From Multifurca ochricompacta (Eukaryota; Basidiomycota; Agaricomycetes; Russulales; Russulaceae): DNA of 64,000 nt. The stretch's first letter is position 1, and every line of letters begins with the position of its first letter. The notes beneath the pieces were generated by a model. The model did no database searches. It was not told the DNA's origin and saw nothing but the letters and a program-made list of their open reading frames with translations. Both the position numbers and the translations under genes were made by a program. Shown here in pieces: positions 1 to 64,000 of the stretch. Location: assembly GCA_022496185.1 (NCBI GenBank), contig WTXG01000037.1:180861-244860 (forward strand), given 5' to 3'.

Positions 1-555
1 ATGTAGCTTGAGGTACACACCGAGCGCGAGCTGCGTCGCAAGTGGCACGAGTAGGATATTGGCGAACATGCCATGTGCGCTCGGGAGGAATAGCCGACCG
101 CCGTGCGCGTGTCCAAGGACATAACCGCCCAGTGTGAGTACGATCCCTGCGATCTACAATAACACAGGAATTAATTTTTTGTTTTTGTTTTTTGAAACAA
201 TTAAAAAAAAAAAACGACCCGTCACGAGTTCGTAAGAAAAAAAAAAGTGGATTAAAGGTGGGTTGGGAAGGGAATGGTAAAAGGAGGACGTTAAGGGGTG
301 GCCGCGCACCTGGAGCGGAACATGCCATCGGCTGCGTGAGAGACCGAATACCATGCCAATGGGGAAGAGGATGCCCCAGACGACAGCTTGAAGAAGAATG
401 TGTAACCAGAGGATCGAGTCTACTGGTGCGTTGGCCTCTTCTTCGGAAATGTCACCGTCATGTTCATGCGCGCGTACTGCTGTGGCGAGGGTGAAAGTGG
501 CAAAAGCGAGAGAAAGGAGGAAAAATGGAAGCAAGCGGCGTGAATGCTTGATCAT
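1..555 (-). CDS. Ytp1/DUF2427-like integral membrane protein, N-terminal part
   Basis: Partial gene running off the left edge. Exon 1 is 310-555 (ATG at 553-555) and exon 2 is 1-153. The intron 154-309 starts GTGCGC, ends TTGTAG and joins in phase 0. It contains long A/T homopolymers. The N-terminus is a typical signal peptide (basic start, about 17 hydrophobic residues, cleavage near AVRA/HEH). An acidic His-containing stretch and a first membrane helix (WLHILLQAVVWGILFPIGMV) follow. After the splice come a second helix, a GHAHGG motif and a third helix ending GVYLKLH. Paired histidines near the membrane and the motif order resemble the fungal DUF2427/Ytp1, cytochrome b561-like family; function is not well defined. 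The family call is from recall, the exon structure is read directly. Confidence 0.7.
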
Positions 556-1077
556 TGTTCAAATGTCGATGATCGTGGATCGTTCGTTAGCGCAGCTCGA
601 CGACGATGGGGACGATGACGAGGACGGGGACAATAGGGCGCGACTTCCCGTAAGTCGGTTGTGAGTGGTGGAATGGAAGTCGGCCCGACCGACATCTGGT
701 TGAGGATGGCGCTTACTCTTCCTTCCTTCAACTTGGTTCTCACCTCCAAAGAAAGATACTTCATTTTACTACAATACGGGGACAGATCTACATCTACGTA
801 AAGAGGGAAAGTCAAATAGTGACCGGGATGCCCGCTTAGCCAACAATCTTCTACACTCCGGGCACTGATGATGGCTCACGAGTGTGGCAGTGTTTCACAA
901 TGCAGGTGCCCCTTCGTACAGCAGTCACTGAAATGGAAAGGAAATATTAGGTTTTCGGCCACCTCGGACACCTGCCAGGACGCTCGTATAGCCCATCAAT
1001 CATTCGAAGCGTTCGCAGCATCCTGATCCTGATGATCATCCTGATCGCTTACATCAGGTAGATAGATGTCGAGAAGC
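556..1077. other. Upstream region of the membrane-protein gene, no gene seen
   Basis: This 0.5 kb lies between the start codon of the left-edge gene and Gypsy G1. Short open frames on both strands show no family resemblance. It probably holds the promoter and 5' UTR. The last five bases before the LTR (AGTGG, 1078-1082) are one copy of the G1 target duplication. Confidence 0.5.
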
Positions 1078-1082
1078 AGTGG

Positions 1083-1500
1083 TGTTACGACTTAACGACA
1101 TCACGACTTAACGATCAAACGATTCATAAAGATTATCAAACCATTGCTTGATTTAATTCCATTTAGTTCCTAATCATAATAAACCGCCTCGCTCCTACAC
1201 ATTCTACCTAAGACCCAATAATACATTCCATAGGTCGCTCTCCATGTCAGCCTCGCTCCCCATGTCAGCCTCGCCCCCCCCATGTCAGCCTCGTCCAAGT
1301 TTCATACCTATTTAAACCCCCATTTTCTCGTATAATATCCTTAGTCTCGATCTCTTGTTTCCCCTAGAATTGTAACCTCCAGAATATCATATCTTTTCTC
1401 TGCTTCGCCTAGCACGCTTAGCAGTCATCTCACCACCCGAACTATGTCAGACTGATCATCTGACATCGAACTCTATATGCTAAGCGGGTCAACCGTAACA
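1083..1500 (+). repeat. G1 5' LTR (418 bp)
   Basis: Starts TGTTACGA, ends GTAACA, and matches 6370-6788 almost base for base. It contains three tandem CCATGTCAGCCTCG-type units (about 1243-1292), a TATTTAAA box at 1309-1316, and the predicted RNA 5' end near 1341 (TTAGTCTCGATCT), which is complementary to the primer site just after the LTR. Confidence 0.93.
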
Positions 1501-1502
1501 TT

Positions 1503-1515
1503 AGATTGAGACTAA
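1503..1515 (+). other. G1 self-primer binding site
   Basis: AGATTGAGACTAA lies directly after the 5' LTR and pairs over 13 nt, with one G-U, with 1341-1353 in the LTR. That position is about 32 nt downstream of the TATA box, where the transcript should start. No tRNA 3'-end match (TGG start) is visible here. This layout is the one known for Tf1, where the RNA 5' end primes reverse transcription. Confidence 0.75.
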
Positions 1516-1540
1516 TAGAACCCCCCCGAACGAACAGATA

Positions 1541-2962
1541 ATGTCTACTCCCGTTGGACCTGGTAGCGGAATTGTTAAGCTTCCCTTCCCTCTAAGACCC
1601 CGGTCACATGATAACATCCCGGAAGAAGAACGACCTGGTTCCCGATGGCTCGCCGCCAATGAAGAAGATGTAACCTGGAGTGGTTACTATTGGAAGCTGG
1701 ATAATATTAACATCCCGATAGAAACAATCTACGGTCTCTGGTTCGAGATCGCCTACTTTGAACATTTCAATGCCTGGATGGCAATTAAGGTCGCCCGCCC
1801 AGAAATGGGCCTCCCATCTAACCCACCGCAGGGACTCACTGTCAACACTTCTTATGCCACGGCTTTCGCTGGCGTAACTGCCGCGCCTACCACATTTCCA
1901 GAACCTCTCACATCACCGACACAAGCTATATCTAGAGCCCCAACTGTACCACAACCCGCACCCCCAACAACAACCAAATATGAGCGACTTGAGGGGTTGT
2001 TCCCGCTTAGATTCAACGGAGATCGCACAAAGACCGAAGACTTCCTCAAAGCGTTTGACTCTTTCCTCGAGTTAAATGACCGGTCCAAAGTTGCCATCGA
2101 CAAGGTGAAAAGGAGTCTCTACTTCCTGCAACAACTAGAAGGTCCTCAGGTCCAGGCCTTCTATAATAACTCGATCGATTTCCTTAAGCGAGCAAAAATT
2201 GACAGTAGCCTCATTCCACAGAATACTGACGCTTGGGCAATCATCGAGAGGCGGTTCCTCGATACGTTCTTCGACTTCACAATGAGGGAACAAGCATATG
2301 AATCAGTACAGAAATTACGGATGAAGGATGGACACATTGACGAATTCATCGCCTCCTTCAACATCTTAATTCAACGAGCTGGCCTCCACCCCGACGACCC
2401 TAGTACGATGCGTCTCTTTGCCTGGGGACTACAGGGCCACTTAGCAGAAAAATGTGTTGAACAACACTCCCCGATGACACTGGAGCAATGGCAAAAGGCA
2501 GCACAAACTCAACAACGGAATTTCATTATTGTCCAAGGTCTCCGCAGCAAGACAGCACATCCAACTAATGATCAGCCGTTCTGGCATTGACCTATAAACA
2601 GTCAAGCCCAACAATTACGACGAGACCACGACAATACGGATGCTAACACCATTCGACGTGCAGTTACCGACGACGACAAAGAACACTGCAAACGCGAAGG
2701 ATTGTGTTTCTATTGCATGCGGAAGGGACACCTATCTCGTGACTGCCCTCAGAAGAAGCCTCGCGTCGCAACTGCAACAACAGTTGACTCCCAGGTAATT
2801 GTCCCTACAGCTCAAAATACAACCCAAAGAACTTCGAAGGCGCCCGCGGATACACAACCCGATGTTGCTGCCATCGTCGCTATGATTAAAGGGTTAACCA
2901 AAGAACAGGAAGACCAGGTACAAACCCTACTCGCTGCTGATTCGGATTTTGTAACAGCCTGA
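1541..2962 (+). pseudogene. gag: G1 Gag (capsid and nucleocapsid), one in-frame TGA
   Basis: A structural polyprotein that would package element RNA. The first 349 codons include a retrotransposon-gag type helical domain in the middle to C-terminal part (FLKAFDSFLEL, WAIIERRFLDTFFD, HIDEFIASFNILIQRAG). A TGA at 2588-2590 interrupts the frame, which then stays open to 2960-2962. The distal part has a CCHC knuckle (C-X2-C-X4-H-X4-C) at 2705-2746. Because the frame is unchanged across the TGA and the knuckle lies beyond it, a CGA-to-TGA mutation is the simplest reading. Leaky termination is possible but the context (UGA CCU) is unremarkable. The start is the first ATG after the primer site. Confidence 0.85.
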
Positions 2963-5900
2963 GGGGTTGTCCCACCCTGAGGGCTATCGTAGATCGATTT
3001 GTACCGAAGTCTCTTTCAATACAAACCAACTTTTCTACTATTGGGACCATCTCCGCGCTCGTTGACAGTGGCGCGACCGAAAATTTCGTCAACAAACGAT
3101 TCATCTCTATACATAACTTGCTTACCTGCCCGCTACAAATACCAAAATCCCTCTCCAATGCCGATGGATCTGCAAATGCCGCCGGTCAAATCACTCATTA
3201 TCTTCCTTGCAGTGTTCAAACTGGCTCATCCGTCCACCTCCTTGACTTCTTTGTCGCAGATCTTGGTAAAGAAGATCTTATCCTAGGCTATCCCTGGCTT
3301 GCGCGAACTACACCGACCATCGATTGGCTTCAGGCAACCGTCCAAGAGGCCGTACATATCCTCCCGCGAGGACAAAAACATCACATGCCCACAGCCGCTT
3401 CTCTAGGACTCCTACCAGGGGAAGAACTCATCATGCGCATATCCCCATCCGCAGAACTCACAACACAACAGCCCCCGGATCTTGCTATACCATCACAATA
3501 CCAACAGTTCGCCAAAGTCTTCTCAGAGGACGAAGCCCTTCGCTTCCCAGAGGCACGCCAGTGGGATCACACGATCGACCTTAAATCTGATGCGCCAAAC
3601 ACCCTGGACTGTAAAATATATCCCCTCAATCCAAAAGAACAATTGGCACTTGAAGAATTCCTCCATGAACACCTCGCCAAGGGATACATCCGTGAGTCAA
3701 AATCACAATACGCTTCCCCCTTCTTCTTCGTCAAGAAAAAGGATGGTAAACTTCGACCGGTACAAGACTATCGCAAGCTCAACGAACACACCCTCCGCAA
3801 CACCTACCCATTACCCCTCATCGATGAACTGATCGCAAAAGTCCAGAACGCTGCACTATTCACCAAATTCGACATACGATGGGGTTACAATAACATTTGC
3901 ATCAAAGAAGGCGATCAGTGGAAAGCTGCTTTCAAAACAAATAAAGGCCTCTTTGAACCCCTGGTAATGTACTTCGGACTGACGAATTCCCCCGCAACTT
4001 TCCAAACGATGATGAACGCGATCTTTCGAAAAGAGCTCAACAAAGGATGGCTTGTAATATATATGGATGATATCCTTATCGCTACCTCAAACGATATTTC
4101 TTTCCACCAAAAATGTGTAACCCGCGTTCTACAAATCCTCTCAGACAACGATCTCTACCTGAAACTGTCAAAATGCATATTCCACACAACAAAAGTCGAT
4201 TACTTGGGCGTTATCCTTGAACACGGCGTTATCCGCATGGATCCAGCGAAAGTAAATGGTCTTATAGATTGGCCGACTCCCAAAACAGTAAAACAAGTCC
4301 GCAGTTATCTAGGATTCGGTAACTATTATCGCCGCTTCATCAAAGGATATTCACAACTCGCCAGACCACTCATCAACCTCACAAAGCTTCTAGTCCCATG
4401 GACATGGACCGACAAGGAAGAAGACGCCTTCCAAGGTCTAAAGAAGGCGTTTAGTAGTGCCCCGTCCTTCGACAGCCCCGTCTCGACCTCCCCTTCTTTG
4501 TCACAACCGATGCCTCAGGATACGCGATAGGGGCTGAACTATCCCAACAAGATGACGTAGGGCGACTACACCCGGTTGCATTCCTTTCCAAATCCCTCGA
4601 TCAAACACAACGCAACTGGGATATTTACGACAGAGAATTGTTCGCAATTTGGCTTCCTTTACAAGAATGGCGACAATACTTGATGGGTTCCCCTCATAAA
4701 TTAACCGTCTTCTCAGATCACCATAATTTACAGTACTTCCGAAAACCTCAAAACTTAATAGACGACAGGCCCGATGGCATCTCGATCTCATGGAATATAA
4801 CTTCGTAATAAAACCTATTCAGGGTAAACACAATATAATTGCAGATCTACTATCCCGCCGGCCGGATTACGATGATGGCAAAGGAGATAACGACCAAGAG
4901 ATTCTCCTGCCGGATGAGAACTGGTCCCTCGCAGTAATTCAACTTCAAGAAGACCCGGATTCCTATCGCGAGATTGTCAAGCAATTCCACGATCACCCAC
5001 TTGCTGGTCACCCTGGGCGACGGAATACGTGGGATCTAGTCTCTGAAATCTACGCTGGCCCAAACCTGCAACAATTTGTGACTGACTATGTCAAAGGATG
5101 TCACGAATGTCAAGCGTCAAAGCCCCACCGAAAAACTGATGTTCCCCTCTTCTCTTTCGATACTCTGGCTTCCGATGGACCCTTTCAGTATATCTCCCTC
5201 GATCTCATTACTGACCTCCCCGTGTCGCAGGGGCACAATGCTATCCTGACTATCGTTGATCAGGGGTGCTCCAAGTCTGCCAAGTTTATCCCATGCTCGA
5301 CGACGATCACTGGGACTCAGGTTGCCTCTCTCTACTTCAAACATCTCTTTCCCCTCTTTGGCATCCCCAAACGCGTCATATCCGATCGGGACCCTCGCTT
5401 CACCTCTAAGTTTGTTTCCAAACTCTGCTCGTTACTCTCTATATCACAGAATACTAGCACTGCTTTTCATCCACAAACGGACGGCCAATCGGAACGCATG
5501 AATCGCTGGGTTGAACAATACCTCCGCCATTGGACCTTTGGCAACCCCCACACCTGGGCTCCCCTACTCCCTATGGCTGAGTTCATACACAACAGATGGC
5601 GACACAATGGCACAAAACTCAGTCCACATGAATTACTGTTAGGCTTCCGACCTCGTCCCCCTACCTCTCGCATCTCGTCCCCAATACCCTCGTTAACAGA
5701 ACGTCTCTCTGCAATCCTCTCTGCTCGCCGAATCGCCACCCGTGTCCTCGCCGACATGACCCAAATCACTCCAGTATTTGCAGTTAACGACAAGGTCTGG
5801 CTCGAGGGTAGGAACATCTCCTCGCTCTTCCCCTCGCAGAAGCTTGCCCCGCGGCGTCATGGCCCATTCACAATTACTTGCGTTATCTCCCCCGTGGCTT

Positions 5901-6331
5901 TCAAGCTCGATTTACCACCCTCTTTGCGGATACACAACGTCTTTCACGCCTCCTTACTCTCGCCCTACATCACTACCCAAGCACATGGTCCATCACCCAC
6001 CCGCCCTCCGCCGGTCCTTGTCAATGGCGTCGAAGAAGTCGAGGTCGATCACATCATCAGTCACCGACATGCTGGTCGCACAGGTCGCCTTCAGTTTTTG
6101 GTTTGATGGAAGGGTTTTCCCTCTAGTGACAATGAATGGGTTGACTACCGCTATATTCATGCTGACAATCTCATTGGACGTTATCTTGCCTCCTTACCGC
6201 CGTCCATGTCCTCTTCGTTTCCTGCCCACATTCTCGCCAAACATGGCGTCATTAGCAAATCCTCTCCTCCTCCTCTCACGATCCGCATTCCTCCACGGGC
6301 ACGCACCTCCGCAAGTGACCCTGCGTTGTAG
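2941..6331 (+). pseudogene. pol: G1 Pol: protease, RT, RNase H, integrase, chromodomain
   Basis: The frame opens after a TGA at 2938-2940, overlaps the end of gag by 22 nt and is -1 to it; I see no canonical slippery heptamer. Protease has VDSGAT (3061). RT has KKKDGKLRP and the catalytic YMDD (about 4060-4071). RNase H is split by two one-base deletions, in a C run at 4460-4463 and in an A run near 4756. Integrase has an HHCC finger (CHEC at 5100), DDE residues (DLITDLP, SDRDPRF, TDGQSER) and a conserved C-terminal RIHNVFH segment. The C-terminal chromodomain begins EVDHIISHRH and is cut by TGA at 6104-6106, where relatives have Arg before WKGF. The frame is open again to TAG at 6329-6331. 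All enzymatic domains are recognisable but the copy is inactive as written. Confidence 0.93.
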
Positions 6332-6369
6332 CTGGTTCGTCGGCGACTCTCGACATTAACTGGGGGTGA

Positions 6370-6788
6370 TGTTACGACTTAACGACATCACGACTTAACG
6401 ATCAAACGATTCATAAAGATTATCAAACCATTGCTTGATTTAATTCCATTTAGTTCCTAATCATAATAAACCGCCTCGCTCCTACACATTCTACCTAAGA
6501 CCCAATAATACATTCCATAGGTCGCTCTCCATGTCAGCCTCGCTCCCCATGTCAGCCTTGCCCCCCCCCATGTCAGCCTCGTCCAAGTTTCGTACCTATT
6601 TAAACCCCCATTTTCTCATATAATATCCTTAGTCTCGATCTCTTGTTTCCCCTAGAATTGTAACCTCCAGAATATCATATCTTTTCTCTGCTTCGCCTAG
6701 CACGCTTAGCAGTCGTCTCACCACCCGAACTACGTCAGACTGATCATCTGACATCGAACTCTATACGCTAAGCGGGTCAACCGTAACA
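6370..6788 (+). repeat. G1 3' LTR (419 bp)
   Basis: Near-identical to 1083-1500, with a few substitutions and one indel. A purine tract (CTGGGGGTGA) ends directly at 6369 and is the likely plus-strand primer. The target duplication AGTGG follows. Confidence 0.93.
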
Positions 6789-6793
6789 AGTGG

Positions 6794-7404
6794 GGTTACA
6801 ATCGGATTACGGGCGGCTATCCAAGCTTTACACCCGAAACTGTTACCAAATATATTATACTTTCAACTCACCTCCGAAACACTCTCCATGGTTTTTCCCT
6901 TTGGGTTTTCCACCACTACCTCCAGGGCATTTGTCCCTTCTTACAGTAGCTACTATGTACCTGTAGTAGCTGCACGATTTGTCTGTTTGGCTGAAGCACG
7001 TAATAAAGTTGAGTTCAAAAAAAAAAAAAAAAAAAAGAAAACTCACCTCTGATTGCTTCTTTGATGTAGGCCACTGCACCATGTCATGATAAAGGTACCA
7101 TCAAGGCAATACACCATACTCAACCCTCCCAACCTTTTGTTTGTGTGGCACATTGTTACAACATCTGATAAGATACCTTTCCCTATACTATACAGTTAGA
7201 AATGTATGATACTACAATGTATGACTTTTTCTCCTTGTTTACTTTTACTAGCCTCAAACCTTAGCAGCACCCTTAATGTGGAGATGTTATCCTCCTTCAT
7301 GTCTACTTAAGTTCCCATATGCTCAAGCTGTATTCCTTAGTCTTGAGCTTCTGTGTTCTGCATAGCTCTGTGACCTGGAATCTCCTCTCTTTACTTGATG
7401 TAAT
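6794..7404. other. Spacer between G1 and Copia A, with a possible retroposed insert
   Basis: No convincing gene. A 165-bp segment (6875-7039) carries AATAAA at 7002-7007 followed 10 nt later by a run of twenty A residues (7017-7036). It is flanked by a 10-bp direct repeat AACTCACCTC (6865-6874 and 7040-7049). A short minus-strand frame across it (6855-7082) has no recognisable domain. This could be a SINE-like or processed-RNA insertion; see findings. Confidence 0.45.
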
Positions 7405-7917
7405 TGTTGAACACAGGACATGTTTGGTGATGCTTCAGGCATCAGGAGATTAGATTAGCTACTTTGTGGACTAGATTAGATATCAGAGTTTCAGACTATT
7501 TACCATATCATTATTACTTTCTTTCTCACATTCCACAGTAGCTGACTGATGTACCTTAGTAATGATGTACAAGCATGTGATTCCTTACTGGCCAATGGCC
7601 TTAGTCCCTCTTGTTTATTGTTTGGACTTTGTCTGGCACTTGTGGACTTATTCCCAGTGCACAGACCATCCCTTGGAAAGTATATAAGGGTGTCTGTTTT
7701 GTCTCTTACACTTCAGAGTTTTCTTCACCTCTGAAGTGTAAGTCCAATCCTCTTTACTTACTAGCTTACCTCTGACTAACTGTCTTGTAGATAACTTGTC
7801 TTATAGGTGTGTAGTATAGTAATACAGAGTTTTCTTCACCTCTGAAGTATAACTTGTCTTATAGCCTAAACCACTAACCTTTACAGTCAGTATGCTGCAC
7901 CTCATGCCTGTTCAACA
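7405..7917 (+). repeat. Copia A 5' LTR (513 bp) with embedded introns
   Basis: Starts TGTTGAACACAGG and ends GTTCAACA, with the primer site directly after. TATATAAG is at 7681. A perfect 14-bp stem with 10-nt loop spans 7705-7742. Intron-like intervals are 7738-7790 (GTAAGT, CTAAC at 7776-7780, TTGTAG) and 7807-7864 (GTGTGT to TTATAG). The last 40 nt of the second interval (7825-7864) equal the joined flanks of the first (7714-7737 plus 7791-7806). Confidence 0.9.
7738..7864 (+). promoter_or_regulatory. Tandem leader introns in the Copia A LTR
   Basis: Exon A ends at 7737 (CTCTGAAGT). Intron 1 is 7738-7790. Exon B is 7791-7806 (ATAACTTGTCTTATAG). Intron 2 is 7807-7864 and contains A' (7825-7848) and B' (7849-7864). 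A'B' is identical to A spliced to B. B and B' both end in a pyrimidine-rich AG. Splicing has not been shown; the call rests on donor, branch and acceptor consensus and on the presence of the exact spliced sequence. Confidence 0.7.
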
Positions 7918-7929
7918 GGTTATGGGCCC
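7918..7929 (+). other. Copia A primer site, initiator-Met half-tRNA type
   Basis: GGTTATGGGCCC abuts the LTR. It is the exact complement of the anticodon stem-loop of eukaryotic initiator tRNA-Met (GGGCCCATAACC). Drosophila copia is known to use an internal fragment of this tRNA as primer. The same 12 bases follow the 5' LTRs of B (9071-9082), H (36758-36769) and D (25555-25566, minus). Confidence 0.85.
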
Positions 7930-8513
7930 TGGGCACATTTTAACTGATCTGTATTTTTCTCTTTGATCAGTCCAACCTTTCTTCAAAAGCTCACTGCTTC
8001 AAGATCTCCTTTTTCCCAATCACCTTTACAGTGAGCTTCAATTTTCTTTCTCTTGCCCTTAACTGTCCACAAGGTGGTGTGCTTTATGTGCCCACCTTGA
8101 TCTGTTTGGCTAGTCCCTCAGGGGATTCTTGCAAAAGGTGATGAGGGACCCTAAGCAGGTGAAACACCTTAAGTTCCTCATGTGCGCTCTAAGTAAATAG
8201 TATTCATAGATGTAGCTGGGTTTTTGTCCCATAAATAGTCTTAGTAGGCTGCTAGCCCAGAAGGCTTGGGGCTATAGGTTCAGTCAATGCTTGGCTCGAT
8301 CCGTAAGCCAGGTTTAGTGACCTGCAGGTAGAGTTTAGGGTCTAGAACAAGGCATGGGTAGTCACTCCCATGATGCTTGGGCTTGATACAAGTAGGCTTG
8401 AACTACTATAGTAGTTACACAGTAGCTAGAGGGTTTTGTCTCTGGGCAGGAGTATCTGCTGCCACAGTTGGGGGTTCACCCCAACCAGAGGAAGCCTAAT
8501 AGTCTACTATAGT
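7930..8513 (+). other. Copia A leader, first part
   Basis: Untranslated leader matching 9083-9670 of Copia B with scattered differences. No long open frame. It ends at ATAGT, the target duplication of solo LTR G4. Confidence 0.8.
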
Positions 8514-8580
8514 TGTCACAGCTAGGTGCATGCTGTGTCAAGTTCATTGTTCAGGATCTGAAGTGATCCAAATCAGGTGT

Positions 8581-9070
8581 TGTTGAACACAGAAGATGTT
8601 CAGTGATGCTTCAGGCATCAGGTGATTAGATTAGCTACTTTGTAGATTAGATTAGATACCGGAGTCTCGGACTTTTTACATTATCATTATTACTTTCTTT
8701 CTCACATTCCGCAGTAGCTGACTGATGCACCATGTAACATGTGATTTCTGTAGTGGCCAATGGCCTTTGTCCCTCATACTTATTGTCTGGCACTTGTGGA
8801 CTTATTCCCAGTGCGCACAGACCATCCCTTGGGTATATAAGGGTGTCTGTTTCATCTCTTACACTTCAGAGTTTTCTTCACATCTGAAGTGTAAGTTCCA
8901 ATCTCTCTACTTACTACTTTACCTATAACTAACCATCTCTTGTAGATAACTTGTTTCTAGGTGTGTAGTATAGTAATATAGAGTTTTCTTCACATCTGAA
9001 GTATAACTTGTTTCTAGCTTAAACTGCTAACCTTCACAGTCAGTATGCTGTGCCTCATGCCTGTTCAACA
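8581..9070 (+). repeat. Copia B 5' LTR (490 bp)
   Basis: TGTTGAACACAG to GTTCAACA. TATATAAG near 8834. Leader-intron layout as in A: intron 1 8891-8945, exon B 8946-8960 (ATAACTTGTTTCTAG), intron 2 8961-9017 ending in the same 15 bases. Confidence 0.92.
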
Positions 9071-10002
9071 GGTTATGGGCCCTGGGCATGCTTAACTGAT
9101 CTGTTTGTTTTTTGATCAGTCCAACAAACCTCTTCAAGCTCACAAAAAGCTTCAAGACTCTTTTCCCAATCAGTCTACCTTGTGAGCTTCAATCATTTCT
9201 CTTTTTGCCCTTAACTGTCCACAAGGTGGTGTGCTTTATGTGCCAACCTTGATCTGTCTGGCTAGTCCCTCAGGGGATTCTTGCAAGAGGTGATGAGGGA
9301 CCCTAAGTGGGTGAAACACCTTGAGTTCCTCATGTGCACTCTAAGTAAATAGTATTCATAGTTATAGCTGGGTTTTCGTCCCATCCATAGACTTAGTAGG
9401 CCACTTGCCCAGAAGGCTTGGGGCTATAGGTTCAGTCAATGCTTGGCTTGATCCATAAGCCAGGTTTAGCGACCTGCTGGTAGAGTTTAGGGTCTAGAAC
9501 AAGGCATGGGTAGTCACTCCCATGACGCTTGGGCTTGATACAAGTAGGCTTGAACTACTATAGTATTTACACAGTAGCTAGAAGGTCTCATCTCTGGGCA
9601 GAAGTACCCGCTGCTTTCATTGGGGGTTCGCCCCAACCAGAGGAAACCTAATAGTCTACTATAGTCATGGCCCCAATCATCTAGGGCTTAATCATGGACT
9701 CCACCACCAGCACTAGAGGAAGGGCTCTACACCCTTTGTCTCTAGTGGAACTTGCAGTTGGCTCCTCCATGACATGACTCCCCATCTATTTACACAATGT
9801 CTCCCTGATGTGGGCTTAGGACTTGTTGTAGATGGCGCTAGACAGCCTACTATACTACTTAGAAGTCGCACATCAGAGGCAGGACTTTCTTAAGTTCTGA
9901 AGCATAGCGCCACAGAATGGACGGGCCCTCTTCAATGAGACCTGGACAACTGGTTCTAATTGCTCCTTGGAACCAGGATCTTCTTTCACAAAATCATCTC
10001 AA
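9071..10002 (+). other. Copia B primer site and leader
   Basis: GGTTATGGGCCC (9071-9082) matches the initiator tRNA-Met anticodon arm. A 0.9-kb non-coding leader follows and is shared with A, D and H. I see only short frames. A similarly long leader occurs in all four elements, so it may be functional (packaging or internal initiation), but nothing in it proves this. Confidence 0.75.
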
Positions 10003-13000
10003 ATGTCTTCCATCATCTTCCCCCCCACTTTCAAGTTCAACAAACTTGATGGCTCCAATTGGCAACAGTGGTCGGTGTCCTTCACTGCCCTGTTGAGGAT
10101 TAATGGGATGAAGAGGCACATCATGCATGATGCCCCTGAGTTCCTGAATCCCCCAAAGCCAGAGGATGGGGAAAAAGATGACGAGTATGCCAAGCACTTT
10201 GCACTTTGGTCAGAACCAATGTACCTAGAATGGAACAGGGTGGAGGAAGTCCTCATGGGAGTTCTGGTGATGGTAACATCACCCAAAACATACTCCCAGA
10301 TTGCCTCTGACAGAACTTATCCGTCTGTCAATGCCAAATATGAGCATTTGGAATCGCTCTATGGCTCAGTAGGTAGCATGGCCACCTACAACTTGTGGTG
10401 TTCTGTGTCCTCCTTCTGCTTGGAGGAGGGCAAACAATTCAGACCCCAGTTGCAGTGTGTGTTGGATGTGAGGAGTACCCTCAAGGAAAATGGGATGGAG
10501 ATCTCTGATCTCCAGATGAGCTTTATTTTGCTCCAATCCCTACCTCCATCCTACAATGCCATTGCTGGCTCAATCCTGGCGTCAGGTTCTCCTGACTGCC
10601 TTTCCCCTCAGGACCTTGTACAAAGGTTCCTTAATGAGGAAAGCTGACTAGCCGGCCCTGCAGGAAGTGGTGTTGGGGCTGCCCTTAACAAGGCAGCCCA
10701 TGTCAACAAAAACAAATCCAAAAAACCAAATTTCATGCCACAACCTGCAGGTGCATCTTTGTCCAATGATGTCACCTGCTTCTATTGCCAGAAGCTGGGC
10801 CACAAGGCTAATGAATGTCAGCAAAGGAAACAGGACAGAGCCAATGCTGATGCAGGCAAAAAGGGCAACAAGAGGAAGGGGCAAGGCCCCAGTGTACAAA
10901 CAAACTCCACACAAGTAGCTACCATAGTTAATGGTAGTGGCAGAATACAGGAGGTGCATGAGACACCTCGCATTTCACTTTATTCTTTGACGGAAAATTC
11001 ACAAGAAATTGATGATGGCAGCAATCCTTGGATGATGGACAGCGGAGCCACCACTCACTTCACACCATACTTAGATGACTTCTCTGAGTATTTCCCACAT
11101 AAGGGACATCAGGTGACAATTGGTGATGGCTCCATAGTCCAAGTCGAAGGAACAGGCAAAGTCCTTCTCAAAACTCATAATAATTATGAGTTAGAGTTAA
11201 ACAATGTCTTTTATATGCCTGGCAGTGAAAGAATACTGTCCACAAGCTGCATCACCGACAAAGGTGGCTCAGTGGAATTTACTCCATCTGAGGTCAGAAT
11301 AAAGTACAATAATGCAATTATAGCAGAAGGTGTCAAGGCTATGGGACTCTATTGGGTCTTTGGGAAAACAATGCAGAACTTAAATACTGCTTCCCACAAA
11401 TCTGCATCAACTAGCCTTGAAACCTGGCATTTGTGCATGGGCCATATGTCTAAAGAGGCCCTCAAAAGATATGCTCCTAAGGCTGTAAAAGGCCTTAGCA
11501 TTGATAATAGCCAAGTGGAAGACAAGCCATGTTATGGCTGTGAAATGGGAAAATTGTGAAACAGGCATGAGGCGCAGCATACTGACTGTAGAGAGTTAGC
11601 GGGTTAGGCTAGACGAAGACAAGTTACTTCAGAGGTAGAAGAAACTCTATTATACTATACTACACACCTAGACGAAGACAAGTTCTATATACAGAGTTAG
11701 TCTCAAGGTAGTGATGATAGTAGAGAGGATGACTTACACTTCAGAGGTAGAAGAAACTCTGAAGTGTAAGAGATGAAACAGACACCCTTATATACTCTTC
11801 AAGGGATGGTCTGTGCACTGGGAATAAGTCCACAAGTGCCAGACATAGTCCAAACAATAAACAAGAGGGAGAAAGGCCATTGGCCACTACAGAAATCACA
11901 TGTTACATGGTGTATCAGTCAGCTACTGCGGAATGTGAGAAAGAAAGTAATAATGATAATGTAAATAGTCTGAAACTCCGGTATCTAATCTAATCTACAA
12001 AGTAGCCAATCTAATCACCTGATGCCTGAAGCATCACCAAACATCTCCTGTGTTCAACAAAAATCACACTGTCTTCCATTCCCTCCCTCTCAAAAGAGAG
12101 CTTCAGTGCCCTTGGAGGTCATTCATAGTGACTTAGTTGGTCCTTTGCAATGTACTTCAATTCAAGGAAACCTATACTTTGCCACTTTCATAGATGACTT
12201 TAGCAGGACAGCTCTAGTTGTTACTATGAAAGCAAAAAGTGATTTTACATTGGTCTTCTGTAACATTAAGGCATTCTTGGAAAATAAAACAGACAAGAAA
12301 ATAAAGACCTTACACACAGACCAAGGTGGCGAATTTGTCAATAGGGAGCTGAAGTCTATACTTGAGCAGGCTGGCATAGAGCATAAATTGACAATGCTGT
12401 ATTCCCCACAACAGAATGGAAGGGCTGAAAGGTTCAACAGAACCATTATGGAAAAGGCCACCAGTATGCTGCATCATGCTGGTCTTTCCCTTGGTTTCTG
12501 GGAATGTGCAGTGCGAACAGCCTGTCACATATACAATAGAACACCTATCCGCTCTAATAAGTGGAGGACACTGCTTGAGCTTCTGGATGGGGACATTCCA
12601 GATGTCTCCTACTTTAACATTTTTGGCTGCTTAGCCTATTACACTGTCCCAAAGGATAAAAGACGCAAACTGGATCACAAAGCCAGAGAAACAGTCTTTG
12701 TTGGGTATGCACCCCATTCAAAAGGATATTTACTATGGGATATGCATACTCGATCCTTCATATTGTCAAGAGATGTGACATTTGATGAAGGATCCTTTCC
12801 ATCCAACCTTGCCAAGGACAGCAAGGGAAAACAAAAGGAAAAAGTTATGCCTTTTGTACTAGAAGTTGAGAGGCCTGTCCAGCCTCAACCAGCAATAGCC
12901 ACAGTTCCTCAGGCTCCTGAAGACAAGGATGCCAAGGTTGAGGAACAGGAGGTAGTGGAACCTCCTCAAATAAATCCTGAGCCTACCACACCCGAAAGAG

Positions 13001-14871
13001 AAGACACACATGATGTCACTATCTATCAGATGCCTCTGTCCCAAATCATGGAACGATCAGAACTCCCTGAGAGAACCCATGCCAAAAGACAGTCTAAGAA
13101 AAAGAATGTTGGCAGACTTCCCCAGCTGGTATTTACTAGGGAAAGTCCACACTCTCAGCAATGTGACAGGGCTGTGCAGGAAGATTTAGATCTTGATACT
13201 GCCCATCCTAAATGTTCATGTCACATGAATCCTCGATTTTATAATGAGGATAATGCTGAGTTTGTACAGGGTTCTTCCAGACTTGGGCATATGGAATTGC
13301 TAAATGCTGCAGGTGTCTCTTATAGAGATCCCCTGACTTTAAAGGAGGCAATGCAGTCTGACAATGCCAGTGAATGGCTTGAGGCATGTAAATATGAAAT
13401 TGATGCCTTAGAAAAACTTGATGTGTGGTGCCTTGAAGATCTTCCAAAAGGAAGGAAGGCTGTCAAATCAAAATGGGTATTCAAGTTGAAACCAGATGGA
13501 TGGTTTCGTGCTAGGCTTGTGGCAAAAGGATTCACACAAGTAGAAGGAGTGGACTTTGATGAAACATTCTCTCCAGTCACCAGATTTGAATCACTTAGAT
13601 TATTACTAGTGCTAGCTACACTAGAGGATTGGGAAATCCACCAGATGGATGTCAAATCGGCATTCCTTCATGGCGATCTGGATGAAGAGATTTATATGGA
13701 GCAACCAATTGGTTTCATTGTTGCTGGTCAAGAGTCCAAAGTTTGTAGGTTACAAAAAGCATTATATGGCCTCAAACAAGCCTCCCGAGCATGGAATCTT
13801 CAATTCCATGGAGTTCTTAATGAACTAGGCTTCACTCGGACATACTCTGATGCAGGAGTATATGTGTTTCATCAAAAGGAGGGGGATGATTCACTTTATG
13901 TCATTCTCTATGTAGATGACATTACTATACTTGGATCTTCCAATGATAAGATAATGTGGCTGAAGTCATCACTATCTAATCGATATGAGATGACTGACTT
14001 GGGAGAGATCCAGTCATACCTTGGAGTTAACATCACCAGGGATTGTCCTAATAAGACACTGGAGATTGACCAAGCAGCCTATGTTTTATCTATTATTGAG
14101 AAGTTTGGGATGAGGGATTCCAACTGAGTATATACTCCTCTTCCCTCTGGTGCTGATGTACATCTGGTCAAGTTTGATGGCCAGGCATCTACTTCTGAAA
14201 TAAAGAAGTACCAACAGTTGATGGGGTCTCTGCTATGGGTGCAGATTGGAAGCAGACCTGACATCAGTTTTGCTGTGGCGCACCTTAGTCAATATGCTTC
14301 CAACCCCTCTCAGGATCACATGCAATTAGCAAAATATGTCTTAAAATATCTTAATAGTACAAAAGACTATAAATTGCAGTATTCTGGAGGGAATGGGGAG
14401 AGTGGCCTTCATGGCTTTGCAGATTCCTCATGGGGAGATCAAGAGGACTGCCACTCTACCTCAGGCTACGTGTTTTTCTTGGCAAATGGTGCCATTTCAT
14501 GGTGTTCCAGAAAGCAGAAAACAGTAGCACAGTCCACCACTGAAGCTGAATATATGAGCCTCTCTGAGGCTGCAAATCAGGCAGCGTGGTATAGGACTTT
14601 TATGGAGGAATTAGGGTATGAGGTATCCTCCCCTATATTACTCCACTGTGATAATAAGGGTGCTGTGGATTTGGCATTAAACCCAGTCACAGGAAGGCGG
14701 TCAAAGCATATTCCCATCAAGTACCATGCCATTAGGGGGTATATTGAATTGCACATAATTGAGTTAGTGCATACCCCCACAGGTGAGATGCTGGCAGATG
14801 GCTTCACTAAGTCTCTACCAAGAGCATCATTTGAAACCATGGTCAATGGACTTGGACTTATGCTGGAATGA
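10003..14871 (+). pseudogene. gag-pol: Copia B Gag-Pol, split by a solo LTR and two TGA codons
   Basis: The start ATG at 10003 is preferred over one at 9967 because it is the position conserved in A, D and H. Gag has a UBN2-type helical domain (MATYNLW, LKENGMEISDLQMSFILLQSLPPSY). TGA at 10645-10647, followed by CTA, comes before the CCHC knuckle (CFYCQKLGHKANEC). Protease has WMMDSGATTHF (near 11038). The HHCC finger (WHLCMGHM, CYGCEMGK) is cut by the solo LTR at 11555. Integrase has HSDLVGP, HTDQGGEF and QQNGRAER. RT has KSKWVFKLKPDG, QMDVKSAFLHGDL and YVDD (near 13909). A second TGA at 14125-14127 stands where copy F has CGA. RNase H (TEAEYMS, HCDNKGAVDLALNP) runs to TGA at 14869-14871. 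The frame is unchanged throughout. Confidence 0.9.
11555..12059 (-). repeat. Solo Copia LTR (505 bp) inside Copia B integrase
   Basis: F-subfamily LTR in reverse orientation with perfect target duplication AAAAT (11550-11554 and 12060-12064). No internal sequence. Sense-strand leader introns are intron 1 11685-11737 and intron 2 11609-11667. Exon B (11668-11684) and its copy both read AACTTGTCTTCGTCTAG, a variant shared by the two copies but different from copy F (TTTG). The insert with duplication is 510 bp, so the host frame is kept. Confidence 0.93.
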
Positions 14872-15164
14872 GAGAGCTGGAATTTGGAGACTTTGAATAC
14901 CAGTTTCACTTTCCCACCATGCCATATGAGTATATTCTCAACCTCGAGAGTGACACAAGTGGTGTGTATGAAGTAGACATTCAAATATGTCAAGTGTTCA
15001 GCTTGCATAAGTGAATCTACAACTCGTATGCAAAGCTCACAAACCGTGCTTGAGAGTTAGAGAAGTTGGATCTCTGGCTGGTGATATGCTCGTTCAATTG
15101 TGATGGCAGTGTGCTCATCCAACTCATTTCCCATCCATGACCAGATGCCTTCAGCATGGAGGGA

Positions 15165-15655
15165 TGTTGAACACAGAAGATGTTCGGTGATGCTTCAGGC
15201 ATCAGGTGATTAGATTAGCTACTTTGTAGATTAGATTAGATACCGGAGTCTCGGACTTTTTACATTATCATTATTACTTTCTTTCTCACACTCCGCAGTA
15301 GCTGACTGATGCACCATGTAACATGTGATTTCTGTAGTGGCCAATGGCCTTTGTCCCTCATACTTATTGTCCAGCACTTGTGGACTTATTCCCAGTGCGC
15401 ACAGACCATCCCTTTGGGTATATAAGGGTGTCTGTTTCATCTCTTACACTTCAGAGTTTTCTTCACATCTGAAGTGTAAGTTCCAATCTCTCTACTTACT
15501 ACTTTACCTATAACTAACTGTCTCTTGTAGATAACTTGTTTCTAGGTGTGTAGTATAGTAATATAGAGTTTTCTTCACATTTGAAGTATAACTTGTTTCT
15601 AGCTTAAACTGCTAACCTTCACAGTCAGTATGCTGTGCCTCATGCCTGTTCAACA
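15165..15655 (+). repeat. Copia B 3' LTR (491 bp)
   Basis: Near-identical to 8581-9070. Intron 1 15476-15530, exon B 15531-15545, intron 2 15546-15602. It joins directly to G2' gag at 15656 without a target duplication. Confidence 0.92.
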
Positions 15656-15992
15656 CTTCTTTGCTATGTTCTTCTATGTACTCCTCTGGTTCGGAGTCCA
15701 TGACGATGGCCAGGGGATTTTCTCTCCATGGTCCTAATCCAAATTCAGGTGGGGCGGGTCCTGTAGTGACCCAAGAGTGTTGGCTTTCCGAATATCGGAT
15801 ACAATACCAAACTCTCTTCTCATCATCGTATTCTACCAGTTGGTATCTTCTGTCGTGATAGACGTAGTATCCAAACTCGGACTCAAAATCTTTCCAGGTG
15901 GCAGAGCCAAGTATCCATTGTGAAAGATTATTTTCTTCTCTTTGTTTGATGGGTTCTTCATGAAATAGGGTCTGACTGCAGCTGGAAGCCAT
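15656..15992 (-). pseudogene. gag: G2' Gag N-terminal fragment
   Basis: About 112 codons of a Gypsy Gag reading leftward from ATG at 15990-15992. It aligns with the first 112 residues of G2 Gag (WKDFESEFGYYVYHD, TTGPAPPEFGLGPW, DSEPEEY) at roughly 85% identity by eye, then stops where Copia B's LTR begins. In this copy the start is ATG; the corresponding codon in G2 is GTG. The leader between LTR and start is only 19 nt. Confidence 0.85.
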
Positions 15993-15998
15993 GATGAG

Positions 15999-16009
15999 AG
16001 ACTTGACTT
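15999..16009 (-). other. G2' self-primer binding site
   Basis: On the element strand the site reads AAGTCAAGTCT and begins two bases after the LTR. Its exact 11-nt complement lies in the LTR at 16234-16244, at the predicted RNA 5' end downstream of the TATATAAG box. Tf1 uses an 11-nt self-primer of the same design. Confidence 0.75.
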
Positions 16010-16011
16010 GA

Positions 16012-16607
16012 TGTTACGCCTGGTGCGGGATGTTCCACACAACTTGTGTGACAGCATGGTTCGTGGGTTCAGGTAAGAAACCAATAAGGCTTCTTGGAGT
16101 TTGGGTGGGATGAGTCAAAGTCAAAGGGGGCTGCTCCCTAAGACAATGTTGAGCAGAAAGTGCCAGAAGCACTTGAGACGAATGAGTCAGAGATCCAAAG
16201 GGATGTCCAGAAGACAGGCACTGATGTATTCAATAAGTCAAGTCTGAGGTCTACAGTGTAGCTACAGTGGACTTATATACATAACAAGGTGGGCATCTAC
16301 AAGATAAGAACTGTGGAGTCAGGTGGGCCCGAATATACAAAAGCAGATGGCGTAAAGCCTTGCTTCTGATAGGGAATTAAGTAAGTGTCCGGTCATAAAG
16401 ATAGTGCAATAGAGAGATAACAAGATAAGAGGGCAATCATAAGTAAACAGCACATCAACAAGTCCAAAGTGAGTCATGGGGATGGGAGTAGGGCATGTGA
16501 TGGATCCCAGGATGGAGACATAATCATAAAGTGTAGAGTGGGTGGTAGAGAGGGGTCATCATTGGGGAGGTGGAAGAAAATGGGGTGACTCAGCAGGGAT
16601 TGTAACA
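16012..16607 (-). repeat. G2' 5' LTR (596 bp, reverse orientation)
   Basis: Matches the G2 LTR family (TGTTACGCC at the left edge, GTAACA at the right edge). Followed by TCAGG, matching the left flank at 8573-8577. Confidence 0.88.
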
Positions 16608-16612
16608 TCAGG

Positions 16613-17179
16613 TCCTTCTATCAAATTAGATCAGAAGGAATCAAGGTCAAGACAACAGTCAAGACCAGTCACAGTTATCAAGATCAAGAGGATGATCAAG
16701 ACAATGTTCAGCCCACTAACTCAAGAGGGGCACTTGTGAGACACAAAGTTGAGCAGCAATGCAATGGTCCTGCCACAAGTTACTGAGGTTTGAAGGCTCT
16801 TTAAGTCATGACTTAAAGAGTTCAAGGGATTTCACAGTGAGTCTCTGAACACCTGTATTGAACACAGGAGAACAGACTTAAGGTCTGTCTCCTCTAGTCT
16901 GGTAGGTTTAAATACATGGTCTGGGGAGCTATTTAGGAAGGAGTCTAGCCAGTAGTAAAGACAAGTAGATAATGTATGAGATCATAACTGTGTCACAGGT
17001 GATATCATAGATAAGTGTACTTGTGTCATAAAGAAGATAAATGTGGGCTAGGTCTCATACAGAAGGGGTTGAACCCTCTGTTATCTGCTATCACCTGATG
17101 ATCTACGGATAGCTAGCTAAGTGGTTATAATGCAATAAAGAAGAAAGAAAAAAAAAGAAAAGCAAAAGAAAATGTTACA
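16613..17179 (+). repeat. Right part of solo LTR G4
   Basis: Non-coding 567 bp that starts after the TCAGG duplication of G2' and ends TGTTACA followed by ATAGT. It contains a TTTAAATACATGG motif near 16907 that could serve as a TATA element, and an A-rich tail (17143-17173). A 65-codon frame spanning 16542-16739 is chance. Confidence 0.6.
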
Positions 17180-17523
17180 ATAGTCATGGCCCCAATCATC
17201 TAGGGCTTAATCATGGACTCCACCACCAGCACTAGAGGAAGGGCTATACACCCTTTGTCTCTAGTGGAACTTGCAGTTGGCTCCTCCATGACATGACTCC
17301 CCATCTATTTACACAATGTCTCCCTGATGTGGGCTTAAGACTTGTTGTAGATGGTGCTAGACAGCTTACTATACTACTTAGAAGTCACACATCAGAGGCA
17401 GGACTTTTTTAAGTTCTGAAGCATAGCGCCACAGAATGGATGGGCCCTCTTAAATGAGACCTGGACAACTGGTTCTAACTGCTCCTTGGAACCAGGATCA
17501 AATCTTTCAAAAAATCATCTCAA
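17180..17523 (+). other. Copia A leader, second part
   Basis: Resumes the leader of Copia A after G4. It is nearly identical to 9665-10000 of Copia B. Untranslated. Confidence 0.85.
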
Positions 17524-18955
17524 ATGTCTTCCATTGTCTTCCCTCCTACCTTCAAGTTTGATAAGCTTGATGGCTCCAATTGGCAGCAGTGGTTGGTGTC
17601 TTTCACCACTCTGCTCAGGATAAATGGGATGAAGAGGCACATCACTCATGATGCCCCTGATTTCCTGAATCCTCCAAAGCCAGAAGATGGAGAAAAGGAT
17701 GACAAGTATGCTAAGTGCTTTGCACTTTGGTCGGAGCCTATGTACCAGGAGTGGAACTAGTGATGTGCCTGGCCTGGCTCAAAGCTGGAAGCCGGGCCAA
17801 GCCGGGCCTGTTTGGGCCAGGCCAAGCCAGGCCGTTGTGACAGCCCAGCAAGGGCTTTGGCCTGGCTCAGAGAAACTAAAAGCCAAAGCCACCGGCTCAG
17901 GCCGCGGCTTTCAACAGCACATACAAATGCATTAGCAATCGTCAAAATCAGTAGAAATCTTATCACAAAGTGGTTGATTTGGGTCACGTGATCATGTTTA
18001 TCATGGCATTTCAAACTTTTTCTTCGATATAGCTTTGCAATACGTAACACACCAAGTCAGATTTGGATTAGCTGAACTATAACTACTAGTTATATGTCAT
18101 AAAATTTTCTCTGTCAAAAGCTGCGGCTTGGGCCAAGCCGTCTGTGGTGGCTTTGGCTCAGCCCAGACTTCAGGAAAGCTGGAGCTGCCTCAGGCTGAGC
18201 CAAAGCTGTGGCTTTTGGGCCAAGCTGGGCCGGAACATCACTAAGTGGAACAGAGTGGAGGAATTCCTCATGGGAGTCTTGGTGATGGTAACATTGCCAG
18301 AAACATACTCCCAAATTGCCTCTGACAGAACTTACCCTTCTGTCAATGCTAAGTATGAGTGACTAGAATCGCTCTACGGCTCAGTAGGTAGCATGGCCAC
18401 CTACAACTTGTGGTGTTCTGTGTCTTCCTTCCGCTTGGAGGAAGGCAAGCAATTCAGACCCCAGTTGCAGCATGTGTTGGATGTGAGGAGTACCCTCAAA
18501 GAAAATGGGATGGAGATCTCTGATCTCCAGATGAGCTTTATCTTGCTCCAATCCCTGCCTCCATCCTACAATGCCATTGCTGGCTCCATCCTGGTGTCAG
18601 GTCCTCCTGACTGCCTTTCCCCTCAGGACCTTGTACAAAGGTTCCTAAATGAGGAAAGCCAACTAGCTGGCCCTGCAGGAAGTGGTGTTGGGGCTGCCCT
18701 TAATAAGGCAGCCCATGTCAACAAAAATAAAAATAAAAAACAACAACAAACAAATTTCACACCACAACCTGCAGGTGCATCATTGTCCAATGATGTCACC
18801 TGCTTCTATTGCCAGAAGCCAGGCCACAAGGCTAATGAATGTTGGCAAAGGAAACAGGACAGAGCCAATGCTGATGCAGGCAAAAAGGGCAACAAGAGGA
18901 AGGGGCAAGGCCCCAGTGTACAAACAAACTCCACACAAGTAGCTACCATAGTTAA
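17524..18955 (+). pseudogene. gag: Copia A Gag, split by a hAT MITE
   Basis: The first 78 codons (17524-17757) run from the conserved MSSIVFPPTFKFDKLDG start to PMYQEWN. The hAT MITE follows, and Gag resumes after 18251 at RVEEFLMG. The MITE with its duplication is 494 bp, which accounts exactly for the change of frame. A TGA at 18360-18362 replaces the His codon present in B. The distal part (18393 on) has the MATYNLW domain, an uninterrupted NEESQLAGP junction (Gln where B and D have TGA) and the CCHC knuckle (CFYCQKPGHKANEC). It ends at 18955 against Copia E after VATIVN. Confidence 0.88.
17758..18243. mobile_element. hAT-type MITE (486 bp)
   Basis: Terminal inverted repeats TAGTGATGTGCC and (read inward from the right) TAGTGATGTTCC, with an 8-bp target duplication AGTGGAAC (17750-17757 and 18244-18251). 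The 8-bp duplication and the TAG start are hAT hallmarks. Subterminal regions are dense in GGCC/GGCTTGG repeats on both sides, while the centre (17930-18110) is AT-rich. No transposase is encoded, so it must be mobilised in trans. Confidence 0.88.
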
Positions 18956-19004
18956 TGTGAAACAGGCATGGTGTGCAGCATACTGACTGTAATGGTTAGC
19001 AGGT

Positions 19005-19498
19005 TGATGAACAGGCATATGTGCGCAGTGATACTGACTGTTAGTTAGCATGTGAGGCTAGAAACAAGTTATACTTCAGAGGTGAAGAAAACTCTGTATT
19101 ACTATACTACACACCTAGAAACAAGTTATCTACAAGAGACAGTTAGTTAGAGGTAAAGTAGTAAGTAGAGAGAATGGGACTTACACTTCAGAGGTGAAGA
19201 AAACTCTGAAGTGTAAGAGACGAAACAGACACCCTTATATACTTCAACAGGATGGTCTGTGCGCAATGGAATATGCTAGAATGTACTACTGAGGGACTAA
19301 GGCCATTGGCCAGTGAGATATCACATGCTACACAGGATTACTAAGGTACATCAGTCAGCTGCTGCGCATCGCGAGAAAGAAAGTAATAATGATAAGGTAA
19401 AAAGTCCAAGACTCCGAATCTTTATCTAATCTAATCTTGCACAGCTTAGACCCTAACCCAGATGCCTGAAGCACCTCAAGACACATGCCGTGTCAACA
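19005..19498 (-). repeat. Copia D 3' LTR (494 bp)
   Basis: Left edge TGATGAACAGG, right edge GTGTCAACA. Sense-strand intron 1 is 19130-19184, exon B 19115-19129, intron 2 19058-19114 ending in the same 15-nt exon B sequence. A purine tract (TCCCTCC as read here) follows at 19499. Confidence 0.93.
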
Positions 19499-19704
19499 TC
19501 CCTCCATGATTAAGGCATCAGGTCAGAACAAATTGAACGAGCATATTGCCAGTTAAGAGGCATGAGAGTGAGTCGACAAGAGGAGAGGAGTGATCTGAAG
19601 TGTGTTATGCAAACTGAAATGCATTCAGTCACACACCTCTTGTGTCACTCTCGAGGTCGACAATATGGACACTTCTTGTGCCACATTCGAGGTCGAGAAC
19701 ATGC

Positions 19705-22700
19705 TCATATAAGTCCAAGTTTAGTAACCATGTTTTCATGTGACACTCTTGGTAGAGACTTTGTGAAGCCATCTGCCAGCATTTCACCAGTGGGAGTTCA
19801 CACTAAATTGATTAGATGCAATTCAACATACTCCCTGATTGCATGGTACTTTATTGGTATGTGTTTTGACCGCCTTCCTGTGACAGGGTTTAACACTAAG
19901 TCCACAGCACCCTTATTGTCACAGTGGAGTTGTATGGGTGAAGTTACTTCATATCCCAATTCCTCCATAAACATCCTATACCACGCAGCCTGATTGGAAG
20001 CCTCAGCTAGGCTCATGTATTCAGCTTCTGTGGTGGACTGTGCTACAGTCTTTTGCTTTCTAGAGCACCAGGATATGGCTCCATTTGCAAGCATATAGAC
20101 ATAGCCTGAAGTGGAGTGGCAGTCCTCTTGATCTCCCCATGAGGAATCTGCAAAGCCATGAAGGCCACTCTCTTCATTCCCTCCAGAATATTGCACCCTG
20201 TAGTTCATAGTAGCATTTAGGTACTTTAGAACATATTTTTCTAGGCGCAGATGATGTTGTGAAGGATTGGAAGCATATTGACTAAGGCGCGCAACAGCAA
20301 AGCTAATGTCAGGTCTGCTTCCAATTTGCACCCATAGTAGTGACCCCATTAGCTGTTGGTACTTCTTTATTTCTGAAGTAGATGCCTGGCCTTCAAACTT
20401 GACCAGATGTGCATCTGCACCGGCTGGTAGGGGAGTGTATACTGGATTGGAATCCCTCATCCCAAACTTCTCAAGAATGGACAAAACATAAGCTGCCTGA
20501 TCAATTTCCAGTGTCTTGTTAGGACAATCTCTGGTGATGTTAACACCGAGATATGACTGGATTTCTCCCAAGTCAGTCATCTCATATTGGCTAGATAGAG
20601 ATTCCTTCAGCCATGTTATCTTATCTTTTGAAGATCCAAGTATAGTGATGTCATCAACATAAAGAATGACGAAAAGTGAATCATCCCCCCATGGTGATGA
20701 TACACATATACTCCTGCATCAGAGTATGTCTGAGTGAAGCCCAGTTCAATAAGAACTGCATGAAACTGAAGATTCCATGCTCGGGAGGCTTGTTTGAGGC
20801 CATACAATGCTTTTTGTAGCCTACAAACTTTGGACTCTTGTCCAGCAATGACGAAACCAACAGGTTGCTCCATATAAATCTCCTCATCCAAATCGCCATG
20901 AAGGAATGCCGATTTGACATCCATCTGGTGGATTTCCCAATCTTCTAGCACAGCTAACACTAGTAATAAACGAAGTGATTCAAATCTGGTGACTGGGGAG
21001 AATGTTTCATCAAAGTCCACCCCTTCTATTTGAGTGAAACCTTTTGCCACAAGCCTAGCACGAAACCGTCCATCTGGTTTCAGCTTAACAACCCATTTGG
21101 ATTTGACTGCCTTTCTTCCTTCTGGAAGTTCTTCAAGGCGCCACACATTTAACTTTTTTAAAGCATCTATTTCATATTGACATGCTTCAAGCCACTCAGT
21201 GGCATTATCAGACTGCATTGCCTCCTGAAAGGTCAGGGGGTCTCTATAAGAGACACCGGCGGCATTTAGCAACTCCATGGTCCCAAGTCTGGATGAACCT
21301 TGCACAAACTCTGCATTATCCTCATTATAGAAGTGAGGATTCAGACGACGTGAACATTTTGGCATAACAGTATCAAGATCTAAATCTTCCTGTATAGCCT
21401 CTGACTGTCATTCAGAGCATGGACTTTCCCTAGTAAAAACTGGTTGGGCAAGTCTGCCTTTAGTCTTTTTTGTCGACTTTCTTACGGCACAAGTTCTGAC
21501 GGGGAGTTGGGAGGGTTCCAGTATTTGGGACAGTGGTGTTTGATAAATTGTGTCTGTGTGTGTGTCTCCTTCATTTTCGGGTGTGGTAGGCTCAGGATTT
21601 ATTTGAGGAGGCTCCACTACCTCCTGTTCCTCAACCTTGGTATCCTTATGCTCAGGATCCTGAGGAACTGTGGCTATTGCTGGTGAGGGTTGGACAGACC
21701 CTCCTTCTACAGGAACAACTTGTTCCTTTCTTCTTTCTCTGTTGTCTGCTACAGAGTGGGATGGGAAGGATTCTTCATTAAACATCACATCTCTGGACAA
21801 AACAAAGGACCGGGTATGTCTATCCCATAGAATATAGCCTTTGCTATTTGGCTCATACCCAACAAAGACAGCTTTTTTGGCTTTAGGATCCAATTTTTGC
21901 CGCTTGTTTTCAGGAACATGATAATATGCTTCACAACCAAAGACTTTAAAATAAGAGACATCTGGTATGTCCCCAACCAGAAGCTCTAGCGGTGTCCTCC
22001 ACTTGTTAGAATGGATGGGAGTTCTGTTATATATGTGACATGCTGTAGACACAGCGCACTCCCAAAAGCCAAGAGAAAGTCCAGCATGATGAAGCATACT
22101 AGTGGCTTTCTCCATTATGGTTCTATTGAACCTTTCAGCTCTTCCATTCTGTTGTGGGGAATATGGCATCGTAAGTTTATGCTCTATGCCAGCCTCACTT
22201 AGCAAGGACTTCAGCTCATTATTTACATATTCACCACCACAGTCTGTGTGTAAGGTTTTTATTTTGTTATTTGTTTTGTTTTCTAAAAATGCCTTAACAC
22301 TCACAAAGACTGATTTGAAGTAGTGTTTTGCCTTCATTGGAACAACTATAGCACTGCGGCTAAAGTCGTCTATGAAAGTGGCGAAATATAAATGCCCTTG
22401 TATTGAAGTGCATTGTAGTGGACCAACTAGGTCGCTATGAATGACTTCCAAGGGTGCTGAAGCCCACTTATGAGAGGGAGGGAAAGGAAGGCAATGGGAT
22501 TTCCCCATTTTGCAGCCATGACAAGGCTTTACTTCCTCTTGGCTATTTTTTAAACTGAGACCCTTTACGGCCTCAGGAGCATATCTTTTCAGGGCTTGTT
22601 TAGACATGTGACCCATTCTAAGATGCCAGGTATCAAGGCTGGTTGATGCAGTATTCAGGGCAGCGGTTGGTTTATCCACTATTGACCCTTGGATCCAATA

Positions 22701-24053
22701 TAGATCCCCAGCCTTGATTCCTTCTGCTATTCTTTGTCCTTTATATTATATTGCGACATTGTACTGATCAAATAAGACCATACCACCTTTGTTGGTGATA
22801 TGACTTGTTGATAAGATGCGATTTCCTGCTGATGGCATGTAGAAGACATTGTTAAGTTCCAATATATAATTTCTATTGGTCTTTATATGAATGCTTCCTA
22901 CTCCTTCGATAGGGACAACGGTTCCATCAGCCACTGTAACAGTGTGTCCCGAATGAGGCAGATATTCATAGAAATCTGACTCAAAGGGTGTGAAGTGGGT
23001 GGTGGCACCGCTATCCATCATCCAGGCAAATCCATCATCTTTGAAGATTTCTTCAGTCACATTTAAGGTATAAAGTTTAATGTGAGGTGTCTCATGCACC
23101 TCCTGTATTCTTCCACTACCATTAACAATTGTAGCTACTTGGTGGGAAGATGATGGTATACTGGCTCCTTGCGCCTTCCTCTGGTTGCCCTTTTTTCCAG
23201 CAGTGGCATTCTGCCAATCCTGTTTCCTCTGCCAACATTCATTTGCCTTGTGGCCTGGCTTCTGGCAGTAGAAGCAGGTGACATCATTGGATGATGATGC
23301 ACCTGCAGGTTGTGGCGTGATAAATTGTACTTTTTTGTTTTTGTTTTTGTTGATGTGGGCTGCCTTATTAAGGGCAGCCCCAACACCACTTCCTGTGGGG
23401 CCGGCAAGTCAGCTTTCCTCATTTAGGAACCTCTGAATGAGGTCCTGAGGGGAAAGGCATTCAGGAGGACCTGAAGCCAGGATTGAGCCAGCAATGGCAC
23501 TGTATGATGGGGGAAGGGATTGGAGCAAAATAAAGCTCATCTGGAGGTCAGAGACTTCCATCCCATTCTCCTTCAGGGTATTCCTTGCATCTAGCACACA
23601 CTGCAATTGGGGCCTAAATTGTTTGCCTTCCTCCAAATGGAAGGACGAAACTGAGCACCACAAATTGTAGGTGGCCATGCTACCCACAGTGCCATATAAG
23701 GACTCCAGCTGCTCATACTTTGAGCAGACTGATGGATACTTCCTATCAGAGGCAACCTGAGAATAAACTTCGCTGGTGACGACCAGCACCAGTAAACCCA
23801 TCAATACTTCTTCAACCCTACTCCATTCTTGGATTATGGGTTCCAACCAGGCAGCAAATCTTGCCTGGTAATCTGTTTCCTTCTCATCATCCTTCTGGAC
23901 CAGGGGATTGGCATATTCAGGCCCATCATGAGTGATGTGCCTTCTCATGCCGTTGATCCTAAGCAGGGCAGTAAAAGATACCGACCACTGTGGCCAGTTG
24001 GAGCTGTCGAGTTTATCGAATTTGAAGGTGGAAGGGAAAATGATGTTAGCCAT
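19705..24053 (-). pseudogene. gag-pol: Copia D Gag-Pol, broken
   Basis: Starts at the conserved Met (24051-24053, MANIIFPSTFKFDKLD). Gag domain, then TGA followed by CTT at 23409-23411, the same site where B has TGA CTA. The frame continues through the CCHC knuckle (CFYCQKPGHKANEC), protease (WMMDSGATTHF), TAA at 22743-22745, the HHCC finger, integrase (HSDLVGP, HTDCGGEY, QQNGRAER), TGA near 21408, and RT to QMDVKSAFLHGDL. A one-base deletion in a C run on this strand (20684-20689) shifts the frame just before the catalytic YVDD. RNase H follows (TEAEYMS, HCDNKGAVDLVLNP). TGA at 19798-19800 stands where F has CGA, and the true end is TGA at 19705-19707. Confidence 0.9.
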
Positions 24054-24137
24054 TGAGATGATTTGAAAAAAAATTTGATCCTGGTTCCAAGGAGCAGTTA
24101 GAACCAGTTGTCCAGGTCTCATTTAAGAGGGCCCATC

Positions 24138-24714
24138 TGTTACAACCCCTACCGTCCATCCCCGTTTTCTTTCTGCTTCCCAATGACGACCCTTCTCTGC
24201 CACCCACCTTGCACTTCTCGATCACGTCCCCATCATGGGATCCATCACGTGCCTTGCTTCCATCCCCGTGACCCGCTTTGTACCTGTTGACACTATGTTT
24301 ACTTCTGCTTGACTCCTTATCATCTTATCTCTATGACCAGACACTTACTTAATACCTATCAGAAGCTAGACTTTATGCCGTCCACTTCCGTATATTCGGG
24401 CCCACTTGACTCCATATCCTTATCTTGTAGACGCCCATCGAGTTACATATATAAGTCCGCTGTAGCTACACTGTAGACCTCAGACTTGACTTATTGAATA
24501 CATTGGTGCTTGTCTTCTGGACATTCCCCTTTGATCTCTGACTCAGTTGTCTCAAGTACTTCCGGTACTTTTCTGTTCAACATTGTCTTAGGGAGTGCCC
24601 CTTCGACTTTGACTCATCCCATTCACACTCCAAGAGACCCTATTGGTTTCTTATCTGAACCCACAAACCGCGCTGTCACACAAGTCGTGTGGAACGTCCC
24701 GCACCAGGCGTAAC
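24138..24714 (+). repeat. Solo Gypsy LTR of the G2 family (577 bp) in the Copia D leader
   Basis: TGTTACAACC to GCGTAACA with perfect target duplication CCATC (24133-24137 and 24715-24719). Length equals the G2 LTRs. It has TATATAAG at 24448-24455 and the predicted RNA start near 24481 (CAGACTTGACTT), the sequence that pairs with the G2-family self-primer site. Confidence 0.93.
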
Positions 24715-24719
24715 ACCAT

Positions 24720-25554
24720 CCAATCTGTGGCGCTATGCTTCAGAACTTAAGAAAGTCCTGCCTCCAATGTGTGACTTCTAAGTAGTATAGTGAAGCTGTC
24801 TAACCCCATTCTACAACAGATCCCAAAGCCACATCAGGCGGATACTGTGTAAATAGAAGGGGAGTCATGTCATGGAGGAGCCAACCACAAGTTCCACATA
24901 GAGACAAAGGGTGTAGAGCCCTTCCTCTAGTGCTGGTGGTGGAGTCCATGATTAAGCCCTAGATGATTGGGGCCATGACTGTAGTAGACTATTGGGTTTC
25001 CTCTGGTGGGGCAAACCCCCACAACTTGGCAGCGAATACTTCTGCCCAGAGACAAAACCCTCTAGCTACTATGTATATACTATAGTAGTGTGGCCTACTT
25101 GTATCAAGCCCAAGCATCATGGGAGTGACTACCCATGCCTTGTTCTAGACCCTAAACTCTACCAGCGGGTGGCTAAACCCGGCTTACGGATTGAGCCAAG
25201 CATTGACCAGACCTAAAGCCTCAAGCCTTCTGGGCAAGTGGCCTACTAAGACTATCTATGGGATGAAAACCCAGCTACAACTATGAACACTATTTACTTA
25301 GGGCACACATGAGGAGCTTAAGGTGTTTCACCCACTAAGGGTCCCTCGTCACCTTTTGCAAGAACCCTTGAGAAAGGGCTAGCCAAACAGATCAAGGTGG
25401 GCACATAAAGCGCACCACCTTGTGGACAGTTAAGGGCAAGAAGACGAAAGTGAAGCTCACTGGGAAAGTTTGTTGGGAGAAGAACTTTATAGAATGTTGA
25501 GCTTCGAAAGGTTGGACTGTGATCAAGAGAACGCCATATCAGTAATGAGCATCA
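24720..25554 (-). other. Copia D leader
   Basis: Non-coding, homologous in reverse to the leaders of A, B and H. A 74-codon frame at 24992-25216 on the other strand is not supported by the other copies. Confidence 0.8.
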
Positions 25555-25566
25555 GGGCCCATAACC

Positions 25567-26060
25567 TGATGAACAGGCATATGTGTGCAGTGATACTGAC
25601 TGTTAGTTAGCATGTGAGGCTAGAAACAAGTTATACTTCAGAGGTGAAGAAAACTCTGTATTACTATACTACACACCTAGAAACAAGTTATCTACAAGAG
25701 ACAGTTAGTTAGAGGTAAAGTAGTAAGTAGAGAGAATGGGACTTACACTTCAGAGGTGAAGAAAACTCTGAAGTGTAAGAGACGAAACAGACACCCTTAT
25801 ATACTTCAATGGGATGGTCTGTGCGCAATGGAATATGCTAGAATGTACTACTGAGGGACTAAGGCCATTGACCAGTGAGATATCACATGCTACACAGGAT
25901 TACTAAGGTACATCAGTCAGCTGCTGTGCATCGCGAGAAAGAAAGTAATAATGATAAGGTAAAAAGTCCGAGACTCCGAATCTTTATCTAATCTAATCTT
26001 GCACAGCTTAGACCCTAACCCAGATGCCTGAAGCACCTGAAGACACATGCCGTGTCAACA
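25567..26060 (-). repeat. Copia D 5' LTR (494 bp)
   Basis: Twin of 19005-19498. Sense-strand intron 1 is 25692-25746, exon B 25677-25691 and intron 2 25620-25676. The primer site is immediately outside at 25555-25566. Confidence 0.93.
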
Positions 26061-26570
26061 CAGGTTAGGCTGCAAAGACAAGTTACTTCAGAGGTAGAAG
26101 AAACTCTATATTACTATACTACACACCTGCAAAGACAAGTTCTATATACAGAGTTAGTCTCAAGGTAGTGAAGATACAGTGCCTCACAAAACTGAGTCAA
26201 TGTTTTGCACTTTTGCACTGTTTGTTGAATATCACATCAGCCAAAACAAATATAAACAAAGTCTTGGTAGACCATAAAAGGTACAAGATAAGGGTTATGT
26301 AATGCAACAATGATTATGTAATTCTGATCAAAACCTGTGGAGCTATGCCCATTTCAAATTGGGGACTCATTGACTCAGTTTTGTGAGTGGGTATCAGAAA
26401 TATCAGAATCTGATGCTCCACCAAATGTACAGCAACCAATCCTTAATATATGGTTACCATAGTTGTCTTAATATTGATGGGACCTGGAATAGAGCTATTT
26501 AACCATGGTTTACATTCCCAGAATATTATAATTTCCCAATGCACCCCACCTCCTCTGCTCAGAAAGAAAC

Positions 26571-26981
26571 ATGCTCTCTCTGGCCTCTGAAGGTCATTCC
26601 ACTGACACTATTGCCTCCAGACTCAGCCTCAGCCAGTCCACAGTCTCTAGGACACTCAGAACCCTCCTTCCCAACCATCAGTCACCTCATTTTGGTCATC
26701 TTTCCAAGCTCTCTGCTTTCTCTGAACATCCTATCATGATACAAATCACCACAGGAAAGGTTGCCAATGCTGTCCAGGCCACAAAGCACATCAATTCCAT
26801 CATCCCCAACCATGTCTCTTCACAAACTGTGCATTGGGTTCTTAAACAACATTCATTCAAGGCTGTAACAAAGAAGAAAAGGCCACTACTCTCTGCAGTA
26901 CATTGCAAGAAGCACTTAGCCTTTGCTTTGAAGTACAGAGAGTGGACTGTGGAGGACTGGCATCTGACCCAAATCTGTTGA
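26571..26981 (+). pseudogene. Tc1 transposase N-terminal half, left arm
   Basis: Encodes the two helix-turn-helix DNA-binding domains (LASEGHSTDTIASRLSLSQS, then NHVSSQTVHWVLKQH). It runs to WTVEDW, where the palindrome turns and homology ends with HLTQIC. The catalytic DDE domain is absent. A complete Tc1 transposase is about 340 residues; this arm covers about the first 130. Confidence 0.85.
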
Positions 26982-27428
26982 TTTTGGTCTCATCTGACCA
27001 AATGACCCTCTTCCAGTCCTCCATAGTCCAGTTTTGGTACTTCAAAGCAAAGGCTAAGTGCTTCTTGCAATGTACTGCAGAGAGTAGTGGCCTTCTTTGT
27101 TACAGCCTTGAATGAATGTTGTTTAAGAACCCAATGCACAGTTTGTGAAGAGACATGGTTGGGGATGATGGAATTGATGTGCTTTGTGGCCTGGACAGCA
27201 TTGGCAACCTTTCCTGTGGTGATTTGTATCATGATAGGATGTTCAGAGTAGCAGAGAGCTTGGAAAGATGACCAAAATGAGGTGACTGATGGTTGGGAAG
27301 GAGGGTTCTGAGTGTCCTAGAGACTGTGGACTGGCTGAGGCTGAGTCTGGAGGCAATAGTGTCAGTGGAATGACCTTCAGAGGCCAGAGAGAGCATGTTT
27401 CTTTCTGAGCAGAGGAGGTGGGGTGCAT
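26920..27428 (-). pseudogene. Tc1 transposase N-terminal half, right arm
   Basis: Mirror copy of the left arm on the minus strand. It extends slightly further, to WTMEDWKRVIWSDETKINRF, which carries the first catalytic Asp region of Tc1 transposases. The frame differs between 27428 and 27232 by a small deletion relative to the left arm (near 27250). Neither arm can make an active enzyme. Confidence 0.82.
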
Positions 27429-29378
27429 TGGGAAATTATAATATTCTGGGAATGTAAACCATGGTTAAATAGCTCTATTCCAGGTCCCATCAATATTAAG
27501 ACAACTATGGTAACCATATATTAAGGATTGGTTGCTGTACATTTGGTGGAGCATCAGATTCTGATATTTCTGATACCCACTCACAAAACTGAGTCAATGA
27601 GTCCCCAATTTGAAATGGGCATAGCTCCACAGGTTTTGATCAGAATTACATAATCATTGTTGCATTACATAACCCTTATCTTGTACCTTTTATGGTCTAC
27701 CAAGACTTTGTTTATATTTGTTTTGGCTGATGTGATATTCAACAAACAGTGCAAAAGTGCAAAACATTGACTCAGTTTTGTGAGGCACTGTAGTAGAGAG
27801 GACAACTTACACTTCAGAGGTAGAAGAAACTCTGAAGTGTAAGAGATGAAACAGACACCCTTATATACAATTCCAAGGGATGGTCTGTGCACTGGGAATA
27901 AGTCCACAAGTGCTGGACAAGGTCCAAACAATAAACAAGAGGGAATAAGGCCATTGGCCAGTAAGGAATCACATGCTTGTACATCATTACTAAGGTACAT
28001 CAGTCAGCTACTGTGGAGTGTGAGAAAGAAAGTAATAAAGATATAGTAAAAAGTCCGAAACTCCGGAATCTAATCTAATCCACAAAGTAGCTAATCTAAT
28101 CTCCTGATGCCTGAAGCATCACCAAACATGTCCTGTGTTCAACATCCCTCCATGCTGAAGGCATCTGGTCATAGATGGGAAATGAGTTGAATGAGCACAC
28201 TGCCATTTCAACAATTGAATGAGCATATCACCAGCCAACAATGTTGAGAATGAGTCGATGAGAAGTGTGGGTTGTGAGTTTTGCATATGAGTTGTATATT
28301 TGCTTATGCAAGCTAAAATGCTTGACATATTTGAATGTCCACTTCTGGCATACACACCACTTGCGTCACTCTCAAGGTCGAGAATGTGCTCATGTTGCAT
28401 GGTGGGAAAGTGAGACTGGTATACAAAGTCTCTAGATCCCAGCTCTCTCATTCCAGCACTAATCCAAGTCCATTGACCATGATTTCAAAGGATGCTCTTG
28501 GTAGAGACTTAGTGAAGCCATCTGCCAGCATCTCACCAGTGGGAGTTCACACTAAGTCAATTATGTGTGATTCTATGTACTCCCTAATGGCATGGTACTT
28601 GATAGGTATGTGCTTTGACTGCCTTCCTGTGACAGGGTTTAATGCCAAATCTATGGCACCCTTATTGTCACAGTGGAGTAGTATAGGGGAAGATACTTCA
28701 TACCCTAATTCCTCCATAAAAGTCCTATACCATGCTGCCTGATTTGCAGCCTCAGAGAGGCTCATATACTCAGCTTCAGTGGTGGACTGTGCTACTGTTT
28801 TCTGCTTTCTGGAACACCAGGATATGTGTCACAACCTACCCAGCTGTTACGAACAGGGCCCAGCAGCCCCATTTTCTTCACTCTTCCCAACTGGGACCCC
28901 ACTCGTCCACCAACCCTTCACTTCCTTATTATGTCTCCCTCCTGGGACCCCTCACATGCGTTGCTTCCATCCCCATGACTGTTGTTTGGACTTGTGTATC
29001 TACCATTTGTCTATGCTTGTATCTTCTTATCTTTTATCTTCTTATCTTTACGACTGGACATTTACTTAATCCCCTATCAGAAGCCAGGCTTTACGCCATC
29101 CACTTTCGTATCTTTGGGCCCACATGACTCCAATATCCTTATCTATAGACACCCATCCATTTATGTATATAAGTCCGTCTTAGCTATGCTGTAGACCTCA
29201 GACTCGACTTATTGAATACATCGGTGTTCGTCTTTCGGACTTCCCTTTGCAATCTCTGACTCATCTGTCTCAGTGCTTTTGGCACTTTCCGTTCAACATT
29301 GTCTTAGGGAACAGCCCCTTCGACTTTGACTTGTCCCCTTAGAACTCCAAGAGGTCCTATTGACCCCTTATCTGAAAC

Positions 29379-30677
29379 TGTTACGCTCAGCGGAGCGTTC
29401 TGTGCGGCGTGCATGGGTCGGCGCAGGTCCATTACCTCAGCCACGAGCCTAGCACGATAAGGCTAGACTCTGGGCACTGTTTAGCTTCGGGATCGGTTAA
29501 GGTTTGGTGCTATAATCAAGCACAGAGGGAGACGGGATGAGCCAGCCAAAGGGAGCTAATCCCCTAGGGCTGTTAAGTGGAGACAGGGCCCAGTTGCTGT
29601 GCCGGAAATGCACTGAGCACACTGGAGCCCTAGGAGATGGCAAAGGGGTTCAAAGGGAAGGGTACACACCCATTGCCAGAGGCAATGGGGGTCCCTGCAG
29701 GGATCTCAAGGACGCAAAAGAGGGGGAAAAGGCTTCTGATGTATTGGGGTCTAAGATCTCTAGGCTGAAGACACAAGAGGTCAAATCTAGGGTTGTACAA
29801 ACTGTCTACAGGGTCTTATATACTGTATGGGGATCTGGTTTGTAGCTAATCAGGAACAGGGTCAGAGTCCTTATCATCCAATAGCAGATAAGATGTCAAA
29901 TATAGTCCATGATAAGGATAAGCCTTATCAGAAGCATAATCATGTGGGACAGCCCCACAGGAGTCATATCAGTGTGGGAGGATTCCCACCAGGGTCAGGG
30001 GTAAATGGGGAGATAACAGGTCCCACAGGAGTCAGGGTGGATGTGGGAATACTCCCACAGGAATCAGAGAAGCGAATGATAAGCCAGATGGGCCATGTGA
30101 TCAGAGAGGGGTAAATGATCAGATGAAGATGCTGTGATCAGGGTCAGGGATCACATGGTCCAAAGTCACATGGTCAGGGATCACATGGTCAAGGATCACA
30201 TGGCCAAGGGTCACATGGCCAGGAGTCACATGACTGGCAGAGGGTCAAGTACAAGCCAAAGTCGAAGATTAGATTGGCAGGGACAGTGTCAGAGATCCTA
30301 TGGGTGTCAGCCACAGGGACAGGGTACAGATACTGGCCAAGATAAAGGCCAAGCATCAGGAGAAGGGGGGTCTACAGCCAACAGCACAGTAGCTGAACTA
30401 TCAGTGGGTCAGGTGCAGGTGTCAGGAATGGGGTCCTATGAGTGTCATATCACAGGCATCAGGGTGGGGTCCTGGGCACACAGGCCACAGGCATCAGGCA
30501 GGGTCCCAAGGCAGTAAGCCAAGGGCATCAAGTCAAAGGTCCTAGGCACAAGGCCATAGGCATCTGGGTTCTGGGGCCAAAGTGGTCAAGGGATGGTGGA
30601 ATAGGGGAATGGACAGTCAAGTGTGGTGCAAGGGGGAGGTGCAGTGTAAGGGTCAGGAAAAGAGTAGGGTCGTAACA
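29379..30677 (+). repeat. G6: large solo LTR (1299 bp) inside G7
   Basis: TGTTACGCTC to GTCGTAACA with perfect target duplication GAAAC (29374-29378 and 30678-30682). It holds a TATATACTG box (near 29817) and a tandem array of CACATGG-containing units (30146-30235). No RT, gag or integrase similarity. Open frames here (for example 30134-30517) are low-complexity translations of the repeats. Confidence 0.8.
30146..30235 (+). repeat. Tandem array of about 15-bp CACATGG units
   Basis: Roughly six units of the form TCACATGGYCARGGR in a row within solo LTR G6. Dense copies of a short palindrome-like core in a U3 region are typical of enhancer arrays. The same core (CACATG, CATGTG, CACGTG) recurs in the G3 LTR at 38404-38505. 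Confidence 0.7.
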
Positions 30678-32079
30678 GAAACCCTTGACCACACTGTCGC
30701 ACAAGTCGTGCGGAACGTCCCACACTGGACGTAACACCAGCGTACCCGACAGACAGCAAGACATGGGGGATACATAAGCAGTGACAGTAGCCGTGCAGGG
30801 TCCACAAGGACATCACCAGCTTAGTCATGATGTCCCACGCTGAAGTCCAGAAGACAGATACAGCATGAGGTACAGAAGCAGATCACATGACAGTAAGGTT
30901 TGATGCCTCATGTACAGAAGGACCCTGAACCTTAGTTGACGTGGGAAGACGGTGGCACTGGTTCTGATGAAAGGTTCCATAGTCACATGTCCAGACCTAC
31001 AGCGCTTAGATAGACAGATAAGAACCCTGATGACTAAGCTAGTCCAGCATGTATATATACCCTAGCTAGTCTTGCTCAGATGGTTCCCCATCTTGAGCTT
31101 TTGTGTCAATCAGAAGTCTTTTGGACCTTTACTTCCTTCCTTGCATCTCACCACCCAAACTTGTCCCTTTGGTACTCGTCCTCCGTGACTTGTACACTGA
31201 GCCTGTGACTCTGGTAGACCCTGTGTTGGACTTATTGTCTTCTGCATTGTTCCAAGATCGTCCCGACCTTGTCTCTGTGACCTAGCCGCCCACACTTGAC
31301 TGCATATGCCCCTCTGAGCATAACAATATGGCACCATTTGCTAAGAAAAACATGTAGCCTGAGGTTGAGTGGCAGTCCTCTTGATCTCCCCATGAGGAAT
31401 CTGCAAAGCCATGAAGGCCACTCTCCCCATTCCCTCCAGAATACCGCAACTTGCAGTCCTTTGTACTATTTAGATATTTTAGGACATATTTTGCAAGTCG
31501 CATATGATCTTGAGAGGGGTTGGAAGCATATTGGCTAAGGCGCACCACAGCAAAACTGATGTTGGGTCTGCTTCCAATCTGCACCCATAGCAGAGACCCC
31601 ATCAACTGTTGGTACTTCTTTATTTCAGAAGTAGATGCCTGGCCATCAAACTTGACCAGATGTACATCAGCACCAGAGGGAAGAGGAGTATATACTTGGT
31701 TGGAATCCCTCATCCCAAACTTCTCAATAATAGATAAAACATAGGCTGCTTGGTCAATTTCCAGTGTCTTATTAGGACAATCCCTGGTGATATTAACTCC
31801 AAGGTAAGACTGGATTTCTCCCAAGTCAGTCATCTCATATCGATTAGATAGGGACAACTTCAGCCACATTATCTTATCATTGGAAGATCCAAGTATAGTA
31901 ATGTCATCTACATAGAGAATGACATAGAGTGAATCATCCCCCTCCTTTTGATGAAACATGTATACTCCTGCATCAGAGTACATCTGAGTGAAGCCCAGTT
32001 CATTAAGAACTCCATGGAATTGAAGATTCCATGCTCAGGAAGCTTGTTTGAGGCCATATAATGCTTTTTGTAGCCTACA

Positions 32080-32584
32080 TGTGAAACAGGCATGAGGCGC
32101 AGCATACTGACTGTGGAGAGTTAGCAGGTTAGGCTAGACAAAGACAAGTTACTTCAGAGGTAGAAGAAACTCTATTATACTATACTACACACCTAGACAA
32201 AGACAAGTTCTATATATAGAGTTAGTCTCAAGGTAGTGATGATAGTAGAGAGGATGACTTACACTTCAGAGGTAGAAGAAACTCTGAAGTGTAAGAGATG
32301 AAACAGACACCCTTATATACTCTTCAAGGGATGGTCTGTGCACTGGGAATAAGTCCACAAGTGCCAGACATAGTCCAAACAATAAACAAGAGGGAGAAAG
32401 GCCATTGGCCACTACAGAAATCACATGTTACATGGTGTATCAGTCAGCTACTGCGGAATGTGAGAAAGAAGGTAATAATGATAATGTAAAAAGTCCGAAA
32501 CTCCGGTATCTAATCTAATCTACAAAGTAGCTAATCTAATCACCTGATGCCTGAAGCATCACCGAACATCTCCTGTGTTCAACA
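32080..32584 (-). repeat. Copia F 3' LTR (505 bp)
   Basis: About 98% like the solo LTR at 11555-12059. Sense-strand intron 1 is 32210-32262 (GTAAGT to ATATAG), exon B 32193-32209, intron 2 32134-32192. Both exon B copies read AACTTGTCTTTGTCTAG. Confidence 0.92.
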
Positions 32585-32855
32585 TCCCTCCATGCTGAAG
32601 GCATCTGGTCATAGATGGGAAATGAATTGGATGAGCACACTGCCATCACAATTGAATGAGCATATCGCCAGCCAGAGATCCAACTTCTCTAACTCTGTTG
32701 AGTGTGAAAGAGGCTTGGTGTTCAGAGGCATATCGCTGTGATTTGCTTATGCAAACTGAAACCATACACACCTCTTGCATCACTCTCGAAGTTGAGAACT
32801 TTGCTCATGGTGGGAAAGTGAAACTGGTGTACAAAGTCTCCAGATTCCAGCTCTC

Positions 32856-35800
32856 TCATTTCAGCATAAGTCCAAGTCCATTGACCATGGTTTCAAACGA
32901 TGCTCTTGGTAGAGACTTAGTGAAGCCATCTGCCAGCATCTCACCTGTGGGGGTTCGCACTAATTCAATTGTGTGCGATTCAATGTACCCCCTAATGGCA
33001 TGGTACTTGATGGGTATATGCTTTGACCGCCTTCCTGTGACTGGGTTTAATGCCAAATCTACGGCACCCTTATTGTCACAATGGAGTAGTATAGGGGAGG
33101 ATACCTCATACCCTAATTCCTCCATAAAAGTCCTGTACCACGCTGCCTGATTTGCAGCCTCAGAGAGACTCATATATTTGGCCTCAGTGGTGGACTGTGC
33201 TACTGTCTTCTGTTTTCTGGAACACCATGAAATGGCACCATTTGCCAAGAAAAACACGTAGCCTGAGGTAGAGTGGCAGTCCTCTTGATCTCCCCATGAG
33301 GAATCTGCAAAGCCATGAAGGCCACTCTCCCCATTCCCTCCAGAATACCGCAACTTGTAGTCTTTTGTACTATTTAGATACTTTAAGACATACTTTGCAA
33401 GTTGCATGTGATCTTGAGAGGGATTGGAAGCGTACTGACTAAGGCGTGCCACAGCAAAACTGATATCGGGTCTGCTTCCAATCTGCACCCATAGCAGAGA
33501 CCCCATCAACTGTTGATACTTCTTTATTTCAGAAGTAGATGCCTGGCCTTCAAATTTGACCAGATGTACATCAGCACCAGAGGGAAGAGGAGTATATACT
33601 CGGTTGGAATCCCTCATCCCAAACTTCTCAATAATAGATAAAACATAGGCTGCTTGGTCAATTTCCAGTGTCTTATTAGGATGATCCCTGGTGATGTTAA
33701 CTCCAAGGTAGGACTGGATTTCTCCCAAGTCAGTCATTTCATATCGATTAGATAGAGATGACTTCAGCCACGTTATCTTATCATTGGAGGATCCGAGTAT
33801 AGTAATGTCGTCTACATAGAGAATGACATAGAGTGAATCATCCCCCTCCTTTTGATGAAACACGTATACTCCTGCATCAGAGTACGTCCGAGTAAAGCCC
33901 AGTTCATTAAGAACTGCATGGAATTGTAGATTCCATGCTCGGGAAGCTTGTTTGAGGCCATATAATGCTTTTTGCAGCCTACAAACTTTGGACTCTTGAC
34001 CAGCAACAACGAAACCAACTGGTTGCTCCATATAAATTTCTTCATCCAGATCGCCATGAAGGAATGCCGATTTGACATCCATCTGGTGGATTTCCCAATC
34101 CTCTAGCGTAGCTAGCGCTAGTAATAATCTGAGTGATTCAAATCTGGTGACTGGAGAGAATGTTTCGTCGAAGTCCACCCTTCTATTTGGGTGAAACCTT
34201 TTGCCACGAGCCTAGCACGAAACCGTCCATCTGGTTTCAGCTTAAAAACCCATTTTGATTGACAGCCTTTCTTCCTTAGGAAGATCTTCAAGGCCCACAC
34301 ATTAAGTTTATCTAAGGCATCTATTTCATATTTACATGCCTCAAGCCATTCACTGGCATTGTCAGACTGCATTGCCTCCTGAAAAGTCAGGGGGTCTCTA
34401 TAAGAGATACCTGCGGCATTTAGCAATTCCATATGCCCAAGTCTGGAAGAACCCTGCACGAACTCAGCATTATCCTCATTATAAAATGAGGATTCATGCG
34501 ACGTGAACGTTTGGGACGGGCAGTATCAAGATCTAAATCTTCCTGCACAGCCCTGTCACGTTGCTGAGACGTGGACTTTCCCTAGTAAATATTGGTTGGG
34601 AAATCTTGCCACATTCTTCTTAGTTGTCTTTTGGCACGGGTTCTTTGGGGGAGTTCTGATGGTTCCATGATTTGGGAAGGGGGTGTCTGATAGATAGTTT
34701 GATCGTGTGTATCAAGCTCATTTTCAGGTGTGGTAGGCTCAGGATTTATTTGAGGAGGTTCCACTACCTCCTGTTCCTCAACCTCGGCATCCTTGTCTTC
34801 AGGAGCCTGAGGAACTGTGGCTATTACTGGTTGAGGCTGGACAGGCCTCTCAACTTCTAAGACAAAAGGCGTAACTTTTTCCTTTTGCTTTCCCTTGCTG
34901 TCCTTTGCAAGGTTGGATGGGAAGGATCCTTCATCAAATGTCACATCTCTTGACAATACGAAGGATCGAGTATGCATATCCCAAAGAAGATATCCTTTAG
35001 AGTGGGGTGCATACCCGACAAAGACTGTTTCCCTGGCTTTATGATCCAGTTTGCGTCTTTTATCCTCTGGGACAGTATAATAGGCTAAGCAGCCAAAGAT
35101 CTTAAAGTATGAGACATCTGGGATGTCCCCATCCAGAAGCTCAAGCGGTGTCCTCCACTTATTTGAATGGATTTGTGTTCTATTGTATATGTGACAGGCT
35201 GTTCGCACTGCACATTCCCAGAAACCAAGGGAAAGACCAGCATGATGCAGCATACTGGTGGCCTTTTCCATGATGGTTCTATTGAACCTTTCAGCCCTTC
35301 CGTTCTGTTGTGGGGAGTATGGCATTGTCAATTTATGCTCTATGCCAGCCTGCTCAAGTATAGACTTCAGCTCCCTATTGACAAATTCGCCACCTCGGTC
35401 TGTGTGTAAGGTCTTTATTTTCTTGTCTGTTTTATTTTCCAAGAATGCCTTAATGTTACTGAAGACCGATGTGAAATCACTTTTCGCTTTCATAGCAACA
35501 ACTAGAGCTGTCCTGCTAAAGTCGTCTATGAAAATGGCGAAGTATAGGTTCCCTTGAATTGAAGTACATTGCAGAGGACCAACTAAGTCACTATGAATGA
35601 CTTCCAAGGGTGCTGAAGCTCTCTTTTGAGAGGGAGGGAATGGAAGATGGTGTGATTTTCCCATTTCACAGCCATAACACGGCTTGTCTTCCACTTGGCT
35701 ATTATCTATGCTAAGACCTTTTACAGCCTTAGGAGCATATCTTTTGAGGGCCTCTTTTGACATATGACCCATGCGCAAATGCCAGGTTTCAAGGCTAGTT

Positions 35801-36244
35801 GATGCAGATTTGTGGGATGCAGTATTTAGATTTGCATAGTTTTCCCAAAGACCCAGTAGAGTCCCATAGCCTTGATACCTTCCGCTATAATTGTATTATT
35901 GTACTTTATCTTGACCTCAGATGGAGAAAATTCCACTGAGCCACCCTTGTCTGTGATGCAGCTTGTTGACAGTATTCTCTCACTGCCAGGCATGTAAAAG
36001 ACATTATTTAACTCTAACTCATAATTATTATGAGTTTTGAGTATGACTTTGCCTGTTCCTTCGACTTGGACTACAGAGCCATCACCAATTGTCACCTGAT
36101 GTCCCTTGTGTGGGAAATACTCAGAGAAATCCTCTAAGTACGGTGTAAAGTGAGTGGTGGCTCCACTGTCCATCATCCAAGGATTGCTGCCATCATCGAC
36201 TTCTTGTGTGTGCTCGGTCATCATATAAAGTGAAATACGAGGTG
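32856..36244 (-). pseudogene. pol: Copia F Pol with several one-base deletions
   Basis: Starts within the protease region (HEH-type linker, WMMDSGATTHF near 36160). The HHCC finger, integrase (HSDLVGP, HTDRGGEF, QQNGRAER), RT (QMDVKSAFLHGDL, YVDD) and RNase H (TEAKYMS, HCDNKGAVDLALNP) are all recognisable, with the stop at 32856-32858. Frame breaks lie near 35835, 34600-34480, 34310-34250 (at least two) and 34180 (a G run in IEGVDFDE). Every break I could resolve is the loss of one base, mostly in a homopolymer. Otherwise this is the best-preserved Copia pol here: it keeps CGA codons that are TGA in B, D and E. Confidence 0.9.
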
Positions 36245-36757
36245 TGTTGACACAGGACGTGTCTGGAGATGCTTCAGGCATCTAAGTTTCGCTTCAGCTG
36301 TAGATAAGATTAGATTAGGTTCCGGAGTTTCGGACTTTTTACGATATCTTTATTACATTTCTTTCTCACCTTACTCAGCTGATTAGTGATACCTTTAGTA
36401 ATGCGCAGTAAGCACGTGATATCTCTTTGGCCAATGGCCTTAATCCCTCTCTGTTTATTGACCGGCACTTGTGGACTTATTCCCAGTGTGCACAGACCAT
36501 TTCCCCTGGCCCCTATGGGTATATAAGGGTGTCTGTTTCGTCTCTTTCACTTCAGAGTTCTTCTAACCTCTGAAGTGTAAGTTCCCTTTACTCTACTCTC
36601 TCACTACCTATAGACTAACCTATTATATTAGACTTGTCTTTATCTAGGTGTGTAGATAGTAATACAGAGTTCTTCTAACCTCTGAAGTACTTGTCTTTAT
36701 CTAGCCTCACACGCTACTAACCACAGTCAGTATAACCAGCAGCATGATTGTTTGACA
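36245..36757 (+). repeat. Copia H 5' LTR (513 bp)
   Basis: TGTTGACACAGG to GTTTGACA. TATATAAG near 36521. Intron 1 36577-36631, exon B 36632-36647 (ACTTGTCTTTATCTAG), intron 2 36648-36704. The intron 2 tail is the exact splice of A to B. The hairpin loop here is TTCTTCTAAC, different from other subfamilies, and both copies share it. Confidence 0.9.
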
Positions 36758-37693
36758 GGTTATGGGCCCTGCCACTCATACTGATCTGTGATTCCCTTTT
36801 GTTCATCACAGCCCAACTCACTTTTTTGCACACAAGCTCACAAAAGCTTCAAAGTCTTTCCCACCAGCTTCTTCCCATGAGCTTTTCTATTTACTGTCTG
36901 TGCACCTTAACACCCCACAGGATGACGCAGTTTACTGCTCATCCTGAACTGTTTGGCTAGCCCTTCGGGGTTCTTGCAAAAGATGATGAGGGACCCTAAG
37001 CGGGTGAAACATCTTGAGCTCCTTGAGTGCGCACTAGGTATTAGTAACTTCATAGTTGTAGCTGGGTTTTCGTCCCATAGATAGCTTTAGTAGGCCTATA
37101 GCCAGAAGCTTGTGGCTTTAAGTCCAGTTAATGCTTGGCTCAATCCGTAAGCCAGGTTTAGCGACCTGCAGGTAGAGTTTAGGGTCTAGAACAAGGCATG
37201 GGTAGTCACTCCCATGATGCTTGGGCTCGATACAAGTAGGCTGCACTACTATAGTCTATACATAGTAGATATAGTCTTCATCTCTGGGCATAAGTATCCG
37301 TTGCCTTTGTAGGGTAACCATGCCCTACCAGAGACAGACTAGACATCTACTTAGTCATGGCCCCAACCATCTAGGGCTTAATCATGGACTCCACCACCAG
37401 CATTAGAGGAAGGGCTATACACCCTTTGTCTCTAATGGAACTTGCGGTTGGCTCCTCCATGACATGACTCCCAATTTTGTTTACACTAGACACTCTGGCT
37501 AGTCTACCAGAGCTTATGTCTAGTTACAAGATTGCGCTAGACAGCTTTACTATACCTAGAAAGTCGCACAACAGAGGCAGGACCTTCTTAGGTTCTGAAG
37601 CATAGCGCCACAGTAGGGGGTGGCACTCTTAAGCGAGACCTGGGCACTGGTTCTAATTGCTCCTTGGAACCAGGAACTTTTTATAACATCTTA
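36758..37693 (+). other. Copia H primer site and leader
   Basis: GGTTATGGGCCC (36758-36769), then 0.9 kb of non-coding leader similar to those of A, B and D. Confidence 0.8.
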
Positions 37694-38358
37694 ATGCCGT
37701 CCTCAATTGTCTTCCCTCCCTCCTCCAAAATGGAGCGCCTCGATGGGTCCAACTGGCAGGTTTGGTCTGCCAATTTCAATGCCCTGCTGAGGATGAATGG
37801 GCTCAGGAGGCATATTATCACTGCCTACCCTGACATGCCCCTGCTCCCTGAAGATAAAGAGGAGAAGGAAAAAATGCAAAAAGAAGTCATTGATCCCATC
37901 CTTAGGGAATGGATGGGAGAAGAGGAAATGCTGATTGGGCTCTTGTACCTCAATGTAACCCAAGAGGTTTACTCACAAGTAACCTCTGATGCCGACTATC
38001 CTTCTCTTTTTGAGAAGTATAGTAAGTTGGAACGGCTTTATGGTGCTGTAGGTAGCATGGCCACATATAATTTGTGGCTTGCCCTGGTGTCCTTCCACTT
38101 AGATGAAGGACAGTCGTTCAGGACCCAATTACAAAAGGTCCTGGATGCCAGGAGTACCCTGAGGGAGAACGGGATGGAGGTCAATGACCTCCAGATGAGC
38201 TTATTTTATTAAAAGCTCTCCCTGACTCCTACAGTACCATTGCCGGCTCCATACTGGCCTCTGGCGATCCAGAGCATCTTTCTCCTCAGGACCTTGTGCA
38301 GAGGTTCCTAAATGAGGAAAGTCGCCTGGCAGGTCCCTCAGGAAGTGGTAGTGCAGTC
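37694..38358 (+). pseudogene. gag: Copia H Gag, N-terminal part
   Basis: The ATG at 37694 aligns with the conserved start of the other copies (MPSSIVFPPSS, LDGSNWQVW, LLRMNG). The central motif MATYNLWLALVSFHLDEG is present. One T is missing near 38203 (LQMS followed by FILL-type residues), giving an early stop at 38210-38212. Beyond it, in the next frame, the sequence continues to LNEESRLAGPSG. At the position where B and D have TGA and A has CAA, H has CGC. Truncated by G3 at 38358. Confidence 0.87.
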
Positions 38359-39261
38359 TGTCACGGCTCTACTTTATTTTTCCTTTATTTTTCTCCCTTT
38401 TGGATCACATGACTGTGGGAAGATTACCCAGCAGTCTCAACACGTGATCATGGGAATGTAGTCGTGACATGGATCATGTGACCGAGTCACATGTAATAGT
38501 CACATGCTGCTTAGTCAGCACAAGAGCCACTCAACAATAACAAGTCGATTCTCTATTGTGTTTACCACAATAGGCAAGGCCCCACAGTCTAGACGGTTCT
38601 AGACCAAGTGGAGCTGTTATCAAGATAAGAGAGTCCAGCCTAGAAGGTTCTAGGTAAGTGGAGCTCTAGATAAGGGCCCAGGTTGGGCCATGGCCAATTT
38701 TAGCACAGAACCACATGTATCAGTAGATAGACGTGTTCCAGACCTAAGGGCTAGACTACATATCAGTTATCTACTCCACAGTGACGTCATTATGACATCA
38801 CACTGTGGAGCATGATCAGTCAGCAGAGTAAAGCAGCTTACGAATCACAAAGATAAGGCTCAGTCAGCAATACAGCTGACTGATACTTGCTGATTCTTGC
38901 TTACACTTACTGCTTACCTCGTTACACTGAGAAATGTATATAAGACCCTCTGTAACAGCCTGTAGCCCCCATCTTGTCCTCTTGGGGCTGCAGGTGAGTA
39001 ACTGTCTACACGAGTTTGATACATAGTGCTAATGGTATCCTGCCTCCCTGTGTGACTCGATCCTTTGGATCTTGTCCTCTTGGGGCTGCAGTTTCTTCCA
39101 GTTTCAGAACGCCGTCATCGTGGTTGCAAAACCACAGTGGGTGACACAGTTCCTGGTCATTACTTAACGCGTGACGTTTGCCTCCGCGGTACGCCCAACG
39201 ACTTAGGTCATTTCCTTTGCCCTTCCTGTTTCTAAGTGTACATGGAGCTTCACCCGTTACA
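38359..39261 (+). repeat. G3 5' LTR (903 bp) with embedded intron
   Basis: TGTCACGGCT to CCGTTACA. The U3 is rich in CACATG/CACGTG/CATGTG motifs (38404-38505). TATATAAG near 38938. A 23-nt unit occurs twice (38971-38993 and 39069-39091), each ending GGCTGCAG; the first is followed by GTGAGT and the second is the acceptor. CTAAT at 39029-39033 fits a branch site. Confidence 0.93.
38994..39091 (+). promoter_or_regulatory. Predicted leader intron in the G3 LTR (98 nt)
   Basis: Donor CAG/GTGAGT, branch CTAAT, acceptor CTGCAG/TTTC. The 23 nt before the donor and the 23 nt ending at the acceptor are identical, so splicing joins the first unit to U5 and reproduces the unit-U5 junction already in the LTR. 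Counterpart in the 3' LTR: 53914-54011. Confidence 0.6.
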
Positions 39262-40026
39262 TTAGGACAAGATTGTATCCTACGTGTCCTCCCAGTTTCG
39301 GGCCGGCACTTTAAACCTTTTTTACAGCAGTAGTAGTGTTTCAAATAGTCTTAGTTACAACCCCTGGGGTCGGAGGCCTGATCAGACAGTAGCTGAGTTG
39401 AGCCAATAATTCATAGCCGAGGCGGTGATCAGAGATATACCCGAGTAGTGGTTATCCTGGTTGCTTGGTCATTCCAAACTCGAGTTGTCGTGTTTACACG
39501 CGCTTGGGGATCATCTGTGCCAGATCTCCTACCAAGGAGTGTAAAACTGGGCAGAGCTGAGGGGGCCCCGGGAAACCGGTGACGAACTCAGAGAGACATC
39601 TGTCAGAACCATTTCAGAGCACTTGGGCTCGTGTCCCTTGTGTGAGAGGCAGCCAATAGGTCGAGGAGACTGCGGCAGACAGCCTTGGGCTCTGTAACTT
39701 CCCATATCATTTTTCCTGGTGTTTGTCATTACCGCCGGAGCTTGGCTAGTGCACTCTTGTGTGCATTAGTATTCGCCTCTTTGGTTGACACACCCTTTCA
39801 TCCTGTGCTTAGCGTTGCGCGGCACTTGTAACATCGAAACACACCAAAACTACGAAGCTTCTGGTCCAGCGGACCAGCTTCCATACCTTTTTCCACAACG
39901 CCGCGTATTCCGTGGGTTGACCGTATCATCCGGCGCGCTCGAGAGCGTGTCCAACAACTTCGAAGGAGAGGAAGACACATTTTAACGCCGCCGCTTCCTA
40001 TTCAGGAGCAGCCGCATCAGGAAGAC
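39262..40026 (+). other. G3 primer site and leader
   Basis: AGGACAAGAT (39264-39273), two bases after the LTR, is the exact complement of 38971-38980, the predicted RNA 5' end. The following leader has no clear ATG-initiated gag start. The gag frame is open upstream of 40027 at least to about 39832, with residues such as PWVDRIIRRARERVQQLRRR, so gag may begin earlier or through a non-ATG start or splice. Confidence 0.6.
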
Positions 40027-40771
40027 GTGACTGCGGAGAATATTCTTCCGCAACACCCCGACTTCCCTTTCACTTTCAACAATCTTCCCTCGACAGTCTC
40101 CTTCGATCTCGCATATCATTACCGTTGGGATAACACCCAAGAAGAACATTTTGCCACACCCGCCTCTTCCACCATAGAAGGGTCAGAAGGCGCTCTCTCC
40201 ACTTCCCCTACTCTCCGCGAAGCCAACAACATTGTTGAAGAAAGCTTCAAGGACGAACGGGACATCTATCTTTACCGCGACAGACTGGTGCGCAACTGGT
40301 TAAACGAAATAACTGAATGTTTACACCACCACCCGTCTGCCGAGGCCGAACTTAGAGAGCTTTTTGGCAACTGGTATCTCCCCGGTACAGAAGTAACGGT
40401 CACCGACCTTGTCGCACGCACCGCTGAGTGGGAAGAAGAAGAAGAAGAATTAGGGTCAGAATTAGAATATCTGACCGACTGAACGGTGGCTTCTAGAAGT
40501 TCTAGAACACCCAACCCCCCATACTCTCGCTCTGCTAGGCCTTCTCGAACACCTAGCCGAGCACCGTCGCCTATAGAAAATTTAATCTCCCCTGCAATCG
40601 AAGCAGAACTAGAAGAACAACAGTTTATCAGGAATTTAGCTTCCCAGTTATCTGACGAATTACTCCGTCAAGCTGGTGTACCTGATATTACTTCTTCTAA
40701 TTCCACTCCTTCCGATTCCAGCACTCCTACTCGTCGCGACACTCCTCCAGCCAGACAGAATAGTCCTACTA

Positions 40772-41348
40772 TGTTACGCCCGGTGCAGGACGTCCCACAC
40801 GACTTGTGTGACAGCGTTCGTTCGTAGTCAGATAAAGGACCAACAAGATCCTTTGGAGTTTAGACGGGAAGAGTCAGAGTCAAAGAGGCTGCACTCTAAG
40901 ACACTGTTGAGCAGAAGGTACCAGAAGTACCGAGACGACTGAGTCAAGGCTTTCAAAGGGATGTCCAGAAGACAAGCACCGATGTATTCAATAAGTCGAG
41001 TCTAAGGTCTACTGGGTAGCTATAGCGGACTTATATACGTAAAGCAGTGGGCGTCTATGAGATAAGGATACGGAGTCAAGTGGGCCCAAATATCTGAAAG
41101 CGGAGGGCGTAAAGCCTGGCTTCTACTGATAGGGGATTAAGTAAATGTCCGGTCGTATGATAAGGAGATAAGCGATAAGCGAAGAAACAAGTAGGTAAAC
41201 ATGAGCAAACAAACGAGTCACGGGGATGGACGAAGGGCATGTGACGGATCCCACGATGGAGACGTGATCTGGTAGTGAAGCGTGGGCGGCAGGGAAGGGT
41301 CATCGTTGGGTAAGAAGAAAAAGACTGGGAGTGACGGGGTTCGTAACA
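40772..41348 (-). repeat. G2 3' LTR (577 bp)
   Basis: Matches 47662-48238 nearly base for base (CAGGACGT against CGGGACGT near the left edge). Sense strand has ACGTATATAAGTCC followed by the predicted start. Confidence 0.95.
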
Positions 41349-41379
41349 TCACCCCCTCTTCTGGTTCTAGCAGTCCCGG

Positions 41380-42612
41380 CTAGAAACGACTCGTACCGTC
41401 ATCATCCTGCACCAGCTCCAAGTAGTCATCGGCTACATTACGATCGTCCATCTGATATGTCTCCATCTCCTGTGGGCAAGCGTGGGTGCGGAGGAAGCCA
41501 TACGGACCGCGCTGGCCACACGCGCGGCACAAATCGTAGACTGGGCAGTCGATTTCTTTATGCCCGGCATTGTGACGAAGACATTTGCCACACCAGCCCG
41601 ATGGATTGGTGATTGTTGGGGCCACCCCTACGCGTCGAAAGATACAGTGTCGGCTCCAGTGGAGATTGCTTCGGCAGTGTCGGCACCATTTGCGGTTGAG
41701 AGGGCAATTCCAGCTAATGTGATATTTGCTATCGCATCGCCAGCAGGTCTCCCCGCGCGGATTCTCGTGCAATCGTGGCATCTCGAGCCGACTTGGCAGC
41801 AGTGTCGGAGCCGCCCCCAGTGTCCGAGGAGGGAGAGGCCGTGCATAGGTGTCGGCGTACCTTTCAGTGATCGTCTGATACGCATCCCCTGCCTCCAACC
41901 TCTTCCTAATCTCGACAATCTCCTGTTCCAGCTGGAACATTCCATTCGTCAGCCTAGCCATCATCTTTGCGTGCTCCTTATACTGCTGGCTCAGTGTTCT
42001 CCGCAGGGTAATACTCTTCCGCAGCCTCATGACTTCCGCCTTCAAGCGTGGGAGCCTCATGTCATTGATCACCTCTTCAATCGCGAAGGCGCGGCAGTCC
42101 TCCGCGGCAAGATGGCCCAACTGCTCATTGGTCAGCGTATGGTGCAGTCGACCAGTGTACCTCTCTTCCAGATACACGGGAGCCCCGTAAACCGGTCCAT
42201 CCTTCCTCATGCATCCTGCCACATCCATCCCTCCGTTGGTGTAGTAGATATATTTTGCGATGACTTTGGAACCGTCGGCCATCGTGATCTCTAGGGGGAA
42301 ATACATGGATGAGTTTGGGTTGTTAGGGATGAAGGGGAATTCGGGAGCTTCATCATCGATCTCCCCATTGAGCAGGTCGTTGGGGTGGGGCTCTTCACAG
42401 TGGGTGAAGTCGTCGTTCGGGTTTGGGGACTGGTCCTTGACACGGGCTTCTGCAGCTTCATAGTTGATGGGGGAAGAGGGACGAGTGGATGGGTGAGTAG
42501 ACAGGAAGTTCTCGACAACAGTCATCGGGGAGGCGAAAGCGTCGATGGCGGCAGAGGCGGCAATGAAAGACATGATCGATTGTTCTGTGGTAGTACTTCG
42601 CTGGGGTAGCAT
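41380..42612 (-). CDS. G2 ORF3: coiled-coil protein with a zinc-knuckle array
   Basis: A 410-residue open frame downstream of pol on the element strand, ending 31 bp before the 3' LTR. The N-terminal half is acidic and Pro-rich (DEAPEFPFIPNNP). Near residues 200-260 lies a probable coiled coil (AEVMRLRKSITLRR, QLEQEIVEIRKRLEAG). The C-terminal third has four Cys/His clusters: two classic C-X2-C-X4-H-X4-C knuckles (CWRCDSKYHISWNC, CRHCRSNLHWSRHC), one C-X2-C-X6-H-X4-C and one longer cluster. It is in the same frame as pol, separated by the pol TAA (42649-42651) and 12 sense codons before ATG 42610-42612. This could allow reinitiation or readthrough. Nucleic-acid binding is likely from the knuckles; the role is unknown. 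It is not a repeat of G2 Gag. Confidence 0.8.
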   Translation of the reverse strand: MLPQRSTTTEQSIMSFIAASAAIDAFASPMTVVENFLSTHPSTRPSSPINYEAAEARVKDQSPNPNDDFTHCEEPHPNDLLNGEIDDEAPEFPFIPNNPNSSMYFPLEITMADGSKVIAKYIYYTNGGMDVAGCMRKDGPVYGAPVYLEERYTGRLHHTLTNEQLGHLAAEDCRAFAIEEVINDMRLPRLKAEVMRLRKSITLRRTLSQQYKEHAKMMARLTNGMFQLEQEIVEIRKRLEAGDAYQTITERYADTYARPLPPRTLGAAPTLLPSRLEMPRLHENPRGETCWRCDSKYHISWNCPLNRKWCRHCRSNLHWSRHCIFRRVGVAPTITNPSGWCGKCLRHNAGHKEIDCPVYDLCRACGQRGPYGFLRTHACPQEMETYQMDDRNVADDYLELVQDDDGTSRF

Positions 42613-42648
42613 ATACTGGGGGACTTGCGAGAGTCCGGGGCTATCCTT

Positions 42649-45600
42649 TTAACTGTTCTTAGGCGCTTCTGGGTGTCGGGCGTGGAACTCTGCGATAAGG
42701 ACCGGGGCAGAGATATCTCCGGCTGGTTCCCATGAGTTGTCAGAGGCTGGGAATCCCTTCCACTTAATTAGGTAGTATAACTTGCGCCCTTGGCCTTGTC
42801 GCTTCGAATCTAGAATGTGTTCTACTTCCCACTCTTCTTCCCCATTGATAAGGTCAGGTGGCGGTCTCGGGAAGTTTTCTCTGTGCAGAGGCGTCTCTTT
42901 GTAAGGGGTGAGTAATCTGGCATGGAAGACCGGGTGAATGCGCCATGCAGGGGGGAGTTTGAGTTCATATGACACGTCTGACAGCTTCCTTGTTATCTTG
43001 AAGGGTCCGTGACGTCGGGGCGCTAACTTGGCTGTTGGGTGTGAGGTGTGAATGTTCTTCCCTTCCAGCCAAACCAGGTCATTGGTTCGATAAGGTATGA
43101 ACCTTGTGGGCTTCTCTGCCAGGGTCTTTTGCGCCTTCAACAAGTTCTCATTGGCCGATTTCCGGATCTCTTCCCATTGGTTGATACGCTGGGTGGCCGA
43201 AGGGACGTTCGTCGGCTTTCCGGTCCATGTGGCTCGAGGCGTCCATCCCATGATAAGTGAGAATGGGGAGTGTTTCGTGGTGCCATTAGGCCAGGAGTTG
43301 TGTGCAAATTCTGCCGTTGCAAGCCAGTCCGCCCAGTCGTCCTGTCGTCCATTGCACCAAAATCGAAGGTACTGTTCAAGCCACTGATTTGTCCTTTCCG
43401 ACTGTCCATCTGTCTGTGGATGGTATGCTGTGGAGATGTTTTGCGCGATGTTGAGTGTTCTGCAGAGTGCCCTGGCGAACGTGGATGTGAAGCGTGGGTC
43501 ACGGTCTGAGATGATCTTTTCGGGAAGGCCATAGTGTCTGTAAACATGATCTAGGTAGAGCTTGGCCACTCCTTCTGCCGTGATGGATTCATTGCAGGGT
43601 ATGAACAACGCTGCTTTTGAACAGTCATGGTCAGTGATGGTCAGGATTGAGTCGAAGCCTCTGGAGGTGGGGAGTTTGACAACGAAGTCCATGGCTATTG
43701 TTTGGAACGGTTGCGAAGTTGTCGGTGTGATTGGGAACAATGCTGGCGGGTGTGGGTGTGTATTCACTTTGTTGGCCTGGCAATCTGCGCATCCTTTCAC
43801 GTATTCTTCTACGTCCTTCTTCATGTTCGGCCACCAGTAGTCTCGTTTGGCAAGGGCGTAGGTGTTAGCGATGCCGGGATGTCCTGCAGAGGGGAGATCG
43901 TGGTGAAAATGGATCACCCCCCTCTTAATGTTGTCGCCACCGGTGACAACGAGTCGATCCCCGTCCTTCCACCAGAGGCCGTCCACTTTCTTCAGATTAT
44001 GTGCATCCGCCCAAGTTTCGCATAGTTGTTGATTCATATTTTGCGACACCTGGGCCCATAAATCCATGTCATGAAGACTGACAACAGCCGTCCTCGTGAA
44101 AACTTCCTCTGGGAGTACTGTCACATCATTGTTGTCCTCTGCACCATTATTTAGGTCAGGTCGTCTTGATAGGGCATCTGCACGAGCATTACGACTTCCA
44201 GCAATGTGTTTCAACTCAAAGTTGTACTCTTCGAGTTCCAAGACTTCGCGGGCGACCCGTCGGCTTATTTTATGGGGTTCCTTCCAATAGAGTAGGTTGG
44301 AGTGGTCAGTATGAATGATGGTCTTGTGAGGTGTTCCCGCTAGGTATGGTCGCCAATGTCATAGCGCTTTCACAATAGCAAGCAATTCCCTATCCCAGAT
44401 GTCATAGTTTCATTCCGCTGGTGAGAATGTTTCCGAATAGAAGGCGACTGGGTGAAGTAGCCCTGCTTCATCTCTTTGATTTAGTATGGCTCCATTAGCA
44501 AAGTGGGATGCGTCGACCTCGAGTTCGAAGGGCTTCTTCAGATCCGGCTGTAAGAGGACTGGTTCTGAACCAACGATGTCTCGGATCTGCTCAAAGGCCC
44601 ACTGATGCTCTTCTGTCCAGTGCCAGGGTACATCCTTCTTCAACAGTCCATTTAGCGGTTGAGCGATTCCTGAAAATCCCTTGACAAATCGTCGATAGAA
44701 GTTGCAAAATCCGATGAAGGACCGCACATCCTTGACACACGTAGGTATGGGCCACTCTCGGATTCCCTGTACTTTTATCGGGTCCATCCGTACGTGTCCT
44801 CCTTCCAGGATGACTCCCAGATACTCAATGCTTTGTTGTTCGAACGAGCATTTGGCCGGTTTAAGGTATAGGTCATGCTCGCATAGGATGTCCAACACCT
44901 GGTGTACTCGCTTTCGATGATGGGTTAGGTTATCCGTCGTAGCCACCAGTATATCGTCCATGTATACTACCACTTCGCCAGTGAGAATAAGGTCGCGGAA
45001 AATGTGATTCATCATAGACTGAAAAGTGGCGGGCGAGTTGGTAAGGCCGAAAAACATGACATTCGGCTCAAAGAGCCCTTGGTTGGTTTTAAACGCTGCT
45101 TTACACTGGTCTCCCTCTTTGATCTGAATATTGTTGTAGCCCCAACGGACGTCCATCTTGGAGAATAAGGACTTGTCCCGCATAGTATCAATGAGCTCCG
45201 ATATGAGTGGCAGTGGGTAGGCATTTTTCACAGTATGGGCATTTATTCGTCGGTAGTCTTGTACAGGTCGAAGTTTGCCATCTTTCTTTTTGATGAAGAA
45301 GAATGGTGACGCGTATGGTGATTTCGACAGACGAATGTATCCCTTGGCGAGATGTTCCTCGAGGAAAGTCGTGAGTGCTGCTTGTTCTGCCTGAGACAGT
45401 GGGTAGATTTTACAGTCGATTGCTGCTGGCGTATCCGGTGTGAAATCGATGGCGTGGTCCCATGGTCTGGCAGGAGGAAAGCGTTGCGATTCCTCCTCGG
45501 AGAACACCTTCCAGTGCCGGTGGTACTCCTCAGGCACTACCTCCTCGAAGGTCCTTTCCGTATACCCTTCCACCGCTTTCTGCGCAAGTTCTGATGCTTT

Positions 45601-46131
45601 GGTAGCGAAGCAGTGGCCTGGATCTTCCTCTTCTTCTTTTACCCTCCGCACTGCCGAGTGTCGGGCTGCATAGTCGTACCCCATTGACGTGATAAGAACG
45701 GGGTAGGAATCTTTATCCATGGTGGCATCACTCCAGTTAATCCTGGGTTCGAATGCAGCGAGCCAGGGGTATCCTAAAACCAAATCCTCTTCACCAAGAT
45801 TGGTGACCAGGAAGCATATGATCTTCGTTCTTTCCCCTACTTGGACACTGAGGTCAGTGTAATGTGTGATTTTTCCCGCTCGGTTGGCAGTCCCATCAAT
45901 ATTCCAGATATTCTTTTCCTGAGGGAGTGCCAGCATCCCCAATCCCATAGTTCTTGCCATTCGTGGGCTAATAAAGTTATCGGTGGCTCCTGAGTCGATC
46001 AGGATGTCACGGTCGGCCGTCCTCTGTGTAGTCTCGAAATGCACTGGTATTTTCAAAGATTTGAAGCGACTAGTATACACAGAGGTTACATGTAATGCTC
46101 GCGCCCAGGCCGATGGGGTAGAGCCAGTCAA
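42649..46131 (-). pseudogene. pol: G2 Pol: protease, RT, RNase H, integrase, chromodomain
   Basis: The frame overlaps the gag stop and is -1 to it (gag TGA 46128-46130). Protease has LIDSGATDNF (near 46005). RT has KKKDGKLRP and YMDD (near 44960). RNase H follows, interrupted by TGA at 44408-44410 and another near 44357, each where conserved Arg is expected (NYDIWDREL and HWRPYLAG contexts). The frame is otherwise unchanged to 42649. Integrase has an HHCC finger (CADC), DDE residues (AMDFVVKLP, SDRDPRF, TDGQSER). The C-terminal chromodomain is intact (EWEVEHILDSKR, YLIKWKGFP, SWEPAGD). Apart from two CGA-to-TGA changes the enzyme set is complete. Confidence 0.93.
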
Positions 46132-47642
46132 AAATCCTTTTTCGCAAATGCCTTTTCCACTAGGATGGCTCGCACTTCTTCACTTTCCTTCATCATGTTG
46201 GCCCATATTTCTTGTGCCTTTTCCTCCTTCGTCGTCGTCTTTTTGTCAACCGTTGGTGGGTTGTTGCGGACAGGCGTAACGGTTGCTTCTGCCGCACGCA
46301 CTCCCTTCTTCGGGCATTCCCTTGACATGTGCCCTTGCGCTTTGCAGTGAAAGCACCGTCCTTCTTTCATCAACGTCTGCCTCTCGTCCTCCGTAAGGGC
46401 GACGCGTGCCCTGGTTCTGTCCGCAGAGGTATCCATTGCGTTTGGATCCCTCTGACTGGTGTGTGTGGGTTTAACCCCAAAGGCGGCCTTCCATTGGTCG
46501 CGGGTCTTTCCCTTCCTGGTGTCGACTCCGAAGCGGGTCTGAAAGTCAAGGTAATCCTGCTGCTGTCGCCGGGCAGTGTCGACCCATGTATCCCAGTCAT
46601 TGGGATGGTGGAATTGGATAATATTCTTTACCAGGGGGTTAGGCAGCCCTTGGGAGAAGAGGTCCAACGTTGCCTCTTCATCCGTGTCATAACCGGCCCT
46701 GTTGGCCAAACTTCTGAACTTTGCCACATAGGCATCCAGCTCTCCTTTCTCCATCTTTAGAGCTTTTAATTCCCGGGCCGCCTTCTGCTTCGCCTGCCCA
46801 TCCGTATATGCATCTTTAAACCGCTGGGCAATGGTTTCCCAAAGCCCTTCACTAGTGGTACGACGCCCACTTTCGATCTGCTCGTTCAGCCACTCCAGCT
46901 GCTCCATGGTCCAATCGTCTACGGCCTCCCCTCGGATCAGTGATAAGAAGAGGTTGGCGCGTTGGAAAGGATTAATAATTTGGGGAACATCATGGTTGAA
47001 GTTTTTGAACGTGGTAAACTCCAACATGAACTTTTTGCTTTGTGATCGATCCCCTGTAAACGTTTGTGGTAGTACACCTGACAGACGTCCTGATGGCGGG
47101 GGAATGTTCGGTGGCAGCATGGCTGGTGGTGGTGGAGGAGGGGGAGCCGGATCTGGGAGCTGGGTGGCGATCGTGGACATGTTTTGGTAAAATGGGGTGA
47201 CGGTGTCTGTAGACTGTATGGAAATCTGGGGGGTTGTCAAAGCAGGGGCTCTGATCGTGACAACTCCGGGTGCAACTGGGGCTGTAGTCGACGCTAATAC
47301 CAGTGCTTCTTCGCTATTTTCTTCTACGTACTCTTCTGGCTCAGAGTCCGTAACAATGGCTGGGGGATTTTCTCTCCACGGCCCTAATCCAAATTCAGGC
47401 GGAGCAGGTCCTGTAGTGACCCACGAGTTTCGACTATCCGAGTATCGGATACGGTACCAAACTCTTCTCTCGTCGTCGTATTCTACCGGTTGGTATCTTC
47501 CGTCGTGATAGACGTAGTATCCAAACTCGGATTCAAAGTCTTTCCAAGCGGCAGAGCCAAGTACTTGTTGTGAAAGATTATTCTCGTCTCTGCGTTCGAT
47601 GAGTTCTTCTTTAAAGAGGGTCTGACTGCGGCTGGAAGCCAC
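46128..47642 (-). CDS. gag: G2 Gag, intact but with GTG at the start position
   Basis: A 504-residue frame. The start position holds GTG (47640-47642), while the related G2' copy has ATG at the same codon, and the next in-frame ATG is about 150 codons downstream. N-terminal domain WKDFESEFGYYVYHD to GLGPWREN, then a Pro-rich linker (PAPPPPPPP). The central retrotransposon-gag domain includes FTGDRSQSKKFMLEF and YVAKFRSLANRAGY. One CCHC knuckle (CFHCKAQGHMSREC) lies near the C-terminus. The leader is only 19 nt and is almost entirely the self-primer site. Translation would need non-ATG initiation or this copy has lost its start. Confidence 0.88.
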   Translation of the reverse strand: MASSRSQTLFKEELIERRDENNLSQQVLGSAAWKDFESEFGYYVYHDGRYQPVEYDDERRVWYRIRYSDSRNSWVTTGPAPPEFGLGPWRENPPAIVTDSEPEEYVEENSEEALVLASTTAPVAPGVVTIRAPALTTPQISIQSTDTVTPFYQNMSTIATQLPDPAPPPPPPPAMLPPNIPPPSGRLSGVLPQTFTGDRSQSKKFMLEFTTFKNFNHDVPQIINPFQRANLFLSLIRGEAVDDWTMEQLEWLNEQIESGRRTTSEGLWETIAQRFKDAYTDGQAKQKAARELKALKMEKGELDAYVAKFRSLANRAGYDTDEEATLDLFSQGLPNPLVKNIIQFHHPNDWDTWVDTARRQQQDYLDFQTRFGVDTRKGKTRDQWKAAFGVKPTHTSQRDPNAMDTSADRTRARVALTEDERQTLMKEGRCFHCKAQGHMSRECPKKGVRAAEATVTPVRNNPPTVDKKTTTKEEKAQEIWANMMKESEEVRAILVEKAFAKKDF

Positions 47643-47648
47643 GATGAG

Positions 47649-47659
47649 AGACTTGACTT
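47649..47659 (-). other. G2 self-primer binding site
   Basis: Element strand AAGTCAAGTCT, two bases after the LTR. Its complement at the predicted RNA start (47883-47893) has one mismatch in this copy (CGACTT for TGACTT) but is perfect in G2' and in the solo LTR at 24138-24714. Confidence 0.7.
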
Positions 47660-47661
47660 GA

Positions 47662-48238
47662 TGTTACGCCCGGTGCGGGACGTCCCACACGACTTGTGTG
47701 ACAGCGTTCGTTCGTAGTCAGATAAAGGACCAACAAGATCCTTTGGAGTTTAGACGGGAAGAGTCAGAGTCAAAGAGGCTGCACTCTAAGACACTGTTGA
47801 GCAGAAGGTACCAGAAGTACCGAGACGACTGAGTCAAGGCTTTCAAAGGGATGTCCAGAAGACAAGCACCGATGTATTCAATAAGTCGAGTCTAAGGTCT
47901 ACTGGGTAGCTATAGCGGACTTATATACGTAAAGCAGTGGGCGTCTATGAGATAAGGATACGGAGTCAAGTGGGCCCAAATATCTGAAAGCGGAGGGCGT
48001 AAAGCCTGGCTTCTACTGATAGGGGATTAAGTAAATGTCCGGTCGTATGATAAGGAGATAAGCGATAAGCGAAGAAACAAGTAGGTAAACATGAGCAAAC
48101 AAACGAGTCACGGGGATGGACGAAGGGCATGTGACGGATCCCACGATGGAGACGTGATCTGGTAGTGAAGCGTGGGCGGCAGGGAAGGGTCATCGTTGGG
48201 TAAGAAGAAAAAGACTGGGAGTGACGGGGTTCGTAACA
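47662..48238 (-). repeat. G2 5' LTR (577 bp)
   Basis: Left edge TGTTACGCCC, right edge TTCGTAACA. Followed by TACTA, one copy of the target duplication. Confidence 0.95.
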
Positions 48239-49719
48239 TACTAGTCCTATGGCTAGCACCGCTCCCACAACCGGGCCCAGTGGACCCAGTACCAATCCCC
48301 CGCCGCCAGCGCAGACCCCGCTTACAATGACACCGGCAGAGCTTCGTAACATGATGGGCGCCATGATGGCCGCCATCACACAGCTCTCCGCGGATGTCCA
48401 AATAGTGGTCCAGCAGCTTGGACAGCCAACCCCTCCCCAGACAGTCGGCTCTGGAAAAGATTCTTCCGTTGCTCGACCTGCTTCCTGGGACGGAAAGGGA
48501 AATTCGGCTGACGCCAGGCACTTCCTGGCTGCATTCCATAACTGGGGATGGAACCAAAAGCAGAACTTAAATGACTATGACCCCACGACAACCAGCTGGT
48601 CCAAGAGGGATGCAGATTGGATCTTGGCGGTCTTGAACTTAATGACTGGAGACGCACGAACGTGGGCTCTGCCGCATTTGGAGCAATTAAAAAACGGAGT
48701 TATTCCCTTTTCAGCGAATTGGGGTAACTTCGAACAGGCATTTACTTCGCGGTTTATACCGCACGACATTGGAGAAGCAGCGCGATCAGCGCTGAAGAAA
48801 ATCCAACAAGGACGCCACAGTGTGGCAGAATACAAAGCTCGCTTCGACAAGCATTCACCTCAAACCGGATGGTCGGACCGTGACCTTTTCGATCGGTTCT
48901 ACGATGGCCTTTCCGGCAAAATCAAAGACACCTTGGCCATTATGCCGGTGCAACCCACAGATATGCAGACACTCTTTACGTCTGCTCAGCTAATCGACCA
49001 AAGATTACGCCGAAGAGAAGCAGAAAAGAAGGGAGAAGTTCTCCCTGAACCAACCCAGCACCGAAAAGACCCCAATGCTATGGAGATCGATGCCTCCAAA
49101 CAGCAACAAACAGGGTCTGGAAAGAAAAGCTTTTATGATTACAAAGCTGCCTTTAAAGGAAAGTGCACGGGATGTGGAAGCAGTGCCCATACTTGGGCGA
49201 ACGGCAACCACAAAGAGCAAATCTGCAATCACTGTGGAAGAAAAGGGCATATTACCACAGGTTGTTATCACAAATGGGCTGGAAAGCCCAAAGTAGCAAA
49301 AGTCGCTGGCTCTGACAGCCAGGCACCTGCAGCTCCTCAAGCTGCCACAGCAAGCACCCAGCCTACCCAGGCTGCTAATGCTAGCTCGACCTCCAAAAAG
49401 GGTAACGCGCCCGCCAATAGTGACAACTCAGAGCTCCTGAAGCAGGTGGCCGACCTTAAGGCCCAAATCGAAGCTCTGAAGGCAAGTTTTTAGTGGCTTC
49501 TTCGGATGTAGCCGCAACCGAAGAAGCAGATATATGTGCTGTTTCTGAGACTGACTCGGATGACTCGATCATATTTACATCTGCTTGTGAGATGAACAAT
49601 AGTATTAGTGCTTCCTCTCATGTTCGTAGTAGGGTTCGTTTCTTACTTGATAAAATTGAAAAAGAAGAAAAATCGATTCCTGCACGTTACCAGTAATAAA
49701 TAAATACGATCAGCATTTC

Positions 49720-52700
49720 CATATTTACGTCACTCTCGAAGGATGAAACAAAAGCACCACTGTAGCGGCTATGATAGATTCAGGAGCAACAGCCATGTTC
49801 CTGGACTATAAGTTCGCCACCCAAAAGAAGATGCTTCTAGAACCATTGGAAAACCCAATTCGAGTACATAACATCAACAGCAGTCATAATGTAGCCGGAG
49901 ATATTACCCACACGGTCACCCTCTTAGTTACTATAGGGTCAAGGGTAGAAAAACACCGATTCCTGGTCACAAGTCTAGGACCAGAGAAGGTCATACTCGG
50001 GCTTCCATGGTTAAAATACAGCAATCCTTCTATTAATTGGGAAAGGGGCGAAGTCACCCTGCAAGACTCCACTGAGGAAGACATCCTCATGGAGGACGAA
50101 AGCGACTGGTTTGCAGGAGTAGAACAAATATCGGCAAACAGATTAGAACGCCGACAATTTGTAAAAGACGGAGTCTTGGACTGTACCACCGACGAGTTAT
50201 GGTGTTGTGCAGGCTTCACTTATTCACAAGAAGCCTACGCAAAAGATTACCTAACTCGTACGGAAGGAAAATCTTTTGAAGATTTGGTACCTCCACCATA
50301 TAGAGACTTCGCACGGGTCTTCTCAGAAGAAGAATCCCAAAGACTCCCTCAGCACCAACCATGGGACCATACCATAGACATTGTGCCTGGGTCAAAAACC
50401 CAATGGAAAGCCAAAGTCTATCCCATGTCACCAAATGAGCAAGTAGAACTGGACAAATTTCTGGAAGAACATCTCCAGAAAGGGTATATCGTACCATCTA
50501 AATCTCCGATGGTGGTACCTGTATTCTTTATAAAGAAAAAGGATGGGAAAATCCGTCTCATCCAAGACTACAGACCTTTAAACGATATTACCGTCAAAAA
50601 CAAATACCCACTTCCACTTGCAGTCGACATTATCAATCGGCTTAAGGGTGCAAAGATCTTTACCAAAATGGATGTACGATGGGGATATCATAACATCCGG
50701 ATAAAGGAAGGAGACGAATACAAGGCGGCGTTTTCCACCAACCGTGGTCTCTTCGAACCACGTGTAATGTATTTTGGATTAACAAATAGCCCCGCCACCT
50801 TCCAAGGATTTATGAACTCCATCTTCTCCGATATGATCGCAAAAGGGGAAGTTGCTGTATATATGGACGACATCTTAGTCTTCTCACCAGATATAGAGAA
50901 GCATAGAAAGGATGTCAGAGAAGTCCTAAAGCGACTAGAAGAGTACGACCTCTACTTGAAACCCCAGAAATGCGACTTTGATAAAGATCACATGGAGTAC
51001 CTTGGACTTATCATATCTGAGGGACAAGTCAGGATGGACCCTGGGAAGGTCCAGTGGTCAAGGACTGGCAAACACCCAAAACCCTAAAAGAAGTCCGCGC
51101 CTTTATTGGCTTTGCCAACTTCTACAGACGCTTTATACAAGGGTTTTCAATTATTGCTAGACCACTTCATGACCTGACAAAGAAAAATCAACCCTGGCAG
51201 TGGGAAAGACCACAGCAAGAGGCTTTCGACGCCTTAAAGAGGAGATTCACTCAGATGCCTATCTTGGCAATCTACGATCCTGATCTCCCAACCCGGGTCG
51301 AAACAGATGCCTCGGGATTTGCCACTGGAGGCATATTATCCCAAAACACACCGATGGCTTTGGCACCCTATCGCCTTCCGATCGCAGTCAATGTCGGAAG
51401 CAGAAAGAAATTATGAAATATACGATAGGGAAATGCTCGGCATAATCCGCGCCCTAGAAGACTGGCGCCACTTCTTAGAAGGGCTTCTCCAGTTCGAGAT
51501 AGTAACGGATCACAAGAATATTGAATGGTGGAGATCCATGCGAGACCTCACCAGACGTCAAGCACGATGGGCTCTCTACCTGAGCAGATTCAATTTCACG
51601 ATCCAATACAAAAAGGGGCACCTTATGCAAGCAGATGCCTTAAGCCGATTTTCGGCAGACCAGGTGTTAGACAATGAGGACAACAAACAAGTTCAGGTCC
51701 TCAAGCCGGAGCACTTTCTTAGTGCGGCACGGGCACATTATCGCCCACAGAGTTCTCCCCTTACGGAACGCATAAAGAAGGCAGGAAGCAGGGAAGCAGA
51801 AGTCATAGAAGGATTAAAAACCCTTACCAAGACTGCTCCCAGCGCCTTGAGAGATGGCGTCAACCTTTGGGAAGAAGAAGATGGCCTAGTTTACTATAAA
51901 GGGAAACTTTATGTACCCAACGTACCGGATCTCCGAAAAGACATTATTCGGGATTGTCACGATTCGGTTACAGCCGGTCACCCTGGTAAAAAGGGACCAT
52001 CGAGTTGGTATCACGCTATATTGGTGGCCTAGAATGGCACAATATATTACGCGCTATGTCGAAGGATGCGACCGATGTCAGCGATATCGGATGGATAAGC
52101 ACCCAGTCGCCCCTCTGCAACCACTGGAAGTTCCAGAAGGACCCTGGCAAACGATCGGAGTAGATCTGATCACAGGGCTACCTTCCTCTTCCGGGAAAGA
52201 TGCGATCCTAACAATAGTGGATCATTATACGAAGCAAGTGCATCTATTCCCAGTTACAAGTGGTATTACAGCAGATGGCGTGGGAAAAATATACTTCGAC
52301 CATGTATTCCCTCTGCATGGGATCCCCAAAAGCATTGTCAGTGACAGGGGTCCCCAGTTTGCAGCAAGGACCATGCGCGCCACCTTAAGCGTTTAGGGGT
52401 GAACAGTAGTCTCACCACAGCCTATCATCCACAAGCCAATGGTATGACAGAGCGTAAAAACAAGAAATAGAACAATATTTACGACTCTTCATTGGCAAAG
52501 ACAGGATGACTGGATCGAGCTACTCCCACGGCGGAGTTCGTATTAAACACGAGGAAGTCCTCAGCAACGGATCATACCCCATTTGAATTACTCTATGGGT
52601 ATACCCCGGACTTCACTATCCCCGCGGACGTGCCACTGGCATCCCCAGTTTAGACCAACGCCTACAACAGTTACGTCTCGCCCGACGCGACGCAGAGGCA

Positions 52701-53270
52701 GCTATGAGGCTTAGCAAGACACGTATGACTCGTGCTCAAGCTCAATCAGGCACAATTTCCCAAAGGAGGGAGATTATGTCTGGTTGCAGTCCAAAAACAT
52801 TAAAATCCACCAGCAGTCCCAGAAGCTTGGTCCCAAACAGTTAGGACCTTTCAAAGTTCTGAAGAAACTTAGCGACCTGGATTACAAATTGGACTTGCCC
52901 CTGCACTGAAAGTCCACAACATATTTCATGTGGACCGCCTCAGTCTATACAAAGGCAACGACGTTAACGGGCTGATGCCCACACCACCAGACCCCATTAC
53001 CATAGATGGTGAGGAAGAGTACGAAGTGGACCATATCAGAGATAGCAAAATGTTTGGTCGCACACTCAAGTTCCTTATCCGATGGAAGGGTTATGGAGAA
53101 GGCGAAGATACGTGGGAACCGGAACGGAATCTAACCCATGCCAGGACTCCATTCAGAAGTTCTACCACCAGAACCCAGGAGCTCCTAGGAAGATTGCCGC
53201 AATCCACTTCGCCACTGCCCCTTGGCAGCCCACACAACTCTATACGGCTTACGAGGACGTTACGCCCTAG
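49720..53270 (+). pseudogene. pol: G3 Pol with many one-base deletions
   Basis: Protease MIDSGATAMF (49771). RT has KKKDGKIRL and YMDD (near 50860). RNase H has VETDASGF and TDHKNIEWW. Integrase has an HHCC finger (CDRCQRY), DDE residues (VDLITGLP, SDRGPQF, NGMTERK). The C-terminal chromodomain is EYEVDHIRDSKMFGR with FLIRWKGYG and TWEPERN, with the end at TAG 53268-53270. Frame breaks occur near 49770, 51055, 51344, 51360, 51990, 52010, 52390, 52468, 52530 and more up to 53150. Each one I resolved is a missing base. The LTR pair is nearly identical, so such heavy decay is unexpected; assembly error is likely. Confidence 0.9.
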
Positions 53271-53281
53271 GAGGGGGGTAA

Positions 53282-54180
53282 TGTCACGGCTCTACTTTAT
53301 TTTTCCTTTATTTTTCTCCCTTTGGATCACATGACTGTGGGAAGATACCCAGCAGTCTCAACACGTGATCATGGGAATGTAGTCGTGACATGGATCATGT
53401 GACGAGTCACATGTAATAGTCACATGCTGCTTAGTCAGCACAAGAGCCACTCAACAATAACAAGTCGATTCTCTATTGTGTTTACCACAATAGGCAAGGC
53501 CCCACAGTCAGACGGTTCTAGACCAAGTGGAGCTGTTATCAAGATAAGAGGAGTCCAGCCTAGAAGGTTCTAGGTAAGTGGAGCTCTAGATAAGGGCCCA
53601 GGTTGGGCCATGGCCAATTTTAGCACAGAATCACATGTATCAGTAGATAGACGTGTTCCAGACCTAAGGGCTAGACTACATATCAGTTATCTACTCCACA
53701 GTGACGTCATTATGACATCACACTGTGGAGCATGATCAGTCAGCAGAGTAAAGCAGCTTACGAATCACAAAGATAAGGCTCAGTCAGCAATACAGCTGAC
53801 TGATACTTGCTGATTCTTGCTTACACTTACTGCTTACCTCGTTACACTGAGAAATGTATATAAGACCCTCTGTAACAGCCTGTAGCCCCCATCTTGTCCT
53901 CTTGGGGCTGCAGGTGAGTAACTGTCTACATGAGTTCGATACATAGTGCTAATGGTATACTGCCTCCCTGTGTGACTCGATCCTTTGGATCTTGTCCTCT
54001 TGGGGCTGCAGTTTCTTCCAGTTTCAGAACGCCGTCATCGTGGTTGAAAACCACAGTGGGTGACACAGTTCCTGGTCATTGCTTAATGCGTGACGTTTGC
54101 CTCCGCGGTACGCCCAACGACTTAGGTCACTTTCTTTGCCCTTCCTGTTTCTAAGTGTACATGGAGCTTCACCCGTTACA
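53282..54180 (+). repeat. G3 3' LTR (899 bp)
   Basis: Copy of 38359-39261 lacking single bases in several short runs (for example CCCTTTTGG to CCCTTTGG and GTGACCGAG to GTGACGAG). Leader intron 53914-54011 and 23-nt repeats 53891-53913 and 53989-54011 are conserved. Confidence 0.93.
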
Positions 54181-54780
54181 TTTTCCTGATGCTGTACATG
54201 TGTGTTGGAGTATGTATCATAAAAGAAAAGAAAGAAAAAGAATCAGAATCAGGACATCATATTGTATATTGTAACATAAATGGTTTGAAGAGCAGGGGAT
54301 CAATCTTTTGGATTGGCCTGCTCAGTCTCCAGACATTAACTCCATAGAACATCTATGGCACATGCTCAAAATGTGAATTCTAGGCTACAAAAAGCCTGTT
54401 GGAGGGGTTTGGAAGTATGGGAGAGGCCATCAGTAGAATGGGATAAGACCAATGAAGGGGACTGTCAGAGATTGATATAGAGTATGCCTAGATGGCTAGG
54501 AGCAGTTACCAAGGCCAAAGGAGGCCATATCAAGTACTAGAATTGGTGTTTAATGTTTAGAAAATAGATGCTCAAAAAACTGTCCACATGATGAAGCAGA
54601 TTGAATGGTTGATATCTTGATCAATTCTTCATAGATTCTTATGAACCAAGACTCATTGGAAAGCTCTGAATCTAGGCTATGTTTCATACACTCATAGCTT
54701 GGCTTCATTTCCTTTGTTACTTTGTAATATATGTATTTGTACAAAAGTTCAAAACATGTGGACAGTTTTTGAGCCACTGT
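54181..54780 (+). pseudogene. Tc1/mariner remnant: transposase C-terminus and 3' end
   Basis: From about 54298 the reading DWPAQSPDINSIEHLWHMLK carries the second catalytic Asp (54332-54334) and the final Glu (54347-54349) of a Tc1 DDE domain. MPRWLGAVTKAKGGHIKY near 54485-54540 is the usual Tc1 C-terminus. Stops and shifts break the frame. An inverted repeat (54569-54589 against 54753-54774, core CTCAAAAACTGTCCACATG) closes the element at CACTG followed by TA (54780-54781). The N-terminal half is missing: the G3 LTR ends at 54180 and the first 110 bp are not recognised. A different Tc1 family from the palindrome at 26177. Confidence 0.75.
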
Positions 54781-54781
54781 A

Positions 54782-55147
54782 TCTTTATGGCTCACCCAAA
54801 TGTACTGAGGCACCTGAAGTAGATACAACTGCTCTTGCTTTAGGAAGCTGCACATGGAATAAAAATTGAATCAAAAAAATAAAAAAGATAGTTATGCACC
54901 TTTTCTTCTGTTTTGTAGTACTGCCATATCTGAGTCACGTGGGCGCGCGACCTTGGTAAATTACCAGTAATTTACTGGTAAATATCGGGTTGGTAAAAAA
55001 GTACCTATTTTTTCCGCAACCCTAGCCAGCGCTTACCGTGGTCACGTGTCGAGCGTTGTTGGTCGTCGCCTCTGTTTGCACCATTTCCTGTTTCCTTCCA
55101 TTCCTTTCTTTTTCCTCACTACCTTTCCACTGTCCATATTATCTGAA
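54782..55147. other. Spacer and promoter side of the ALYREF gene
   Basis: No gene. A perfect 10-bp inverted repeat with 1-nt spacer (TTACCAGTAA, T, TTACTGGTAA) lies at 54961-54981, and a GTCACGTG motif at 55040. Pyrimidine-rich sequence (55076-55135) directly upstream of the ATG is typical of fungal core promoters. Confidence 0.5.
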
Positions 55148-56208
55148 ATGGCACCATTCAAGTCCTCCGGAAAGTCCACCGCCAAAGTGAGCCCTAGTAA
55201 TGCTGTCATAGGTTTCTTGCTGACTGTACAACGTTGCCACACTGTTAGTCTCGTGCATCAGACGACACCGTCTGGGTCCACGACAGAGCTCCAGGGGCTC
55301 CAAGGAACGCCACGCAGTCCCTAACCCAAATGCTCCGCCCAGCAACAAGCTTATGATTACGAACTTACATTATGAAATTACGCCGAAGGACTTGACGGTA
55401 TGCTCTGTCCACCCTCTCGGTTCGCTCACGTATGATAACCTTCGCTTCCCCTCTGAAGGCAATTTTTGGACAAATAGGCACGCTCGTGCGCGAGCCATTC
55501 ATCAGGGTACGAAAATCCGACTACCATTACCCCGCGTTATTGTCATAGAAGAAAAACCTCAACCTTCTCGCCCCTTCGTTCCGGGATTCTGTTATATTGA
55601 CGCATTTGCGTTCCCCCTTTCGTCACGTCGCATCTCTACTTCGATATCCGAATGTTAGTATGATCGTAGCGGTCGCTCGTCGGGCGTTGCTATCATCACA
55701 TTCGAGACATTGGCAGAGGCAACGCGAGCAAAAAAGCAGTTAGACGGTGTTTGGCAAAAGGTAAGACTGAATTTTTATTTTTTATTTAGTTCTCAATCAT
55801 AAGCACATTCAAAGGTCAACCTATCTCTATTGAATTTGACCAAGGGGGTCCGCGTCATGCTAGAGCACCGGCGTCCTCGCTGCTCAGCCGAATCCAGAAG
55901 CCACCGCTTCTGAATCGTCTCAGTCAAGCGCAGAATGATGCCAAGGCATCCCTGATGTGGGTTGATCCGTCGCCTCTCGTTTTTTCCTTTCACAAACGTC
56001 ACTTCGCAGCCAAAGCAAGAGAGTGAGTTCAATCCGCGGTAGGGGACGAGGACCGGGGACTGGCCCAGCTCGCGGCCGCATTTCTACTCCGCTACCGAAA
56101 AGTGCCGCAGAACTCGACAGTGAATTAGATGCATTTATGTCTGTCGACAGCGGATTTGCCACACCTTCCACCAAGCCTGCAGAGAACGGGGATATGGAAA
56201 TGGCGTAA
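55148..56208 (+). CDS. YRA1: ALYREF/Yra1-type mRNA export factor
   Basis: Nuclear RNA-binding adaptor that links the TREX complex to mRNA export receptors. ATG 55148-55150; supported exons end or begin at 55397, 55459-55506, 55659-55760, 55815-55956 and 56011-56208, with short GT-AG introns. The RRM is clear: KLMITNLHYEITPKDL (RNP2 side), IFGQIGTLVREPFIR, then SSGVAIITFETLAEATRAKKQLDG, and GQPISIEF. The C-terminus has RGRGRGPG and ends in a FMSVD-type motif as in the family. The first intron is uncertain; the downstream frame needs a splice near 55195-55231 or a lost base. One T is missing in the run at 55750-55752 (LDGVLAKG); restoring phase there makes the exon junctions fit. Likely a functional gene with an assembly error. 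Confidence 0.85.
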
Positions 56209-57067
56209 TTCTGCTATGCTTCCTCTGTAACTCCCATCTAGTGAGAAGCGTACTTCACCTTGTGGACATTATCGCTATTATCCAGAAGAATTCAGTGCCA
56301 CCTGGTTGTATCTCGTTTCGCTTTATGTCTCATTCTCCGTCAGAAATGCCTGCCAGGTTTCAGATAGCCAGGGGCAAATGTAACTGAACATATAAGTGTT
56401 GGGACCCTTGAGTCGCACCAGCTACCCGCCGTGTGTGTGGGTACGGCCAGGAAGCACCACTTTCTTTGAGTTTCCCAGCACATATTTAAAAGTGATGCGT
56501 GTATTAAGGTCGCTATGTTTTTCTTCGTTGTTAATCATAAGATCATGATCCCCATGCTGTACGACTCGCCTCTCGTGGACTTGTGCAGATTGCTCATGAA
56601 ATGGAACATGAGTCAGGTTCAAGGCGGTGAGGCTGTGGCTGTAAGTTCAGTTCTGCAATGCAAGCGGATACCCTAACCTGTCGTTCAGCTGCGGTAATTG
56701 TCTTAGATAGGCACAACTAGGAAGCAAACGGCTAATATTACTACATGAACAAGCGCAGAAGTTACAATGTTTATGCAATGCACACCGAATGGCTGATCGA
56801 TTTAAGCATCATCGAGGTCACTAGCGCGTACCTTGGAAATGACATTAGCACGTTTCTGACGGCAGCGGCAGTCACCCTTACGTCGAGGCACAGAGTTGCA
56901 TGTCAGTTGATCTTCTTAAACTGTCATAGTACAGGCTTTCAATCACTACCTTCCATGATAACCCAACACTGGGCAATATTTGCTACAATTCACCCCTTTG
57001 CCACGTCTGTAGTCTCAATGCCAGCAACAAAGCAACGATCCAGTCAGCCTCTCCCTTAGCAGCAGGT
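56209..57067. other. Intergenic sequence downstream of ALYREF
   Basis: No gene recognised. A 104-codon frame at 56745-57059 has no family resemblance and no visible splice partners. The first 200 bp probably hold the ALYREF 3' end. Confidence 0.4.
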
Positions 57068-57520
57068 GTCAATCATGATGACTGACAACAAAGGTGGATG
57101 TACATAGACATGTTATCCCACAACCCAAATGGTTAGTTATATTTTGTCATTATGTGGTTTGTAAGAGCTAGAAAAGTGAGTAGCTCAGTCTTTGGAACAG
57201 AAAGACTGTATTGCAAGGTAATAAGTACCTAGAAAAGCAAGTAGCTACAACAAAGAATTAGCAAAAGACAATGTAGCTATGAAGAGAATGGTACTGACCT
57301 CAGTCTTTGGAACAGAAAGCTGAGGATACTAACTATGTGAATAGTCCTATAATAAAGCAATCAAGTAAGAAATATGCTGCATGCTGTGGCTGCTATTCCA
57401 ACACATAATACAGCTTGCATATTTTATTCTACATACTTAAAAAACAGTTTCCTGCTGTTAAACACCCAAAACTGAAATACATGACTCCAATGCAGATAGC
57501 TATGAGGCAGGCTCAGGAGA
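57068..57520 (-). repeat. Decayed Copia-like LTR with the leader-intron layout
   Basis: No base-level similarity to the Copia LTRs above, but the same internal order on the minus strand. A TATA-like TTTATTATAGG lies near 57350. A hairpin CTCAG/CTGAG exon A (57299-57319 side) comes next, then intron 1 57245-57298 (GTCAGT, TGCTAAT, TTGTAG), exon B 57229-57244, and intron 2 57168-57228 (GTACTT to TTCTAG) whose tail is A joined to B with two mismatches. The outer limits are uncertain and no target duplication was identified. Confidence 0.6.
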
Positions 57521-57589
57521 AGTGAGGCACATTACATATTGTTTGTCTCTGTATGTACATCACGTGATGCGCCACAATGTGCTGGGTGA

Positions 57590-58342
57590 ATTGCATCCAG
57601 TCCCCTTACTTAGGTTCAGTTCTGTATTAATACAGCTTGGTAAGTCTGCTGAAACGAATGACGTTCAGCTACCACTTAAGCGCCTCAAGTTCTTCAGTTA
57701 TCTGGCTTTCACCTGCACATCAGCCCTCATCGCCTTGCGAGTGTAAGTCTTCGATGGTTTTCTCGCTTGGTTAAGATTGGTTCACAGCTATCGGCAGGAT
57801 TGCAATCTGGCTTTGGACCCGTGGTATCGTCGTATTATGCACTCTTAACTTTTGCGTTCTTTCTCCATGATACGCACTAGATACACATCATCCTCTTCAT
57901 GGGTGGACCCAAGTTTTAGACATTATCCAACTAACCAATATCATACACACTCTCATCCTGTCAGCCGGCTTCTTTACCATCCATAGGAACATTTTATATG
58001 GATCCCTGGTATGAGTTGCGTTCGAACGCAGACAAGCTGGCTTTACAGTACCCAACGGTCTGGTCAACTCAATGGTTGTGGCTGATCTTTCCTTCTTGTT
58101 TCTGTAATTGATCGGTCTCCTGCACTTTGGACGCACTCGCTCTCGTGGCGTCTGGGGCTATTATACAAGCAGGTGAGCTGATCGGTCTAGTTGCCGCGGC
58201 CTTTTAGTGAACGAGGTACAGGGCCTCATTTGGCTGGCAGTAGCGAGTTTCATCCAGCTTGTTGCCGTGGTACGCCGGGTCGATATTCGTTTCAAGTGAT
58301 ACTCACGTTTTGTACAGTTATTTTTCAACATTGATCTCAATG
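57590..58342 (+). CDS. Fungal multi-pass membrane protein, exons recognised in part
   Basis: A hydrophobic exon ending at 57742 (FFSYLAFTCTSALIALR) splices over a 55-nt intron (57743-57797, GTAAGT to CGGCAG) to IAIWLWTRGIVV. This junction restores the RVIAIW motif of an Agaricomycete-specific family of about seven-helix proteins. Further exons are one ending at 58172 (GLLYKQ), 58222-58269 (GLIWLAVASFIQLVAV) and 58318-58342 (LFFNIDLN). These match the late QGxIWL and LNLND helices of that family. The first exon, the middle (57860-58110) and the C-terminus could not be placed and contain stops in the expected frame, so the gene may be decayed or carry base errors. No catalytic function is known for the family. 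Confidence 0.45.
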
Positions 58343-59761
58343 GTACGTGTCTGTTGCTTCGAGGAGAGGTGTTCCTCAGGCGTTCTTTGCTCACTATCTG
58401 CTGCATCTAGAAGCATAGTGCTTTGCGCGTAACCGATTTGCGATTTGCAATGAGGATTCTATTGACCCTTATCGAGATGTTCCTGACCCGGCGAGTAAGC
58501 AACTCTTTTGTTGTGCTCACTCTCAGAGTGATCTACGGGAGTTCAGGTTTATACAATGTACGAAATTTTTGGTCTTTGTACATGCCTGAAGCGACGTGCA
58601 TCCCGGCAAATTTGCAAATCTCCCATGAATTGTGCCCTCGTCAATTTTGGTGGCTGCCTGGATGTTATCGCAGGAGAGCGGTCGTAGATTTTGATGCATT
58701 AGTATCCCAGTCCGCGCAGCGGCTGGTCGGTTAGTCCGAAGGGATGATTGGGGGAATAAATTCATCTAGAACCGGCCAACTGTAGATATGACTAAAACAG
58801 ACTTAACTGGTTGTTGATGGACGGCCTGCACGTCCTCCAACATGTAAACCACGTTAATGGAGCCCACTCTTGTGGGGGCGAGGGTACCACAGTTGTCAAT
58901 ATGAATATTGAGGGGAATCGGGGAGACGGGAGGCATGGGACTTACAGGCTTGGATTGGCTATTGGGCTCATAGGAGTGGCGCGTGCCACGACCATTCTTG
59001 CTCGTATTTTTATTGAACTGTCAGTTGTCTACTCAATAGTTGGGTAGGATAAGGCAGGATCCTATCGCTCGTCAATCTGCGAAAATGCGCTCTTCGCTGA
59101 AAACCGGGAATGCGGAGAGCATATATCCTCTTGGTGAATGTTGATCTATCTGGTAATGACTTAGGCCTTTCGCTCCCATAGAACCGTCAAGTACGTGCTC
59201 GGTCCGCAAACTTCTTTGGTGAGGTTTCGGTGATACAATGGTGGCTTGTTGATTGTCGGTTATCCGCATCACGCTTACCGAGGGATCTCAATGAGGTTGC
59301 AGGTGGCTTGCAACAAATAACTAATACATCTTGGCCGAGGTCATCTATTACAGAACTCCGAGTAGAGTGTGAAAGCAGTGCAGCATAAAAGATCGTCACG
59401 TCATTGCCACACTTCGAGGGTTCATTGCACTTTTCCCAGAACGGCAACTGTTAAAGTCAGACGTGGGACCAAAAAAGGCATTGAAAACCGAGACGTAACT
59501 TGGATAGTAAGTTATGGTGAGGACAGCATGAGGCACGGGACAGCTATTGGCCAAAGTTACACGAGGAGCCCATGAATAGGATTCTGTTCTAACATGAGAG
59601 CAATGAGCGGACGGTTCCTATGCCAGTTACGGGCTCTATTCTACGTGAGGGGGTGAGATCGAGCGTTCGATTCCAGATACTTAGTGAACAAAGGCAAATA
59701 CAAGCACTCAACGTGGGGGGAAAATTCTCAATAAACTGGCTTACATTGACGGAAGACATAT
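58343..59761. other. Unassigned sequence
   Basis: Several frames of 60-100 codons on both strands (for example 58423-58734, 58811-59047, 59187-59447 minus) with scattered GT-AG signals but no domain I can recognise. The first 400 bp may hold the end of the membrane-protein gene. Confidence 0.35.
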
Positions 59762-60654
59762 TCAATCGAGTAAATCATCTAGAAAATCTTCCATTTCGGC
59801 TTTTGCGGATTTTGTGGGGCGTAGAGGATCTTGCGGCAATGGGGGGGCCTCTTTCAAAAGTTTCGCTAAGAGCCAGAGACGGATGACGTTAGCAGTATAC
59901 TGTAAATAGGATAGCTGGCTCGAACCCTGTCGGCGAAGGTGTTCCCTGGTTTCTGTTTTTCCCATTTGACGGGTAGCACTAGCTCGAAGTCGCTCCTTTA
60001 GATCTGAGCGACACAGTCCGTCAACCACGTGGAGCAATTTGGGAGACTTGGATGGTACGCACCCGACTGTGCTTGAGCAACATCCTTTTCATGCTGCATT
60101 TCCTGCAAGGAAGTATCCACTCAATCGGTTGGGCCTTTCCTTTCCTTGATGAACGTTCAGCATGCGGGATCGAAATAATGTGCGCGAGGGAGTGATCAAC
60201 ATCGTTATCGTTGGCCGGGGCAGGAGTGAGCATTGATCCATGCGAGTCCTCCAGACGGTCTCGTGCAAGAAACGTGCTCAGGTCAACCTCAGGTTCTATG
60301 ATCGGTTGTCCTGTTGATGAATTGGCATGTCTCAAAATAACGCCTTGAAACATCGCGCAACTTGCTGCACATACCATCGGGCCCAATTGCTGGTCCAGGT
60401 TCTTCATAACGGTCTGCGTTGGTGCCGATAGTACGCCTTGCATAGCGTGCACTGTGTTCCGCAACTTCATCATCATCAAGTTCTTCAGGTTGCTCTCCCT
60501 CGAGCAACAGTCGTTCTTGGAACTCGGCAGGGCGTCCACCTCTATGCCCACGCCCACGTGCGCGTAAATATTTACCATGTCCTCCACGGGATCGACCACG
60601 CGCTCTTTCACGAGCACGAAACGTGTTGCCAGTGCTAGAGGGTAGTTGAGACAT
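59762..60654 (-). CDS. Uncharacterised fungal protein with an RG-rich N-terminus
   Basis: Three exons: 60375-60654 (ATG 60652-60654), 60063-60295 and 59762-60003, with introns of 79 and 59 nt that have good ends (GTATGT to CATAG, GTGCGT to CTCAG). The N-terminus is rich in Arg-Gly (RGRSRGGHG, RARGRGHRGGRP). An acidic stretch follows (EGEQPEELDDDEVAE), with a conserved-looking EPEVDLSTFLAR segment. The C-terminus includes DLKERLRA and ends acidic (EMEDFLDDLLD). One G appears missing in exon 2 (60117-60118, a CC that should be CCC on the plus strand); with it, exon phases agree and the exon reads IEW then DTSLQEMQHEKD. The family resemblance is to proteins of unknown function; RG repeats suggest RNA contact, which is inference. 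Confidence 0.6.
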
Positions 60655-60854
60655 GAGAATGAGAGGAATGTGGAACCAAATAATAGACAACAGGATCCAA
60701 TAATCCCTCACCTCACCCGACCTTGACACTATTCAGCACAATCGTCGTTTCGACGACCGACGCCGCTTCTCACATTCACGTAAACGTATTTCTCTCTTTC
60801 TCATACTTATATCTCAATTACAGTCACGGTGTCCTTGTTTAAGTCTGCCAAGTT
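60655..60854. promoter_or_regulatory. Shared upstream region of two divergent genes
   Basis: 200 bp between the start of the minus-strand RG-rich gene and the start of the CNOT11-like gene. It is pyrimidine-rich on the CNOT11 side (60785-60815). A bidirectional promoter is likely from the arrangement; no specific site is identified. Confidence 0.5.
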
Positions 60855-62373
60855 ATGCATGCGGCCGCTCATCACACTCAGCCGCCACCCGCGGCTCAGG
60901 GCCACACTGATCCGCTCTATGCCTCCGTCCGTCATCTACTTATGAAGGCCTGCTCGAATACATGCTCGACCGCCGCTCAGGCTTTCGCTCAACTTGTGCA
61001 GCCCACTGCGCGCTTCCAGCTGGCTCTCGATGCGCTCCTACCCATCCTCGTCTCTCCACGATCTGAAGTTGGTACCTTTTTTGGCTTTTCATTTTTCTTT
61101 GCTGACCTTCCATCTTTTTTTCTCTCTTGCATTCTTCTTGTCGTGGCTCAAAGTTACCGCAACGAATCCTTGTGGCTTATATACTGTACTCCTTATACGC
61201 GACACACCCAATCGCTATTAATCCCTTCAAGTCTGTTCTATTTGACACCTTCACGAAAGAACGCAATGCTGCGGTCCAGTTATCCGGGGAGGGAAAACGA
61301 GCGACGATGAGCAGCTGGTTTGGGTCCTCTGGAAAGTCTTGAAAGGCGATGGAGACCATGTAAGTGGTGGTCTCTCCGTTCATTGACATCTCACTGTCGT
61401 GGTGTAGCTTGGTCCTTACCCACCCAATACCTTGGCACGGGAGTCTCTCCCACCCAAATTGAGAGCTAGTAATCTTGTTTTGGACGAGAGAAGGTACCAT
61501 TTGATTCGTGAGTACATTCACGATCTATTATTCCTTACTCTTCCCTCATGTAGTGGGTAGATCCCAAGAAGGTGCACCTTCCTGCTCACCGGCAGGATCG
61601 CAGCAAATTGGATAGACTTGTGTTTGGAAACGATGTGTCACCGGAGTTGAGAAGACCCAGTTGTTATCACAGGGACTGACGCTCCTCTTGGCTGCTCGTG
61701 AGCGCGTGCTCACATTGTCTGAACAACGTGTAAGTCCATTATTTCTGCCACATTATCGGTACTAGATCGTTCGTTTAGCTTCTCGGTCCTGTGATTCCAC
61801 AGTTGACATCACCATCTGTCTTGATCTCCCTTGACCTTCCGCTTATCATCGCTCACAATCCGACCATTGCCACTCCCTTATTAGTATCCCTTCTTACTCT
61901 TCCACCGTCCGATATATCCAGCGTGTATCTGGACGTTCTCGCACAACTTCCTCCTACTCTGCCGACGTTTGATATTCGGTCGGCTTTTGCACGACATAAC
62001 ACCAGCGACGGACTCCATTACAGGCGGGAAGTCACCGTTGCTGACATTGTGCGCATGGAAGTGCTTGGGCCATTTCTTCATCAATGCATTCTGTGGCTAG
62101 ACCACGCGGAACGCGAGGAGCGAGATGGGCTAATTAGTGACGACCGCTTTGCAAGGGTGTGCAGAATGTACTCGTTCTTTGTTTCTTGCTGTATCGCAGC
62201 GACTGACTTCCAAAAATTAGCTCTGCCGTTTCTACAGTGCCCTCCTCAAGGTCAATGTTGTTGACCCTGCTTCTGACGCCGACTCGGCCGAGATTGCCCA
62301 CTTCGCCCTACGTAACTCGCGGTTCGAAGAAGCTAATGCGCTTTACCGTGTGCTTGCCTCCGCCAGGTTTTGA
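60855..62373 (+). CDS. CNOT11: CCR4-NOT complex subunit 11 (CNOT11-like)
   Basis: A subunit of the cytoplasmic deadenylase complex. The N-terminal exon starts MHAAAHHTQPPPAAQG and has a helical repeat (ARFQLALDALLPIL). The next has RILVAYILYSLY, INPFKSVLFDTFTKER and VWVLWKVLKGDG, then LGPYPPNTLAR and PPKLRASNLVLD. Introns at 61360-61407, 61508-61553 and 61730-61778 are short GT-AG. The last large exon (61779 on) carries SLDLPLIIAHNPTIATPLLVSLL and LDVLAQLPPTLPTFDI, matching the DUF2363 part of animal CNOT11 in pattern, and ends RNSRFEEANALYRVLASARF with TGA 62371-62373. Frame breaks near 61295, 61554 and 61655 each fit one missing base; another near 62200 could be a splice or an error. The gene is probably functional in the organism. 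Confidence 0.72.
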
Positions 62374-64000
62374 ATTCTCATGCATGTGTGTGCCTATGCA
62401 ACCGTATGAATGATGCCATCTGGGCGCCGTTGGTGTACACTGGTTAAAGCCCAGATCGCCACTATGTTCCGTCCAGAGAATTTTGATTGTACCGCTCTAG
62501 AGCTCCTACATGTATGCCATCCTCTTCTGCCATTGGAAAATGTTTGGTCTTACGACATTCGTATTTTTCATGCAATTGGCAACCAATGTGAGATGTCATT
62601 TAAGTTGCCGGTGACCGCTTGTTCGACATTGATGTTTGGCACCCTCAAGTTGACATGCTCAGCGCTTTGCTTTGTCTTTGTCGAGAACGTTGATTCTTTT
62701 TCTTGTTCAGAGGTGTACCTGTATGGACTGGCAAGGCCATTGATTGACATAGCAGCTATAATTTATGGGTGTTTCACCTCAGTTGAGCTCAGCTTCGGTC
62801 ACATTCACGTTTTGCAACCTAATCCCTGGGGGTTCTGGTTAGCAACTCGGCGACTTGCGTCGTCATCTCACATCATCAGCTGATCTTCGTTCCTTTTACT
62901 ATAGTCGTGGCTGTTCAATACAGTCAGTAGAACACTCAGACGTCTTGGGGTCCGCGGTCGTGCTGAAAATAGCGCTGCTAGTCTCTGTCACTTCCTCACT
63001 CGCATACTAATAATCGAAGTCATGTCCCCAGTACGCATCATATTCGCAGTCTCTCTATCCTCGCCCTCGAATCGCTTCATGCTTCAAGTTCCTATGGTTC
63101 CCAATCGAGGAGGGGGGAACCCACGTCCTTGCTTCACAGAGCAAAGTCTCGTTGGTCTCAGTGAACATACCTCTGCCGGGCTTGCGTAAGCCAGCAAAGT
63201 TATTCGCAGGGATGCTATCATCCCCATGTATCATTAATGGAAGCTTCCTCGAGATACCGACTTCAAGGTGGCAAGCTTACTCCTGGCCACTCACTATCTA
63301 TCATCGTAAACGTAAATAATACGAAGCACAAGTGTCGGCTGGTGTCGGCCCACCATCCCCATTTGCCTTGGAGGCTCGAGTGTTCGAAAGCCGGCGAGCA
63401 TACTCCTTCATTAAGTCGCTGCCGAGGGGCGACATACTTTTTTCCCTTCGCCCCCCCAAGTGAGTTCGCCAAAGGCAATATGTTAGGTCTGGTCCTCAAG
63501 TCTGCCCTTTCCATCTTTGTGGCGGCAATCATTGCTCGCTTCCTGTTTGTTGTGCGGCATAGGATCAAACCATAGCCTTTGCGTAATACACCCTCGCCGC
63601 CAGGTGGGTCGCTACTGACAGGTTTGCGTGTACGCTTCACCATGAGATTGCGCGGCCAATGTCCGACAACTACTGGCCATTTGAAGCGACAGCTGAACCC
63701 TGTTTCCGAGTAGGGCTGCGCGCCGTCCGTTTGATGGTGACGGCTGTCTATTTGATGGTGAAGGACAGGTATAGGGCTGCACACTGTACCCATACCTCAC
63801 AGTATGGATGGGTCTGTAGTATGGTTGCTGTACCCATGCCGTACCAAGCTCAAATCAATGTCAAGATGGACAGTGGACAGGTACAGAAAACACTGTCCAA
63901 ACTGTCAAAAAAATGGCCATCAATGGCATTAGATGGCATGGATGGCATTGACTGAATGAGCTTTTAATCTCATCATTAAGCCACCAAAACTCCCCACTAT
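62374..64000. other. Unassigned right-end sequence
   Basis: A 157-codon frame (62410-62883) and a 112-codon frame (63237-63575, ending in one hydrophobic helix) have no recognisable relatives. From 63712 on the sequence becomes simple and repetitive (GATGG and CATGG words), with two TAGGGCTGC words (63712-63720 and 63773-63781) that resemble hAT terminal repeats. If a hAT element starts there its other end is outside the window. Confidence 0.35.

Follow-up and report, generated by a model that had tools for sequence, protein, structure and literature searches.

A sequence that has passed through RNA is classically recognized by its lost introns, and the locus described here suggests how a retrotransposon might carry two introns within its long terminal repeats (LTRs) through that passage. 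The window, meaning the whole 64-kb stretch of DNA that was analysed, contains at 7405-7917 (plus strand) an LTR of a Copia family, here called F1, in which two apparent introns are followed by what reads as their own spliced product. The F1 introns seem to survive passage through RNA because the element stores this product, and the evidence for such a route is set out below.

Layout of the F1 LTR and its copies

The LTR at 7405-7917 (TGTTGAACA...TGTTCAACA) has TG..CA ends and was aligned with the other LTRs of the window. A TATA box, TATATAAGGG, at 7681-7690 lies 34 nt upstream of A7715 and is followed by exon A (7715-7737), intron 1 (7738-7790; 53 nt, GTAAGT..CTAAC..TTGTAG), exon B (7791-7806), intron 2 (7807-7864; 58 nt, GTGTGT..TATAG) and U5 (7865-7917), all on the plus strand. 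Intron 2 consists of a spacer (7807-7824) and a pre-spliced copy of A and B, termed A'B' (7825-7864, plus), the putative landing site for strong-stop cDNA. As the initial annotation had claimed, A'B' equals A joined to B minus the GT..AG intron 1, letter for letter. The exon and intron coordinates likewise stood as first given, except for the first base of A, which had been counted as 7714-7737, giving 40 nt for A plus B: C7714 matches its counterpart in just 28 of 111 dissected copies, so the copied unit most likely starts at A7715 (AGAG), and A7715 is the more likely transcription start by this comparison. Directly after the LTR, from 7918 (plus), stands the primer-site-like GGTTATGGGCCC, a putative match to initiator Met tRNA that holds the same position after 5' LTRs.

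Nine F1 LTRs, one of them interrupted, were found in the window, and the seven intact ones other than 7405-7917 each carry their own version of the layout. On the plus strand these are a second LTR at 8581-9070 and a member of a diverged subfamily at 36245-36757, both of the same layout by alignment, and a copy of the same layout at 15165-15655 with a single C/T difference between A and A'. On the minus strand, the LTR at 11555-12059 has a C in both B and B' where that at 32080-32584 has a T in both, whilst 25567-26060 and 19005-19498, again of the same layout, are the 5' and 3' LTRs of one element with the target-site duplication ACCTG. Intron 1 of the 25567-26060 copy is 1-2 edits apart from that of three sampled loci (L011, L018 and L024), whose U3 is 0.52-0.63 alike to its own. 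The interrupted LTR (26065-28144, minus; inner limit approximate) has within its intron 1 a 1.6-kb insertion (26175-27792) that is 96.5 % self-complementary; ends like those of this insertion were also seen in L084, beside sequence of a third family described below.

Besides the window, the dissected sample comprised 110 loci from that genome. These loci were non-random, having been fetched for the F1 LTR (best window matches, first-listed places and best matches to an intron-free LTR), and included 20 stretches picked from 40 places. The 154 TATA-box places reduced to 140 distinct ones, namely 111 with the full layout, 20 intron-free LTRs, the two LTRs L045 and L049, three truncated or interrupted copies and four non-LTR places. 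Genome-wide, the TATA box with TGTCTGTTT and CAGAGTT downstream gave 1508 exact matches, and a pattern count gave 1576 donor-bearing A exons. F1 is thus very large, with 1508-1576 exact matches to LTR core patterns in a 53.8 Mb genome. A scan for the layout itself, defined as 40-120 nt bounded by GT..AG with the joined 11+11-nt flanks recurring within 320 nt, returned 123 matches in 715,556 bases, counting both strands of the window and the 110 loci, with overlaps counted twice in places. All but one of these (122) fell in F1, the other belonging to another family, and the same sequence block-shuffled once returned none. The identity of A'B' with AB is more than chance.

Intron 1 begins with GTAAGT in 109 and contains CTRAY in 110 of the 111 full copies, and its length is 49-57 nt (95 copies). 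AG precedes B in all 111 under a fit that favours AG, and in 107 of 107 copies found without that favour. Intron 2 starts with GTCAGT, GTGTGT or GTTAGT and ends in AG, with no clear branch site among the F1 copies. Both intervals are predicted to be spliceosomal introns by their GT..AG ends and fungal size, and intron 1 also by its branch motif. By eye, the spacer ends in AATANA in many F1 copies, which prompted the idea of a poly(A) signal lost on splicing, an idea that we do not put forward.

A proposed replication route and the LTRs lacking introns

The layout, its exact boundaries, the concerted evolution of its repeats, the intron-free insertions and the hairpin complementarity are all present in the DNA itself. 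To account for them, we propose that the R region houses two spliceosomal introns together with a ready-spliced copy of the leader. RNA would begin at A, and its 5' leader would lose both introns to give A-B-U5, such that strong-stop cDNA made from the spliced leader would end at the cap. In RNA through the 3' LTR, a hairpin formed by the final bases of U3 with the 3' end of exon A would hide the donor and exon A, so that the introns would stay and A'B'-U5 would offer the open landing site. The cDNA would anneal to A'B'-U5, and extension through the spacer, B, intron 1, A and U3 would restore both introns. Each cycle of this kind would therefore rewrite A'B' with the sequence of the parent's 5' LTR, whilst the 3' LTR of the parent would supply A, intron 1 and B. 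Were the cDNA to land on A, the product would be an intron-free LTR. Splicing in living cells, the landing step, the role of the hairpin and the frequency of the spliced route are inferences from sequence, and we consider it very probable that spliced-leader cDNA lands on A'B' of the 3' LTR in F1 and that the introns are thereby copied back.

Intron-free LTRs are present in the genome. A pattern search found 56 exact A-B-U5 LTRs, each with the B-U5 junction, in 35 AB versions, of which 12, accounting for 24 copies, are identical to the spliced AB of an intron-bearing copy in the dissected set. Five LTRs lack only intron 2 (six pattern matches, the sixth, C595, being dropped as not LTR-like by eye), whereas genome-wide patterns for loss of only intron 1 and for an additional tandem unit had no match, the tandem pattern fitting 99 of the 111 dissected spacers. 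On the dissected copies, the donor-bearing pattern reached 109 of 111 and the A-B-U5 pattern 19 of the 20 intron-free LTRs. Nine insertions among these 20 were readable on both flanks, and eight of them (three element pairs and five solo LTRs) carry target-site duplications, that of one pair being off by one base; the solo LTR L076 has none. The duplications indicate that the intron-free state was fixed at reverse transcription, and the intron-free LTRs would in effect be cDNA records of the doubly spliced leader. Joint loss of both introns is the product expected of landing on A instead of A', and loss of intron 2 alone that expected of RNA retaining intron 1. These LTRs also narrow two claims of the initial annotation. 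That the cDNA can anneal only to A'B' was too strong, as the same A lies upstream and the 56 A-B-U5 LTRs fit annealing there. That the introns are spliced from every RNA and restored in every new LTR was likewise overstated, since five LTRs keep intron 1 without intron 2, which points to the copying of incompletely spliced RNA.

The 3' LTR offers a candidate switch between these outcomes. A 14-bp hairpin joins a left arm at 7705-7718 (plus), formed by the last 10 bases of U3 and the first four of exon A, to a right arm at 7729-7742 (plus), comprising the last bases of exon A together with the donor of intron 1, GTAAG. Folding gave -20.1 kcal/mol and a z of -7.0, and all 70 leaders examined (the first 70 that were distinct) retain 12-14 of the 14 pairs when wobbles are included. 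The U3 arm is absent from RNA that starts at A and present in RNA through the 3' LTR. Mean unpaired probability of the donor was 0.457 in the leader, 0.241 with U3 and 0.370 with shuffled upstream sequence; U3 lowered it by more than 0.2 in 48 of 70 leaders, an effect that is modest in folding. Changes of the outer U3 arm showed no compensation within F1, and the hairpin was therefore compared across F1 and the two further families described below. In nine chosen rows from the three families, four of 12 hairpin pairs are changed on both sides and pairing is found in 91.7 % of cells but in no more than 40 % once the partner is slid, whilst two of the five measures in this comparison were not clearly above shuffles (49/500 and 158/500). 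On this folding model, the hairpin would mask the intron-1 donor and exon A in 3' LTR RNA.

One variant concerns the loss step only, namely that intron-free LTRs arise from spliced 3' LTR RNA and not from cDNA landing on A. It would yield the same A-B-U5 product, and we regard it as rather unlikely: independent splicing of the two introns should also give losses of intron 1 alone, of which there are none, and the hairpin would, by folding only, hide the 3' donor.

Joint change of the exons and the ends of the copied unit

Rewriting of A'B' from a spliced leader would tie the two copies of each exon together. A'B' equals its own AB in 105 of the 111 dissected copies, A equals A' in 108 and B equals B' in 107, even though the same copies contain 22 versions of A, 52 of B and 64 of AB. 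When A'B' was dealt at random among copies (2000 shuffles), matches averaged 3.6 and never exceeded 11. The mean edit distance between AB and A'B' is 0.06 within a copy and 5.8 between copies, and the AB nearest to a given A'B' is its own, alone or tied, in 110 of 111 cases (uniquely in 43). Of the 1451 pairs whose U3 is at least 0.90 alike, drawn from the 110 copies with U3 and not independent of one another, 1355 differ in both AB and A'B' and 93 in neither; A'B' alone differs in three pairs and AB alone in none. By these comparisons A evolves together with A', and B with B', and the direction of the result is plain.

Two element pairs allow a closer look. In the element flanked by the duplication AAGTG, both LTRs (L045 and L049) have a B that ends in CTAT and a B' that ends in CTAG. 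As this mismatch is common to both LTRs, it was already there at insertion, and in this single case it fits an origin of B in the 3' LTR of the parent and of B' in the parent's 5' LTR. In L054 and L055, which also belong to one element (duplication CAAAT), the length of a T run differs between the LTRs in B and B' alike, and other runs differ too. Such joint change lies outside the model's predictions, and our guess is sequencing error in runs.

The copied unit has sharp ends. In 107 of 111 copies the 12 nt that follow A' have an upstream match, always immediately 3' of AG; the left limit of the match is AGAG, and the match never extends beyond B in any of the 111. The unit would therefore begin at the start site, cross the intron-1 junction and stop at the donor of intron 2, its copy in A'B' reaching as far as the acceptor of that intron. 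A unit that ends at this acceptor requires exon B to resemble a 3' splice site, and exon B indeed ends in AG and is pyrimidine-rich.

The bases next to the two copies behave differently. A is preceded by C in 111 of 111 copies, whereas A' is preceded by T in 73, C in 28, A in six and G in four. Pairs whose U3 is at least 0.97 alike number 89, and A' is preceded by different bases in 51 of them, A in none. Across these pairs 2.1 % of sites differ in U3 and 16 % in intron 1 plus B, so part of the variation before A' would come from reshuffling of R against U3. In 46 pairs chosen for near-identical intron 1 and equal AB, the base before A' still differs in 10, the rest of the spacer differing at 3.0 % per site. 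Within elements it is constant, being the same in all seven LTR pairs with 5-bp duplications (L034/L036, L037/L039, L042/L043, L045/L049, L054/L055, L058/L059 and window 25567-26060/19005-19498). Two candidate pairs whose LTRs lie 6 kb apart, and in which the base before A' differs, were not counted as elements, one differing throughout (L095/L096) and the other having mismatched flanks (L103/L104). Three further pairs (L092/L093, L100/L101 and L108/L109) agree before A' but have incomplete flanks, and the two flanking bases that can be seen in L100/L101 mismatch. A base that varies among relatives and is constant within an element seems to vary at replication, and we infer that untemplated addition at the landing cDNA end may be the source.

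These observations bear on a reading in which the usual template is the unspliced leader, by R-to-R transfer at A, and the spliced route is an occasional one that rewrites A'B' now and then. U3 and R do appear to reshuffle near the start site, and near-identical R cores under very different U3s suggest that unspliced-leader transfer or other recombination probably also happens; the five LTRs with intron 1 and without intron 2 likewise fit the copying of incompletely spliced RNA. As the main route it is nonetheless unlikely. The base before A is invariant (a constraint that the promoter may impose) whilst close relatives show a hypervariable base before A', B changes fast yet almost always agrees with B', and neither intron-1-only losses nor extra tandem units were found.

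Far less probable is that DNA gene conversion, or selection for complementarity, keeps A like A' and B like B' without splicing. The repeats are short and lie 58-111 nt apart, and could in principle convert. Conversion tracts of ~23 and ~16 nt would need ends that coincide exactly with the start site and with the splice boundaries, maintained through changes in the length of B (14-18 nt), and both exact splice junctions would still have to be explained in 56 LTRs. A single ancestral spliced-cDNA insertion, passively inherited as a fossil, would account for one LTR and is hardly credible for 64 AB versions that mostly match their own A'B' and that change jointly among close relatives, unless another process keeps the copies alike. 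Gene conversion and fossil duplication were both rejected on the identity of A'B' with its own AB, the exact boundaries and the joint change. The core proposal of the initial annotation, that cDNA of the doubly spliced leader primes on A'B' and copies the introns back, is in turn supported by predictions that go beyond it: co-evolution of A with A' and B with B', exact splice boundaries, intron-free LTRs with many exon versions and both splice junctions, and a B/B' mismatch shared by both LTRs of an element.

Further families and relation to known systems

Scans blind to sequence identity found the same layout in a second (F2) and a third (F3) family. An F2 LTR-like unit with other exons lies at 57160-57403 (minus), with A at 57321-57299, intron 1 at 57298-57245, B at 57244-57229 and intron 2 at 57228-57168, the last containing A' (57207-57184) and B' (57183-57168). 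Further F2 copies are in L066 and L014, and by pattern the genome contains 115 donor-bearing and two intron-free F2 places; an F2 search of the sampled loci returned no F1 LTR among its matches. F3 copies with the layout and the hairpin are at L071:114-260 and L037:790-1075 (minus), and one at L052:970-1260 has intron 1 and lacks intron 2. The CACTTCAG/CTGAAGTG stem is common to F1 and F3. In five F2 and F3 copies, A and A' are identical in four and one off in one, and B and B' identical in two, one off in two and two off in one, whilst AB of same-family copies is 3-11 edits apart. In the window F2 copy B and B' have TG against CA, a difference that a single CG decaying in two ways would leave, and L014 and L037 have one such difference each. 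Taken with F1, at least three families of one fungus probably follow an LTR cycle with introns in the DNA phase and none in the RNA phase, steered by a hairpin specific to the 3' LTR, with A'B' serving as a one-generation-old memory of the parent's 5' LTR.

The ~1,600 copies amount to a natural archive of the ends and landing places of cap-proximal cDNA, through which genomes could reveal first-strand transfer, untemplated addition and intermolecular transfer. They also raise the question of why the introns are kept, as intron-free versions recur yet stay few (56 against 1576, by pattern). To our knowledge no copia element has been described in which R contains an intron pair along with its spliced duplicate, and we know of no earlier account of LTRs that restore spliced introns. 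Among the titles and abstract beginnings listed from open-licence PMC papers, none concerns introns restored in LTRs, and a layout pattern with 27 fixed bases gave no matches in viral_contigs.

By domain order F1 is a Ty1/copia element: a pol fragment at 12022-14127 (plus) encodes rve (integrase core), SH3_retrovirus and RVT_2, in that order. It resembles that class in having integrase before reverse transcriptase, TG..CA LTRs, and 5-bp target-site duplications (e.g. AAGTG in L045/L049 and GATTA in L062/L073), and a putative primer site adjoins the 5' LTR. Named protein relatives among the matches listed (120 of 306) occur in Fibroporia radiculosa (57 %), Trametes, Pleurotus, Agaricus and Serendipita, and relatives are listed as well from plants, an insect and an alga. 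Judging by these named fungi, the host is probably an agaricomycete. The window also contains Ty3-type elements at 1541-6106, 42649-47642 and 48249-51087, one of which has a chromodomain match.

Several known systems share parts of the proposed design. In DIRS-type elements an internal copy serves as the template that restores sequence absent from the RNA, as in the F1 model. What these elements restore is their ends, within a tyrosine recombinase life cycle and with no spliced introns, whereas F1 encodes an rve integrase. Penelope-like elements keep introns, as F1 does, persistence there being attributed to routes other than a stored spliced template. In foamy viruses the donor controls polyadenylation, and we know of no acceptor in R, no intron that is lost and restored and no pre-spliced copy; they are also retroviruses with an RVT_1 polymerase, in contrast to the RVT_2 of the Copia family F1. 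The LTR1 lentiviral vector has an engineered change of strand transfer that skips one transfer, as outlined in PMC5542766; the content of its RNA and provirus differs, as would that of F1, and the outline describes no intron restoration. The foamy virus R region nevertheless offers a parallel: according to PMC3694450, the major splice donor lies in R near the cap, is used in the 5' LTR and, by probing, folds differently in RNA of the 3' LTR that extends upstream of the start. F1 likewise has a predicted donor in R near the putative cap and, by folding, a candidate for a comparable switch in the 3' LTR.
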